Of a stretch of 44,739 nucleotides of DNA, positions 1 through 44,739 are shown in pieces (position 1 is the stretch's first letter; the number at the start of each line of letters is the position of its first letter). The notes under the pieces were generated by a model, which was not told where the DNA came from, ran no database searches, and worked only from the letters and a program-made list of their open reading frames with translations. The stretch is taken from the IMG/VR virus record IMGVR_UViG_3300036851_000447, positions 1-44,739 of that record; one strand, 5' to 3'. Source of the DNA: a virus. The translations under genes and the position numbers were made by a program.

Positions 1-75
1 GTTCTGACCGACGAGGGGCCCGCCGAATGGACCCCCGAGGATGCCGAGGAGGGAGACGATGCGCGACTGGATTGA
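1..75 (+). CDS. C-terminal fragment of a gene cut by the window edge
   Basis: An open frame runs from the first base to a TGA at 73-75 and encodes 24 acidic residues ending in ARLD. No start is visible, so this is the 3' end of a gene lying mostly outside the window. The next gene begins inside it at 59, the same kind of overlapping junction used by the following genes. Function cannot be judged from the fragment. Confidence 0.5.
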   Translation, partial: VLTDEGPAEWTPEDAEEGDDARLD

Positions 76-208
76 CGACCCGCCCAAGATGAGGTGCGGC
101 CACCCGCTGGCCGCGCGCAAGGTCCATGTCGTCGAGGCCGGCACCCGGAAGGGCCTGATCGAGACCCGCTGCTGGGCCTGCCAGGTTGCGAAGGAGACGA
201 AGCGATGA
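59..208 (+). CDS. small Cys-rich (zinc-ribbon-like) protein
   Basis: A 49-residue protein starts at ATG 59, inside the end of the previous frame, and its TGA overlaps the ATG of the next gene at 205. A GAGGGAG Shine-Dalgarno lies just upstream. It has a Cys-Gly-His motif near residue 13 and a Cys-Trp-Ala-Cys motif near residue 40, which together could hold one zinc ion. Such mini zinc ribbons are common in phages of GC-rich hosts and usually have no known role. No function is assigned. The overlaps at both ends support it as a real gene. Confidence 0.6.
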   Translation: MRDWIDDPPKMRCGHPLAARKVHVVEAGTRKGLIETRCWACQVAKETKR

Positions 209-372
209 GCCGGCTGGGGACGATCGTGTTCGCGATCTTCGGGGGCATCTTCGGCGCGCTCTGGGCCGTCCTGACCGCGGGCGACCTCGTGTCGGTCATC
301 GTCGGTGCCCTGATCGGGACCGCCCTGCTGGGCGTGATCTCGTACTCGTGGGAGCTGAGGGAGATCGGATGA
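205..372 (+). CDS. small membrane protein
   Basis: This 55-residue protein is mostly hydrophobic. One segment covers roughly residues 6-22 and is rich in Ile, Phe and Gly. A second covers roughly residues 27-47, so a two-helix hairpin in the host inner membrane is likely. The start at 205 gives an ATGA overlap with the upstream gene, and its own stop overlaps the next ATG at 369. It sits with other small early-type genes, far from the lysis candidates at 40 kb. It could be an early membrane modifier, but no family is recognised. Confidence 0.6.
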   Translation: MSRLGTIVFAIFGGIFGALWAVLTAGDLVSVIVGALIGTALLGVISYSWELREIG

Positions 373-734
373 AGTTCCGCGGCGTGCTCGTGAAGGCCCT
401 CGAAGCCCAGCAGGACCGGGACGGCCGCTACATCGACCCGGCGGGCGTGCGATTCGACCCCGACCTCGTGGTCCCGATCTATCGCGACTTCCACTACGAC
501 CAGGTCGTCGGCCACGGCCGGATCAGCCGCGAGACGGACGGCAGTCTGACCGTCAAGGGCGAACTGAGCGCCTTCGAGTCGCCCCAGAAACACCTCGCGA
601 TCGGCATCATGGTCAGCAGGATCGAGCACGAGGTCGAGCGCGCTCGGAACGTCGTGACCGACTGCTCGGTCATGTCGATCGCCGTCACCGAGCGCCACGC
701 GGACCTGACCCAGCCGTGGATCGAGATCGAATGA
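369..734 (+). CDS. hypothetical protein, 121 aa
   Basis: A soluble protein of mixed alpha/beta character starts at ATG 369, overlapping the previous stop, and stops in an ATGA overlap with the gene at 731. It contains no signal peptide, membrane helix or recognisable catalytic motif. The region around residues 68-95 (SAFESPQKHLAIGIMVSRI) looks like an alternating strand-helix pattern. Third codon positions are strongly GC, as in the certain genes of this window, which supports coding. Context suggests an early accessory protein; function is unknown. Confidence 0.6.
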   Translation: MKFRGVLVKALEAQQDRDGRYIDPAGVRFDPDLVVPIYRDFHYDQVVGHGRISRETDGSLTVKGELSAFESPQKHLAIGIMVSRIEHEVERARNVVTDCSVMSIAVTERHADLTQPWIEIE

Positions 735-1168
735 GGACGAGGATCGTCGATCACGCCTACCAGCCGGGGGGTCCGTTCGGACGCTGTGCCGCGCCCGACT
801 GCAATCGAAGGAGGAAATCCCACGCTGCCGATTTACCGAAACCGGAGATCGTCAGGGTTCCGTACGCGGCGCCCCTCGAACCCGACCTCCTGCCGTCCGG
901 CACGCTGCCGGGGAGGACCATCGGCGCCGAGGTCGAGGACCCGGCCGCGGGCGGCTTCGTCAGTCTCGGGTTCGAGCCGCTGCCGGTGTTCTTCAAGCTG
1001 AAGCGCGGCCACGGCCAGCCGGGCGAGGAGGTCGAACTCGACTGGCCGCCCAACTGGCCGCTGCCGATCGCCGGCCAGACGGTGAAGGCCGACCTCGGGC
1101 AGATGGGCCACGTCCGCGATGTCGTGTTCGATCTGGACCGGAAGCGCATCATTCTGGCCTGCGACTAG
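731..1168 (+). CDS. hypothetical protein, 145 aa
   Basis: The start at ATG 731 overlaps the preceding TGA. The N-terminus carries a Cys-(4)-Cys pair (CAAPDC, about residues 24-29) followed by a basic patch, which could be half of a metal site. The rest (residues 45-145) is Pro-rich and beta-strand-like, with a hydrophobic FVSLGFEPLPVFFKL stretch near residue 85. No family is recognised. It is the last gene before a 450-base gap that holds a candidate promoter, so it probably ends the first operon. Confidence 0.55.
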   Translation: MRTRIVDHAYQPGGPFGRCAAPDCNRRRKSHAADLPKPEIVRVPYAAPLEPDLLPSGTLPGRTIGAEVEDPAAGGFVSLGFEPLPVFFKLKRGHGQPGEEVELDWPPNWPLPIAGQTVKADLGQMGHVRDVVFDLDRKRIILACD

Positions 1169-1176
1169 CACGGGGC

Positions 1177-1206
1177 TTGCATTCAGATGACAGCGCACTG
1201 TAGGAT
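1177..1206 (+). promoter_or_regulatory. candidate sigma-70-type promoter
   Basis: TTGCAT at 1177-1182 and TAGGAT at 1201-1206 are separated by 18 bases, a good match to -35/-10 boxes in an otherwise GC-rich sequence. The spacer ends in an inverted repeat, ACAG-CGCA-CTGT (1190-1201), touching the -10 box, which could be an operator half-site pair. It lies directly after the last early gene and upstream of the replication genes, so it could drive them through a leader of about 400 bases. This is assigned by eye only. Confidence 0.45.
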
Positions 1207-1225
1207 CGCGAGCGAGCTTCGTCTC

Positions 1226-1242
1226 CCCACGAGTTGCGTGGG
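1226..1242 (+). other. short perfect hairpin in leader
   Basis: CCCACG (1226-1231) and CGTGGG (1237-1242) form a perfect 6-bp stem around the loop AGTTG. No T-tract follows, so it is not a good intrinsic terminator. It would lie about 20-35 bases into a transcript from the promoter at 1177-1206. Confidence 0.35.
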
Positions 1243-1275
1243 TCTGTGGACTGCTGCTTTGCTGTCCCCGCCGAC

Positions 1276-1467
1276 ATGAGACTTCCCCGGCATCCCGACG
1301 CCACATTCGCGGCCGAGCCTGCCCTCTGGCACCTCCTGGCCCTGACGATCTGGCGCTCGCACCTGACACCGGGCCCGATCCGGCGGTGGGTCACGAACCG
1401 CTGGGTGGCGGCCATTCGCCGGGCCGCGGATGCGCGGCGGGAGGCGGAATCGCCCGACGGAATCTAG
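1276..1467 (+). CDS. possible small basic protein
   Basis: A 63-residue frame from ATG 1276 has GC-rich third positions like the neighbouring genes, a hydrophobic patch around residues 17-26 (ALWHLLALTI) and a very basic, helical C-terminal half. Against it, no Shine-Dalgarno is visible and it sits in a gap that otherwise looks regulatory. It could be a small DNA- or membrane-associated peptide, or a chance frame inside the leader. Confidence 0.35.
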   Translation: MRLPRHPDATFAAEPALWHLLALTIWRSHLTPGPIRRWVTNRWVAAIRRAADARREAESPDGI

Positions 1468-1537
1468 GGGCTTCCCGCGGCTGATATGCGGGTGTAACCT
1501 ACGAAACGGCGGGCCAGTCGCGAGGCCGCTGCGATCT

Positions 1538-1580
1538 GCGGGCGCGGAGTCGGGAGCGGTACCTCCCGGCTCCAACCCGC
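1538..1580 (+). other. long imperfect stem-loop upstream of replication genes
   Basis: GGAGTCGGGAG (1546-1556) pairs with CTCCCGGCTCC (1563-1573), 11 bp with one G-T pair, around a 6-base loop. An outer GCGGG (1538-1542) pairs with CCCGC (1576-1580) across a small internal loop. No U-tract follows, so an RNA regulatory element or operator is likelier than a terminator. It ends 24 bases before the mini-ORF at 1604 and 41 bases before the primase-polymerase start. Confidence 0.45.
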
Positions 1581-1603
1581 TCCTGTACCGAGGACCGTCA
1601 CCT

Positions 1604-1624
1604 ATGACGAAGTTGGTTCGATGA
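1604..1624 (+). CDS. six-codon leader mini-ORF coupled to primase gene
   Basis: ATG 1604 opens a frame coding for MTKLVR and stops at TGA 1622-1624, which overlaps the ATG of the primase-polymerase gene at 1621. GAGGA at 1590-1594 is well placed for this ATG. No Shine-Dalgarno is properly spaced before 1621 itself. I infer that ribosomes load here and re-initiate at 1621. It is too short to judge by coding statistics. Confidence 0.35.
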   Translation: MTKLVR

Positions 1625-2415
1625 CCGCCACCGCCGATTGGGCGCTGGCCTACGCAAAAGTCTCTTGGCGGGTGTTCCCGCTGTGGCCGCAGGAAAAGCG
1701 TCCGATCTACGACGGCTGGCCGACCGGGGCGACCACGGACCCGAAGCTCATCCACCAATACTGGGACGCCGCGCCGGACCGGAACATCGGCGTCGTCTGC
1801 GGCGAGGCGTTCGACGCCTGGGACATCGAGGCCGCGCATCTCGACCGCTTCACGACCTACCTCGCCGCGAAGGGCGTGACGCTGCCGGAAGGGCCGCTCG
1901 CCCAGACGGCCCGCGGCGGCTGGCACTACCTGACCGAACCGACCGGCGTGGCTGGATCGCGCAACCTCTACCTCGACGGCACGCACATCGGCGAGTTGAA
2001 GTCCACGGGCGGCTTCATCGTCGTCAGCCCCTCGATCTTCATCGACAAGGCGGGCTCGCAGGGCCAGTGGCGGTGGATCACCCGGACGCCCGCGATGGCG
2101 GTCTCACCGGCGATCCCGGCGCTGCTGCACCTGCTCGAACGGCCCCGGACGGGCCCCCATAAGTTCGCCACCCGGATCACCGATGTCGAGCAGGGGATCA
2201 GGCGCCTCGAAGTCCTCTCCGCCGCGCTCCGAACCGCCGGCGAGGGGCGCCGCAACAACTACCTCTACTGGGCCATGCGGCGGGCGCTGGAGGAGGGCAT
2301 CCCGGCCCGCTACGCCGGGGCCGAACTCCTGGCCGTCGGCAAGTCCGTCGGGCTCGAAGACCACGAGGCGAAGGCCACGATCCGCTCGGCCTACGAAGCC
2401 GAAGGGCACTCGTGA
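1621..2415 (+). CDS. bifunctional primase-polymerase (AEP superfamily)
   Basis: A 264-residue protein of the archaeo-eukaryotic primase (prim-pol) type, expected to make primers and possibly extend them during phage DNA replication. The metal-binding acidic pair is seen in AWDIE (Asp68, Glu70). RGGWHYL (98-104) supplies the conserved His, and GELKSTGG (124-131) followed by VVSPS (134-138) matches the nucleotide-binding strand typical of the family. Residues 200-264 form a helical tail like the PriCT regions that follow such domains. It is directly coupled (GTGA overlap) to the helicase at 2412, a pairing common in phages and mobile elements. The ATG at 1621 is chosen because it overlaps the leader mini-ORF. 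Confidence 0.85.
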   Translation: MTATADWALAYAKVSWRVFPLWPQEKRPIYDGWPTGATTDPKLIHQYWDAAPDRNIGVVCGEAFDAWDIEAAHLDRFTTYLAAKGVTLPEGPLAQTARGGWHYLTEPTGVAGSRNLYLDGTHIGELKSTGGFIVVSPSIFIDKAGSQGQWRWITRTPAMAVSPAIPALLHLLERPRTGPHKFATRITDVEQGIRRLEVLSAALRTAGEGRRNNYLYWAMRRALEEGIPARYAGAELLAVGKSVGLEDHEAKATIRSAYEAEGHS

Positions 2416-3833
2416 CCACCGTCGCCGAGCAGTGGCGCGAGGATGCCGCGGCCGGGAGATGGACACCGGCACCCGGCGACCCGCTCCACGAGTGCGAGTT
2501 CATCAAGATGGGCTTTCGGTCATGGGGCCTCGCCGCGGCCACGAAGACGGCGGCCGGCGATCCCGAGTGGCGGCTGGCGCTGTCTCGTCTGGACTTCGGC
2601 GATTCCAACCCATCGGCCCTGCTCGAAGTCTACGCACCGGGCCACGACGCGGCGTTCGGCAACCTCAACTGGTTCGTCTTCTCCCACACGATCGGGACGA
2701 ACGGCGGGACGAACTTCAACCAGGCGATCAAGCGCCTCGAAGACACCCTCGGCGGGGCCAAGGCCGACTGGGACCGGCGCCTGACCTACCTCATCAAGAT
2801 GGCGAAGGAAGCCAACGTCGGCGGCGGCAACGGGACGTACGCCTCGGTCTTCCGGCCGATCCTCCGCTCGACGCCCGACTACATCTTCGAGGGCCGCGTC
2901 CGGGGCGGCCGGACGATGTCCCTGTTCGGCCCCGGCTCCGCGGGCAAGACGACCATCGCCGACGGCCTGATCGTCTCGGCCTGCGCCGGCATCGAGGTCG
3001 TGCCGGGTTGGCTCCCGACCCGCCGCTTCTCGGTCCTGATCTGCGACTGGGACGAGGGCGAGGAGGAGGAGACGGTCCGCCTCTCGGCCATCTGCGCGGC
3101 GTACGACGTGGACCTGCCGGGCGGCTACCACTACAAGCGGATGACCCGGCCGCTCCACGATGTCGCCGACGAGATCGGCTCGTACATCGCCCAGAACGAG
3201 GTCGAGCTGCTGATCGTCAGCCCGATGGGCCGGGCAGCTCGCAACTTCGGTGAGAACATCACCGGGCCCGTGGACGAGGTCTACGAAATCCTGCGGACGT
3301 TCGGCACGACGAACATCCTCATCGACCACGTGACCGGCGACAACATGAAGGGCGGCGCCCAGCGCGAGTTCGGCTCCGTCCGCAAGCGCGACAACGCCCG
3401 CGGCTCGTACGCCGTGGACGTGCAGAGCGAGGAGCCAGGCACGCGGGTCCTCGTGGTCCGCAACACGAAGTCCGACGCCCTGGCGCCGCGGCAGCCCGAC
3501 CAGGCGATCAGGGTCGAGTACGAGCCGCCGTGGCCTAAGGCCGACGGCTCCTACGACACGATCACCTTCCATGCCGACGAGATCGCCAAGACGCCCGGCT
3601 ACGGGTCGCCGGGAATGCCCTATGGCGGCGCTCCGCTTCGGGAGCAGATCAGGGACGTGCTGCTGGTCGAGCACCAACTGGTCGATGAGATCGCCGCCCA
3701 GATCGGCCAGAAGAAGCAGTCTGTCGAGCGTGTGCTTTACAGGTACTCCGGCAAGAACGGCAACTGGTTCAACCGTCTGCCGTCGGGCAAGTGGGAACTC
3801 CTCCCGAATGCCCGTGTAAAGCAGGATGATTGA
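2412..3833 (+). CDS. RepA-like RecA-fold replicative helicase/ATPase
   Basis: A 473-residue protein with a central RecA-type ATPase of the RepA/AAA_25 kind, starting at GTG 2412 within the primase stop. Walker A is GPGSAGKTT (173-181). A strand ending in CDWDEGE (211-217) corresponds to the acidic catalytic strand of these helicases, and ILIDHVTGD further on matches the sensor strand with its conserved His. The expected Walker B strand reads ELLIVSPM (265-272), with Ser where Asp is usual. Residues 1-150 are a family-unlike N-terminal region. The last 70 residues look like a winged helix. It probably unwinds DNA for the upstream prim-pol. Confidence 0.8.
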   Translation: MTTVAEQWREDAAAGRWTPAPGDPLHECEFIKMGFRSWGLAAATKTAAGDPEWRLALSRLDFGDSNPSALLEVYAPGHDAAFGNLNWFVFSHTIGTNGGTNFNQAIKRLEDTLGGAKADWDRRLTYLIKMAKEANVGGGNGTYASVFRPILRSTPDYIFEGRVRGGRTMSLFGPGSAGKTTIADGLIVSACAGIEVVPGWLPTRRFSVLICDWDEGEEEETVRLSAICAAYDVDLPGGYHYKRMTRPLHDVADEIGSYIAQNEVELLIVSPMGRAARNFGENITGPVDEVYEILRTFGTTNILIDHVTGDNMKGGAQREFGSVRKRDNARGSYAVDVQSEEPGTRVLVVRNTKSDALAPRQPDQAIRVEYEPPWPKADGSYDTITFHADEIAKTPGYGSPGMPYGGAPLREQIRDVLLVEHQLVDEIAAQIGQKKQSVERVLYRYSGKNGNWFNRLPSGKWELLPNARVKQDD

Positions 3834-3930
3834 CACCTACTGACAGTGTCAGTCCTGACAGTGTCAATCTCCCCCATAGTACGGACTGACACTGACAGTC
3901 AGTCCTCTATGGAGGGTGTCAGTGTCAGTG
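3830..3930 (+). repeat. TGACA/TGTCA repeat and palindrome cluster (operator or origin iterons)
   Basis: Within about 100 bases there are nine copies of TGACA or its complement TGTCA. Two are perfect TGACAGTGTCA palindromes (3841-3851 and 3856-3866). A longer one is GGACTGAC (3883-3890) paired with GTCAGTCC (3898-3905) around ACTGACA. The last units (3917-3927) sit just before the Shine-Dalgarno of the small terminase gene. The cluster lies exactly between the replication genes and the packaging genes, so it may be a repressor operator controlling late transcription or an iteron-type origin. Which of these cannot be told from sequence alone. Confidence 0.7.
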
Positions 3931-3951
3931 AGTGGAAGGAGGGAACGACGA

Positions 3952-4494
3952 ATGACGCGAAATCCCTCCATCGACTACGTTGCCGCAAAGCGCGAGTACG
4001 TCTTCGGCGAGCCGCCCCCGACCCTCTCCGAACTGGCCGAGAAGATCGGCTGCTCCAGGGCCGCGCTGGCGGCCAAGGCCGCGGGCTCCGACAACGAGAT
4101 GTCGTGGTACGAGGAGCGCGAGGAGTTCCGCCGCCGCCTCGGTGATCGGACCCTCTCCGCGCTGGCCGACAAGTGGGCGGCCTTCGAGACCGAGAACCGA
4201 GAAAAGCGGATGCAGACGGCCAACGCCGCGCTCGACAACTTCATCGCCCTGCTCGCACCGGTCGATGAACAGGGCAACCCCCTGCCGCCCAAGGTCAAGA
4301 TCAGCAGCAAGGACGCCATCGAGTGGATCGGCGTCATGCGCCAGGAGTTCGCGGATGTCCGTAATGCAGGGCGCCCGGCGCAGGTGATCGACGGTCAGGC
4401 ATCCGAGATGGACGAGGACATGGCGAAGGCGGCGATGGTCGAGATCAAGCGCCTCCTGAACCCCGGCGATGTTGAGCCCGAACCAGCCACCTGA
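3952..4494 (+). CDS. terS: terminase small subunit (putative)
   Basis: A 180-residue protein preceded by an AGGAGGG Shine-Dalgarno ending 8 bases before ATG 3952. An upstream in-frame GTG at 3916 exists but lies inside the repeat cluster and lacks such a site. Residues 15-45 (PTLSELAEKIGCSRAALAAKA) form a helix-turn-helix like the DNA-recognition domain of small terminases. Residues 60-115 are long helices suited to oligomerisation. The gene overlaps the large terminase start by 26 bases. The name rests on the helix-turn-helix plus position, since small terminases diverge strongly. It should recognise the packaging site and load the large subunit. Confidence 0.65.
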   Translation: MTRNPSIDYVAAKREYVFGEPPPTLSELAEKIGCSRAALAAKAAGSDNEMSWYEEREEFRRRLGDRTLSALADKWAAFETENREKRMQTANAALDNFIALLAPVDEQGNPLPPKVKISSKDAIEWIGVMRQEFADVRNAGRPAQVIDGQASEMDEDMAKAAMVEIKRLLNPGDVEPEPAT

Positions 4495-6100
4495 TCGCAA
4501 CGCGCTCGAACTCCTGCGCCGTCAGGCCCAGCGAGTTCTCGCCAAGACCGACCCGGTGCATTACATCGAGTACGTCTTCGGGGTGACGCTCGCCGAGCAT
4601 CATCGTCGGATGATCGAGTTTGCTTTACAGATCATCCGCGAGAAGAAGTCGGGCATCATCCTCGCCCCGCGCGGCTCGGGCAAGACGACCGTCCTCAACA
4701 CGGGCCTGATGAGCTGGCTGGTCGCGGTCATGCCCGCCATCCGCATCGCGATGCTGTCCCAGAAGGCGGAGAAGGCCGAGGCGATGTCGGGCGCGATCCA
4801 GAACGTCGTCTCCGAGACGCCCGAGAGCCTGGAGGTCTTCGGCAACCTTCGCGGTCGGTTCAAGTGGACCGCCAGCGAGTGGTTGCGCAAGGACAGCCCG
4901 CACTACAAGACGAAGGACCGGACGATGGTCGCAGCCGGCGCCGACCAGTCATCGGGCGTCGTGTCCAAGCGCTTCGACGTGATCCTCGCCGACGACATCC
5001 TCGACGAGAACAACACCTACACGATCGACCGGCGCGAGAAGATCGAGACGTGGTTCTGGAAGACCCTGAAGCCGACGCAGGCGGCCGAGGGCTGCGCGAC
5101 CCTCGTCATCGGGACGCGCTGGGTCGAGCAGGACCTCTACCAGAAGATCATCGAGGACAACAAGTGGCCGAGCCTCGTCATCCCGGCCCTGACGACTGAC
5201 GAGAACGAGATCGACCATTCCTACTGGCCCGCGGTCTGGCCCCTCGAACGCCTCTACGCCGAGCGCGAGGATGTCGGCTGGGACAACTTCGCCTGCTCCT
5301 ACCTGAACGACATCCAGTCCCGCGGCGGCATGATCTTCCAGCGCGACTGGTGGAAGGACCAGTATTTCGAGGACCTGCCCGCGGATCGCCAGTACGTCTT
5401 CACGATGGGCGTGGACCTCGCCTCCTCGGAGAAGGAGCGGGCCGACTTCACGAGCCTCGCCATCGTCGCCCAGGATGACCGCCACGAGCACTGGGTCATG
5501 CACACCGAGCGGACGAAGACGGACTCCGGCCACCGGGCGTTCGTCGAGGCGGGCTACGCATGGGCCAAGGCGAACGGCATCACGGTCAGCCGGATCGTCA
5601 TCGAGACGAACCAGCACCAGTCAACCTTCGTGCAGGACCTCATCCGCTCGACCAGCCTGCCGGTCGTCGGCAAGCGGACCGACACCGACAAGCGGACCCG
5701 CGCCCGAGCTGCCGCAGCTCGCTACGAGAGCCACCGGGTCCACCACCACATCTCGCTGAAGGGCCGCGAGCTGGAGAGCGAGATGCTGGGCTTCCCGAAG
5801 GGCCACGACGACCTCGTGGACGCCCTCGGGCTGGCGATGGACCTCGGCGGGGTGTCGGGCTCGATGGCGACGGTCTCCGGGGCGCCACGAGCCTCTGCCG
5901 CGGTCATGGACCCGATGCCGATGCCCGGCCGCGAGATCGTCTTCCGCGAGGGCCCGCGGGTCGTTCCCGCCCACCTGGCCGACATGCTGGCCGGGATCAA
6001 CACCGAGGGCCTGACCTTCGAGGAGGCGCTGACGCAGATGAACCAGAAGCGCCTCAACGACTACACGCGCTCCGTCCTGTCCGGTGTCCTCCGTGGCTGA
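4469..6100 (+). CDS. terL: terminase large subunit
   Basis: A 543-residue DNA-packaging motor with both expected domains. The N-terminal ATPase has Walker A APRGSGKTT (66-74), Walker B VILADD (171-176) and a coupling motif VIGTRW (213-218). The C-terminal RNase H-fold nuclease shows GVDLA (Asp316), VIETN (Glu379) and GHDDLVDAL (Asp447, Asp448, Asp451). It pumps the genome into the prohead and cuts the concatemer, docking on the portal encoded next. The ATG at 4469 overlaps the small-subunit gene, and the stop overlaps the portal start. All key residues are present and the length is normal. Confidence 0.95.
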   Translation: MLSPNQPPDRNALELLRRQAQRVLAKTDPVHYIEYVFGVTLAEHHRRMIEFALQIIREKKSGIILAPRGSGKTTVLNTGLMSWLVAVMPAIRIAMLSQKAEKAEAMSGAIQNVVSETPESLEVFGNLRGRFKWTASEWLRKDSPHYKTKDRTMVAAGADQSSGVVSKRFDVILADDILDENNTYTIDRREKIETWFWKTLKPTQAAEGCATLVIGTRWVEQDLYQKIIEDNKWPSLVIPALTTDENEIDHSYWPAVWPLERLYAEREDVGWDNFACSYLNDIQSRGGMIFQRDWWKDQYFEDLPADRQYVFTMGVDLASSEKERADFTSLAIVAQDDRHEHWVMHTERTKTDSGHRAFVEAGYAWAKANGITVSRIVIETNQHQSTFVQDLIRSTSLPVVGKRTDTDKRTRARAAAARYESHRVHHHISLKGRELESEMLGFPKGHDDLVDALGLAMDLGGVSGSMATVSGAPRASAAVMDPMPMPGREIVFREGPRVVPAHLADMLAGINTEGLTFEEALTQMNQKRLNDYTRSVLSGVLRG

Positions 6101-7550
6101 AGCCGCGGTCGTCCGGTTCCCGCCGACGACGGGCATCGAACCCGAGCCCTCGCCGGCGCCGCTGCCGATCTGGAAGCGCCTCGCGCTGATCCTCCGGGGC
6201 CTGCCCGAGCCGAAAACGAGCCCGGCCAACCTGCCGTCCTACCCGAACGCCGGGCTGACCCTTCTCGGGACGCAGGCGCCGCTCCAGTGGCAGTCCAGCG
6301 CCACGACCTACCGGATGTGGTCGCTGACCCCGTGGGTCCGGGCAGCCATCAAGATCAGGCGGGAGCAGATCGCCGCCGCCGACTGGGACATCGTCCAGTT
6401 CGACCGGGAGGGCCGCCAGTCCAAGGCCCTGTCGCGGCGGATCAGGAACCTCCTCGAAAGCCCCAACGCCCGGCAGGATTCGTTCCACTCGTTCGCCCAG
6501 GAGTTGCTGGAGGACATCCTCGTCCTCGACGGCGCGGCGGCCGAGAAGGTCCGCTACCCGAGCGGCGAACTGGCCCAAATCTGGCCCACGCCGGGTGAGT
6601 TCATCGCCGTCGATCCGCGCTGGGACGGCTCCGGCGCCCCGGACGCCAAGCGCTACTTCTACATCCCCGACGGGCAGGTCCGCGCCTCGTTCCGCAACGA
6701 GGACATGCTCTACATGATGGACAACCCGCGGACGATCTCGGCCATCGGGATCAGCCCGATCGAGGTCCTGAAGACTGTCGTCGATTCGGAGCTGGCGAAC
6801 CAGCACTACAACCGCCGGCAGGTCCTCGGCGCGGCTCCCGACGGCGTCCTGAACATCGGCGAGTCGGCGCTGCCCGAGGATGTCGCCAAGGCCAAGGGCG
6901 AGTGGAACCAGCGCGTGGCCGAGGGTGGCGCGGTCCAGATCATCGGCGGCTACAAGAGCCCGTCGTGGATGGCGTTCCGCACGAGCAACAAGGACATGCA
7001 GTTCCGCGAGTGGGAGGACTTGCTCCTGCGTTGCATCGCCGTCGTCTACGGCCTGAGCCCGATGGACCTCGGCATCACCTTCGACGTGAACCGCTCGTCG
7101 GCCGAGCAGCAGGCGACGAACACCGAGGATCGCGGCCTCCGCCCCCTGCTCGACCTGTTCCAGCGCTACCTGACCCGCAACATCGTCTGGGACGAGAGCT
7201 TCGGCGGCAAGGAGAACAACCTCAAATTCGCCTTCTCCGCGATCAACCTCAACGAGACGAAGCAGAAGGCGGACATCAACAAGATCGCCGTCGGCGGCAC
7301 GGCCTGGAAGACCGTCAACGAGGCCCGGATCATGGACGGCCGCGCGCCGTTCGGGGCCCTCGACGACGAGAACAACATCTTCAACCACATCCTCCTGATG
7401 ACGCCCAAGGGCCTGCTCGACTTGACGAAGCAGGAGTACGTCGGCGAAGAACAGCTTGCAAAGCTCGCCGCCGACGCGCAGACTGTCGCGGCAACGGCCG
7501 ACGCCAACGCGAAGGTCGCACCGCGGAATGAGGGAAGTTCCGATGCCTAG
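6084..7550 (+). CDS. portal protein (HK97 family)
   Basis: A 488-residue HK97-type portal, the dodecameric ring at the capsid vertex through which DNA passes. Family-typical stretches are LTPWVRAAIKIRREQIA near residue 76, the NPRTISAIGISPIE loop after residue 210, and the QATNTEDRGLRPLLD region near residue 345, with the variable C-terminal tail beyond residue 420. The start is GTG 6084 inside the terminase stop region; a second GTG at 6093 is possible. The gene directly follows the terminase, as usual. Unusually, the protease and capsid genes do not come next but lie 16 kb further on. Confidence 0.9.
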   Translation: MSSVAEAAVVRFPPTTGIEPEPSPAPLPIWKRLALILRGLPEPKTSPANLPSYPNAGLTLLGTQAPLQWQSSATTYRMWSLTPWVRAAIKIRREQIAAADWDIVQFDREGRQSKALSRRIRNLLESPNARQDSFHSFAQELLEDILVLDGAAAEKVRYPSGELAQIWPTPGEFIAVDPRWDGSGAPDAKRYFYIPDGQVRASFRNEDMLYMMDNPRTISAIGISPIEVLKTVVDSELANQHYNRRQVLGAAPDGVLNIGESALPEDVAKAKGEWNQRVAEGGAVQIIGGYKSPSWMAFRTSNKDMQFREWEDLLLRCIAVVYGLSPMDLGITFDVNRSSAEQQATNTEDRGLRPLLDLFQRYLTRNIVWDESFGGKENNLKFAFSAINLNETKQKADINKIAVGGTAWKTVNEARIMDGRAPFGALDDENNIFNHILLMTPKGLLDLTKQEYVGEEQLAKLAADAQTVAATADANAKVAPRNEGSSDA

Positions 7551-7683
7551 CGATCATCGCCACCAGTGCTGGCTCGTCGCCCGAGGGCGCGACTGGTTCC
7601 GCTGCCGGGCCTGTGCCTTCGAGGGCACCCTGGCCGAGGCAATCGTCCACGCGGTCGAGAACCAGTGGGACGCGACCCGGTGA
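7543..7683 (+). CDS. 46-aa zinc-ribbon-like protein
   Basis: It starts at ATG 7543 with a GAGGGAAG Shine-Dalgarno and overlaps the end of the portal gene. The protein has a His-x-Cys pair near residues 7-8 (HQC) and a Cys-Arg-Ala-Cys knuckle near residue 22, enough for one zinc site, followed by an amphipathic helix. It ends in a GTGA overlap with the GH5 gene. It belongs to the set of very small Cys-x-x-Cys proteins found between larger genes in this window. Function unknown. Confidence 0.6.
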   Translation: MPSDHRHQCWLVARGRDWFRCRACAFEGTLAEAIVHAVENQWDATR

Positions 7684-8708
7684 CGCGGAGGCCAAAGCCC
7701 GTCCCCGCCCCGGCTCCGGCACCGGTCCCCGTGACCGGCTTCGTGACCCGCAGCGGCGCGAAACTCATGCTCGACGGCCAGCCCTTCGTCATCCGTGGCT
7801 TCAACGTCTACAACGCGAACTCCCGCGGCAACTGCTGGTATAACCTCGGCTTCACCGACGGTGCTCTCGACAAGGTGCTGGCGGACGCCGGCGGCAACAC
7901 GATCCGGGCGTGGTTCTTCCAGAAGCTCGCCACGACGAACGGGGTCCGCGACTGGGCGGCGTTCGATCACACGCTCGCCGTCTGCGCAGCCCGTGGCATC
8001 AGGGTCGTGGCGACGCTCGCAAACCAGTGGGGCGACTGCGAGAACGTCTCGGGCAGCCCCATCTACAAGGACGAGGTCTGGTACAAGACCGTCTACACCG
8101 CCCGCGAGGCCGGAATGCTCGTCTCGTACCGGGACTGGGTCCGCGAGGTCGTCACCCGTTACCGGGACAACCCGACGATCCTCGCGTGGCAGTTGATGAA
8201 CGAGGCCGAGGCCCCGATGTCCTCGACGGTCGAGCAGACGTTCCGAGCGTGGGCGATCGACATGGGTTCGGTCGTGAAGGCAGCCGATACGAACCACCTC
8301 CTCAACCTCGGCTCGATGTCGTCCGGCCAGGGCGGCACGTCGAGCGGCACGAACTACCAGGACCTCCTCGCCATCCCGACCTTCGACCTCGCCGAATACC
8401 ACGACTACGGCCACCCCTTCGAGGCGATGCCCGGCGACCAGTGGAACGGCCTCGCCGCCCGGCTGGCTCAGGCCACGGCGCTCGGCAAGCCCCTGTTCGT
8501 CGGGGAGGTCGGCATCCACCTCGCGGACACGGCTGGCGACAAGGCCAAGCGAGCCAGCCTGCTCTCCGCGAAGATCAGCGCCCAGCGCGCGGCGGGCGTG
8601 GTCGGACATCTCGTCTGGGACTGGCGCGACCCGGCGCAGGCAAGCGGCGAGGACTATGAGATCACCGTCGGCGACCCGGTTGTCGCCGTGGTCGGGGCTG
8701 CCGCATGA
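7680..8708 (+). CDS. glycoside hydrolase family 5-like enzyme (cellulase/mannanase type)
   Basis: A 342-residue TIM-barrel glycosidase. After a Pro/Ala-rich tether (residues 5-18) comes a GH5-like domain. It has the early Arg in NTIRAW (Arg76), the acid/base Glu175 in QLMNEAE, the His/Tyr pair in EYHDYG (241, 243) and the nucleophile Glu276 in FVGEVG. It should cleave beta-linked polysaccharide such as mannan or glucan. No signal peptide is seen, so it may be a virion-attached depolymerase held by the Pro/Ala tether, or be released at lysis. The GTG at 7680 overlaps the preceding stop. GH5 genes are known as auxiliary genes of soil viruses; exact substrate is not predictable. Confidence 0.82.
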   Translation: MTRRPKPVPAPAPAPVPVTGFVTRSGAKLMLDGQPFVIRGFNVYNANSRGNCWYNLGFTDGALDKVLADAGGNTIRAWFFQKLATTNGVRDWAAFDHTLAVCAARGIRVVATLANQWGDCENVSGSPIYKDEVWYKTVYTAREAGMLVSYRDWVREVVTRYRDNPTILAWQLMNEAEAPMSSTVEQTFRAWAIDMGSVVKAADTNHLLNLGSMSSGQGGTSSGTNYQDLLAIPTFDLAEYHDYGHPFEAMPGDQWNGLAARLAQATALGKPLFVGEVGIHLADTAGDKAKRASLLSAKISAQRAAGVVGHLVWDWRDPAQASGEDYEITVGDPVVAVVGAAA

Positions 8709-9265
8709 TCCGCATCGCACTCGCCTTCATCGTCGGCGTGGTCGTTGCGTCCTACCTGTTCCTCGCCCAGATCGGCCTCGCCGCGCAGCCGACGAACCAG
8801 ATGCTCCTCTCGACCTGGACCTGGTCCGGCTTCTCGCCCCGCTGGACCGACGCCGACGGCGTCGAGTGCCTGTCCGACGAGAACTACTGGGACCGGACGT
8901 GGACCGCCGACAAGTTCGGCGGCACCTTCACCGCCGAGGTCTACCTCTGTCCGGTCAACCCGAACGCGCCGGGCGGTTCGAGCAACATGGACATTCATGC
9001 CTACATGGGGTTCCGCTCGGGTTCGGCCGACTTGACCGTCACCTACCCAGACGGCTCCGTCGTGGCGATGCGGCCGATGGCATCGCGCAATTCGTACGAG
9101 GTCTGCGTCGTCGCGGACTGGCTCGACCGACTGCCGGGCGTCTACACGATCACCTTCACGGCCAGCAGGGCCGTCAGTCCGGTCCTCGTCGTGAACGCCG
9201 AGCAAACCCGGCCGCCCCTCGATGCGGGCGGCTGGAATGGTTGTGCGCTGTCATGGTGGAAGTGA
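8705..9265 (+). CDS. secreted beta-rich protein
   Basis: A 186-residue protein with a clear N-terminal signal or anchor (residues 3-27, very hydrophobic, ending LAAQ, a plausible signal-peptidase site). The mature part is rich in Trp, Tyr, Gly and Thr with four or more cysteines (GVECLS, YLCPV, EVCVV, NGCAL), suggesting an exported disulphide-stabilised beta-sandwich. It overlaps the GH5 stop by ATGA, so the two are translated together and may act on the same extracellular polymer. No family is recognised. A carbohydrate-binding role is only a guess. Confidence 0.65.
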   Translation: MIRIALAFIVGVVVASYLFLAQIGLAAQPTNQMLLSTWTWSGFSPRWTDADGVECLSDENYWDRTWTADKFGGTFTAEVYLCPVNPNAPGGSSNMDIHAYMGFRSGSADLTVTYPDGSVVAMRPMASRNSYEVCVVADWLDRLPGVYTITFTASRAVSPVLVVNAEQTRPPLDAGGWNGCALSWWK

Positions 9266-9272
9266 GGGAATG

Positions 9273-9479
9273 ATGTACGTTCGCATCCGTTCATGGCACG
9301 TCGTCCTGATGCCGACGCGGGCCTTCGACACTTACCGGACTCGCTGTGGCCGGACGGTCACGACGAAGGATGCCCGCGACAGTCTCCCCCTCGGTGACCC
9401 GTCGTGCGAGACGTGCATCCGCCTGACTCTCCACGATGAGGACCCCGTCCCCGTCGAGAATGATGCGGTCGGGTCGTGA
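9273..9479 (+). CDS. 68-aa Cys-rich protein
   Basis: A small protein with RTRCGR near residue 22 and a CETC knuckle near residue 46, likely a single zinc site, and an acidic C-terminal tail. Two ATGs occur in tandem (9270, 9273). The GAGGGA just before them is rather close, so translation may also depend on coupling to the gene ending at 9265. Its stop overlaps the next GTG at 9476. This type of short zinc-binding protein recurs in the window. Role unknown. Confidence 0.6.
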   Translation: MYVRIRSWHVVLMPTRAFDTYRTRCGRTVTTKDARDSLPLGDPSCETCIRLTLHDEDPVPVENDAVGS

Positions 9480-10282
9480 CCTGCCCCGGCTACACGCCCG
9501 CCTTTGGGGTCGGCCAGCTCGACGGGACGAAGTACGCTGGCCTCAACTGCAACTGCTGGTCTGCCGGCAAGGCCGCCGATGACGACACCTGCGGCGCCAA
9601 GAAGCCATCGGCCAGCACGATTCGGACGTGGACCGGCGACACCTCGGGCGGGACGACGCTCGGCCAGGTCGATCAGGCGTTGCGTGAACACATCGGGGTG
9701 GACCTGGATACCCGCTACCGCCTGACATGGGGCGAGTTCGTTCGGCTCATTGACTCGGGCCGCTCGGCCATTCTCCAAGGCTGGTACGCGCCGATCCGGG
9801 CGACGCGGTTCTCGGGCTCCGAGACGTTCGGCGGCAACCATTCGGTGTTCGTCCCGCCGGGCTGGGCGGTGATGGACCCGCTCGCTGACGGGCGCCGGCC
9901 GGGCATCTACAAGTACCACGGCGAGGTCTACCCGCAGTCGCTCCTTCGGACGTTCGCGGGCAAGCTCAACATCGGTGGCTCGACGTACAAGGCCCTCGGC
10001 GACGGCCTCGTCTACGCGAGCTTCACCCGCGACAACGAACCGAACTACACGGCGTCGGTCCAGCCGCTTTCGGGCGACACGTTCCGCCGGTTCGGGCTCT
10101 ACACCGTCGTCAATGGACGGATCACCGACTCGGTCGTGGCTCGAACGGGCGGTTTCACGGCGTCCTGCACGGCTCCCCGGCTTTACCCGTGGACCGGCCA
10201 CACGAGCCAATCCTTGGTCAAGCTGACGAGCGGCAGCCGGGCTGGCAAGTACATCCGCTCCAGCTACGCTCACGAGGTTTGA
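9476..10282 (+). CDS. C39/papain-like cysteine peptidase (possible lysin or virion hydrolase)
   Basis: A 268-residue protein starting at GTG 9476. The N-terminal half carries NCNCWSAG (Cys25/Cys27), a helix after it, GGNHSVFV (His122) and MDPLAD (Asp134). This Cys-His-Asp order and the spacing fit a C39-like cysteine peptidase fold. Residues 170-268 form a separate beta-rich domain that could bind cell wall. No signal peptide is present. It may be an endopeptidase endolysin or a virion-borne cell-wall hydrolase; no classical amidase or lysozyme was found elsewhere in the window. The call rests on motifs only, and the nucleophile could be either Cys. Confidence 0.5.
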   Translation: MTCPGYTPAFGVGQLDGTKYAGLNCNCWSAGKAADDDTCGAKKPSASTIRTWTGDTSGGTTLGQVDQALREHIGVDLDTRYRLTWGEFVRLIDSGRSAILQGWYAPIRATRFSGSETFGGNHSVFVPPGWAVMDPLADGRRPGIYKYHGEVYPQSLLRTFAGKLNIGGSTYKALGDGLVYASFTRDNEPNYTASVQPLSGDTFRRFGLYTVVNGRITDSVVARTGGFTASCTAPRLYPWTGHTSQSLVKLTSGSRAGKYIRSSYAHEV

Positions 10283-10283
10283 C

Positions 10284-10403
10284 GTGACCGACGACATCGA
10301 GATCGAACAGCCATCCATGCCGGACGAGGATCAGTCGGTCGAGCCGAAGAACGACGAAGTGACGGAACCCAAGGCGCCCGACGACGACCCGAGCGACGGC
10401 TGA
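10284..10403 (+). CDS. 39-aa acidic peptide
   Basis: A short frame from GTG 10284 to TGA 10401-10403 sits exactly between the peptidase stop (10282) and the ATG of the next gene (10404). It encodes an extremely acidic, disordered peptide (many Asp, Glu, Pro). The exact fit between its neighbours supports translation. An acidic peptide could be a linker-like or inhibitory partner, but nothing specific can be said. Confidence 0.4.
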   Translation: MTDDIEIEQPSMPDEDQSVEPKNDEVTEPKAPDDDPSDG

Positions 10404-10880
10404 ATGAGCGCGACGGTCACGATGAGGGTCTACACCGGTTCCGGGGCGGGCACCGAAAGCTCGGCCCAGATCGGCTTCGACCTCGTCTCGATCGACAGCG
10501 CCGAGAACAGTCCATCCAATCGGAGCACGAACAAGGTCGCGCCGGGCTCCAACTCGTTCGAGAAATGGCTCCGTCTCCGGCTCGATGCCGCCGACGGCAA
10601 GACCGTGTCGAACTTCTGGGTCGAGCGGACCGGCGACCTGCCGGACGGCGTGGTCGTGAAGATCGGCACAACCGAAACCCCGGCAACCCCAACCGCCAGT
10701 GAATCGACTGTTGCACGTGAAACGATGGCCGACGGTCGTCGCTACTGGTTCGACGCTGGCAGTTACGACGAGGCCGGGGATCACACGCGATACCTCGTCC
10801 TCCAGGAGCAAGTGGCCGCCGACGCGGCCGACGGGGCAATCGACACCCAGACCTTCGAGTGGGGCTGGTCTGCGGTCTAA
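10404..10880 (+). CDS. hypothetical (structural?) protein, 158 aa
   Basis: Starts directly after the preceding TGA. It is rich in Ser, Thr, Ala and Asp with alternating strands and no catalytic motif, signal or membrane helix. The pattern (MSATVTMRVYTGSG at the start, TFEWGWSAV at the end) resembles small beta-sandwich virion proteins such as decoration or fibre-base proteins. An AGTGAATCGACTG stretch lies in the middle. It precedes the glycan-modification cluster. No family is recognised. Confidence 0.6.
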   Translation: MSATVTMRVYTGSGAGTESSAQIGFDLVSIDSAENSPSNRSTNKVAPGSNSFEKWLRLRLDAADGKTVSNFWVERTGDLPDGVVVKIGTTETPATPTASESTVARETMADGRRYWFDAGSYDEAGDHTRYLVLQEQVAADAADGAIDTQTFEWGWSAV

Positions 10881-10890
10881 CGAGGGACAG

Positions 10891-11781
10891 ATGAAGGTTC
10901 TATTGACGGGCGGTGCGGGGTTCATTGCCTCGAACATCGCCGACGAACTGATCGAGCAGGGCCACGAGGTCACCGGGATCGACGACCTCTCGACCGGCCG
11001 CCTGACCAACTGGCCGGAGGGTCACCAGTTCTACCTCGGCGACATCCGCGAGGGCGTTCCGGCGGATGACTGGGACGTGATCTACCACGCCGCGGCGAGC
11101 TACAAGGACCGCGAGCAGTGGGAGCGCGACGCTTCGACGAATGTCCTCGGCACGATCAAGGTCGTCCGCGAGGCCCAGCGATCCGGCGCCAGGCTCGTCT
11201 ACTTCCAGACCAGCCTGTGCTATGGCCTGAACCCAGACAGCCCGGTCGCGACCGACGCGCCCCTGCGACCGACCGGCAGTTACGCGGTCAGCAAGACGGC
11301 CGGCGAGCGCTACATCTTCGACAGCGGCGTGGAGTTCGTGTCGCTCCGGCTGGCGAACATCTACGGACCGCGCAACCTGTCCGGGCCCGTGCCCGCGTTC
11401 TATCAGCGTCTCGCGGCCGGGCAGACCTGCACGGTGGTCGATAGCCGCCGGGACTTCGTCTACATCGACGACTTGGTCCGGGTCGCGGTCAAGGTCGCGA
11501 CCGAGGGCCGCGGCGTCTACCATGTCGCCTCGGGCAGTGACGTGGCGATCTACGACATCTACCGCGAGGTCGCGCTGGCAATGAGGCAGTCCGACGAGCC
11601 GACCCGTATCCCGCGAGGTCCCGACGACGCGGCCACGATCCTGCTCGATCCGACGGAGACGATGCAGGAACTCGGCTGGACAGCCCGGACCCCTCTCGTC
11701 ACCGGCATCCGTGCGGCCGTCGATTGGTACATCGCCAACGGCGTCTCAGAAACGTACACCCACCTCTCAGGAGTCAAGTAA
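10891..11781 (+). CDS. NAD-dependent sugar epimerase/dehydratase (extended SDR)
   Basis: A 296-residue short-chain dehydrogenase of the nucleotide-sugar epimerase/dehydratase group. The Rossmann NAD-binding turn is TGGAGFIA (6-13) with an acidic residue ending strand 2 (Asp31/Asp32). The catalytic set is TS at 107-108 and YAVSK (Tyr131, Lys135). RDFVYIDDL is a conserved late motif of the group. It likely converts a UDP- or dTDP-linked sugar in the cytoplasm to feed the glycosyltransferases that follow. A GAGGGA site precedes ATG 10891, and the stop overlaps the next ATG. Exact sugar substrate is unknown. Confidence 0.88.
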   Translation: MKVLLTGGAGFIASNIADELIEQGHEVTGIDDLSTGRLTNWPEGHQFYLGDIREGVPADDWDVIYHAAASYKDREQWERDASTNVLGTIKVVREAQRSGARLVYFQTSLCYGLNPDSPVATDAPLRPTGSYAVSKTAGERYIFDSGVEFVSLRLANIYGPRNLSGPVPAFYQRLAAGQTCTVVDSRRDFVYIDDLVRVAVKVATEGRGVYHVASGSDVAIYDIYREVALAMRQSDEPTRIPRGPDDAATILLDPTETMQELGWTARTPLVTGIRAAVDWYIANGVSETYTHLSGVK

Positions 11782-12635
11782 TGGCACTCGCAGCCCCCGT
11801 TACCACGGACCTGATCGACCTCATCGAGCAGGCGATTGCCATCCGAATCGGACCAGCCGGGCAGACCGGGATCGTCCTGTCGGGTGGTCTGGATTCGTCC
11901 ACGGTCGCCGCCTTGGCGCCGCAGGATATCCCGACCTTCACCGGCTACTATGACACGCCGGGCTTCGACGAACGCGAGTACGCTCACCTCGTCGCCCATC
12001 CCGAGCACCACGACATCCTCATCGCGCCGCAGGACTTCGTCGAGAACTTCGACGGCATGAAGGCCGCCCTCCGGCCGCCGATCATGGGCATGGGGACTTT
12101 CGGCCAGTACATGGTCGCGAAGTACCTCGCGAGCCAAGGCATCAAGGTGGCCCTCTCGGGCGAGGGGTCGGACGAACTGTTCGGCGGCTACGCCCGGCAG
12201 ATGATCGTGGCGGGCGAGGCGCCGCCGGTCGGCTACGAGGACTACATCCTGCCCGAGGGCTACCCGACGACCATCGAGGAAGCCCTCCAGTACGACTACG
12301 ATCTCCTGCCGGACCTGCTCGCCGTGGACGACCAGATGGCCGGCGCATGGGGCATCGAGGCGCGGGCGCCGTTCACCGACCTGCGGATCGTCAATTACGG
12401 CCTGAGCCTGCCGGCCAGCGAGCGGATCGGCAAGCGCCACCTTCGCGAGCGGGTCCGCGGCTTCGTCCCCGGCCCGATCATCGACCGGAAGGACAAGATG
12501 GGGATGCCGATCCCTCTCGTCGCGTGGGCGCAGGAGAGCCCCGTCCGCGAGTTCGTCCTCGATCGCATCGGCTACCTGCCGGACCCCGCGAAGCCGTGGG
12601 ACCGGGCGTGGTGGGTCGAGTTGTGCTCCCAGTGA
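11781..12635 (+). CDS. asparagine-synthetase-like PP-loop ATPase (synthetase domain only)
   Basis: A 284-residue protein with the ATP pyrophosphatase loop SGGLDSS (34-40) and the family motif SGEGSDELFGGY (126-137) of the asparagine synthetase C-terminal domain. The N-terminal glutamine amidotransferase domain of AsnB is missing, so it would need free ammonia or a partner. It activates a carboxylate with ATP and amidates it. In surface-glycan clusters such proteins can amidate uronic acids. Here it sits between an epimerase and glycosyltransferases, which favours sugar amidation over amino-acid supply. The start at 11781 overlaps the epimerase stop (TAATG). Confidence 0.82.
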   Translation: MALAAPVTTDLIDLIEQAIAIRIGPAGQTGIVLSGGLDSSTVAALAPQDIPTFTGYYDTPGFDEREYAHLVAHPEHHDILIAPQDFVENFDGMKAALRPPIMGMGTFGQYMVAKYLASQGIKVALSGEGSDELFGGYARQMIVAGEAPPVGYEDYILPEGYPTTIEEALQYDYDLLPDLLAVDDQMAGAWGIEARAPFTDLRIVNYGLSLPASERIGKRHLRERVRGFVPGPIIDRKDKMGMPIPLVAWAQESPVREFVLDRIGYLPDPAKPWDRAWWVELCSQ

Positions 12636-12796
12636 GGGAGAAGCACGTCCACGTCTACGAGCGCGTGGGCTACTCGAACGTCGCCCGCTGTACGACCTGC
12701 TCGCACAGGGAGAAGCTGGAGAACTTGGTCTACCTTGGCGACGCGCCGCCCTCCGTCGGGAGGGGTAATCGCTCAGGGTGGTTGAGCACTCGATGA
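12632..12796 (+). CDS. 54-aa zinc-ribbon-like protein
   Basis: It starts at GTG 12632 within the preceding stop and ends in an ATGA overlap with the phosphatase. It has a CTTC knuckle near residue 23 preceded by HVHVYER and followed by HREK, which could form a His/Cys metal site. It is the fourth tiny Cys-x-x-Cys protein in the plus-strand cargo region. No function is known. Confidence 0.5.
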   Translation: MREKHVHVYERVGYSNVARCTTCSHREKLENLVYLGDAPPSVGRGNRSGWLSTR

Positions 12797-13281
12797 TCCC
12801 AGCGGAGTTTCTGTCGGCGATGGCTGACCTGACGAGCCATCGCATCGAGGGCATCGCGGTCATGGGCAACACGCCCTTCTCGTGCCCGATCGTGACGCAG
12901 GTTGACGGCAACCTCTGGCAGGGCGGCTGCCCGGAGCCCGAGGTCCCGGCGTACTTCCGGTTCGTCCTCAACCTCTACCCGTGGGGCTCGTATCGTGTGC
13001 CCTCGGGGACCGAGGTCCGGGTCGAGCGTCTGTACGACTCGGGCACCGTGCCGAATGTCGCGCTGCTGAGGGAACTGGCCGACTGGGTGAACGAGAAGCG
13101 AGCCCTCGGGCCGACGCTCGTCCACTGTCAGGCCGGCCTCAATCGCTCGGCTCTCGTCACGGGGCTGGCCCTCGTGCGTGGCGGAATGAAGCCAGCCGAG
13201 GCCATCGCCCTCCTGCGCGAGAAGCGATCTCCCGCCGTGCTCTGCAACTCGGCATTCGAGCGCTGGCTCCTCAATCAATGA
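12793..13281 (+). CDS. dual-specificity/tyrosine phosphatase-like protein
   Basis: A 162-residue protein with the Cys-based phosphatase signature HCQAGLNRS (111-119: Cys112 nucleophile, Arg118 phosphate binder), and an Asp at 82 in RLYDSG suitable as general acid. The preceding core (VDGNLWQGG, FRFVLNLYP) follows the dual-specificity phosphatase layout. It may dephosphorylate host proteins. Given its neighbours it could instead act on phospho-sugars, as laforin-type members do on glycans. The chosen ATG overlaps the upstream stop. GTG 12778, 12 bases after a GGGAGGGG site, is an alternative adding five residues. The next gene overlaps its stop. Confidence 0.8.
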   Translation: MIPAEFLSAMADLTSHRIEGIAVMGNTPFSCPIVTQVDGNLWQGGCPEPEVPAYFRFVLNLYPWGSYRVPSGTEVRVERLYDSGTVPNVALLRELADWVNEKRALGPTLVHCQAGLNRSALVTGLALVRGGMKPAEAIALLREKRSPAVLCNSAFERWLLNQ

Positions 13282-14060
13282 TCGTCACGGCTGCACTCTG
13301 TTGGTGGCACGAGCGACCCGAAGACTTGGATCGCTGCGTCCGCGGAGCCGGTGACATCGCTGATCGGATCGTGGCCCTGGACGGCGCCTACCAGCGTTAT
13401 CCGGCGGCCATGGTCCACAGTCCCGCAGACCAACTCGACGCCATCCGCTCCGCCGCGGCGGCGGTCAACATCGACTGTCTCATCATCCAGCCGGATCGCC
13501 TCTGGGCGGGACAGGTCGAGAAGCGCTGCCACCTCCTCGCCGCGGCAGGGGTCGGGAGCGACTGGATCGTGACCCTCGATGCGGATCACATCATCCAGGC
13601 CAAGCGCGACGACATGCGCCTGCTCCTCCGGCGCTCGCCGAGCCACGTCTTCAGCGTCCCCTACATCACCCCGATCAACCCCGACCGGTCGATGAAGGAC
13701 AGCGCGGTCGGCCTCTGGCACGAGAACCAGACCGGCGAGCCCCAGTTCATCCCGCACATCTGGCGGGCCCTGCCGGGGATGAAGGTCGAGAAGTTCCACT
13801 GGTGGTACAGCGCCATCCACGGCGGCCAGAAAGTCTGGCTGTGGGGTGGCAACGGCGAGTTCCCGAGCGTCGAGCACCAGCGCATCCGCCGCGGCTACAT
13901 CGTCGAGCACCGGACGCTCTTTCGGACCGAGGAGCAGATCAGGCTCAGTCGGGCCTTCCTGAACGACCGCGATCAGGTGGTCGCGAAAACCGGGCAGGAG
14001 GACAATCAGCCGGGCCTCGACGTGCCCGACTTCAACTACGAGTGGGTGGGCACCAACTAG
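13278..14060 (+). CDS. glycosyltransferase (GT-A type)
   Basis: A 260-residue protein starting at ATG 13278 in an ATGA overlap. It has a GT-A-like fold order with a metal-binding TLDADH (Asp101-Asp103) after a SDWIV strand, and an acceptor-side segment rich in Trp and His (KFHWWYS, VWLWGG). The N-terminal strand IVTAALCWW lacks the usual SVIIPxYN of classical GT2 enzymes, so it is a divergent member. It probably transfers a sugar from a nucleotide donor in the cytoplasm. It is followed directly by the GDSL esterase. Confidence 0.7.
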   Translation: MIVTAALCWWHERPEDLDRCVRGAGDIADRIVALDGAYQRYPAAMVHSPADQLDAIRSAAAAVNIDCLIIQPDRLWAGQVEKRCHLLAAAGVGSDWIVTLDADHIIQAKRDDMRLLLRRSPSHVFSVPYITPINPDRSMKDSAVGLWHENQTGEPQFIPHIWRALPGMKVEKFHWWYSAIHGGQKVWLWGGNGEFPSVEHQRIRRGYIVEHRTLFRTEEQIRLSRAFLNDRDQVVAKTGQEDNQPGLDVPDFNYEWVGTN

Positions 14061-14627
14061 ATGATCGTCTGCATCGGCGACTCGATTACCTACGGCCAGC
14101 ATCTCGACAACGTGACGCTGGCGTGGCCGTATCTCCTGCCCGCGGGGAAGGTCAGCCTCATCGCCGGGGTGCCGGGCGATACGACCCGCCTCGCCCTGGA
14201 GCGGTTCCCCGAGGACGTGCAGGACTTCTGCCCGGCCACGGTCATCATCCAGTTCGGCCACAACGACGCCAACCGCTGGCAGACGGATCACGGCCTCCAG
14301 CGCGTCTCGCCGCGGGCCTTCCGGGCGAACTTGGAGGAGATGATCGAACGCTGCCGGGCCTTCGGCTCGCGACCCCTGCTCTGCACCCTGACGCCGAGTC
14401 GCCGGAGTGCCCAGCACGCTGAGGACGTGGCCCGCTACGACCGCCTCATCCGCCGCGTGGCCGACGAGGAAGGCGTGACGCTCATCGACGTTCGGTCGGC
14501 CTTCCTGCCGGACATGGAGACCGAGCCGCCGCTCCTCATGGAGGACGGCCTGCACCTCACGGAAGTCGGTCACCGGGTCTATGCCGGGATCGTCCAGCAG
14601 GTGCTCGAAGCCGAGGGCCTGCTGTGA
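14061..14627 (+). CDS. GDSL/SGNH-family esterase
   Basis: A 188-residue SGNH hydrolase. Block I is IGDSITYG (Ser8 nucleophile), block II the Gly in GVPGDTT, block III FGHND (Asn68), and block V DGLHLTEVGH (Asp162, His165). All catalytic residues are present. No signal peptide, so it works in the cytoplasm or is released at lysis. Such enzymes remove acetyl or other acyl groups from carbohydrates. It sits between a glycosyltransferase and an acyltransferase, which points to tuning of sugar O-acylation. ATG 14061 follows the previous stop without a gap. Confidence 0.88.
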   Translation: MIVCIGDSITYGQHLDNVTLAWPYLLPAGKVSLIAGVPGDTTRLALERFPEDVQDFCPATVIIQFGHNDANRWQTDHGLQRVSPRAFRANLEEMIERCRAFGSRPLLCTLTPSRRSAQHAEDVARYDRLIRRVADEEGVTLIDVRSAFLPDMETEPPLLMEDGLHLTEVGHRVYAGIVQQVLEAEGLL

Positions 14628-15295
14628 TCCATCCGACGGCCATCATCCACCCGGCCGCCCACCTCGGACCGGATGTCGAGGTCGAGCCGTTCTGCATCAT
14701 CGGTTCCGACCACGGGCCCTTGAACCTCAACGGCCGCGCGATCATCCGCAGCCACTCGATCATCGAGGGCGACTCGATCATCGGCCCCGATCTGGAGACC
14801 GGCCATCACGTCCTGATCCGGGCCGGCAACCGGATCGGTAGGAACCTGCGGATCGGGACTGGCTCATCGCTCGAAGGCGGCGGCTGGATCGGCGACTACG
14901 TCCGCATCCACGGCCGGGTCGAGATGACGAAGGGCGAGATCAGGTCCTTCGCCCGCGTCTACGCCAACTGCTACATCACCGACAACAAGCTGCCGCCGTC
15001 CAGCGTCAACGAACCGGTCGTCATCGACGAGGGCGCGGTGCTGACGATCGGCTGCGTCGTCGTGGCCGGGGTGCGGATCGGCGTCGGGTCCTTCGTCGGG
15101 GCGAACACGACCGTCACCCGCGACGTGCCGGACGGGCTGGCCCTGATCGGACGCGACGTGAAGCCCGTGACGGACCTGACGTGGCGCGGCTACTCGTACC
15201 CGTGGACCGGCTACTATCGGGACGGTTATCCCGAGGAGAGCTGGCCCCGGATCGAAGCGCTCCACCAGCGCATTCTGGCGATCCTCGCGAGCTGA
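14624..15295 (+). CDS. left-handed beta-helix acyltransferase
   Basis: A 223-residue protein starting at GTG 14624 inside the GDSL stop. Hexapeptide-repeat turns run through the first 165 residues (IHPTAIIHPAAHLGPDVEVE, IGPDLETGHHVLIRAG, IGRNLRIGTG, VLTIGCVVVAGVRIG). A charged loop follows, with CYITDN and NEPVVIDEGA as in sugar O- or N-acetyltransferases. It likely uses acetyl-CoA and works as a trimer on sugars made or transferred by the neighbouring enzymes. The C-terminal 40 residues (Trp/Tyr-rich) are outside the helix. Substrate unknown. Confidence 0.85.
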   Translation: MIHPTAIIHPAAHLGPDVEVEPFCIIGSDHGPLNLNGRAIIRSHSIIEGDSIIGPDLETGHHVLIRAGNRIGRNLRIGTGSSLEGGGWIGDYVRIHGRVEMTKGEIRSFARVYANCYITDNKLPPSSVNEPVVIDEGAVLTIGCVVVAGVRIGVGSFVGANTTVTRDVPDGLALIGRDVKPVTDLTWRGYSYPWTGYYRDGYPEESWPRIEALHQRILAILAS

Positions 15296-15296
15296 T

Positions 15297-15929
15297 ATGC
15301 CCCTCGTCTCGGTCATCATCCCGACCTACAACCGGCCAGCCGAGTTGTTTGGTCGGGCCTTGCCGAGTGTCTTCGCCCAGACCATGCATAACCAGGAAAT
15401 CCTCGTAGTCGGCGACGGGACGGACGATGAGACCGTCCGGCAGATGAAGGAACTGATGCAGTTCCGCGAGGATGTCCGCTTCTGGAACCTGCCGCACTTC
15501 GACTACCCGGCCGACCATGAGCAGGCGTGGGGCCTGTATGGCCTGGCCGCCATCAACCACGGGATCGACCACGCGCGGGGCGAGTGGATCGCGGTCCTCG
15601 GCGACGACGACGAGTTCCGGCCGATGCACCACGAAATCCTCCTGGCCGAGGCGATCAGGACGGACTCCGACCACGTCTATGGCATCAGCGAGGCGTACAA
15701 GAACGGCCAGAGCATCGGCCAGCTCTACGGGGCGTGGCCGCCCGGCGACGGCCAGTTGGCGAACGGGGCGAATATCTGGCGCAGGAGCCTCGACTACCGC
15801 TTCGCCCTCGACTGCTGGGACCGCGGTCGGACGGGCGACGCGGACCTCTGGACCCGGATGTACGAGGACGGCGTGAAGTTCCACTTCAAGCCGAAGATCG
15901 TCCACCGCTATCACCGGAACTGGCCGTGA
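15297..15929 (+). CDS. family 2 glycosyltransferase
   Basis: A 210-residue GT2 enzyme with the classical opening SVIIPTYNRP (5-14), a nucleotide-binding VGDGTDD (38-44) and a metal-binding LGDDDEF (101-107). The acceptor half includes a DADLWTRM motif near residue 185. It should add a sugar to a cytoplasmic acceptor. It is short for a GT2 enzyme, mainly in the C-terminal acceptor part. It follows the acyltransferase by one base and overlaps the micro-ORF at 15926. Confidence 0.88.
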   Translation: MPLVSVIIPTYNRPAELFGRALPSVFAQTMHNQEILVVGDGTDDETVRQMKELMQFREDVRFWNLPHFDYPADHEQAWGLYGLAAINHGIDHARGEWIAVLGDDDEFRPMHHEILLAEAIRTDSDHVYGISEAYKNGQSIGQLYGAWPPGDGQLANGANIWRRSLDYRFALDCWDRGRTGDADLWTRMYEDGVKFHFKPKIVHRYHRNWP

Positions 15930-16018
15930 GCATCGAGCGGAAGTCCCTGCTCTGGGTCCTGTGGTGGGAGTTGCGCCTCCATCGCTACAACGCCATCTGG
16001 CGAGAGGCGCACGAATGA
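15926..16018 (+). CDS. 30-aa micro-ORF between glycosyltransferases
   Basis: A frame from GTG 15926 (overlapping the upstream TGA) to a TGA that overlaps ATG 16015 of the next gene. It encodes 30 residues rich in Trp, Leu and Arg (WVLWWELRLHRY), perhaps a membrane-surface helix. Junctions at both ends copy the style of the certain genes, which favours translation. It may simply serve to couple translation between two glycosyltransferases. Confidence 0.35.
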   Translation: MSIERKSLLWVLWWELRLHRYNAIWREAHE

Positions 16019-16719
16019 TCCCTGCCCTCATCGTGCCGATCCTCAATCAGCCCGAGTTGCTGGTGAAGATGCTGGCGTCGATCAACCAGCCGGTTGAGCA
16101 GATCATCGTCATCGACAACGGTCGGGCCATTGGCGAAAGCCATCCGCCGCTCGTCGGCTGTGGGGTCGAGGCGACGACGGTTCATCTGCCGTGCAACCTC
16201 GGGGTCGCGGCGAGTTGGAACCTCGGGATCAAGCTCACTCCCCACGCGCCGTACTGGCTGATCGTCAACCATGACATCGAGTTCGGGCTCGGTGATCTCG
16301 CCCGGCTGGAGGAGCAGATCGACCCGCGCGAGGCGGGCGTCTGGCTGATCTTCGGGCTGGCGGCCTTCGCGATCACCCGCCACACGATCAACGCGGTGGG
16401 GTTCTTCGACGAGGGCATCCACCCGGCCTACAACGAGGACCTGGACTTCATGCGGCGGGTGGACCTGCTCGGCCTGCCGCGGCACGAGGTCGGCTTCACG
16501 GGCACGCACGTCGGCTCTGCGACGATCCATTCAGACCCGGTCCTGCGCGCGGCAAACGGGTTCACCCACGCCGCCAACGACCGCTATTACGAACGCAAGT
16601 GGGGCGGCCCCAAGCTCGGCGGCGAGACGTTCTCGACGCCGTTCAACCGGGGCGGCCACATGGGCGACTGGCGACTTGATCTGGAGACGCTGCGGGCGAA
16701 CGCCTGGCCGCGAAGGTAG
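16015..16719 (+). CDS. family 2 glycosyltransferase (rhamnosyl-type)
   Basis: A 234-residue GT2 protein. The start PALIVPILNQPELL, the strand IIVIDNG (30-36), NLGVAASWN (61-69) and the metal-binding NHDIEF (85-90) match the GT2 subgroup that includes rhamnosyl and O-antigen transferases. NEDLDF further on supplies the acceptor-side acidic residues. It begins in an ATGA overlap at 16015 and is the last gene before the first fibre group. It is a candidate to act on the fibres encoded next, or on host glycans. Confidence 0.85.
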   Translation: MIPALIVPILNQPELLVKMLASINQPVEQIIVIDNGRAIGESHPPLVGCGVEATTVHLPCNLGVAASWNLGIKLTPHAPYWLIVNHDIEFGLGDLARLEEQIDPREAGVWLIFGLAAFAITRHTINAVGFFDEGIHPAYNEDLDFMRRVDLLGLPRHEVGFTGTHVGSATIHSDPVLRAANGFTHAANDRYYERKWGGPKLGGETFSTPFNRGGHMGDWRLDLETLRANAWPRR

Positions 16720-16736
16720 TAGAAGGAGACCCGCAC

Positions 16737-17063
16737 ATGGTTGCTGCACTTCACTCGATCCCGGCCTCGGGCAGCATCGAGCACATCGTCACGGCCTGCG
16801 AGTTCACCGCGACCGGCGTCGCGTCGAACACGTCCACCGGCTACGACGACGACAACTATCCCGCGTCACCTGCGGTGGCGTACTACTTCAGCCTCGAAAA
16901 GAGCGGTTCGGACAGCCTCGTCTCGCCGGTTTTCGTGGCCTCCGCCGACGGCACCGCTGAGTGGCACGATGTCATTCCGCCGGCCGCCGGGACGTGGACG
17001 CTTCACCTCCGCAAGGTGGCCGACGACAGCAGCGCCGCGAACCTCTCGCTCGTCGTCTCCTGA
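16737..17063 (+). CDS. hypothetical beta-sandwich protein, 108 aa
   Basis: ATG 16737 follows a strong AAGGAGA site. The protein is Ser/Thr/Ala-rich with short strands and ends in WTLHLRKVADDSSAANLSLVVS, a pattern like small virion or fibre-associated beta sandwiches. No enzyme motif. It starts the group of structural genes leading to the first collagen-like fibre, so a fibre-base or decoration role is plausible. Confidence 0.6.
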   Translation: MVAALHSIPASGSIEHIVTACEFTATGVASNTSTGYDDDNYPASPAVAYYFSLEKSGSDSLVSPVFVASADGTAEWHDVIPPAAGTWTLHLRKVADDSSAANLSLVVS

Positions 17064-17237
17064 ATGATCGGGGTGACGGGTCAACTCGGTCTTGGCGCGC
17101 TCGGCGCCTTCGAGCTTGGCGCCGTCACCTCCAGTCAGGTCTTCGTCCCGCATCGTCGCCGAATTCGCGCGGTGATCTCGGCGAGGATCATTCGTGCGAC
17201 GATCTCGGCCAGTAGGGTCCGCGCGGAGGTGACATGA
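17064..17237 (+). CDS. 57-aa basic small protein
   Basis: Starts at ATG 17064 immediately after the previous stop and ends in an ATGA overlap with the gene at 17234. The first half is Gly/Leu/Ala-rich (QLGLGALGAFELGAV) and the second half strongly basic (PHRRRIRAVISARIIRATIS). The exact fit between two genes supports it. It could be a small membrane- or nucleic-acid-binding virion peptide. Not a recognised family. Confidence 0.5.
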   Translation: MIGVTGQLGLGALGAFELGAVTSSQVFVPHRRRIRAVISARIIRATISASRVRAEVT

Positions 17238-17545
17238 GCGATCTCACGTTCGTCTCCTCCGACGATGCCCCGTCCGTCTTCGCCACCCTGGCCGACGACG
17301 ACGGGGTTCCTGATCTGTCCGGCGCGGCGGTCCGGTTCCAGATGCGGCTGGCGTCCGACCGGCGCTATGCCGTGGACGCCGCGGCCGTCATCGTCGATGA
17401 GACGACGGGCGAGGTCCGCTACGACTGGCAGCCGGGCGACCTCGCCACTCCGGGTGAGTACGTCGCCCGCTGGCGGATCACGTTCGGCGATGGCTCGGTG
17501 GAGCACACCGACCCGGCCAACACCCTGACCGTGGCCGTCCAGTGA
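17234..17545 (+). CDS. BppU-like baseplate/fibre N-terminal domain protein
   Basis: A 103-residue protein whose strand order ([12 protein letters not shown], then [12 protein letters not shown], then [14 protein letters not shown], then TLTVAVQ) resembles the N-terminal domain of phage baseplate upper proteins, an Ig-like sandwich that fixes receptor-binding fibres to the tail. It sits directly before the large collagen-like fibre, with a GTGA overlap, which fits an adaptor that anchors that fibre. Confidence 0.65.
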
Positions 17546-19959
17546 CGGAGGCGTACGTCAACGGAGCCCAGACGCGCCTGAACGGGGCGATCGACGATAC
17601 CGAGACGGCGATCTCGGTCCTCTCTGCTGCGGCACTCCCGGCCGACACCGCGGCGACGTTCCGCTGCCTGATCTGCCAGATCACGGCTGGCGTCGTCTCC
17701 AACGAGGAACTTGTCACCGTCACGAGCCGATCCGGCACGACCCTGACGGTCATCCGGGCGAGCGAGCCCTATGGCGGCGTGCAGGCCGCGGTCAGCCATG
17801 CCGACGGCGAGTTCGTCACCGTCGTCCTGACTGAGGCATCGCTGGCCCTGATCGGTGGCGCCACCGGGGCGACCGGCCCGTCCGGTTCGACTGGCCCCAC
17901 GGGGCCGTCGGGTGCCGACGGCAGGACCATCCTCAACGGCTTCGGTGCGCCGGATTCCTCACTGGGCGAGGACGACGACTTCTACATCGACCTCGATGCC
18001 AACGACATCTACGGGCCGAAGTCGGGCGCCTCGTGGGGCTCGCCCGCCTCGTACGTCGGACCTCCCGGCAACGAGGGCGCGACCGGTCCGCAGGGTCCCG
18101 TCGGGCCATCCGTGCTCAACTTCCTCGGCGACTGGGACTCGGGCACCGCCTACGTCCAGAACGACTGGGTCGTCTTCGGCTCGGACAGTTACGTCGCGCT
18201 CGGCAGCAGCACCAACCAGCAGCCCGATGTCAGCCCTTCGGACTGGGCCATCCTCAACATCAGCGGGCCGGCCGGTCCGACCGGTGCGCAGGGCGATCCG
18301 GGCGACCCCGGTGATCCGGGCGCTCCCGGCATCGACGGCGCCGATGGGGCAACGGGGGCCACCGGGCCGACCGGTGCGACAGGTGCGACGGGATCGAGCA
18401 TCACCGGGGCAACCGGCACGGCGGGTTCGGCTGGTTCGGCTGGCGCCACAGGAGCCACAGGTCCGCAGGGCATCCAGGGTGTCACGGGTGCGCAGGGCCA
18501 GCAGGGCGATGTCGGCCCGGCCATCCTGACCTTTCAGGGCGACTGGGGCTCTGGCACGACGTACGACGCGAACGACTGGGTGTCCTTCGGCGGGACAGGT
18601 TACTGGTCCCTAGTCGGCAGCAATACGAACCATCAGCCGGACACGAGTCCGTCGTTCTGGTCCCTTCTCACGATCTCGGGGCCGCAGGGCCCGCAGGGTA
18701 TTCAGGGCCCGCAGGGTGCCGTCGGCTCGACCGGCCCGCAGGGCACCGCGGGAACGGCCGGTGCCACGGGCGCCACAGGCGCCACCGGGGCGACGGGATC
18801 AGGATCGACCGGCGCGACAGGTCCGACAGGAGATGCTGGTGCGGCGGGTCCTTCCGGCGCAGGTGCCCTGACCGGACGCCTGGCCGCGGCGATGACCCTG
18901 TCGGCAACGACAATGTCGATCACGGTGAACGGCGAGTGGCCCACGATCCCGACCGACCTCGCCAGCTTCAACGTCCTGATCGACAACGAACTCATCACCG
19001 TACAGGCGACGAGCGGCACAGGCTCGACGAAGACGTATTCCTCTCTCCTGCGAGGGCGCTTCGGTACCTCGGCCACGGCCCACAACAAGAACGCCGTAGT
19101 CTCCCTTCGAGCCCTGATCGGGCCGACCGGCCCGCAGGGTGCAACCGGTACGGCAGGATCAGCTGGGGCAACCGGCGCCACGGGATCGGTGGGTGCTACC
19201 GGCTCCGCAGGTGTCACAGGCCCAACGGGCGCGACAGGGAGTGGTGCCACCGGGGCGACAGGGGCCACCGGTGCAACGGGTTCGGTCGGCGCCACGGGCG
19301 GCGCCGGGGCGACTGGTGCGACGGGCGCAAGCGGCTCGTCAGTCGCGTTCCTTGACTCACCCGCCCTGAACCCCACGATTGGCGACGAGTACGACGGGGC
19401 CTCGCTCAATGCTCGCTGGACCAGGATGAGCGGAAGCTACGTCATCACCTCGGGCGATGAGGTTTATCAGGCGGGCAACGGGTCGTTCCTTCGCATCGCG
19501 CTCACTACTCCGGTCGGTGGCTCGGTCTCGAAAGGGTATTACCAGGATGGTCTGACCCTTCCGACGGACTGGGAGATCGTGGCTGACCATGTCGTGTGGA
19601 ACAACTTTGACACGATGATGATCGGGCCCGGTGCCGCTGCGGGGGCGGCGGACGGAATAGCTGTCGTCATGTGGGCCGGTGCGCTTCGCCTGATCGGTGT
19701 GCAACCGAGTGCTGGTTATGGGGGCATCATCGCCAGTGGGGTCTCAGTTGCTAGGCCGCCCGCTGGAACCCGTGTCTGGATGCGTCTTCGCAAGGCCGGG
19801 TCCTCATACTTCGGTGCTTATTCGCTCGATGGGATCAACTGGAGCCCCGAAGTCTCGACCCCAACCGGCGGCGGCGTCTGCACGCGCGTCTACAACGGCT
19901 GCTACTACATGAACAGCACGGACAATGCGATGGCCCTTGATCGCTTCAATCTTGTCTAA
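17542..19959 (+). CDS. collagen-like tail fibre with CBM5/12-like repeats and C-terminal lectin-like domain
   Basis: An 805-residue fibre. An N-terminal domain (1-105) is followed by Gly-X-Y segments at about residues 106-126, 243-325, 380-440 and 526-600, mostly GAT and GPT triplets. Two related 47-residue modules (194-240, 331-377) contain [27 protein letters not shown] and a final Trp, as in chitin-binding CBM5/12 modules. The last 200 residues form a Gly/Trp/Tyr-rich jelly-roll-like domain ([19 protein letters not shown]) of the lectin type. It probably trimerises as a collagen helix and binds host polysaccharide. Start GTG 17542. Sequence near 19380-19900 looks less GC-rich, hinting at domain exchange. 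Confidence 0.85.
17857..19341 (+). repeat. collagen-type Gly-X-Y coding repeats, fibre 1 (interrupted)
   Basis: Four blocks of degenerate 9-base repeats coding for Gly-Ala-Thr, Gly-Pro-Thr, Gly-Ser-Ala and Gly-Pro-Gln triplets are interrupted by the CBM-like and linker domains. Thr or Gln dominates the Y position. Codon choice is varied (GGC, GGG, GGT, GGA; ACC, ACG, ACA), which keeps protein repeats while limiting exact DNA repeats. Confidence 0.8.
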
Positions 19960-19969
19960 GGTGTCTCCC

Positions 19970-21001
19970 GTGGCTCAGTTCGGCGTCGTCGCCATTGTCA
20001 AGGACGAGGAAGACAGCGTCGGGCGAATGCTGGCCTCGGTCGGCGAATGCCCGACGACGATCGTCGATACCGGCAGCACCGACGGGACGATCGAGCGCCT
20101 AGCCGAGATGGGAGTCATCGCGCACGAGGTCCCGTTCGTCAACTTCGGACAGGCGAGGAGCGCGGCGTTCTCACTGGCCCGCGGGTCTGCCGACTGGCTG
20201 CTCGCGCTCGATGCGGACATGACGGTCGAGATCGACCCTGACTTCGAGCCCGATCCGGCGGTCGATGCCTACATGCTCCGCCTCGGCTCGGACGACTTCA
20301 GCTACCGCCTGCCGCTCCTGCTCCGAGGCGATCTCCAGTGGCAGAGCATCGGTGCCTGCCACGAGTACACGGCCCTCCCCGACCGGGCCTACGTCAGCCG
20401 GCCGACCGACAAGGTACGGATCACGAACCACGGCAACAGCCGGTGGAGCAGGGAGAAGTCGCTCTGGCAACTCGGGCTCCTCGAAGCCGAGCTGGCTGAG
20501 CAGCCGACCAATGCCCGGACGGTCTTCTACCTCGCCAACACGCTCTGGGACCTCGGCCGGACCGCTGAGGCGCTGGCGATGTACCGGCGCCGCAACGAGA
20601 TGTCGGGCTGGGTCGAGGAGACCTTCTACAGTCGCTATCGGTTCGCCCTCTGTCAGCCGACATGGCCCGCCCGGATGCTGGCCCTGATCGACGCATGGGA
20701 GTACCGGCCGGGGCGACTGGAGCCAGCTCACGAGCTGGCCCGCGAGTTCAACCTCCGCGGCCAGCACCACAGCGCCTATCGTTTCGCGTCCCTGCCGGTT
20801 GTCGAGCCACCCGACAACCTGTTCGTCCACCGTGGCGTGTACGAATGGGGCATGGACTTCGAGCGCTCGATCAGCGCGTGGTGGCTCGGCAAGTGGGACG
20901 AATTCGACGCCCTGACGGAACGCCTGCTCGACAATCCTCGCTTGCCGGGCAACATCCGCGAAGCCGTCATTCGGAATCGGGAGTGCGAGCGCGCCGCCTG
21001 A
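19970..21001 (+). CDS. family 2 glycosyltransferase with helical-repeat tail (SunS-like)
   Basis: A 343-residue protein. The GT2 core has VDTGSTDGT (32-40), a hallmark of the SunS-like/TPR-linked group, and LALDADM (78-84) for the metal. From about residue 165 onward helix pairs with TPR-like spacing (TVFYLANTLWDLGRTAEALAMYRRR) follow. In this group the helical part often recognises a protein acceptor, and SunS itself glycosylates a peptide. Position between two collagen-like fibres makes the fibres plausible acceptors (inference). GTG 19970 is preceded by TAAGGTG; GTG 19961 is an in-frame alternative. Confidence 0.85.
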   Translation: MAQFGVVAIVKDEEDSVGRMLASVGECPTTIVDTGSTDGTIERLAEMGVIAHEVPFVNFGQARSAAFSLARGSADWLLALDADMTVEIDPDFEPDPAVDAYMLRLGSDDFSYRLPLLLRGDLQWQSIGACHEYTALPDRAYVSRPTDKVRITNHGNSRWSREKSLWQLGLLEAELAEQPTNARTVFYLANTLWDLGRTAEALAMYRRRNEMSGWVEETFYSRYRFALCQPTWPARMLALIDAWEYRPGRLEPAHELAREFNLRGQHHSAYRFASLPVVEPPDNLFVHRGVYEWGMDFERSISAWWLGKWDEFDALTERLLDNPRLPGNIREAVIRNRECERAA

Positions 21002-22423
<1,422 letters not shown>

Positions 22424-22442
22424 CAGACAGGGAGAGGGAACC

Positions 22443-23684
22443 TTGCCTCGACTACTCGTCATCGGGGATGCAGGCGTGCATTCCGGCTTCGGGACCGTCG
22501 TTCACCAGATCGGCGAACGGCTTGTCAGCCAGCATGGCTGGGACGTGCATGTCATCGCGGCGAACTTCCGCGGCGATCACGTTGACACGAACCTGAAGCT
22601 GTACGTCGCCAACCTCCTCCAGCCATACGACATCCACGGCCTCAGCCGGTATGTCGAACTGCTCGGCAAGCTCGTGCCGGACGCGATCCTGTTCGTGAAC
22701 GACCCATCGGTCGTGCTCAACAGCCTGTTCCGCAATGCGTGGGACAGCGACCGCATCCTCCTCAACGGCGTCAGGATCGGGGAGAACCTGTACCGGCCGC
22801 CGATCCTCGCCTACATGCCGATCGACGGCTACAACTCGCCGCGGTCGTGGGACGCAATGGTCCCGCGGGTGAAGCGGATCGCGATGAGCCACCACGGCCA
22901 GACCGCCATGCCGGAGGCCCCGGTGATCTGGCACGGGGTTGACAACACCGTATTCAAGCCTCGTAACAGGAAGGCTTCCAAGAAGGCTCTCGGTTTCGAT
23001 CCCGACAAGTTCCTCGTCCTGCGGGTGGACAAGAACTTCCACCGGAAGGACTATCCGGCGACGTGGAAGGCGCTCCGGCCGGTGCTTCGCAAGTACCCCC
23101 GGATCGCGGTCCATTTCCACTGCCAGCCCGAGACGCCGCAGGGCCACAACCTGCACGCGGTCATGTGGAACGACGAGGACATCCGCGGCCGGGTGACATT
23201 CAGCCCGATGATGGACGGCTGGCACGGCTGGGGACTGGAGGAGATCGCGACGCTCTACTCGGCTGCCGACCTGTTCGTCAGCACGAGCCAAGGGGAAGGC
23301 TTCGGCCTGACCCTGCTGGAAAGCCTCGCGAGCGGCACGCCGGTCATCGCCGGCGACCACAGCTCGATCACCGAGGTCGTTGGCCCCGGCGGCGTGCTCA
23401 TTCCACCCGTGGGGCTCATCTCGAACCCGATGGGCCAGGAGCAGTGCCTCCCCGACATCGCTCGCTTCAGCCGCGAGATCGAGCATCTGTATCAGGCAGG
23501 CGGCGTCCGTCGCAAGCTCGCCGAGGCGGGTGTCGAGCACGCCCAGAAGTTCAGTTGGGACGTGGCCGCCAAGATGTTCAACGACCACCTGCTCGCCGAG
23601 ATCGCGAAGGGAGGGGCCGATGCCGTATCAGACAACGGCGGACCTCCCGGCGGCGATCCGGTCGAAGTACGGGCCGCGGTGTAG
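22443..23684 (+). CDS. GT-B family glycosyltransferase (GT4-like)
   Basis: A 413-residue two-domain glycosyltransferase. The N-terminal Rossmann domain has GDAGVHSGFGTVV (8-20). The C-terminal donor domain shows VLRVDKNFHRKDYP, then ADLFVSTSQGEGFGLTLLES with the EX7E pair (Glu285, Glu293), then ASGTPVIAG. A sugar nucleotide is the likely donor. The start is TTG 22443 after a GAGAGGGAA site; no ATG or GTG fits as well. The last about 22 residues are Gly/Pro-rich and are encoded in a region that overlaps the next gene by 65 bases, so this C-terminal tail is probably an add-on. Confidence 0.88.
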   Translation: MPRLLVIGDAGVHSGFGTVVHQIGERLVSQHGWDVHVIAANFRGDHVDTNLKLYVANLLQPYDIHGLSRYVELLGKLVPDAILFVNDPSVVLNSLFRNAWDSDRILLNGVRIGENLYRPPILAYMPIDGYNSPRSWDAMVPRVKRIAMSHHGQTAMPEAPVIWHGVDNTVFKPRNRKASKKALGFDPDKFLVLRVDKNFHRKDYPATWKALRPVLRKYPRIAVHFHCQPETPQGHNLHAVMWNDEDIRGRVTFSPMMDGWHGWGLEEIATLYSAADLFVSTSQGEGFGLTLLESLASGTPVIAGDHSSITEVVGPGGVLIPPVGLISNPMGQEQCLPDIARFSREIEHLYQAGGVRRKLAEAGVEHAQKFSWDVAAKMFNDHLLAEIAKGGADAVSDNGGPPGGDPVEVRAAV

Positions 23685-25005
23685 CCGAGCCTTCCTCCAC
23701 GCCTTCAACAGCGTCTATGACAAGAGCGGCGAGTCACGCGCCTTTGCCGCCGGCCATTCCGCAGCCCAACGCTGCCAGCAGTCTCGAAAGGAGACAGGCA
23801 TGGACATCGCGCCGCTGGCAGCCGGGAAGCTGCCGCGACTCACCCCCGGAGAGTTCCGGTTCACGACCAAGGCCATCGTGCCCGAGCAGTCGCCCGAGGG
23901 GCGCCGCCGGTTCCGCACGATCGCCTCATCGACCGTCCTCGATATCCGCGGCGACGAGATCAAGCTGTCGGCCCTCCAAGACATGGAGGCGGCCTTCAAG
24001 CGGGGCGTCACCATCTTTATGAACCACAAGTACGACGCGCCGGATTCCGGGTTCGGCATGTCGGACTGGGCGGAGATCAGGGACTCGGGCGTCCGTGACT
24101 CGAAGTCCGGCCTTCCCATCTACGACCTCCACGTGGCGGGCTTCGTGGACGAGAGCAATCCCAAGGCGATCCAGTTGTCCGACTCGATGGCCGGCGGGAT
24201 GCGCTGGGGGACCTCGGTCGGGGCCATCGTCAAGAAGCACGTTCGCAATGCAGTTGGCGGCATGGACATCGAGCATGTCGATCTGAAGGAAGGAAGTATC
24301 GTGGGCATCCCGATCAACCAGCGCTCGTGGGTCCAGAAGGCGGCCAATGCCGCAGCCAGTCTCGAAGACGCAGCCGCGGTCGGCCTGCTCGACGACGAAT
24401 CCGACGATGAGCCGGAGACGACGCCCGAGCCTGCCCCTGCGGCAGCGGCGGAGACCATCACCGCGGGCGTCGAGACGGGGATGATCGACCCCACGAACAG
24501 CACGATCTCAACCACGACGCCGGAAACCCCGGCCGTCGAAAACGACAAGCCAGCCGAGCCGGAGACCGATATCCCGGTCGGCGACGCAACCAGCGATCCA
24601 TCGTCGGATGGTCAGAAAGCTGAAGGGGCGACCCCTGAACCCGCCAAGGGTCAGGAAGCCGAAGGAGCGACCCCTGAGACAGCATCCGATGACAAGGCGG
24701 CCGACACCGAGCCGGAAACGGACAAGGGTGTCGCCGCGGCCGACGTGAGCAAGCTGCTCATTCAGGTCCGGGGCCTGGTCGAGGAGATCGGCGCACTCCG
24801 CACGGAGAACGTCCGTCTCACCGACGAGATCACGACCCTGAAGGCAGTCCACACCGAGGCCGAGGCCATCAAGGACACCGTCGAGAAGATCATGGGCCTG
24901 CCCCTCCAGCGCAAGGCTGTGGACATGCTCGGAGCACTTCCCGAACGGTTCCCCCAGATGGACCCCGCCGTCATCAAGGCCATCCAGCGAATCCAGGAGA
25001 AATAG
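23620..25005 (+). CDS. ChaB-prohead protease-scaffold fusion
   Basis: A 461-residue protein with three parts. Residues 1-55 (PYQTTADLP to AFAAGHSAAQRC) match the small ChaB domain. Residues 75-245 are an HK97-type prohead protease with His136 in IFMNHKY and Ser199 in WGTSVGA. Residues 250-375 are an acidic Pro/Glu linker, and residues 375-450 a coiled coil (RGLVEEIGALRTENVRL) like a scaffold. It should guide procapsid assembly and then cleave itself and the capsid delta domain. ATG 23620 follows a GGGAGGGG site. A second ATG at 23800 also has an AAAGGAG site, so a shorter protease without ChaB may also be made. Confidence 0.85.
   Translation: MPYQTTADLPAAIRSKYGPRCSRAFLHAFNSVYDKSGESRAFAAGHSAAQRCQQSRKETGMDIAPLAAGKLPRLTPGEFRFTTKAIVPEQSPEGRRRFRTIASSTVLDIRGDEIKLSALQDMEAAFKRGVTIFMNHKYDAPDSGFGMSDWAEIRDSGVRDSKSGLPIYDLHVAGFVDESNPKAIQLSDSMAGGMRWGTSVGAIVKKHVRNAVGGMDIEHVDLKEGSIVGIPINQRSWVQKAANAAASLEDAAAVGLLDDESDDEPETTPEPAPAAAAETITAGVETGMIDPTNSTISTTTPETPAVENDKPAEPETDIPVGDATSDPSSDGQKAEGATPEPAKGQEAEGATPETASDDKAADTEPETDKGVAAADVSKLLIQVRGLVEEIGALRTENVRLTDEITTLKAVHTEAEAIKDTVEKIMGLPLQRKAVDMLGALPERFPQMDPAVIKAIQRIQEK
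23787..23802 (+). promoter_or_regulatory. internal ribosome-binding site and start within protease gene
   Basis: AAAGGAG at 23787-23793 lies six bases before an in-frame ATG at 23800. Initiation here would give a 401-residue protein that begins MDIAPL at the protease domain and lacks the ChaB part. The site is as strong as that of the first start at 23620. Confidence 0.55.
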
Positions 25006-26306
25006 TGGGCGAGAACTTCGACATCCAGAACGTCCTGCGGACTCTCGACGAGTTCGGCAGCACGTTCAAGGCAGCGGGCGAAAACCCGCGCCCGGCCGAA
25101 CTCGCGGGAGTCGGCGACGGTCTCGGCACGCAGCCGGGGCTGGCGCATCTCCTCAGCGAGACCGACCGGCTCTATCTCCAGCGCGGTCTGATGCAGCTCA
25201 ACAACCAAGAGCTGGTCGGCCTGTTCGCGCGTCAGTTGAACGCTGGCGCCGGCAAGGGCGTCCCGATCGCGCAGGCGTGGTCCTACCAGACGATGGAGGC
25301 GATGGGGCAGGACCCGATCATCTCCAAGGCGCTCGACACCTCGGGTGGCGCGGCGCTCCAGAGGCAGGACCTCGAACCGATCCTCTATCCCATCTTCGTG
25401 CGGGCGTTCCCGGCGTTCGATCGGCTTCGCAAGATTCCGTCGAACGGCGTCGTCCACACGTGGAACCAGATCACCGACTACGGTGATGCGCAGTTCATGG
25501 CGGAACTCGGCACGGTCACGGACGACACGGCGACGTACGTCCGCCAGACCACGAACATCGCGCAGCTCGGCACCCGCCGGGGCGTGACGTTCAAGGAGCA
25601 GCTTGCTGTTCCTGCCGGCGGCATGAACTGGAACCCCGGCCAGATCGAAATCCAGCAGGGCCTCACCGCGATGGCCCACAAGCTCCAGAAGACGATCTTC
25701 CAGGGCCAGGCGTCGAACTCGGGCGGCACGGCGTCGAACGAGCTTGGCCTGTACGACCCCAACGGGTTCACGGGTCTCCGCTCGATCCTGAACACCGCCG
25801 ACGCGGTGAACAGCCAACCGTACCTCACCTCGAACCCGGACCAGATGGTCTCGGCAATCGGCGAGGCGGTCATCCCGATCACCGACAACATCGGCATCCC
25901 ACCGACGATCATCTTCGCTCGGGCGACCGAGGTCCAGAAGTTCGCGGATCAGGAGCGGACGCTCCAGCGGTTCGTGGACCGGACGGAAGTCGTGCCCGGC
26001 GTCATGGTCCCATCGGTGGCGACCTCGGTCGGCATCCTGCCGATCCTGTCGGTGCCCGGCGACTCGATCGGCACCTACACGGCGACCTCGACCTTCGACG
26101 GCAACACCGTGGCCGACACCTACGTCATCAACGAGCAGACGATCGCTCTGCCGTACCTCGGTTCGCCGGGGCCGTCGATCATCGAAATCCCGCCGGGCGT
26201 GTCGGGCCAGCTCACGCGGCTCTACATCGTCTGGGCGCTGATGGGCCTCGCGGTCGAGGTCCTTCCGGCGAACAACAAGATTCGCAACGACCTCGGAACG
26301 TCCTAG
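25005..26306 (+). CDS. major capsid protein (HK97 fold)
   Basis: A 433-residue capsid protein directly downstream of the protease, starting at GTG 25005 after an AGGAGA site and overlapping the previous TAG by one base. Residues 1-100 are helical and Gln/Asn-rich, suited to a cleavable N-terminal arm. Beyond that the sequence follows the HK97-like order of E-loop, long spine helix (IQQGLTAMAHKLQKTIFQG, about 212-230) and P/A-domain strands (VIPITDNIGIPPTIIFA; RLYIVWALMGLAVEVL near the end). The protein forms the icosahedral shell. Identification rests on position, size and these patterns. Confidence 0.85.
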   Translation: MGENFDIQNVLRTLDEFGSTFKAAGENPRPAELAGVGDGLGTQPGLAHLLSETDRLYLQRGLMQLNNQELVGLFARQLNAGAGKGVPIAQAWSYQTMEAMGQDPIISKALDTSGGAALQRQDLEPILYPIFVRAFPAFDRLRKIPSNGVVHTWNQITDYGDAQFMAELGTVTDDTATYVRQTTNIAQLGTRRGVTFKEQLAVPAGGMNWNPGQIEIQQGLTAMAHKLQKTIFQGQASNSGGTASNELGLYDPNGFTGLRSILNTADAVNSQPYLTSNPDQMVSAIGEAVIPITDNIGIPPTIIFARATEVQKFADQERTLQRFVDRTEVVPGVMVPSVATSVGILPILSVPGDSIGTYTATSTFDGNTVADTYVINEQTIALPYLGSPGPSIIEIPPGVSGQLTRLYIVWALMGLAVEVLPANNKIRNDLGTS

Positions 26307-26358
26307 GCCAGCGAACCTCGTTAGTCCCAGCGGGCTAGGTCAGTAGCTCGCATTCAGG

Positions 26359-26417
26359 GATGGGGAGTCGCCGTTGTGGCACCGTTCCCTCCGGCTGCCT
26401 TATGGCGGCTCCCCATC
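26359..26417. terminator. stem-loop between convergent capsid and minus-strand genes
   Basis: GATGGGGAGTCGCC (26359-26372) pairs with GGCGGCTCCCCATC (26404-26417) over 14 positions with one G-T pair, around a 31-base loop. It lies between the stop of the capsid gene (26306) and the stop of the minus-strand gene (26421), where a bidirectional terminator is expected. No long T-tract follows on either strand, so function as an intrinsic terminator is unproven. Confidence 0.55.
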
Positions 26418-26420
26418 TCC

Positions 26421-26585
26421 CTACTTCTTCGGCTTCGCCGAGGCGTCCTCGCGAGTTGTGCCGCGTTCGGTTGCGGGCTTCACCGGCTCGACCGAGCCGC
26501 CCTCGGCGGCCTTGCGCTGCCGGTCCCGCTCCTCCTTGGCGGCCTTCTCGTCCTGTGCGAGATGGGTGTAGTCGTTGTCCTCCAT
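26421..26585 (-). CDS. 54-aa charged small protein
   Basis: Minus-strand frame from ATG at 26585 to TAG at 26421, with an excellent AGGAGG site that overlaps the stop of the preceding minus gene. The 54 residues are very hydrophilic and mostly Lys, Glu, Asp, Arg and Ala, predicted as helix then disorder, ending KPKK. It resembles no known family. Last gene of a three-gene minus-strand unit. Confidence 0.6.
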   Translation of the reverse strand: MEDNDYTHLAQDEKAAKEERDRQRKAAEGGSVEPVKPATERGTTREDASAKPKK

Positions 26586-26595
26586 GTCGATCCTC

Positions 26596-26856
26596 CTACT
26601 TCGCGAGCCGAGGATCAGTCTCGCGACCAGAATTCACGGCACCAGACGGCATGTCGTGGCCGTACGCCATCTCGATCGCCCGTGTCACCACGTCGGCTGG
26701 CGAGGACTGCTGGATGGACGCCTGGCCGATGATTCGGCCCCATGTCGCGTCATCGACCTCGATGGAGTTCTTGACGGCCTTGTCCTCCGTGGACAACTTC
26801 CGCGGATGGCTGAGCTTGTCGGGGCCATCGACGGCGCCCTGCGTGGTGCGGACCAT
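26596..26856 (-). CDS. possible ribbon-helix-helix regulator
   Basis: An 86-residue minus-strand protein with ATG at 26856 and a GGAGG site. Residues 30-65 read as a strand (NSIEVDD) followed by two helices (ATWGRIIGQAS and SPADVVTRAIEMAYG), the layout of CopG/Arc-type ribbon-helix-helix repressors. If so it may control its own divergent promoter region or structural genes. The motif match is by eye and the flanks are disordered. Middle gene of the minus-strand unit. Confidence 0.5.
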   Translation of the reverse strand: MVRTTQGAVDGPDKLSHPRKLSTEDKAVKNSIEVDDATWGRIIGQASIQQSSPADVVTRAIEMAYGHDMPSGAVNSGRETDPRLAK

Positions 26857-26858
26857 GA

Positions 26859-27035
26859 CTATGCCTCCGGTCGGTCAGGGCGCGTGGGCTCCTGACCCGG
26901 CTTCTCGACTGAGGGGGTCGTGTCGCGGGTGACGGCCTGCTCGCTCTCGGGCGTCTTCACGTCCTTGACGGCATCGGCGGTCTTCTCGCGCTGATGGGCG
27001 AGATCGTCGGCGATCTCTTTCGGGCTGTCGGCCAT
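26859..27035 (-). CDS. 58-aa charged small protein
   Basis: First gene of the minus-strand unit, from ATG at 27035 (GGGAGAA site) to TAG at 26859. An in-frame ATG at 27062 would add nine residues but has no Shine-Dalgarno. The protein is helical and charged in the first half (IADDLAHQREKTADAVKD) and Pro/Thr/Glu-rich in the second. No family recognised. Confidence 0.55.
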   Translation of the reverse strand: MADSPKEIADDLAHQREKTADAVKDVKTPESEQAVTRDTTPSVEKPGQEPTRPDRPEA

Positions 27036-27117
27036 TGCTTTCTCCCTGTGCTTCGCGGTCACTTGCCGCGGTTAGAGCCTAACAGTCACCATGTCAGACA
27101 GTAGTACGGAGGTGGTC
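27036..27117. promoter_or_regulatory. divergent intergenic region with small palindrome
   Basis: This 82-base region separates the minus-strand unit from the plus-strand connector gene. It holds GTTAG-AGC-CTAAC (27071-27083). On the minus strand the palindrome is followed by the Shine-Dalgarno of the 58-aa gene, and TGTTAGGCT could be an extended -10 element. Both promoters and an operator for the ribbon-helix-helix-like protein may lie here, but no clear -35 box is seen. Confidence 0.3.
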
Positions 27118-28029
27118 GTGGCCGGTCAGTCGTATCTCAGCCCAAAGCGCTACGCCCTTGGGGGCTACGGGATCGACACGGACTCGTTCACGAACGCCCA
27201 GCTTCGCCAGAAGCTCATCCAGGCGTCTTCGCAGGCCGATGCCTGGTGCAACCGCTCGATGAATCCCGAGCGCTCGGACATGCGCGGCGGAACGATCGTC
27301 GGCGAGCAGCACTCGTGGCCGGTGCAGGACCCCTATGTCCCCCTGCCGGGCGGCCGGCGCGTCTACCTCAACTCCGGGCCGATCCAGTCGGTCGAGAACT
27401 TCGCGATCCAGTTCACCAACTCCTGGTCGATGACGCTGCCGCCGGGAAACCTGTTCATCAACGCGACCGAGGGCTACATCGAGATCGTGGCGACCCAACC
27501 GACGATCCTCGGCTATCCGCCGGTCGGCATCTGGTTCGGCCTCTCGGAGCCGGTCCTGTCGGTCGATTACACCTACGGCTGGCGGTTCGTCGTGACCGGT
27601 GACCCGCTGGAGGCCGACAGCCCCAACCTCTACTACGCGAGCCACGGCAACTGGCTGTCAAGCGTCGCCCCGGAGGTCACGGTCGCGGGCGTCGTGATCG
27701 ACCCTGACGACTACACCGTCAACTACGACGACGGCTCGATCCTGTTCGACAGCGGCTCCGAACCGGGCCCCGGCGAGGAAGTCCTCGCGGGCTACACCTA
27801 CACGCTGCCGGAAGCCATCCCCGATGCAGTCGGAATCATCGCGACCGACCGGATGGGCCAGAGCGCGGTCGCCCGGCGGGGCATGGTCGGCCTGTCGTCC
27901 CTGCGCGTGGCCGAGGTGTCGCTGACGCAGATGCAGCCGGGCTCGGCCGGGATCACCCGCAACGGCGTGACCATTCCGGCCTCGGCTGCTCAACTGCTCG
28001 CCCCGTACGCCCTCGGGCGCATCGGCTGA
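27118..28029 (+). CDS. head-tail connector (adaptor) protein, putative
   Basis: About 303 residues from GTG 27118, which has GGAGGTGG five bases upstream. ATG 27091 in the same frame lacks a site and adds nine residues. The first 50 residues (TNAQLRQKLIQASSQADAWCNRSM) form helices as in gp6/gp15-like adaptors that bind the portal. The remainder is a beta-rich Tyr/Trp/Asp-containing expansion unusual for that family. Its place directly after the capsid gene block and before the stopper and gp10-like genes supports the role. Moderate confidence. Confidence 0.6.
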   Translation: MAGQSYLSPKRYALGGYGIDTDSFTNAQLRQKLIQASSQADAWCNRSMNPERSDMRGGTIVGEQHSWPVQDPYVPLPGGRRVYLNSGPIQSVENFAIQFTNSWSMTLPPGNLFINATEGYIEIVATQPTILGYPPVGIWFGLSEPVLSVDYTYGWRFVVTGDPLEADSPNLYYASHGNWLSSVAPEVTVAGVVIDPDDYTVNYDDGSILFDSGSEPGPGEEVLAGYTYTLPEAIPDAVGIIATDRMGQSAVARRGMVGLSSLRVAEVSLTQMQPGSAGITRNGVTIPASAAQLLAPYALGRIG

Positions 28030-28030
28030 G

Positions 28031-28048
28031 TGTCTTTGCGTAAAGACA
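28031..28048 (+). other. perfect hairpin abutting a Shine-Dalgarno
   Basis: TGTCTTT (28031-28037) and AAAGACA (28042-28048) form a perfect 7-bp stem around GCGT. It is followed at once by GGGAGGA, the ribosome site of the gene at 28059. It could tune ribosome access or be a protein-binding operator; AT-rich for this window. Confidence 0.4.
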
Positions 28049-28058
28049 GGGAGGATTG

Positions 28059-28430
28059 ATGTCGCTCCTGTCCGCCTCTGAGATCGCCGCGGTGCAGGGC
28101 ATCGCCGAATCCGGCATGGTCACGTCCGTCGCGATCTACCACGGCGCCACGACCCAGACCGACAACGGCCAGAAGTGGGGCTACCCGGCGTCGCCGGACC
28201 TGACGACCACCGGCTGGCTGCGGGAGATCACCCCATCGTCGGCGAAGCTGGACGTGCATGACGGCCAGACGGCGATCAGCGAGACGCACCGCCTGTTCCT
28301 GCGGGTCGGGACGGATGCCCGGACCGGCGACAAGATCGTCATCGCCGGGCTCGACTACATCTGCCAGCGGACGAACGTCGGGGACACGTACCCGGCTGCG
28401 CTGGTCTGCTGGCTGCGGCGGCAAGCCTGA
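28059..28430 (+). CDS. head closure/stopper-like protein, putative
   Basis: A 123-residue protein after a strong GGGAGGA site. Its second half is beta-rich (LFLRVGTDARTGDKIVIAGLDYICQ) like the small barrel of head-closure proteins that cap the connector once DNA is packaged. The order adaptor, stopper, gp10-like, tail terminator in this block matches siphoviruses. Its stop overlaps the next ATG. The identity comes mostly from context and size. Confidence 0.6.
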   Translation: MSLLSASEIAAVQGIAESGMVTSVAIYHGATTQTDNGQKWGYPASPDLTTTGWLREITPSSAKLDVHDGQTAISETHRLFLRVGTDARTGDKIVIAGLDYICQRTNVGDTYPAALVCWLRRQA

Positions 28431-29188
28431 TGGCCGGAGCGTGGCTCGACATCGGCGGGATCAAGCAGCGCATCCGGCAGGGCGAGCGCTCGGCCCTGGA
28501 GGAGGTCGGCGATGCGCTGGCCTCGGATGCCCGGCGCCGGGCCCCGATCAGGAAGGTCTTTCGCGAGCCCAAGGGCTACCGCCGGAAATTCCGCCGCCTG
28601 ACGCCGGTCGAGCAGCGGATCGCCACCGCGCGGGCCGAGAGTTACTACCGGACCGTCCAGCCCAACGAGTTCAAGCGGCGCCGGGCAGTTGCCCACATTC
28701 GCAACTACGCGACCGTCGCTTCGCCGCGCCACGGCTCGGCCAACGCGCTCAACCGGTCCAACCGCCTGCGGACCCTCGGCTACGAGCGGCAGGGGCGCTT
28801 CACCGCGGCGCAGCCGGGTGTCGTCCGTCTTCCCGGTCGGAGGACGGGCGGCTTCGAGCCCGGCTCAGCGCTGTCGTCGCATCTCACGGCCCGTGGTCGC
28901 TACGAGATCAAGTCGGGCCGGGCGATCCACCGCGAGCCGACAGCATCGGGCCATACCCGCGTCCGCGTCGGCGGCGCCCTGAAGGCGTCGATCGAGAGCG
29001 AGGGCGTCACGGAGACCAATTCAGGGCAGAAGGTCACGGTCACGGCCGCGATCAGGTACGCGAAGTTCGTCGAATTCCCGACGATCCATAACGCGGCCCA
29101 GCCGTTCATGCGGCCGGCCCTCCATGCCATGCGCGACGCGATCCCCAAGATCGCCGCCACGCACATCAATCGAGCGCTGCGAGGCTGA
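28430..29188 (+). CDS. HK97 gp10-like tail completion protein
   Basis: A 252-residue protein in ATGA overlap with the stopper. The ends match the HK97 gp10-like family: an N-terminal helix (ALEEVGDALASDARRRAP, 24-41), then GGALKASIESE, a strand pair (VTVTAAIRYAKFVEFPT) and a final NAAQPFMRPALHAMRDAIPKI helix. Between them lies a basic insertion of about 110 residues (Arg/Tyr/Ser-rich), making it longer than usual. It should join head to tail. Confidence 0.75.
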   Translation: MAGAWLDIGGIKQRIRQGERSALEEVGDALASDARRRAPIRKVFREPKGYRRKFRRLTPVEQRIATARAESYYRTVQPNEFKRRRAVAHIRNYATVASPRHGSANALNRSNRLRTLGYERQGRFTAAQPGVVRLPGRRTGGFEPGSALSSHLTARGRYEIKSGRAIHREPTASGHTRVRVGGALKASIESEGVTETNSGQKVTVTAAIRYAKFVEFPTIHNAAQPFMRPALHAMRDAIPKIAATHINRALRG

Positions 29189-29192
29189 TCGG

Positions 29193-29657
29193 ATGGCACT
29201 GATCGTCCCGTGGCCCAGCGTCCGCCAAGCCCTCATCCGAGCCCTCCGGGCAAACCTCGTCCTCGCGGCGGGCCTGCCCGGTGACTGGAGTGAAGGCGCG
29301 GCGCCTCCGAAGGCCGACTATCCCCTCGGTGTCATCGCCCTCGTCCCGTCCCCGTCGCTCTACGACTGGTCGGGCGTGGTCCATGACCTCCTGGTCGATA
29401 TCGTGATCTTTGCGGAGGATGCGGGCGAGGCAGCCAGCCTCGACCAGCTCGCGTTCACGACGTTGCAGGACGCCCGTCTTGCCGTGACCGGGCTGACCAG
29501 CCTCGGATGTCGTCGCACGGGCAACCTCTCGTTGCAGGACGTGAACGACCAGGGCACAGCAGTCTTCGAGGTCGGGGGAACGTGGCGGATCAGAGTTGCG
29601 CAGTCCAATCCGGCGGCGCAGACCCTCATCGTCACGGGTGACTCGACCATCGGCTAA
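29193..29657 (+). CDS. tail terminator protein (DUF3168-like)
   Basis: A 154-residue protein from ATG 29193. The pattern WPSVRQALIRALRANLVLA followed by DLLVDIVIFAEDAGEAASLDQLAFTTLQDARLAVTG resembles DUF3168-type tail terminators that stop tube growth and join it to the connector. The last 40 residues give a long strand pair. It directly precedes the tail tube gene, as expected for a siphovirus. Confidence 0.65.
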   Translation: MALIVPWPSVRQALIRALRANLVLAAGLPGDWSEGAAPPKADYPLGVIALVPSPSLYDWSGVVHDLLVDIVIFAEDAGEAASLDQLAFTTLQDARLAVTGLTSLGCRRTGNLSLQDVNDQGTAVFEVGGTWRIRVAQSNPAAQTLIVTGDSTIG

Positions 29658-29675
29658 GGCCGAAGAAAGGACATC

Positions 29676-30107
29676 GTGGCCGCAAACTCAGACGTTCGGC
29701 TTCCAGGCACGAACGGCGCGATCTATCTCGGCGGCGCGGCCAGCGGCGGTGGCACTCGTGTCGCAGCCAAGACCGGCTTCACCTTCAGCAACACCCGCGA
29801 CTTCTTCGACGGCTCGGCGTTCGGCGACTCCAACAAGCGTTGGTTCGGCGGACTTCGGGACGCCCAGGGAACGTGGGAGGGCCTGTACGACGCCTCGGGC
29901 GACAACCTCGTCATCGCGTCAGCCCTCGGCCCGCAGCTCATCTACATCTACGCCGACGACGACACCGGCGGATCGTCGATCGGCCTCTACGAGGTGGCCC
30001 ACGGCTCGGGCTACATCGACGGTACCGTCAACGTCAGCCTCAACGACATGGCGAAGGCATCGGGCAACTTCCGTGCCGCGGCCAACTGGGACATCTTCGA
30101 CGGTTGA
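29676..30107 (+). CDS. major tail (tube) protein
   Basis: A 143-residue protein starting at GTG 29676 after GAAAGGA. It is Gly/Ser/Asp-rich with strand patterns (RLPGTNGAIYLGG, PQLIYIYADDD, YIDGTVNVSLND) suitable for a tube subunit. It is followed by a strong hairpin that may set high expression and precedes the chaperone and tape measure genes. The small size is at the low end for a tube protein. Assigned by position and composition. Confidence 0.7.
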   Translation: MAANSDVRLPGTNGAIYLGGAASGGGTRVAAKTGFTFSNTRDFFDGSAFGDSNKRWFGGLRDAQGTWEGLYDASGDNLVIASALGPQLIYIYADDDTGGSSIGLYEVAHGSGYIDGTVNVSLNDMAKASGNFRAAANWDIFDG

Positions 30108-30130
30108 TCCGTCGGGAACCTAACTGAATA

Positions 30131-30192
30131 ACCGACCCCCTTCGTGTGGTAGGTTTGCCTGAGCACTCCTGCTGCACGAAGGGGGTTTCGGT
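30131..30192 (+). terminator. strong hairpin after tail tube gene
   Basis: CCCCCTTCGTG (30136-30146) and CACGAAGGGGG (30175-30185) form a perfect 11-bp stem. An outer ACCGA/TCGGT pair (30131-30135, 30188-30192) extends it. Only TTT follows the inner stem, so it is a weak or partial intrinsic terminator, possibly giving more tube than downstream transcripts or protecting the 3' end of the tube mRNA. The loop is 28 bases. Confidence 0.6.
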
Positions 30193-30207
30193 CTATGGAG
30201 GGAAACA

Positions 30208-30636
30208 ATGGCCGGTGACGCGCCCGTCATCCGCGGGCCCGACGACATCCGCAACCTGACCGCGAAGTTCCGTACGGACCGCGGCTCGCACTTCGCCGTC
30301 ATCCGGGGGCGGGACGGCTTCATCACCGCCGCCGCCGGAGCCAAGGTCGCCATCTTCTCCAGATGGCGGATCGAGCATTCGGGCAACAAGCCCGACGGCA
30401 CGCCGCGGCATCGCTTCCGGGGCCAGTTCTCGTGGGTCAACGAGCCGCTGATGAACATGGTCACGAGCGGCAAACTCAAAGGCCGCGTGATCCTCCAGGG
30501 CAAGTTCAAGAACGGCGCCGAGAACGTGGACATCCTCGGCTGGGCGGAGTGGCGCATGGAGAACGGCGTCCTGACGCTCGAAGACATCTACCAAGTCGAG
30601 GGCGTGAAGTTCCGCCCGATCGACGACACGCGATGA
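30208..30636 (+). CDS. hypothetical tail-region protein, 142 aa
   Basis: Starts at ATG 30208 after a GGAGGGAAA site, just past the hairpin. The protein is basic and beta-rich (RGSHFAVIRGRDGF, KVAIFSRWRIEH, FRGQFSWVNE, VILQGKF, ENVDILGWAEW), with a repeating strand layout that resembles tail tube-like domains. It could be a second, minor tube-type protein or a chaperone partner. The next gene overlaps its stop. Confidence 0.55.
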   Translation: MAGDAPVIRGPDDIRNLTAKFRTDRGSHFAVIRGRDGFITAAAGAKVAIFSRWRIEHSGNKPDGTPRHRFRGQFSWVNEPLMNMVTSGKLKGRVILQGKFKNGAENVDILGWAEWRMENGVLTLEDIYQVEGVKFRPIDDTR

Positions 30637-30833
30637 ACTTCGATCACGCCAAGTACGGCGACCTCATCGAGGGCCCGGACGGCGTCTTCATGGTTCTCTA
30701 CCGCCGCCCCAGCGTCAATGAAGTACGTGCGGTCAGGATTCGGGATAACCCATCGAATCGAATAGGCGATCTCATCTACCTGACGCGCCTCTATCCGGGC
30801 CAGTGGCTCGACACAGACAAGAGAGGGACCTAG
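30633..30833 (+). CDS. hypothetical protein, 66 aa
   Basis: An ATGA overlap at 30633 and a stop two bases before the chaperone start make this a tight member of the tail operon. The 66 residues are beta-rich (DGVFMVLYRRPSV, VRAVRIRD, IGDLIYLTRLYPGQW), possibly a small SH3-like barrel. Slightly lower GC than its neighbours around 30710-30770. Function unknown. Confidence 0.55.
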   Translation: MNFDHAKYGDLIEGPDGVFMVLYRRPSVNEVRAVRIRDNPSNRIGDLIYLTRLYPGQWLDTDKRGT

Positions 30834-30835
30834 CG

Positions 30836-31198
30836 ATGGCAGCGAAGACCGACAAGCCGAACGGCGTTGAGCACAAGATGGGGGACGTGATCGAGCGAGG
30901 GGCCCTCGATGACGGCCGGCCTTTCCACGACATCTTCCTCGGCGAGGGCAAGACCTATCGGGTCACGCGCATCTGGGTCAAGGACGCCGACGCGGCGTGG
31001 GACGCCAGCCAGTTGCCGGATGACAAGGGCTTCAATCCGCGGCTCAACAGCCGCCTCCGCCTCGCGTCGTCCATCGTCGATCCGGCGACCACCATCGACG
31101 ACTTCGATCGCCTGACCGAGGTCGAGTTGTCGGCCCTGTTCCGGGGCTTCGGTCGCCTGAACGAACTGCCGCGGGCGGACGACTCGGGAAACGCCTGA
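30836..31198 (+). CDS. tail assembly chaperone, short form (gpG-like)
   Basis: A 120-residue protein directly upstream of the frameshift site and tape measure gene, in the place of lambda gpG. It starts at ATG 30836 after GAGAGGGAC. The sequence is acidic at its end (NELPRADDSGNA) and helical near residues 88-112. Ribosomes that do not slip stop at TGA 31196. Together with the extended form below it should chaperone the tape measure protein during tail assembly. Confidence 0.75.
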   Translation: MAAKTDKPNGVEHKMGDVIERGALDDGRPFHDIFLGEGKTYRVTRIWVKDADAAWDASQLPDDKGFNPRLNSRLRLASSIVDPATTIDDFDRLTEVELSALFRGFGRLNELPRADDSGNA

Positions 31199-31231
31199 CG
31201 GCCTCCGCCGCCAAGAAGCGGCGCGAGGCCG
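31186..31231 (+). promoter_or_regulatory. programmed -1 ribosomal frameshift signal
   Basis: The heptamer GGGAAAC (31186-31192) is read as G-GGA-AAC in the chaperone frame, exactly the X-XXY-YYZ layout. Six bases later a stem of 13 bp starts: CGGCCTC (31199-31205) with GAGGCCG (31225-31231) and CGCCGC (31206-31211) with GCGGCG (31218-31223), a bulged C at 31224 and the loop CAAGAA. Slippage moves ribosomes into the frame ending at 31515. Lambda uses the related GGGAAAG at the same place in its tail genes. Confidence 0.88.
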
Positions 31232-31515
31232 GTCATCCCGATCGGTTCTATCTCACCTCCTTCGAGGAAGGGCGCGCGTCCCTCGCCCGGTGGTGGCGGA
31301 CGATCCCGTCTGCCCTGTCGGCACCGGGCGTCACGGCCTACGACCTCGCGGTCATGGCCGAGTTCCGCGAACGTGTCGTCGCCGCAGAGGCGGAACTCCA
31401 GCGCAAGCTGAAGTACGGCCTGCCCATCGACGACAACACCCGGCGCCACCGGGGCCGCGGCCCGAAGCCCGGCGATACCATCGAGCACGGCGGCAAGAGA
31501 GCCGTCGAGTGGTGA
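31192..31515 (+). CDS. tail assembly chaperone, frameshift extension (gpT-like part)
   Basis: An open frame, -1 relative to the upstream gene, with no usable start codon near its beginning. After slippage on GGGAAAC the ribosome reads CGC-CTG-ACG and continues for 107 residues to TGA 31513-31515, giving a fusion of about 226 residues. The extension is basic (KKRREAGHP), contains DRFYLTSFEEG and WWRTIPSAL and a helix YDLAVMAEFRERVVAAEAELQ. This is the gpGT-type chaperone that binds the tape measure protein. The tape measure gene follows 12 bases later. Confidence 0.85.
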   Translation, partial: RLTASAAKKRREAGHPDRFYLTSFEEGRASLARWWRTIPSALSAPGVTAYDLAVMAEFRERVVAAEAELQRKLKYGLPIDDNTRRHRGRGPKPGDTIEHGGKRAVEW

Positions 31516-31527
31516 GAGGAGGTAGCC

Positions 31528-34500
31528 GTGGCTGAGGAGTCAGAGCAGGTCGGCGGCATCTCCATCGGTGCGTCCATCGACGACAGCCAGGTCGATGCCG
31601 GGCTGAACGCGCTTCTCGCCAAGATGGAGGCTGCCTCCAAGCGCCTCTCGGCCGCCCTCTCCATCCAGCCGGGCATCAGTGGCGCTCCGGGCGCCGGCGC
31701 GGCGCCACGGGCCCAGCAGCCCGCCAAGATCACGTTCGGGGCGGCAGCCCGGCAGGGCGCCCAGGGCAGCGAGGCGTCGGCCTTCACCCGCCGGGTCAAC
31801 GAGGAGCTTGCCAAGAACGGCCAGGCCCTCGTGGATGGCGTGGTCGTCCAGATCGACAAGGCGAAGCAGCAGACCGTCCAGCAGGTCAGCCGGGCCGTCA
31901 ACACGGGGACCGGCCAGCAGGCGACCTCGATCGCCGTCAACCTCGACCCGAGCGAGTTCCGCGAGCAGTTCGCGTCGTTCCTCGGCGACCTGAAGTCGAT
32001 GATGGCGCAGGCGTCGCAGATGGCGACCATCAGCCCTCAACTCGATGACGACAGTCCCGGTGGGGGCGGTGCGAAGTCAAAGAAGTCCCGGCGCAAGAAC
32101 ATCCGCGACCGCTCGATCGGTACCGAGGCCGACCCGAACCGCATCTACACGTTCGACCCGGCGGTCTACGCCGAGGAAGACGCCGTCCGCGAAGGGAAGG
32201 CCAACCAGCAGCGGCAGGCCGCTCTGACGGCCCACGAGCGCCGCCGCACCAGCACCTCGGATGCCGAGCAGCGCTTCCTCAATGCCATCTCGGCGCCGAC
32301 CACGTCGGGTGGCTTCGAGCAGGACCTCCGCGAACTGTCCTACGAGGCCCAGCACGAGGGCAGCGCCGGGCGCACATCGTCCACGTTCGCCGGGAACACG
32401 CGGACCCCAGCCCAGATTGCCGCGTTCCGCGAGGAGGAGGAGCGCCGCGCCAACCAGCAGGCTCCGCGCCGGTTCAGCGCCGCCGAGCAGGCCGAACTGG
32501 AGCGCCGCCGGGCCCGGACATCGGTTTCGGGGGCTGATCGTTACCAGCTTCCATCCGAGCGACCCGGTCGCGCTGGCACTGGCGGCGGCCGGGCTGTCAG
32601 GACGACCGAGGAGGACCTTGCTCGCCGGTCGGAGCAGCAGATCGCGATCAGCGAATCGCAGCGCCTCACCGCGGCCCGGACCTCGCGAACCTTCGCCTCG
32701 GGCCTCGGCGGGTTCTTCCTCGGCCAGACCCGCCAGCAGGCCGAGGCGGCATCCACGCTGCGGCGCAACGAGCAGGAACTCGCCATCGCCCGGCGGCGCC
32801 TGAACGACCCCGAGATCATCCGCAACACCCGCTCCTACCGGCAGGCGCAGGAGGAAGTCGCGGTCGCCGAGAACAAGGTCGCCGCGTCGCTCCAGAAGGT
32901 CCAGTCGTTCACCTCCGGCACGTCGGCGGCCCGGACCCTCGCCGCGGTCACGGTGGCGGGCGCGGCATTCGGGCTCGGCCTGAAGGCGGTTGATTTCGTC
33001 ATCGCCTCGGTCGGCGCGGGCCTCTCCAACCTGATCGAAATCCAGACCGGCTTCGTCGGCACCTCGTCGCGGGTGACGGGTGAACTGGCGAAGCAGACGA
33101 GCGCCCTCCACGGCAACGTCGATGCCGTGCTCGCCAATGCCGAGGCCAACGCGGGCCTGTCCACGGCGGGTGCAGATGCGGTCAACAGCCAGTTGCGCCT
33201 TGCGACCCAGATCAAGGCGGGCGCACTGGCCCAGCAGCAGGCATCCGACCTGTTCCGGGCGGCGCAGGGTGCCGGTGGAGCCCAGAACGGCCTGACCGGC
33301 GGCTTCGGCGGCCTGTTCGGAACGAGCCTGTTCGGCCAGCAGTTGGGCGGCGGTCGCGGTCTCTCGGAACTGATCCAGGAGGATGTGTCGTCCCTGTCCG
33401 GCAAGCGCGGCGAGAACCCGCTGGCGGGCATCAGCCAAGGGCTGTCCTATGTCCTCAACAAGGATGTCCGCGACACCGTCGATGATCTGGCCCGCCAGCA
33501 GGGTCGCCCGACTCCGGGCGCGCCCTTCGAGGCGGCCCTTCGCTACAACCCGATCCTCGGTCCGGTGGTCGGTGCAGTCGCGCCGCCGTCGGGGCAGCGG
33601 CAGGGTGTCGGTACCTTGGGCGAGCGGGGCCCTGCCCCAGCCGGCGGCGACGAACTGACCGCCTACCTCAACGACCTGACCGCTGCCGCAGATCGGGGGG
33701 CCTCGGCGACCGACCATGCCTCGCGGGTGCAGGTCGTCTACACCTCGAACACCGAGGAAGTGGCCCGCGCCGCCACTGCCGCCGCCGCGGCCGGGGATGC
33801 CTACGGCGTGACGCTGGCTCGCCAGTCGGGCGTCGTCCTGAAGCTCAACGGTGAGGTGGCCGATACCGCCGAGGAGTACAAGAAGGCGCTGGAGCAGATC
33901 GCCGTCGGCCGGTCACGGATCGACCCCGACGTGCTGCGCCGCCAGTTCGAGTTCGAGATGCCCGCGATCATCGCCGGGGCCGCTCGCCAGCAGAACTTCG
34001 CCCTCAACCAGCAGCAGCCATCGCAGGCAGCCCTCGGCAACCTCGCCCAGCCGCTTCTCCCGGTCGGTACCGGCATCGCGGCCAATGCCGACGAGCAGCA
34101 GCGTCTCGTGGCGGGCCAGCAGCGGAGCACCGAACTCCAGAAGCAACTCAACGACTACTACGCGGAGGGCCGACAGGTCATCGAGGACACGTACCGCCCG
34201 GCGATCGTCGCCAACTTCGGCGAAGCGGCGGGCGCGGCGTTCGACGAAGTCCTCGGCAAGATCACTGCCAACGGCCAGGAGATCGCCAAAATCCAGGCCG
34301 GGATCAGCAACGAGCAGGCCGCCTACCAGACGGCCCAGTACAACTTCCAGCTCCAGATCGCCAAGCGGACCCTGTCCGACATCGGTGGCCTGACCGGCAA
34401 GAACTTCGGCGCGGGCGAGAGCTATCTCGGGACCCTCGAACGGCAGAACCTCGCCCTGTCGCGGCAAGGCCAACTGCTCCAGTTCAACCTGTCCCAGCGC

Positions 34501-35289
34501 CAGATCAACTTCCAGACGGCCCTCGCCGGGTTCCAGGCGCCGGGCGTCACCCCCGAGGAGCGGCAGGCCCGGATCGAGGAGGCCAAGATCGAGGCGAGCT
34601 TCGCCCAGAAGCAACTCGACATCCAGCGCCAGATGTTCGGCAATCAGGTCCAGATTGTGGACATCAGCAACCTCCGGCAGGGCGCCGATCTCGCCCGCCA
34701 GATCGGCCTGCTCCTCCAGGGCCGCGAGGTCACGATCGACACGGCGCAGGCCCAGGAGAAGCTGGCCCTCCTCGCCACGCAGCAGTCGATCCTCGTCAAC
34801 AAGGCCGGGACCTATCTCGGCACGATCAACAACCTGACCTCGATCGCGTTCGGCCAAATCCAGCAACTCGAAACCGCGGCTGGCCGGGCGATGTACTCGA
34901 CCGCCTACTCCGTGCTCGACGCCTTCGGCATCCTCCTGACCGGCCTGACGACCCAGGTGAACGAGGTCGGCGGTGGTTCAACCGGCGGCGGCGGACCGGC
35001 CGGCGGCGTGGTCCCGATGGCCGGCGGCGGCGTGGTCGATATCAACCAGCCGACCCGACTCGGCGCGAACGGGCTGATCGGCGAGGTCGCCGGGGAGACC
35101 GCGGTCGTCCTCTCCCATCCGCGGGCCCTGCTCGAAAGCGGCGAAGGCGGAGGTCCGGTCATCATCCAGATCACGGGCGACAACTACTTCAACAACGGCA
35201 CCGATATGGATCAACTGGTCCGGCGGGTGACGAAGGAACTCGGTCGTGACGCATCTCTCCGCGGCCTCCGCGGCGTCGGGATCGGCTGA
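31528..35289 (+). CDS. tail tape measure protein
   Basis: A 1253-residue protein starting at GTG 31528 after GAGAGGAGG. It is Ala/Gln/Arg-rich with long helices and a hydrophobic membrane-like segment at about residues 470-500 (TLAAVTVAGAAFGLGLKAV). A second Gly-rich stretch near residues 1150-1180 precedes the conserved-looking end GLIGEVAGETAVVLSHPRA. It spans the tail lumen, sets tail length and is thought to help DNA cross the cell envelope. By the usual rule of about 0.15 nm per residue, the tail would be near 190 nm long (inference). Confidence 0.92.
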   Translation: MAEESEQVGGISIGASIDDSQVDAGLNALLAKMEAASKRLSAALSIQPGISGAPGAGAAPRAQQPAKITFGAAARQGAQGSEASAFTRRVNEELAKNGQALVDGVVVQIDKAKQQTVQQVSRAVNTGTGQQATSIAVNLDPSEFREQFASFLGDLKSMMAQASQMATISPQLDDDSPGGGGAKSKKSRRKNIRDRSIGTEADPNRIYTFDPAVYAEEDAVREGKANQQRQAALTAHERRRTSTSDAEQRFLNAISAPTTSGGFEQDLRELSYEAQHEGSAGRTSSTFAGNTRTPAQIAAFREEEERRANQQAPRRFSAAEQAELERRRARTSVSGADRYQLPSERPGRAGTGGGRAVRTTEEDLARRSEQQIAISESQRLTAARTSRTFASGLGGFFLGQTRQQAEAASTLRRNEQELAIARRRLNDPEIIRNTRSYRQAQEEVAVAENKVAASLQKVQSFTSGTSAARTLAAVTVAGAAFGLGLKAVDFVIASVGAGLSNLIEIQTGFVGTSSRVTGELAKQTSALHGNVDAVLANAEANAGLSTAGADAVNSQLRLATQIKAGALAQQQASDLFRAAQGAGGAQNGLTGGFGGLFGTSLFGQQLGGGRGLSELIQEDVSSLSGKRGENPLAGISQGLSYVLNKDVRDTVDDLARQQGRPTPGAPFEAALRYNPILGPVVGAVAPPSGQRQGVGTLGERGPAPAGGDELTAYLNDLTAAADRGASATDHASRVQVVYTSNTEEVARAATAAAAAGDAYGVTLARQSGVVLKLNGEVADTAEEYKKALEQIAVGRSRIDPDVLRRQFEFEMPAIIAGAARQQNFALNQQQPSQAALGNLAQPLLPVGTGIAANADEQQRLVAGQQRSTELQKQLNDYYAEGRQVIEDTYRPAIVANFGEAAGAAFDEVLGKITANGQEIAKIQAGISNEQAAYQTAQYNFQLQIAKRTLSDIGGLTGKNFGAGESYLGTLERQNLALSRQGQLLQFNLSQRQINFQTALAGFQAPGVTPEERQARIEEAKIEASFAQKQLDIQRQMFGNQVQIVDISNLRQGADLARQIGLLLQGREVTIDTAQAQEKLALLATQQSILVNKAGTYLGTINNLTSIAFGQIQQLETAAGRAMYSTAYSVLDAFGILLTGLTTQVNEVGGGSTGGGGPAGGVVPMAGGGVVDINQPTRLGANGLIGEVAGETAVVLSHPRALLESGEGGGPVIIQITGDNYFNNGTDMDQLVRRVTKELGRDASLRGLRGVGIG

Positions 35290-36080
35290 TGCCCATCCTC
35301 CACCAGAAGCAGTCCGGCCTGCCCGCCGATGAGGGCAACCCGGCCCACGTCGAGCCGAGCGACTGGTACGCCTCGCATGACGGGGCCGACCTCGATTCCA
35401 TCGTCACCGATTCGGCCGGACAGGATATTGCTGATGCGCTCTCCGGGGCCAATGCACCTGACGCTGGTAACCCGTTCGCCACGATGGGCGATGTCGCAGG
35501 TGAGGGCGGCGGCGGAGGATCAACCGTCCCGAAGGTGCTCCAGTGGAAGTTCGCCGGAACAAGCGTTGGCTCGATTACGCTGGACTTCGCCCCGGCCGAC
35601 GGGCACACCGTCCTCCTCTACTGCGACGGCTTCAACTCGGGCGACCCGAGCGCGGTCAGTTCAACGAATACTACCTGGACGAAGATCAAAAACGTCCTCC
35701 ACGGCGCTTACTACTCCCTGTGGGTCGGTGTGGTCAGCGGCGGAGCGGGCGGCACGGTCATCACGATTACCCATCCCAATGCCTACATGTCGTGCTTCGC
35801 CATCGAGGTCGCGGACACCCTGACCGGGACACTTGGGACCTCGGCCGAGGGCACGGCAGGTCCCATTCGGACGCCTGCCGCTCCCGCCGCGGGCAACCTC
35901 GTCGCCGTGTTCGCCGGGGCGGACAACACGACACTAGTGGTCTGGCCGTTCGCCTCCATCCCGCTGGTCGGCCAGTATTACGGCGTCGTGGTCGGCGTTG
36001 TGGGGTACTCGCTGGGTGCCGAGGTATACGCCTACCAAGGCGTGAATGCTGGCACACACATGATCGCCGAGATCACCTGA
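35289..36080 (+). CDS. tail-tip or fibre protein, putative
   Basis: A 263-residue protein overlapping the tape measure stop (GATG). Residues 1-75 are acidic, with HQKQSGLPADEGNPAHVEPSDW near the start, a pattern found at the N-terminal ends of phage fibres. A Gly-rich hinge (GEGGGGGS, 71-78) is followed by a beta-rich domain full of Thr, Val and Tyr (TVLLYCDGF, YYSLWVGVVSG). Likely a distal tail or receptor-facing part. No family is recognised. Confidence 0.6.
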   Translation: MPILHQKQSGLPADEGNPAHVEPSDWYASHDGADLDSIVTDSAGQDIADALSGANAPDAGNPFATMGDVAGEGGGGGSTVPKVLQWKFAGTSVGSITLDFAPADGHTVLLYCDGFNSGDPSAVSSTNTTWTKIKNVLHGAYYSLWVGVVSGGAGGTVITITHPNAYMSCFAIEVADTLTGTLGTSAEGTAGPIRTPAAPAAGNLVAVFAGADNTTLVVWPFASIPLVGQYYGVVVGVVGYSLGAEVYAYQGVNAGTHMIAEIT

Positions 36081-36090
36081 CTACTGGAAT

Positions 36091-36120
36091 ATGACCACTG
36101 ATCGGGCGGTCAGGCCATGA
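36091..36120 (+). CDS. nine-codon mini-ORF coupled to tail protein gene
   Basis: ATG 36091 opens MTTDRAVRP and its TGA overlaps the ATG of the tail gene at 36117, the same arrangement as the 1604 mini-ORF before the primase. The ribosome site is weak. It may couple translation, but at this length it could be chance. Confidence 0.2.
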   Translation: MTTDRAVRP

Positions 36121-38570
36121 CTGGAGCGTTTCAGGAAACCGCGTTCCAGAACGACGCCTTCCAGATCGGCGGCGTTCCTCCGCCGCCGATCTTCGGCATC
36201 GTCATCAGGTGCGCCGGGGTGAACATCACGTCGGCCGTCCTGTTCTCGTCGGCCCGCTTCGAGAGTGCCGTCAACGGGGTGGCCGGATCGTGTCACCTGC
36301 GCATCCGCGACCCGGACCGGACGCGGGTCATCCTGCCCGGCGCGTCGCTCCAACTCCTGATCGACGACGAGCCCGTCTGGGTCGGCTTCGCCCAGCAGGT
36401 CAAGCGTGTGTACGTTTTCCCGGCGCTCGATCCCGAGGAGTTCGAGACTCGCTTCATCGACATCGAGGGGGCTGATCTCAATCTCCTGTTCGCCAAGCGG
36501 ATCGTCTTCAACGCCGACGCGCCGGAGAACGTGCTGGCGCCGCTCTACGGCCCGAACACCCCCGACACGACGGCCATCGCCGACCTGTTCGCCGACTGGC
36601 TGGACCTGACCGGCGACGGGCTCGACACGACCACTCTCATCGACAACGTCGGCGACATCAACGAGAACCAGGATGCGCGGGCGTGGGAGGGCTCGGACAC
36701 GTGGGGGCAGGCATTCACGAGCATCAACGCCCTGCCCGCCGCCGTCTGGTACATCCGGCCGACTCGCGAGGTGGTCTGGGCCGATGTCGATCAGGAGAGC
36801 GCGCCGTTCGGCCTGTCCGACCAGCCCGACGGGATCACGAGCAAGGGCTACAGCCGGATGGAAATCCTCCATGACGGCAGCAATCTCGCCAACGACGTGC
36901 TCTGCTGGGGGATCGGCTTCGGCACCAGCACGCCGGTCTTCGAGCGGGCTGAGGACGCGACGAGCCAGGACGACCACGGCCTCTGGCAACTCGGTCAGGT
37001 GACGTTCGGTGTCTACAAGCAGGCGACGATCGAGAGGATCGCCGATTCGATCCTGAACGGCAGCCCGTCGAGCCACCGGGGCCAGAAGGACGACCGCGTG
37101 GCCGTCATGGTCACGACCTACGAGCGCGGCCTGCTGCCGGCCGACAGGGTCAACTTCGAGAGCAACGTCTTCGGCTTCTCGGATGTCATCCCGATCCGCA
37201 AGATGGTCGTGACCTTCGATGCGCCCGACACCCCCAAGTACGAACTGACCCTCAGCCACGAGATCGACACGCCCTGGTCGTTCTTCGACCCGTGGCGGTT
37301 CCACCTGCCGGGCTTCAACCTGCCGCCCTTCCCCGGATTCCAGATTCCGAACTGTGGGATCACCGACACGTTCGGGCGGATCACCATCTGGAACCCGCAT
37401 TACTACTCAGGCTCGATCTTCGGGATCGCAGGCCCCGCGCCGATTGGGGATAAAACCTACAAGTTCAACGGTGGTCCGGCGATTTACGAACCATCCACAA
37501 CTTATGATTGGGAAGTCGTCGTCCTATTCAACACTATGCCGGGCACGACCTCATTCGGTGGGTTGGGATTTTATGACTATCAGTTCCCACCCACCCTCAC
37601 TATGCCGGCGCTAGCCGCTGCGGATATTCACACAGATGACCCACCAGGTACAACGACGACAGGCACCTTCACGACCGGAGGCGGTGTTCCACAGCCCCTG
37701 ATCGCCGCCTTGACCGTCATCCACAACGATGTTCGCGATGTCGGAGTCACGGCTTCATTCTGGCTCGACCCGGTCGGCTTCGTACCAGACTCCGGCGGTT
37801 GGGGAACGAGCGACAGCAGCCTCGTCTGGGAGACCCTATTCGGTGGTACGTTCGTTGATGGAACGGCTGGCGTCTTGCTGGAGGGCGGGTCGGTCCGCCT
37901 GAACGGCCTGACGCTGACCTCGATCGACATGACCTTCCTCGTCATTCTCGAAGACCCCGGCCAGTTCGCGATCTACCCGTCGGCCAATACCGTCGTCCTC
38001 CTCGACGTGGCCGCGGGCGAGGTGACCGCCACCCGGACGACGGGCGACGTGTCGGTGACCGAGACGTTCGCCTTCGTCGCGGGCACGCCCTACGCGATCA
38101 GGATCGTGGACAGCGAGGACGAGACGCTGGTCAATGTCTGGGAGCCGCCCGCCGCGCAGCCCGGAACGTGGCTCGTCACGAACACCGAGTTCGACCCTGA
38201 CTACGCCTGCGATTCGCTGACGTTCACCTCGATCGAGGGCACCGTCCGGGTGATGAACCTGAGCATCGCCGGGGTCAACGCCTGCACCTACTTCGCAGGT
38301 GAGATCGGGCCTCCGCCGACGCCGCCGGGCATCCCCGGCAATACGAATGTCTGCCAGAACTTCGTGTCGGACGGGACGGATGTCGTGACCCTCGGGACGG
38401 CCTTCCTGCCCGCCTCGGCGGTCGTCTATCTCAACGGCCTGATCCAGCGCCACACGACGGACTTCACCGAGCAGCCGTTCGCGGGCACGATCACGTTCGT
38501 CACGCCGCCCCTGGCCGGCGACAGGATTCAGGTGTGCATCTGGTCATTGCCGGGGAGCACAGCCGTATGA
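36117..38570 (+). CDS. tail-tip/hub protein with inserted lectin-like domain
   Basis: An 817-residue protein whose first about 400 residues parallel the next gene: RFESAVNGVAGSCHLRIRDP, GLSDQPDGITSKGY, LANDVLCWG, HGLWQLGQVTFG. This is typical of baseplate hub-type tail proteins. Residues about 410-720 hold an insertion not seen in the paralogue, with FDPDYACDSLTFTSIEGTVRVMNLSIAG like concanavalin-type lectins. Part of the insertion (37400-37880) is visibly less GC-rich. The end carries a VYLNGLIQRHTTDFTE-type fibre motif. Probably binds host and holds the tail tip. Confidence 0.75.
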   Translation: MTGAFQETAFQNDAFQIGGVPPPPIFGIVIRCAGVNITSAVLFSSARFESAVNGVAGSCHLRIRDPDRTRVILPGASLQLLIDDEPVWVGFAQQVKRVYVFPALDPEEFETRFIDIEGADLNLLFAKRIVFNADAPENVLAPLYGPNTPDTTAIADLFADWLDLTGDGLDTTTLIDNVGDINENQDARAWEGSDTWGQAFTSINALPAAVWYIRPTREVVWADVDQESAPFGLSDQPDGITSKGYSRMEILHDGSNLANDVLCWGIGFGTSTPVFERAEDATSQDDHGLWQLGQVTFGVYKQATIERIADSILNGSPSSHRGQKDDRVAVMVTTYERGLLPADRVNFESNVFGFSDVIPIRKMVVTFDAPDTPKYELTLSHEIDTPWSFFDPWRFHLPGFNLPPFPGFQIPNCGITDTFGRITIWNPHYYSGSIFGIAGPAPIGDKTYKFNGGPAIYEPSTTYDWEVVVLFNTMPGTTSFGGLGFYDYQFPPTLTMPALAAADIHTDDPPGTTTTGTFTTGGGVPQPLIAALTVIHNDVRDVGVTASFWLDPVGFVPDSGGWGTSDSSLVWETLFGGTFVDGTAGVLLEGGSVRLNGLTLTSIDMTFLVILEDPGQFAIYPSANTVVLLDVAAGEVTATRTTGDVSVTETFAFVAGTPYAIRIVDSEDETLVNVWEPPAAQPGTWLVTNTEFDPDYACDSLTFTSIEGTVRVMNLSIAGVNACTYFAGEIGPPPTPPGIPGNTNVCQNFVSDGTDVVTLGTAFLPASAVVYLNGLIQRHTTDFTEQPFAGTITFVTPPLAGDRIQVCIWSLPGSTAV

Positions 38571-40051
38571 GCGAGATCGCGATCATCGTCACGCCGCCGG
38601 GCGGCAGTCCCCAGGATGTCACCGACGACTGCGTCTTCGCCCGGACCACGTTCGAGAGCCTGTTCAACGCGGTGCCCGGCTCCTTCACCGCGACGATCCG
38701 CGATCCGCAGATGACCCACTCGTTCGCGACCGGCTGGGAGATCGCGGCGGAGATCGACGGCATCAGGATGTTCGGCGGTTACGTGACGCAGGTCTCGATG
38801 GAGCACTTTGCCCCGGCCGCGGACACGTCCGACCTCGAAGACTACGACCTCCGCATCTGGGTCCTCCGCGGCACCGACTACAACATCATCTTCGACCGCC
38901 GCGTCTGGCGGAGCACGTCCGACTATCTCTCGGCCATCGACCTGACCGGCGCCGCCATCGACACCGACGGGCCCGCCCTGATCGAGCTGATCGAGAACTA
39001 CTCCGACTGCGACGACTTCTCGACCTCGGGGATCAACAGCGACGCCGACCTCGGGACCTTCCCGGTCGTCCAGCAGGGCGACAAGCTCCGCAAGGACTTC
39101 ACGATCTTCTCGTTCTTCGGGGCCACGGTCTGGTACATCAACGGCGACAAGGTCTTCGTCTACGTGCCGTTCGAGGACGTGACCAAGGACTGGGGCTTCT
39201 CCGACCAGCCCAACGGCGTGACGAGCATCGGCTTCCGCGAGGTCGAGGCGGTCGAGGACGGCTCGTTCATCGAGAATGATGTCTTCATCTGGGGCGGCAG
39301 TGAGTTCGCCGGTTCGGGCGGCGGCACCGTGGTCGCCCGCGTGCAGGACACCGACAGCCAGGACACCTACGGCCGCTGGCAGTACGCCGAGACCCACTTC
39401 GGCCAGACGTACTACAAGACCCAGGCTGGCGTCGATGCGGCGGCCGACGTGATCGTCAACGGCCCGCCCGGCGCCGACGTGTACGGCCAGCAGAAGGGCC
39501 TTCGCTACAGCCAGTGGCAGTTCACCTTCACGTGGTTCAGCTCCGATGTCCCCGGCGCGGATCACGTCCTCGCGGGCGACATCATGCAGATCGACATGAC
39601 GACGTTCGGCGTCGAGAAGCTGCTGCCGCTGCGGAGCCTGCGGATCAGCTTCCCAGATGCCTTCGAGGACGACGGCTCGCACCTCGTCCAGTTCACCGGG
39701 ACCTTCGGTCTCCAGTTGTCGGACCCGTTCACCCTCTGGGCCTACCTGCTCCATGCGCAGGGCTCGACGCCGCTCCTGTCGCCGGCGGCCGTGACCAATG
39801 ACAACACCCAGACGGTCTACGGGGCGACCTATCAGGGCGTCCCCAGCCCGGCGACCGACGACACGACGACGACGTTCACGATCCCCTTCGGCTACGTCGC
39901 CGGCAGCCTCCAGGTCTTCCTGACCGGGGCTATCCTCATCAACGGTGTCGATTTCATCGAGAGCGATCCGGCAACGGGTGAGTTCGAGATGGCGATACCG
40001 CCACCGGCCGCGGCGTGGCTCTATTGCCTCGCCGTGACCCTCGCGAGTTAG
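38567..40051 (+). CDS. second tail-tip/hub protein, paralogue of the preceding gene
   Basis: A 494-residue protein starting at ATG 38567 within the previous stop. It repeats the order TFESLFNAVPGSFTATIRDP, FGGYVTQV, GTDYNIIFDRRV, GFSDQPNGVTSIGF, ENDVFIWG, YGRWQYAETHFGQTYY seen in the upstream gene, so the two arose by duplication. It lacks the lectin-like insertion. The final 70 residues (FTIPFGYVAGSLQVFLTGAIL, NGVDFIESDPATGEFEM) are the fibre-type end motif shared by both. It is likely a structural partner of the upstream protein at the tail tip. Confidence 0.75.
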   Translation: MSEIAIIVTPPGGSPQDVTDDCVFARTTFESLFNAVPGSFTATIRDPQMTHSFATGWEIAAEIDGIRMFGGYVTQVSMEHFAPAADTSDLEDYDLRIWVLRGTDYNIIFDRRVWRSTSDYLSAIDLTGAAIDTDGPALIELIENYSDCDDFSTSGINSDADLGTFPVVQQGDKLRKDFTIFSFFGATVWYINGDKVFVYVPFEDVTKDWGFSDQPNGVTSIGFREVEAVEDGSFIENDVFIWGGSEFAGSGGGTVVARVQDTDSQDTYGRWQYAETHFGQTYYKTQAGVDAAADVIVNGPPGADVYGQQKGLRYSQWQFTFTWFSSDVPGADHVLAGDIMQIDMTTFGVEKLLPLRSLRISFPDAFEDDGSHLVQFTGTFGLQLSDPFTLWAYLLHAQGSTPLLSPAAVTNDNTQTVYGATYQGVPSPATDDTTTTFTIPFGYVAGSLQVFLTGAILINGVDFIESDPATGEFEMAIPPPAAAWLYCLAVTLAS

Positions 40052-40062
40052 AAGGAGAGCAC

Positions 40063-40257
40063 GTGATCGAAGCCATCGTCATCGCGGTCATCATCGCCAT
40101 CGCCGTCGGGGCGCTCCTGACATACCTGCTCGGGCCGATCATCAAGTCGATCCCGGCACCGATCGCCGGCATCGTCGGCGACTTCTTCATCAGGTTCGGC
40201 TGGGCCATCGGCCTGATCGCCGGGCTCTGGTGGTTTTTCACCCACACGAAGTTGTAG
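40063..40257 (+). CDS. small membrane protein, holin candidate
   Basis: A 64-residue protein from GTG 40063 behind a strong GAAGGAG site. The first 23 residues are a very hydrophobic Ile/Ala helix and residues 44-60 a second one (WAIGLIAGLWWFF), with a short Pro-containing loop between. Two helices and small size fit a class II holin. It directly follows the tail genes and precedes another membrane protein, the usual place of a lysis cassette. Confidence 0.55.
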   Translation: MIEAIVIAVIIAIAVGALLTYLLGPIIKSIPAPIAGIVGDFFIRFGWAIGLIAGLWWFFTHTKL

Positions 40258-40300
40258 GCTGCGCGCAGGCGCTATTCGGCGCCACTAGCAGGGAGAGAGA

Positions 40301-40714
40301 ATGAAAATCTTTGGTCGCGAGCCGACGCTCTGGCTCGCCGGAATCTACGCCGTCCTGACGGTTCTCGGGACGACCGGCCTCGCCCACTTCAGCGGCACGC
40401 AGGCCCAGCTCACCAACGCGGCCATCGCGGCTCTCGTCGGTGCGGTCAACGCCTATGCCGTCCGGCCGATCAGTCCGGTGTCGTTCACCTATGCGCTCGC
40501 TGCCCTGGTGCAGCTCGCGGCGGCCTACGGCATCCTGATCCCCGACGCGACATTGACGGCGATCAACGGTCTCGTCGTCCCAGCGCTGGCCCTGCTCTCT
40601 CGCGGGCAGGTGAGTCCGGCCGATACGGTGCTCAGTCGAACCACGACCTCCGACGAGAAGGCTGTCGCTGAGTCCGGCACCGGTCCGGCTCCGTCAGCCA
40701 CCATCTCGGGCTAG
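40301..40714 (+). CDS. phage holin-like membrane protein
   Basis: A 137-residue protein with three hydrophobic segments (about residues 10-30, 38-55, 60-80) and an extended hydrophilic C-terminal tail rich in Ser, Thr and Ala. The pattern LTNAAIAALVGAVNAYAVRPISPVSFT resembles holins of phages of GC-rich bacteria. GGGAGAGAG precedes ATG 40301. Expected to form lesions in the inner membrane at lysis. A structural or anti-holin role is possible as two candidates are adjacent. Confidence 0.6.
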   Translation: MKIFGREPTLWLAGIYAVLTVLGTTGLAHFSGTQAQLTNAAIAALVGAVNAYAVRPISPVSFTYALAALVQLAAAYGILIPDATLTAINGLVVPALALLSRGQVSPADTVLSRTTTSDEKAVAESGTGPAPSATISG

Positions 40715-40715
40715 C

Positions 40716-40937
40716 GTGTCGAGGAGGGGCAGCCCGTTCCGGTCCATACCGACTCGCTGTCCCTCCTGCCGCCCCATCGCCGTCAAGGTCACCCGGCCCG
40801 ACGGCGGCAAGACCGGCTGGTCACCCGAGGCCACCTACGTCGGGTTCCTGAAGACGGACGCCTACGAGGGTTACAAGAGGGCACCCGAGCAGTGCCCAGC
40901 CTGTGGCACGCCCCTGATCGGGGTTGGAAGGTGTTGA
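40716..40937 (+). CDS. 73-aa four-cysteine zinc-ribbon protein
   Basis: From GTG 40716, one base after the preceding stop. A CPSC knuckle near residue 15 and a CPAC knuckle near residue 60 form a classical zinc ribbon with strands between them (IAVKVTRPDGG, PEATYVGFLK). A stable nucleic-acid- or protein-binding ribbon is likely. It lies between membrane proteins and its job there is unclear. Confidence 0.65.
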   Translation: MSRRGSPFRSIPTRCPSCRPIAVKVTRPDGGKTGWSPEATYVGFLKTDAYEGYKRAPEQCPACGTPLIGVGRC

Positions 40938-40938
40938 G

Positions 40939-41244
40939 ATGTCTCCCGAAGTCGTGCAGGCGATCTCCGGTCTCGGCGCCCTCGGTTTTGCTGTCATCGC
41001 GGTCTGGGCACTGGCGACCGGTCGTGTTAGAGTCGGCTCGCTCGTCGACGCCGAGAAGAAGGAGGACCGAGATGCGCTCCTCGAATGGAAGACTCTCGCG
41101 CAATCCACGACCCCAGAACTCAAACGGCTCAACGACCTCCTCGGGACGGCCGTCAGCCTGCTCACTGATCCCCGTCGCAGCGATGCTGAAGTCGAGCGGA
41201 TCACGCAGGCTGTCAGGGCCGAACTCGATCGCCGCAAGTCGTGA
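40939..41244 (+). CDS. single-pass membrane protein with coiled-coil tail
   Basis: A 101-residue protein with one N-terminal membrane segment (residues 5-27, ISGLGALGFAVIAVWALA) and a charged helical cytoplasmic or periplasmic part with heptad-like Leu spacing (LKRLNDLLGTAVSLL). It resembles holin-associated or i-spanin-like proteins, but no defining motif is seen. Its stop overlaps the next GTG at 41241. Confidence 0.55.
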   Translation: MSPEVVQAISGLGALGFAVIAVWALATGRVRVGSLVDAEKKEDRDALLEWKTLAQSTTPELKRLNDLLGTAVSLLTDPRRSDAEVERITQAVRAELDRRKS

Positions 41245-41426
41245 GTTGGCTCAGTAAGTTGTTCGCCCCTGCTCGTCATCCAGTTGCCAACGGGAAGAAC
41301 GAGTCAACTCGCCCTGAACTGGAGCAGGAGAAGAAGCTCCGGGCCGAGCTTCATCGCCGGACGGACAACCTCGCGGCAATGCTCGATGACTACCGCAAGC
41401 AGGACAATCTCCTGAAGCGCCGATGA
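41241..41426 (+). CDS. 61-aa charged helical protein
   Basis: It begins at GTG 41241 inside the previous stop, and its stop overlaps ATG 41423. After a short amphipathic start (SWLSKLFAPARH) it is a highly charged helix (LEQEKKLRAELHRRTDNLAAMLDDYRKQ), probably a coiled coil. It may pair with one of the neighbouring membrane proteins. Confidence 0.5.
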   Translation: MSWLSKLFAPARHPVANGKNESTRPELEQEKKLRAELHRRTDNLAAMLDDYRKQDNLLKRR

Positions 41427-42052
41427 AGGGTCATTGGCGGCGGCTCGTCGTTCAGGTCGGCCTGTTTGTATCAGGTGCCACGGTGGAATTCATCAGTCAG
41501 GATGTCTTCGTCGTCGTAGTCGCCCTCCTGATCGTGGCCCTCCCGATCGCCAGTTGGACCGTCTTCGGCCTGCTCCTGTGGACCTCCAGTCAGGCGCCCG
41601 ACATCCAGTCCCTCTATGAGCGGGTGGACGACGCCCTGACGCTGGCCCTCGTCAGCACGCTGGCTGCCATCGTCGGCCTGCTCGTCCTCGGCCGTCTGTT
41701 CCACATCATCGACGCCCCAGTCGGGCCGGTCATCACGGTCTGCCTCGGCTGGATCGTGGTGGGTGTCTCGATCCCGGCCCTCGGGTTCCTGCGGACGTGG
41801 CGCGATATCTACCTGCCGATGGTCCAGCGTCGCCGGGATGCCCGCGTCGAGGAGGAGTTCGAGGAGGAGCGTCAGCCGGCGCTGGCACGGATGGAGGGCC
41901 GCCTCCAGGAGTCAATCGCGGAGAACACGCGGGTCAGCCAGGAGGCCAGCGACAACGCCCGCGAGGCGTATCGAGAGGCCAACACGGTAAACCAGAAGAT
42001 CGCCCGGCAGGGAGATGCCCTGATCGCCCACGAGCACGTTCACGAAGACTAG
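41423..42052 (+). CDS. multi-pass membrane protein with coiled-coil C-terminus
   Basis: A 209-residue protein with about four hydrophobic segments (residues 8-25, 28-52, 70-92, 100-122) and a long charged helix from 135 to 200 (EEEFEEERQPALARMEGRLQ). It ends with a His-containing HEHVHED. Such architecture is not a standard holin but fits a membrane scaffold or lysis accessory. Its TAG (42050-42052) shares the CTAG with the stop of the convergent minus-strand gene. Confidence 0.6.
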   Translation: MKGHWRRLVVQVGLFVSGATVEFISQDVFVVVVALLIVALPIASWTVFGLLLWTSSQAPDIQSLYERVDDALTLALVSTLAAIVGLLVLGRLFHIIDAPVGPVITVCLGWIVVGVSIPALGFLRTWRDIYLPMVQRRRDARVEEEFEEERQPALARMEGRLQESIAENTRVSQEASDNAREAYREANTVNQKIARQGDALIAHEHVHED

Positions 42053-42264
42053 GACCGGCGACCTCGTGGTGAGACCCAGGCGGACAGGAGCGTCATCGCC
42101 TTCGTCCGCTCCAGCCCCTTCAGCGCAGCGGCCTCCGCCTTCCGCCACCAGACGACCGAGACGACCTCATCCTCGCTGAGGGCCAGGCCACCGTCGAGCA
42201 CCCGGCGGTTCGCGTACTGCGAGTCGCGCTGGGCCCATTTGAGTTGAAGCTGCGCTGAGGTCAT
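42049..42264 (-). CDS. hypothetical protein, 71 aa
   Basis: Last gene of the minus-strand operon, from ATG 42264 (GGAGGGAGC site, ATGA overlap with the upstream lipoprotein stop) to TAG at 42049. Helical and basic, with a WW pair in SVVWWRKAEAAALKG. It may be a small DNA- or protein-binding factor. Its stop overlaps that of the plus-strand membrane gene by three bases, so no terminator fits between them. Confidence 0.55.
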   Translation of the reverse strand: MTSAQLQLKWAQRDSQYANRRVLDGGLALSEDEVVSVVWWRKAEAAALKGLERTKAMTLLSAWVSPRGRRS

Positions 42265-42752
42265 GGCGCTCCCTCCACGTCGGTCGGCGGCAGGGTCACC
42301 GTCGCCCCGAGGTATTCGACTGTAACGGGCGCCAGACCAGCCGTCCACGACTTTCCACTGACCGCCTCGAAGTCGGCCACGTCGAGGTCCACGATCCGGC
42401 CTAATCGCTGCATCGCGAGGCTGGGCCCGGCGTCGTTGCTGGTCCGGGTGACACAGCCACCCGCGCCGCAGACCTCGACCAGATGACCCGGTCCCTCGGG
42501 CAGGGCGAGGTAGCCGTCAAACCCCGGCCCGTAGGTCGAGGCCGTGCCTGCCCTGATCGCCGTCGAAATGGCCCCCACGGGCGCCGCTGGCGCCAAGGTG
42601 GGCTCGGACACCCCAATCACCGTCACCGGGCCGCTCCGTGGCTCCTGTGTCGTCTCGCGGGCCGTTGGAGGGGCCGCGCAACCCCAGAGAAACAGAACCG
42701 CCCCCGTGAGGACCATTCCGGTCCTCCGGGGGCTCTTTTGATTCGCCTTCAA
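42261..42752 (-). CDS. putative lipoprotein
   Basis: A 163-residue minus-strand protein starting at TTG 42752, which overlaps the upstream TGA and follows a GGGAGGAAG site. The N-terminus is basic (KANQKSPRRTG), then hydrophobic (MVLTGAVLFLW), then Gly-Cys-Ala-Ala at residues 24-27, a lipobox (LWGC). It should be exported, lipidated and anchored on the host surface. The mature part is beta-rich with a VEVCGAGGCV cysteine pair. Phage lipoproteins often block superinfection, so exclusion is a possible role. The plus-strand terminator at 42701 lies inside its 5' coding part. Confidence 0.65.
   Translation of the reverse strand: MKANQKSPRRTGMVLTGAVLFLWGCAAPPTARETTQEPRSGPVTVIGVSEPTLAPAAPVGAISTAIRAGTASTYGPGFDGYLALPEGPGHLVEVCGAGGCVTRTSNDAGPSLAMQRLGRIVDLDVADFEAVSGKSWTAGLAPVTVEYLGATVTLPPTDVEGAP
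42701..42739 (+). terminator. rho-independent terminator for the plus-strand late operon
   Basis: CCCCCG (42701-42706) plus GAGGACC (42708-42714) pair with GGTCCTC (42720-42726) plus CGGGGG (42727-42732), a 13-bp stem with one bulged T and the loop ATTCC, followed by CTCTTTT. In the plus direction this is a textbook intrinsic terminator. It sits antisense within the first codons of the minus-strand lipoprotein, 650 bases past the last plus gene. Confidence 0.75.
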
Positions 42753-43099
42753 CTGTCTTCCTCCCAACGCTGGTCGATGTTCGCGATCGTGTGGCAATAG
42801 AAATTGAGGGCGACCTCGTCAGTGAGATTTACGCAGCAGATCGCACTCTCGGTGTTCGGCGGCGGCGCGAGGCCGATGACCATCTGGCGATGCTCGGGCG
42901 GGAAGTTCGGGTTGTCCTTGGTCGGGCGGATGATCGTGCCGTAGGGGAAAGGACTGATCGGCCAGCCGACGGTGGCGGGTGACCATACGTGCTTCTTGGC
43001 GATCGAGGGTGTCCGCGTACTGAGCATGTGCTTTATCCCGGTCATCGCGAGCACGGCATGGTCGTCGTCGCCGAGGGCCACACTGGCGATCTTGCTCAT
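42749..43099 (-). CDS. hypothetical protein, 116 aa
   Basis: Minus-strand gene with ATG 43099 sharing one base with the upstream stop (TGATG). Features are an ICCVN pair of cysteines near residue 88, a Pro-rich middle (SPFPYGTII, NPNFPPEHRQ) and a Trp-rich end. No signal or membrane helix. No family is recognised. Its stop overlaps the lipoprotein's TTG. Confidence 0.55.
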   Translation of the reverse strand: MSKIASVALGDDDHAVLAMTGIKHMLSTRTPSIAKKHVWSPATVGWPISPFPYGTIIRPTKDNPNFPPEHRQMVIGLAPPPNTESAICCVNLTDEVALNFYCHTIANIDQRWEEDS

Positions 43100-43653
43100 C
43101 AGAAGATCGTCGTCAGGAGATCGAGCCCGGCGATGACGTGGACCCCGAACTCGGTGTCGGTGTAGGGCTCCTGGCCGCGGGTCTGCCGGCCGTCGTTGAC
43201 CCGGCGAAGGACCTGATCGAGGGACTGCCCGCGGGCGACCACCGGGAAGATGATGTCGAACGACGGTGGCGACAGGCGGCGAAGCTGGCGGAGGGCGGCC
43301 TTCAGGCGACGTGGTGCAGCTCGGCGGCGCGAGGCCCGGAATCGGGCGACCCGCTCATCCCGGTCGCAGGAGTGGATGACCTCGCCGTCCTCGTCCAGCC
43401 ATTCGCACATGCAGACCCCTGCCGCGGCGAGGTAGCGCTCGAAGTCCGGCGCGAAGTCGGGGGCCCCCAAGCCGTCGTGGGCGATCCGGCTCTCGGTCGT
43501 CGGGTGGAGGCGGATCGAGGGGTTCGTGTCGTCTCGGAGTCCCAGCGCCCGGCCGTGAATCTGGGTCGGCACCTCCTCGCGGTAGGACGACTGGCGGAGC
43601 ATCAGGTCCATGTTGCGGGTGACGCGGCGATACTCGGTACTGATCGCAGTCAA
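43099..43653 (-). CDS. hypothetical protein, 184 aa
   Basis: Starts at TTG 43653, directly after the upstream TAG, with an AGGAGG site seven bases before. The protein is Arg-rich, particularly at residues 103-130 (RVARFRASRRRAAPRRLKAALRQ), with a CMCEW and a nearby SCDRD that may form a small metal site. It could bind nucleic acid. No family is recognised. Confidence 0.55.
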   Translation of the reverse strand: MTAISTEYRRVTRNMDLMLRQSSYREEVPTQIHGRALGLRDDTNPSIRLHPTTESRIAHDGLGAPDFAPDFERYLAAAGVCMCEWLDEDGEVIHSCDRDERVARFRASRRRAAPRRLKAALRQLRRLSPPSFDIIFPVVARGQSLDQVLRRVNDGRQTRGQEPYTDTEFGVHVIAGLDLLTTIF

Positions 43654-44031
43654 CTAGGGGCCTCCTGTGACGGGCGGCTTCACGTTGCCGAGGAGCATAC
43701 CTGTTCGGTCAACGGGAACGATCTCCTCGTGCTTCGCCGTGTGGAGCGAACCGAACCTCCACGAGCCCACCGTGCCGATCCTGACGAGCATGACCGTGTG
43801 GAGGCTGGTCTGGGGGTTCCAGCCGAGGTACATGAAGATCAGATCGTCCGAGCCCTCGGCGGGCGCGGCCAAGTCGCCGTATCGCCACGGGTCGTAAACG
43901 GGTGCCGGGATGATGGTGATCTTGCCGACGACCGCGCGGTTGAACCTGACCGTCGCTAGCGGACCCGAGATGACGGTGTATTCCGACGGATCGAGCAGGA
44001 CGCCGTCCTCGTAGACCTTGATGCTGCTCAT
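43654..44031 (-). CDS. hypothetical protein, 125 aa
   Basis: From ATG 44031, overlapping the upstream stop, to TAG 43654. Beta-rich throughout: SSIKVYEDGVLLD, ATVRFNRAVVGKITIIPAP, DLIFMYLGW, HTVMLVRIG. The opening (KVYEDGVLLDPSEYTVISG) resembles the fibre-type motif in which a protein names a value and then a strand. The IFMxLG stretch recurs in the neighbour at 44028-44297. Function unknown; possibly a small sandwich protein. Confidence 0.55.
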   Translation of the reverse strand: MSSIKVYEDGVLLDPSEYTVISGPLATVRFNRAVVGKITIIPAPVYDPWRYGDLAAPAEGSDDLIFMYLGWNPQTSLHTVMLVRIGTVGSWRFGSLHTAKHEEIVPVDRTGMLLGNVKPPVTGGP

Positions 44032-44297
44032 GGCATCACCGAGGCCCATGCCCAGTTCTTGTCGCTGAGCGGGTCGTAGACATCGAGGCCGGAATGGGCC
44101 TTGGCGAGCTGGCCCTCGTAGAAGTTGTTGAGGTCACCGCGGAGGACGAGGACCCACGCCCACGGTGGCTCGGCTGGCCCGAGGAACATGAAGATGGCTC
44201 CCTCGTTGAGCATTCCCTTGTGGACGCAGGCGACGCCGTAGGACAGGCCCATGTCCTCGAACATCTTGGCGTACTGCTCCGGTGTCAGGGCGCCCAT
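44028..44297 (-). CDS. hypothetical protein, 89 aa
   Basis: From ATG 44297 with one-base stop overlap upstream. It starts with ALTPEQYAKMFEDMG, then ACVHKGMLNEGAIFMFLGP and PWAWVLVLRGDL, followed by a charged helix. The IFMFLG ... VLVLRGD pattern resembles IFMYLG ... VMLVRIG of the next gene, hinting at distant kinship. No family is recognised. Confidence 0.5.
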   Translation of the reverse strand: MGALTPEQYAKMFEDMGLSYGVACVHKGMLNEGAIFMFLGPAEPPWAWVLVLRGDLNNFYEGQLAKAHSGLDVYDPLSDKNWAWASVMP

Positions 44298-44698
44298 CAG
44301 GTCTCTCCCGCCGTGATGAGGGTGCCATCGACGACCACGTAGGCTTTCGTCGGCCGCTTGGCATTGAGGCCCTGCTCAATGACGTGCATCGTGCCCGACA
44401 TCTTATCCGCCCGCTCGAAGTCTTCGAGCGACAGGAAGCCGTGGACCTCGGTCCCGTCGCGGACCATCTCCACGTCGCGGACCCAGTTGTCGCGGCCCCC
44501 TTCCGATGGATAGGTGAAACAGCGCATCCCGAGGACGGTTGCCGCGGCCATGATGAACTGGTCGAGCCCGTCACTGCCGCGGGTGAGGATCAGCGTCCCC
44601 TGGCCGAGGCCACGCAGTATTTCCACCACCTGTGTTACCACCGCAGTATCCAGTGGAAAATTAGTGCTTCCGACGATGACTGCCTTGCGGGTTTTCAT
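44297..44698 (-). CDS. SLOG/DUF2493-like Rossmann protein
   Basis: A 133-residue protein, first gene of the minus-strand operon. The pattern AVIVGSTNFPLD (6-17), TLILTRGSDGLDQFIMAAA (35-53), FTYPSEGGRDNWVRDVEMVRDG (61-82), SGTMHVIEQGL (101-111) and KAYVVVDG follows the YspA/DUF2493 SLOG fold, which binds nucleotides or nucleotide-derived signals. The G-S-D-G loop and the late SGT motif are the ligand contacts in related proteins. A nucleotide-signal role or sponge is possible (inference). No Shine-Dalgarno is clear. Confidence 0.65.
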   Translation of the reverse strand: MKTRKAVIVGSTNFPLDTAVVTQVVEILRGLGQGTLILTRGSDGLDQFIMAAATVLGMRCFTYPSEGGRDNWVRDVEMVRDGTEVHGFLSLEDFERADKMSGTMHVIEQGLNAKRPTKAYVVVDGTLITAGET

Positions 44699-44739
44699 GG
44701 CGCGCGTCGATTCAGAAGTCCGAAGGAGTTATCGCGACC

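Follow-up and report, generated by a model that had tools for sequence, protein, structure and literature searches.

A putative lambda-type −1 ribosomal frameshift in the tail chaperone gene of an uncultivated phage lineage

A long-known programmed frameshift in a phage tail gene is the G/G-T tail chaperone frameshift of lambda (PMC5009743), which occurs at the heptamer GGGAAAG. In the actinobacteriophages, including Bxb1 and the SEA-PHAGES set, the equivalent gene likewise undergoes a −1 shift: the heptamer GGGAAAA is used by some of their chaperone frameshifts (PMC11749239), GGGGGAA is reported for all the "fivetwo" sites in the SEA-PHAGES data (PMC10885494), and in Bxb1 that same GGGGGAA stands at the end of gp20, with the joined gene being annotated as the product of ribosomal slippage. 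Beyond the bacterial hosts, the haloarchaeal viruses HCTV-1 and HCTV-2 have g-t frameshifts at G_GGA_AAC and A_AAA_AAC (PMC5009743).

The DNA considered here, hereafter the window, is a whole IMG/VR virus record of 44,739 bases, and its tail chaperone gene very probably contains a −1 ribosomal frameshift of the lambda G/GT type, at the heptamer GGGAAAC. The window shares with lambda the place between the major tail protein and tape measure genes, the −1 direction, and the class of the heptamer; but differs from lambda in having AAC rather than AAG as the A-site codon, in the position of the zero-frame stop, in the strong and simple hairpin that follows that stop, and in proteins that are not recognisably similar by sequence. 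The frameshift is of a long-known kind—the same trick as that of lambda and many other phages—which interpretation is well supported, and the result adds to the range of the lambda-type chaperone frameshift an uncultivated lineage of phages, in which neither the chaperone nor the major tail or major capsid protein had a match among the 50,697 phage records searched.

Slip site and reading frames in the window

The features on which the argument turns, all on the forward strand, are the following:

29676..30107, forward strand: major tail protein (PHROG 10528/9522)
30208..30636, forward strand: small gene between the major tail protein and the chaperone, conserved in the nearest relatives
30836..31198, forward strand: putative zero-frame tail assembly chaperone (G-like), 120 aa; an open frame with TGA at 31196–31198
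31186..31192, forward strand: slippery heptamer G GGA AAC, from the sequence and from an in-phase XXXYYYZ counterpart in 17 of 19 relatives
31193..31515, forward strand: −1 frame extension (T-like), 107 codons plus stop; an open frame, whose motif A-R-x-W/F-x-x-x-P is kept in relatives
31196..31198, forward strand: zero-frame stop TGA, one codon past the heptamer, a spacing shared by 15 of the 20 sites
31199..31231, forward strand: hairpin of 13 bp with a CAAGAA loop and one bulge, from folding and the comparison with control positions
31528..35289, forward strand: tape measure protein, 1253 aa, from its length, its position, and tblastn homology to the ORFs at the same place in three relatives (L002–L004)

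The gene order therefore runs from the major tail protein through one or more small ORFs to the chaperone, the extension, and the tape measure gene, with two overlapping ORFs lying between the major tail protein and tape measure genes. The small gene at 30208–30636, which had no family match, is 54% identical to positions 4743–5057 of the nearest relative, L002, and is found in L005 and L006 as well. Between that gene and the chaperone we also observed an ORF of 66 residues (30633–30833) that overlaps its upstream neighbour at an ATGA and had no match in L002.

The zero-frame ORF ends in GAC GAC TCG GGA AAC GCC TGA, in which the GGGAAAC at 31186–31192 is phased for a simultaneous −1 slip to GGG AAA, as a first-pass annotation of the same DNA had proposed, and is the sole XXXYYYZ string (with Y being A or T) within 30836–31515. 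The −1 frame is open from 31024, reads GK-RLTASAAKK across the junction—the first new codon being the CGC that starts at 31192—and stops at 31513–31515, 12 bases before the start of the tape measure gene, in agreement with the 107-residue extension just 5' of that gene that had been claimed. In random codon strings drawn with the phage's own codon usage, the chance of such an in-phase heptamer in the 57-codon overlap was about 4%.

Regarding the downstream structure, a stable fold is predicted to begin within some 5–9 nt after the heptamer, and folding reproduced the hairpin of the first-pass annotation in all its details, namely the 13 pairs, the CAAGAA loop, the single bulge, and the start six bases after GGGAAAC. 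Only one of the pairs is A-T, the bulged base is a C, and the energy is −26.9 kcal/mol. The fold of 31186–31245 had a z of −3.78, with none of 200 shuffles being equally stable, while the hairpin ranked in the top 0.4% of the same-phase, same-offset positions within 2.4 kb on either side (p = 0.004; surrounding 5 kb). These heptamer and hairpin statistics, good as they are, are not conclusive for one sequence, and the window taken singly is suggestive of a frameshift; we therefore sought relatives, which make the evidence decisive.

Conservation of the site among relatives

As single sequences, the chaperone was unmatched in phages and in IMG/VR and the extension was unmatched in IMG/VR, which results led us to reach the relatives through the major capsid protein (25005–26306). 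In addition, the DNA of the chaperone/extension gene pair had no match in the phage record search, and the major tail protein as the sole query found no relatives. The capsid protein matched three IMG/VR relatives, and an alignment of the resulting four capsid proteins yielded 25 IMG/VR loci in all. Nineteen of the 25 loci, reached through capsid proteins mostly about 40–70% identical, cover the region after the major tail protein and, with the window, constitute the family of 20 sites; L010, L019, and L021 end before or near that region and are outside the 19, while in L024 and L025, which yielded no frameshift candidate, a major tail protein could not be recognised.

All 19 covered relatives contain an ORF of about 100–130 residues that is followed by an extension of 56–90 codons in the −1 frame, with the tape measure gene coming next in those relatives whose contig extends so far. 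The first-pass annotation had named relatives without the heptamer, or with separated frames, as the observation that would speak against it; the −1 relation was found in 19 of 19, and an in-phase canonical XXXYYYZ in 17, among which GGGAAAC was the commonest, followed by GGGAAAA, CCCAAAC, and AAAAAAC. The two exceptions, L014 and L006, still need a −1 shift. In L014 (site at about 8719–8760) the heptamer is GGGGGAA with the stop 18 nt later—the same string and the same distance as in Bxb1—indicating that the type of site varies within one lineage. In L006 the equivalent place (6278–6284) has GTCAAAC, and the −1 extension is intact; that string should slip poorly, which expectation counts against the frameshift reading. 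L006 would have either a site of low efficiency or some other way of slipping.

Among the 18 canonical sites (the window and 17 relatives), the A-site codon is AAC in 15, AAA in three, and AAG in none, in departure from E. coli practice, and the AAC bias may in part come from the CGN arginine codon that is next in the −1 frame. Both of the HCTV-1 and HCTV-2 sites are also used in this family, though the host group differs and the comparison is by site only. When all the loci were scanned blindly, on either strand, for the layout of an ORF, a heptamer, a near stop, a short extension, and a long ORF, the same sites were returned in the loci that reach the tape measure gene, while contigs ending before enough of that gene could not satisfy the layout. 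The scan gave one other candidate, a TTTTTTC in L026, which we did not count as a family member because its stop is 51 nt away and the tail genes are unrecognised.

Over the whole family, compact hairpins beginning 4–9 nt past the site were stronger than those at control positions (Fisher p 6e-5, or 6e-4 without the window). A search for a convincing compact stem past the slip site found none in L007, L016, L017, and L018, and with several members thus lacking one we rejected the notion of a universal family hairpin. L005, L006, and L023 have in common a 22-nt hairpin beginning just past the stop; as read by eye, both sides of its fifth pair change, with T-A in L006 as against G-C in the other two.

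Overlapping phage genes are commonly translated by re-initiation, and the two ORFs might be separate genes, with the extension being translated anew after termination and with no frameshift at all. In some EA subclusters of the Microbacterium phages, two chaperone ORFs are apparently expressed separately (PMC7302621). The first-pass annotation was inexact in describing the extension frame as being devoid of a start codon, for an in-frame ATG is present at 31354, 53 codons from the end. That ATG, however, is the window's only in-frame start and comes after the conserved ARWWRTIP motif (at about 31285), so that a start there could not make the conserved part; and of the 18 relatives in which a motif was located, nine more have no start ahead of it. 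Since re-initiation, moreover, would not keep an in-phase heptamer in 17 of 19 relatives, we regard it as highly improbable. Slippage of the RNA polymerase instead of the ribosome might be imagined for L008 and L015, whose slip sites contain A6C runs; but the homopolymers in GGGAAAC and CCCAAAC do not exceed three bases, a length too short for that enzyme, and transcriptional slippage is accordingly even harder to credit. Finally, indels that split one continuous gene are possible in metagenomic contigs, but the recurrence of this −1 break at the equivalent position in 19 other contigs reduces an error of sequencing or assembly to a practically negligible probability.

The frameshift reading is, by comparison, upheld by the 19 relatives, by the gene order, and by the family matches to be described below. 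Its consequence is a correct gene model for such genomes, whose extension would be lost to a simple gene caller.

The two predicted products and the proposed mechanism

The zero-frame proteins of the family align around a T-Y-x-x-R-E-L-S core, and half of the 18 chaperone members (nine) have a match to PHROG 344, a tail assembly chaperone family, with a best E of 3.2e-5; a few members weakly match the XkdN/TAC families. The window's chaperone and extension had no protein family match when queried singly, and the former aligns with the members that match PHROG 344. The fold predicted for the window chaperone has a mean pLDDT of 86, and its top matches among solved structures are the HK97 chaperone (2ob9) and YqbN (3klu), at non-significant E values of 0.14–0.19; its matches among viral folds include several annotated chaperones, with E from 0.004 upward. 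No fold match had an E below 0.001, and PDB sequence profiles gave no credible match. The identification of the zero-frame protein as a tail assembly chaperone is thus supported by the relatives' family matches and, more weakly, by the predicted fold.

The extensions, for their part, have in common a K-R-L where the frames join and a helical motif, A-R-x-W/F-G-x-x-P, which conservation points to translation of the −1 frame into protein. In the window, about 20 extra residues precede the motif and overlap the hairpin.

We infer that slippage occurs, at a rate that would leave its product in the minority. Most ribosomes would read TCG GGA AAC GCC and terminate at the TGA, giving the chaperone of 120 residues; a minority, with tRNAs on GGA and AAC, would move back by one base onto GGG and AAA, a step that the hairpin beginning right past the stop probably helps, and would then read 107 more codons to form a G-T type fusion. 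If assembly proceeds as in lambda, the shorter product would serve to coat the tape measure protein and the longer one to bring in the major tail protein.

Position of the zero-frame stop and genomic surroundings

At 15 of the 20 sites, exactly one codon separates the heptamer from the zero-frame stop (+3), the other stops being at +6, +12, +12, +18, and +18. The +3 stop arises from a −1 frame codon pair of L, V, or M followed by T, S, or K, with the first codon being CTG, CTA, GTA, or ATG and the next base always A; and is kept despite changes in residue and codon (CTG|A, CTA|A, GTA|A, ATG|A). Given the residues, the probability of a +3 stop is 0.11–1.0 per site and about 1e-6 over the twelve non-redundant +3 members, though this last figure overstates the case, as those members were chosen for having the stop and are related.

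Elsewhere the stop is farther away: 15 nt from the heptamer in lambda, 24 in TP901-1, 18 in Bxb1 (as counted from the sequence), and 26 on average in the SEA-PHAGES set (PMC10885494), as against 3 nt in the window and most of its family. HK97 was left out as a yardstick because our scan recovered no in-phase canonical heptamer near its stop. These distances, together with the +3 pattern, make a selected stop position plausible on sequence grounds. That the recoding signal might be a tight unit of fixed layout—the heptamer, a single sense codon, the stop, and often a hairpin—in which the stop position is itself under selection is a suggestion that we offer tentatively and consider rather doubtful as yet; the stop would perhaps tune the slippage, or the release before the hairpin. 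In either event, the 20 sites constitute a natural series in which to study why the stop is placed one codon past the slip site, and would also be useful with respect to how AAC-ended heptamers work in phages.

As to the remainder of the genome, the capsid alignment found no relative in bacterial and archaeal genomes, the window contains no tRNA genes, and the portal and terminase matches were below 30% identity and spread over many hosts. Directly past the portal gene is a glycoside hydrolase family 5 (cellulase-like) gene (7566–8708), a cargo that is unusual for this position. About 17 kb separate the portal gene (6084) from the capsid gene (25005), an interval in which, at 17542–23684, two genes for collagen-like fibres are interleaved with two for glycosyltransferases.
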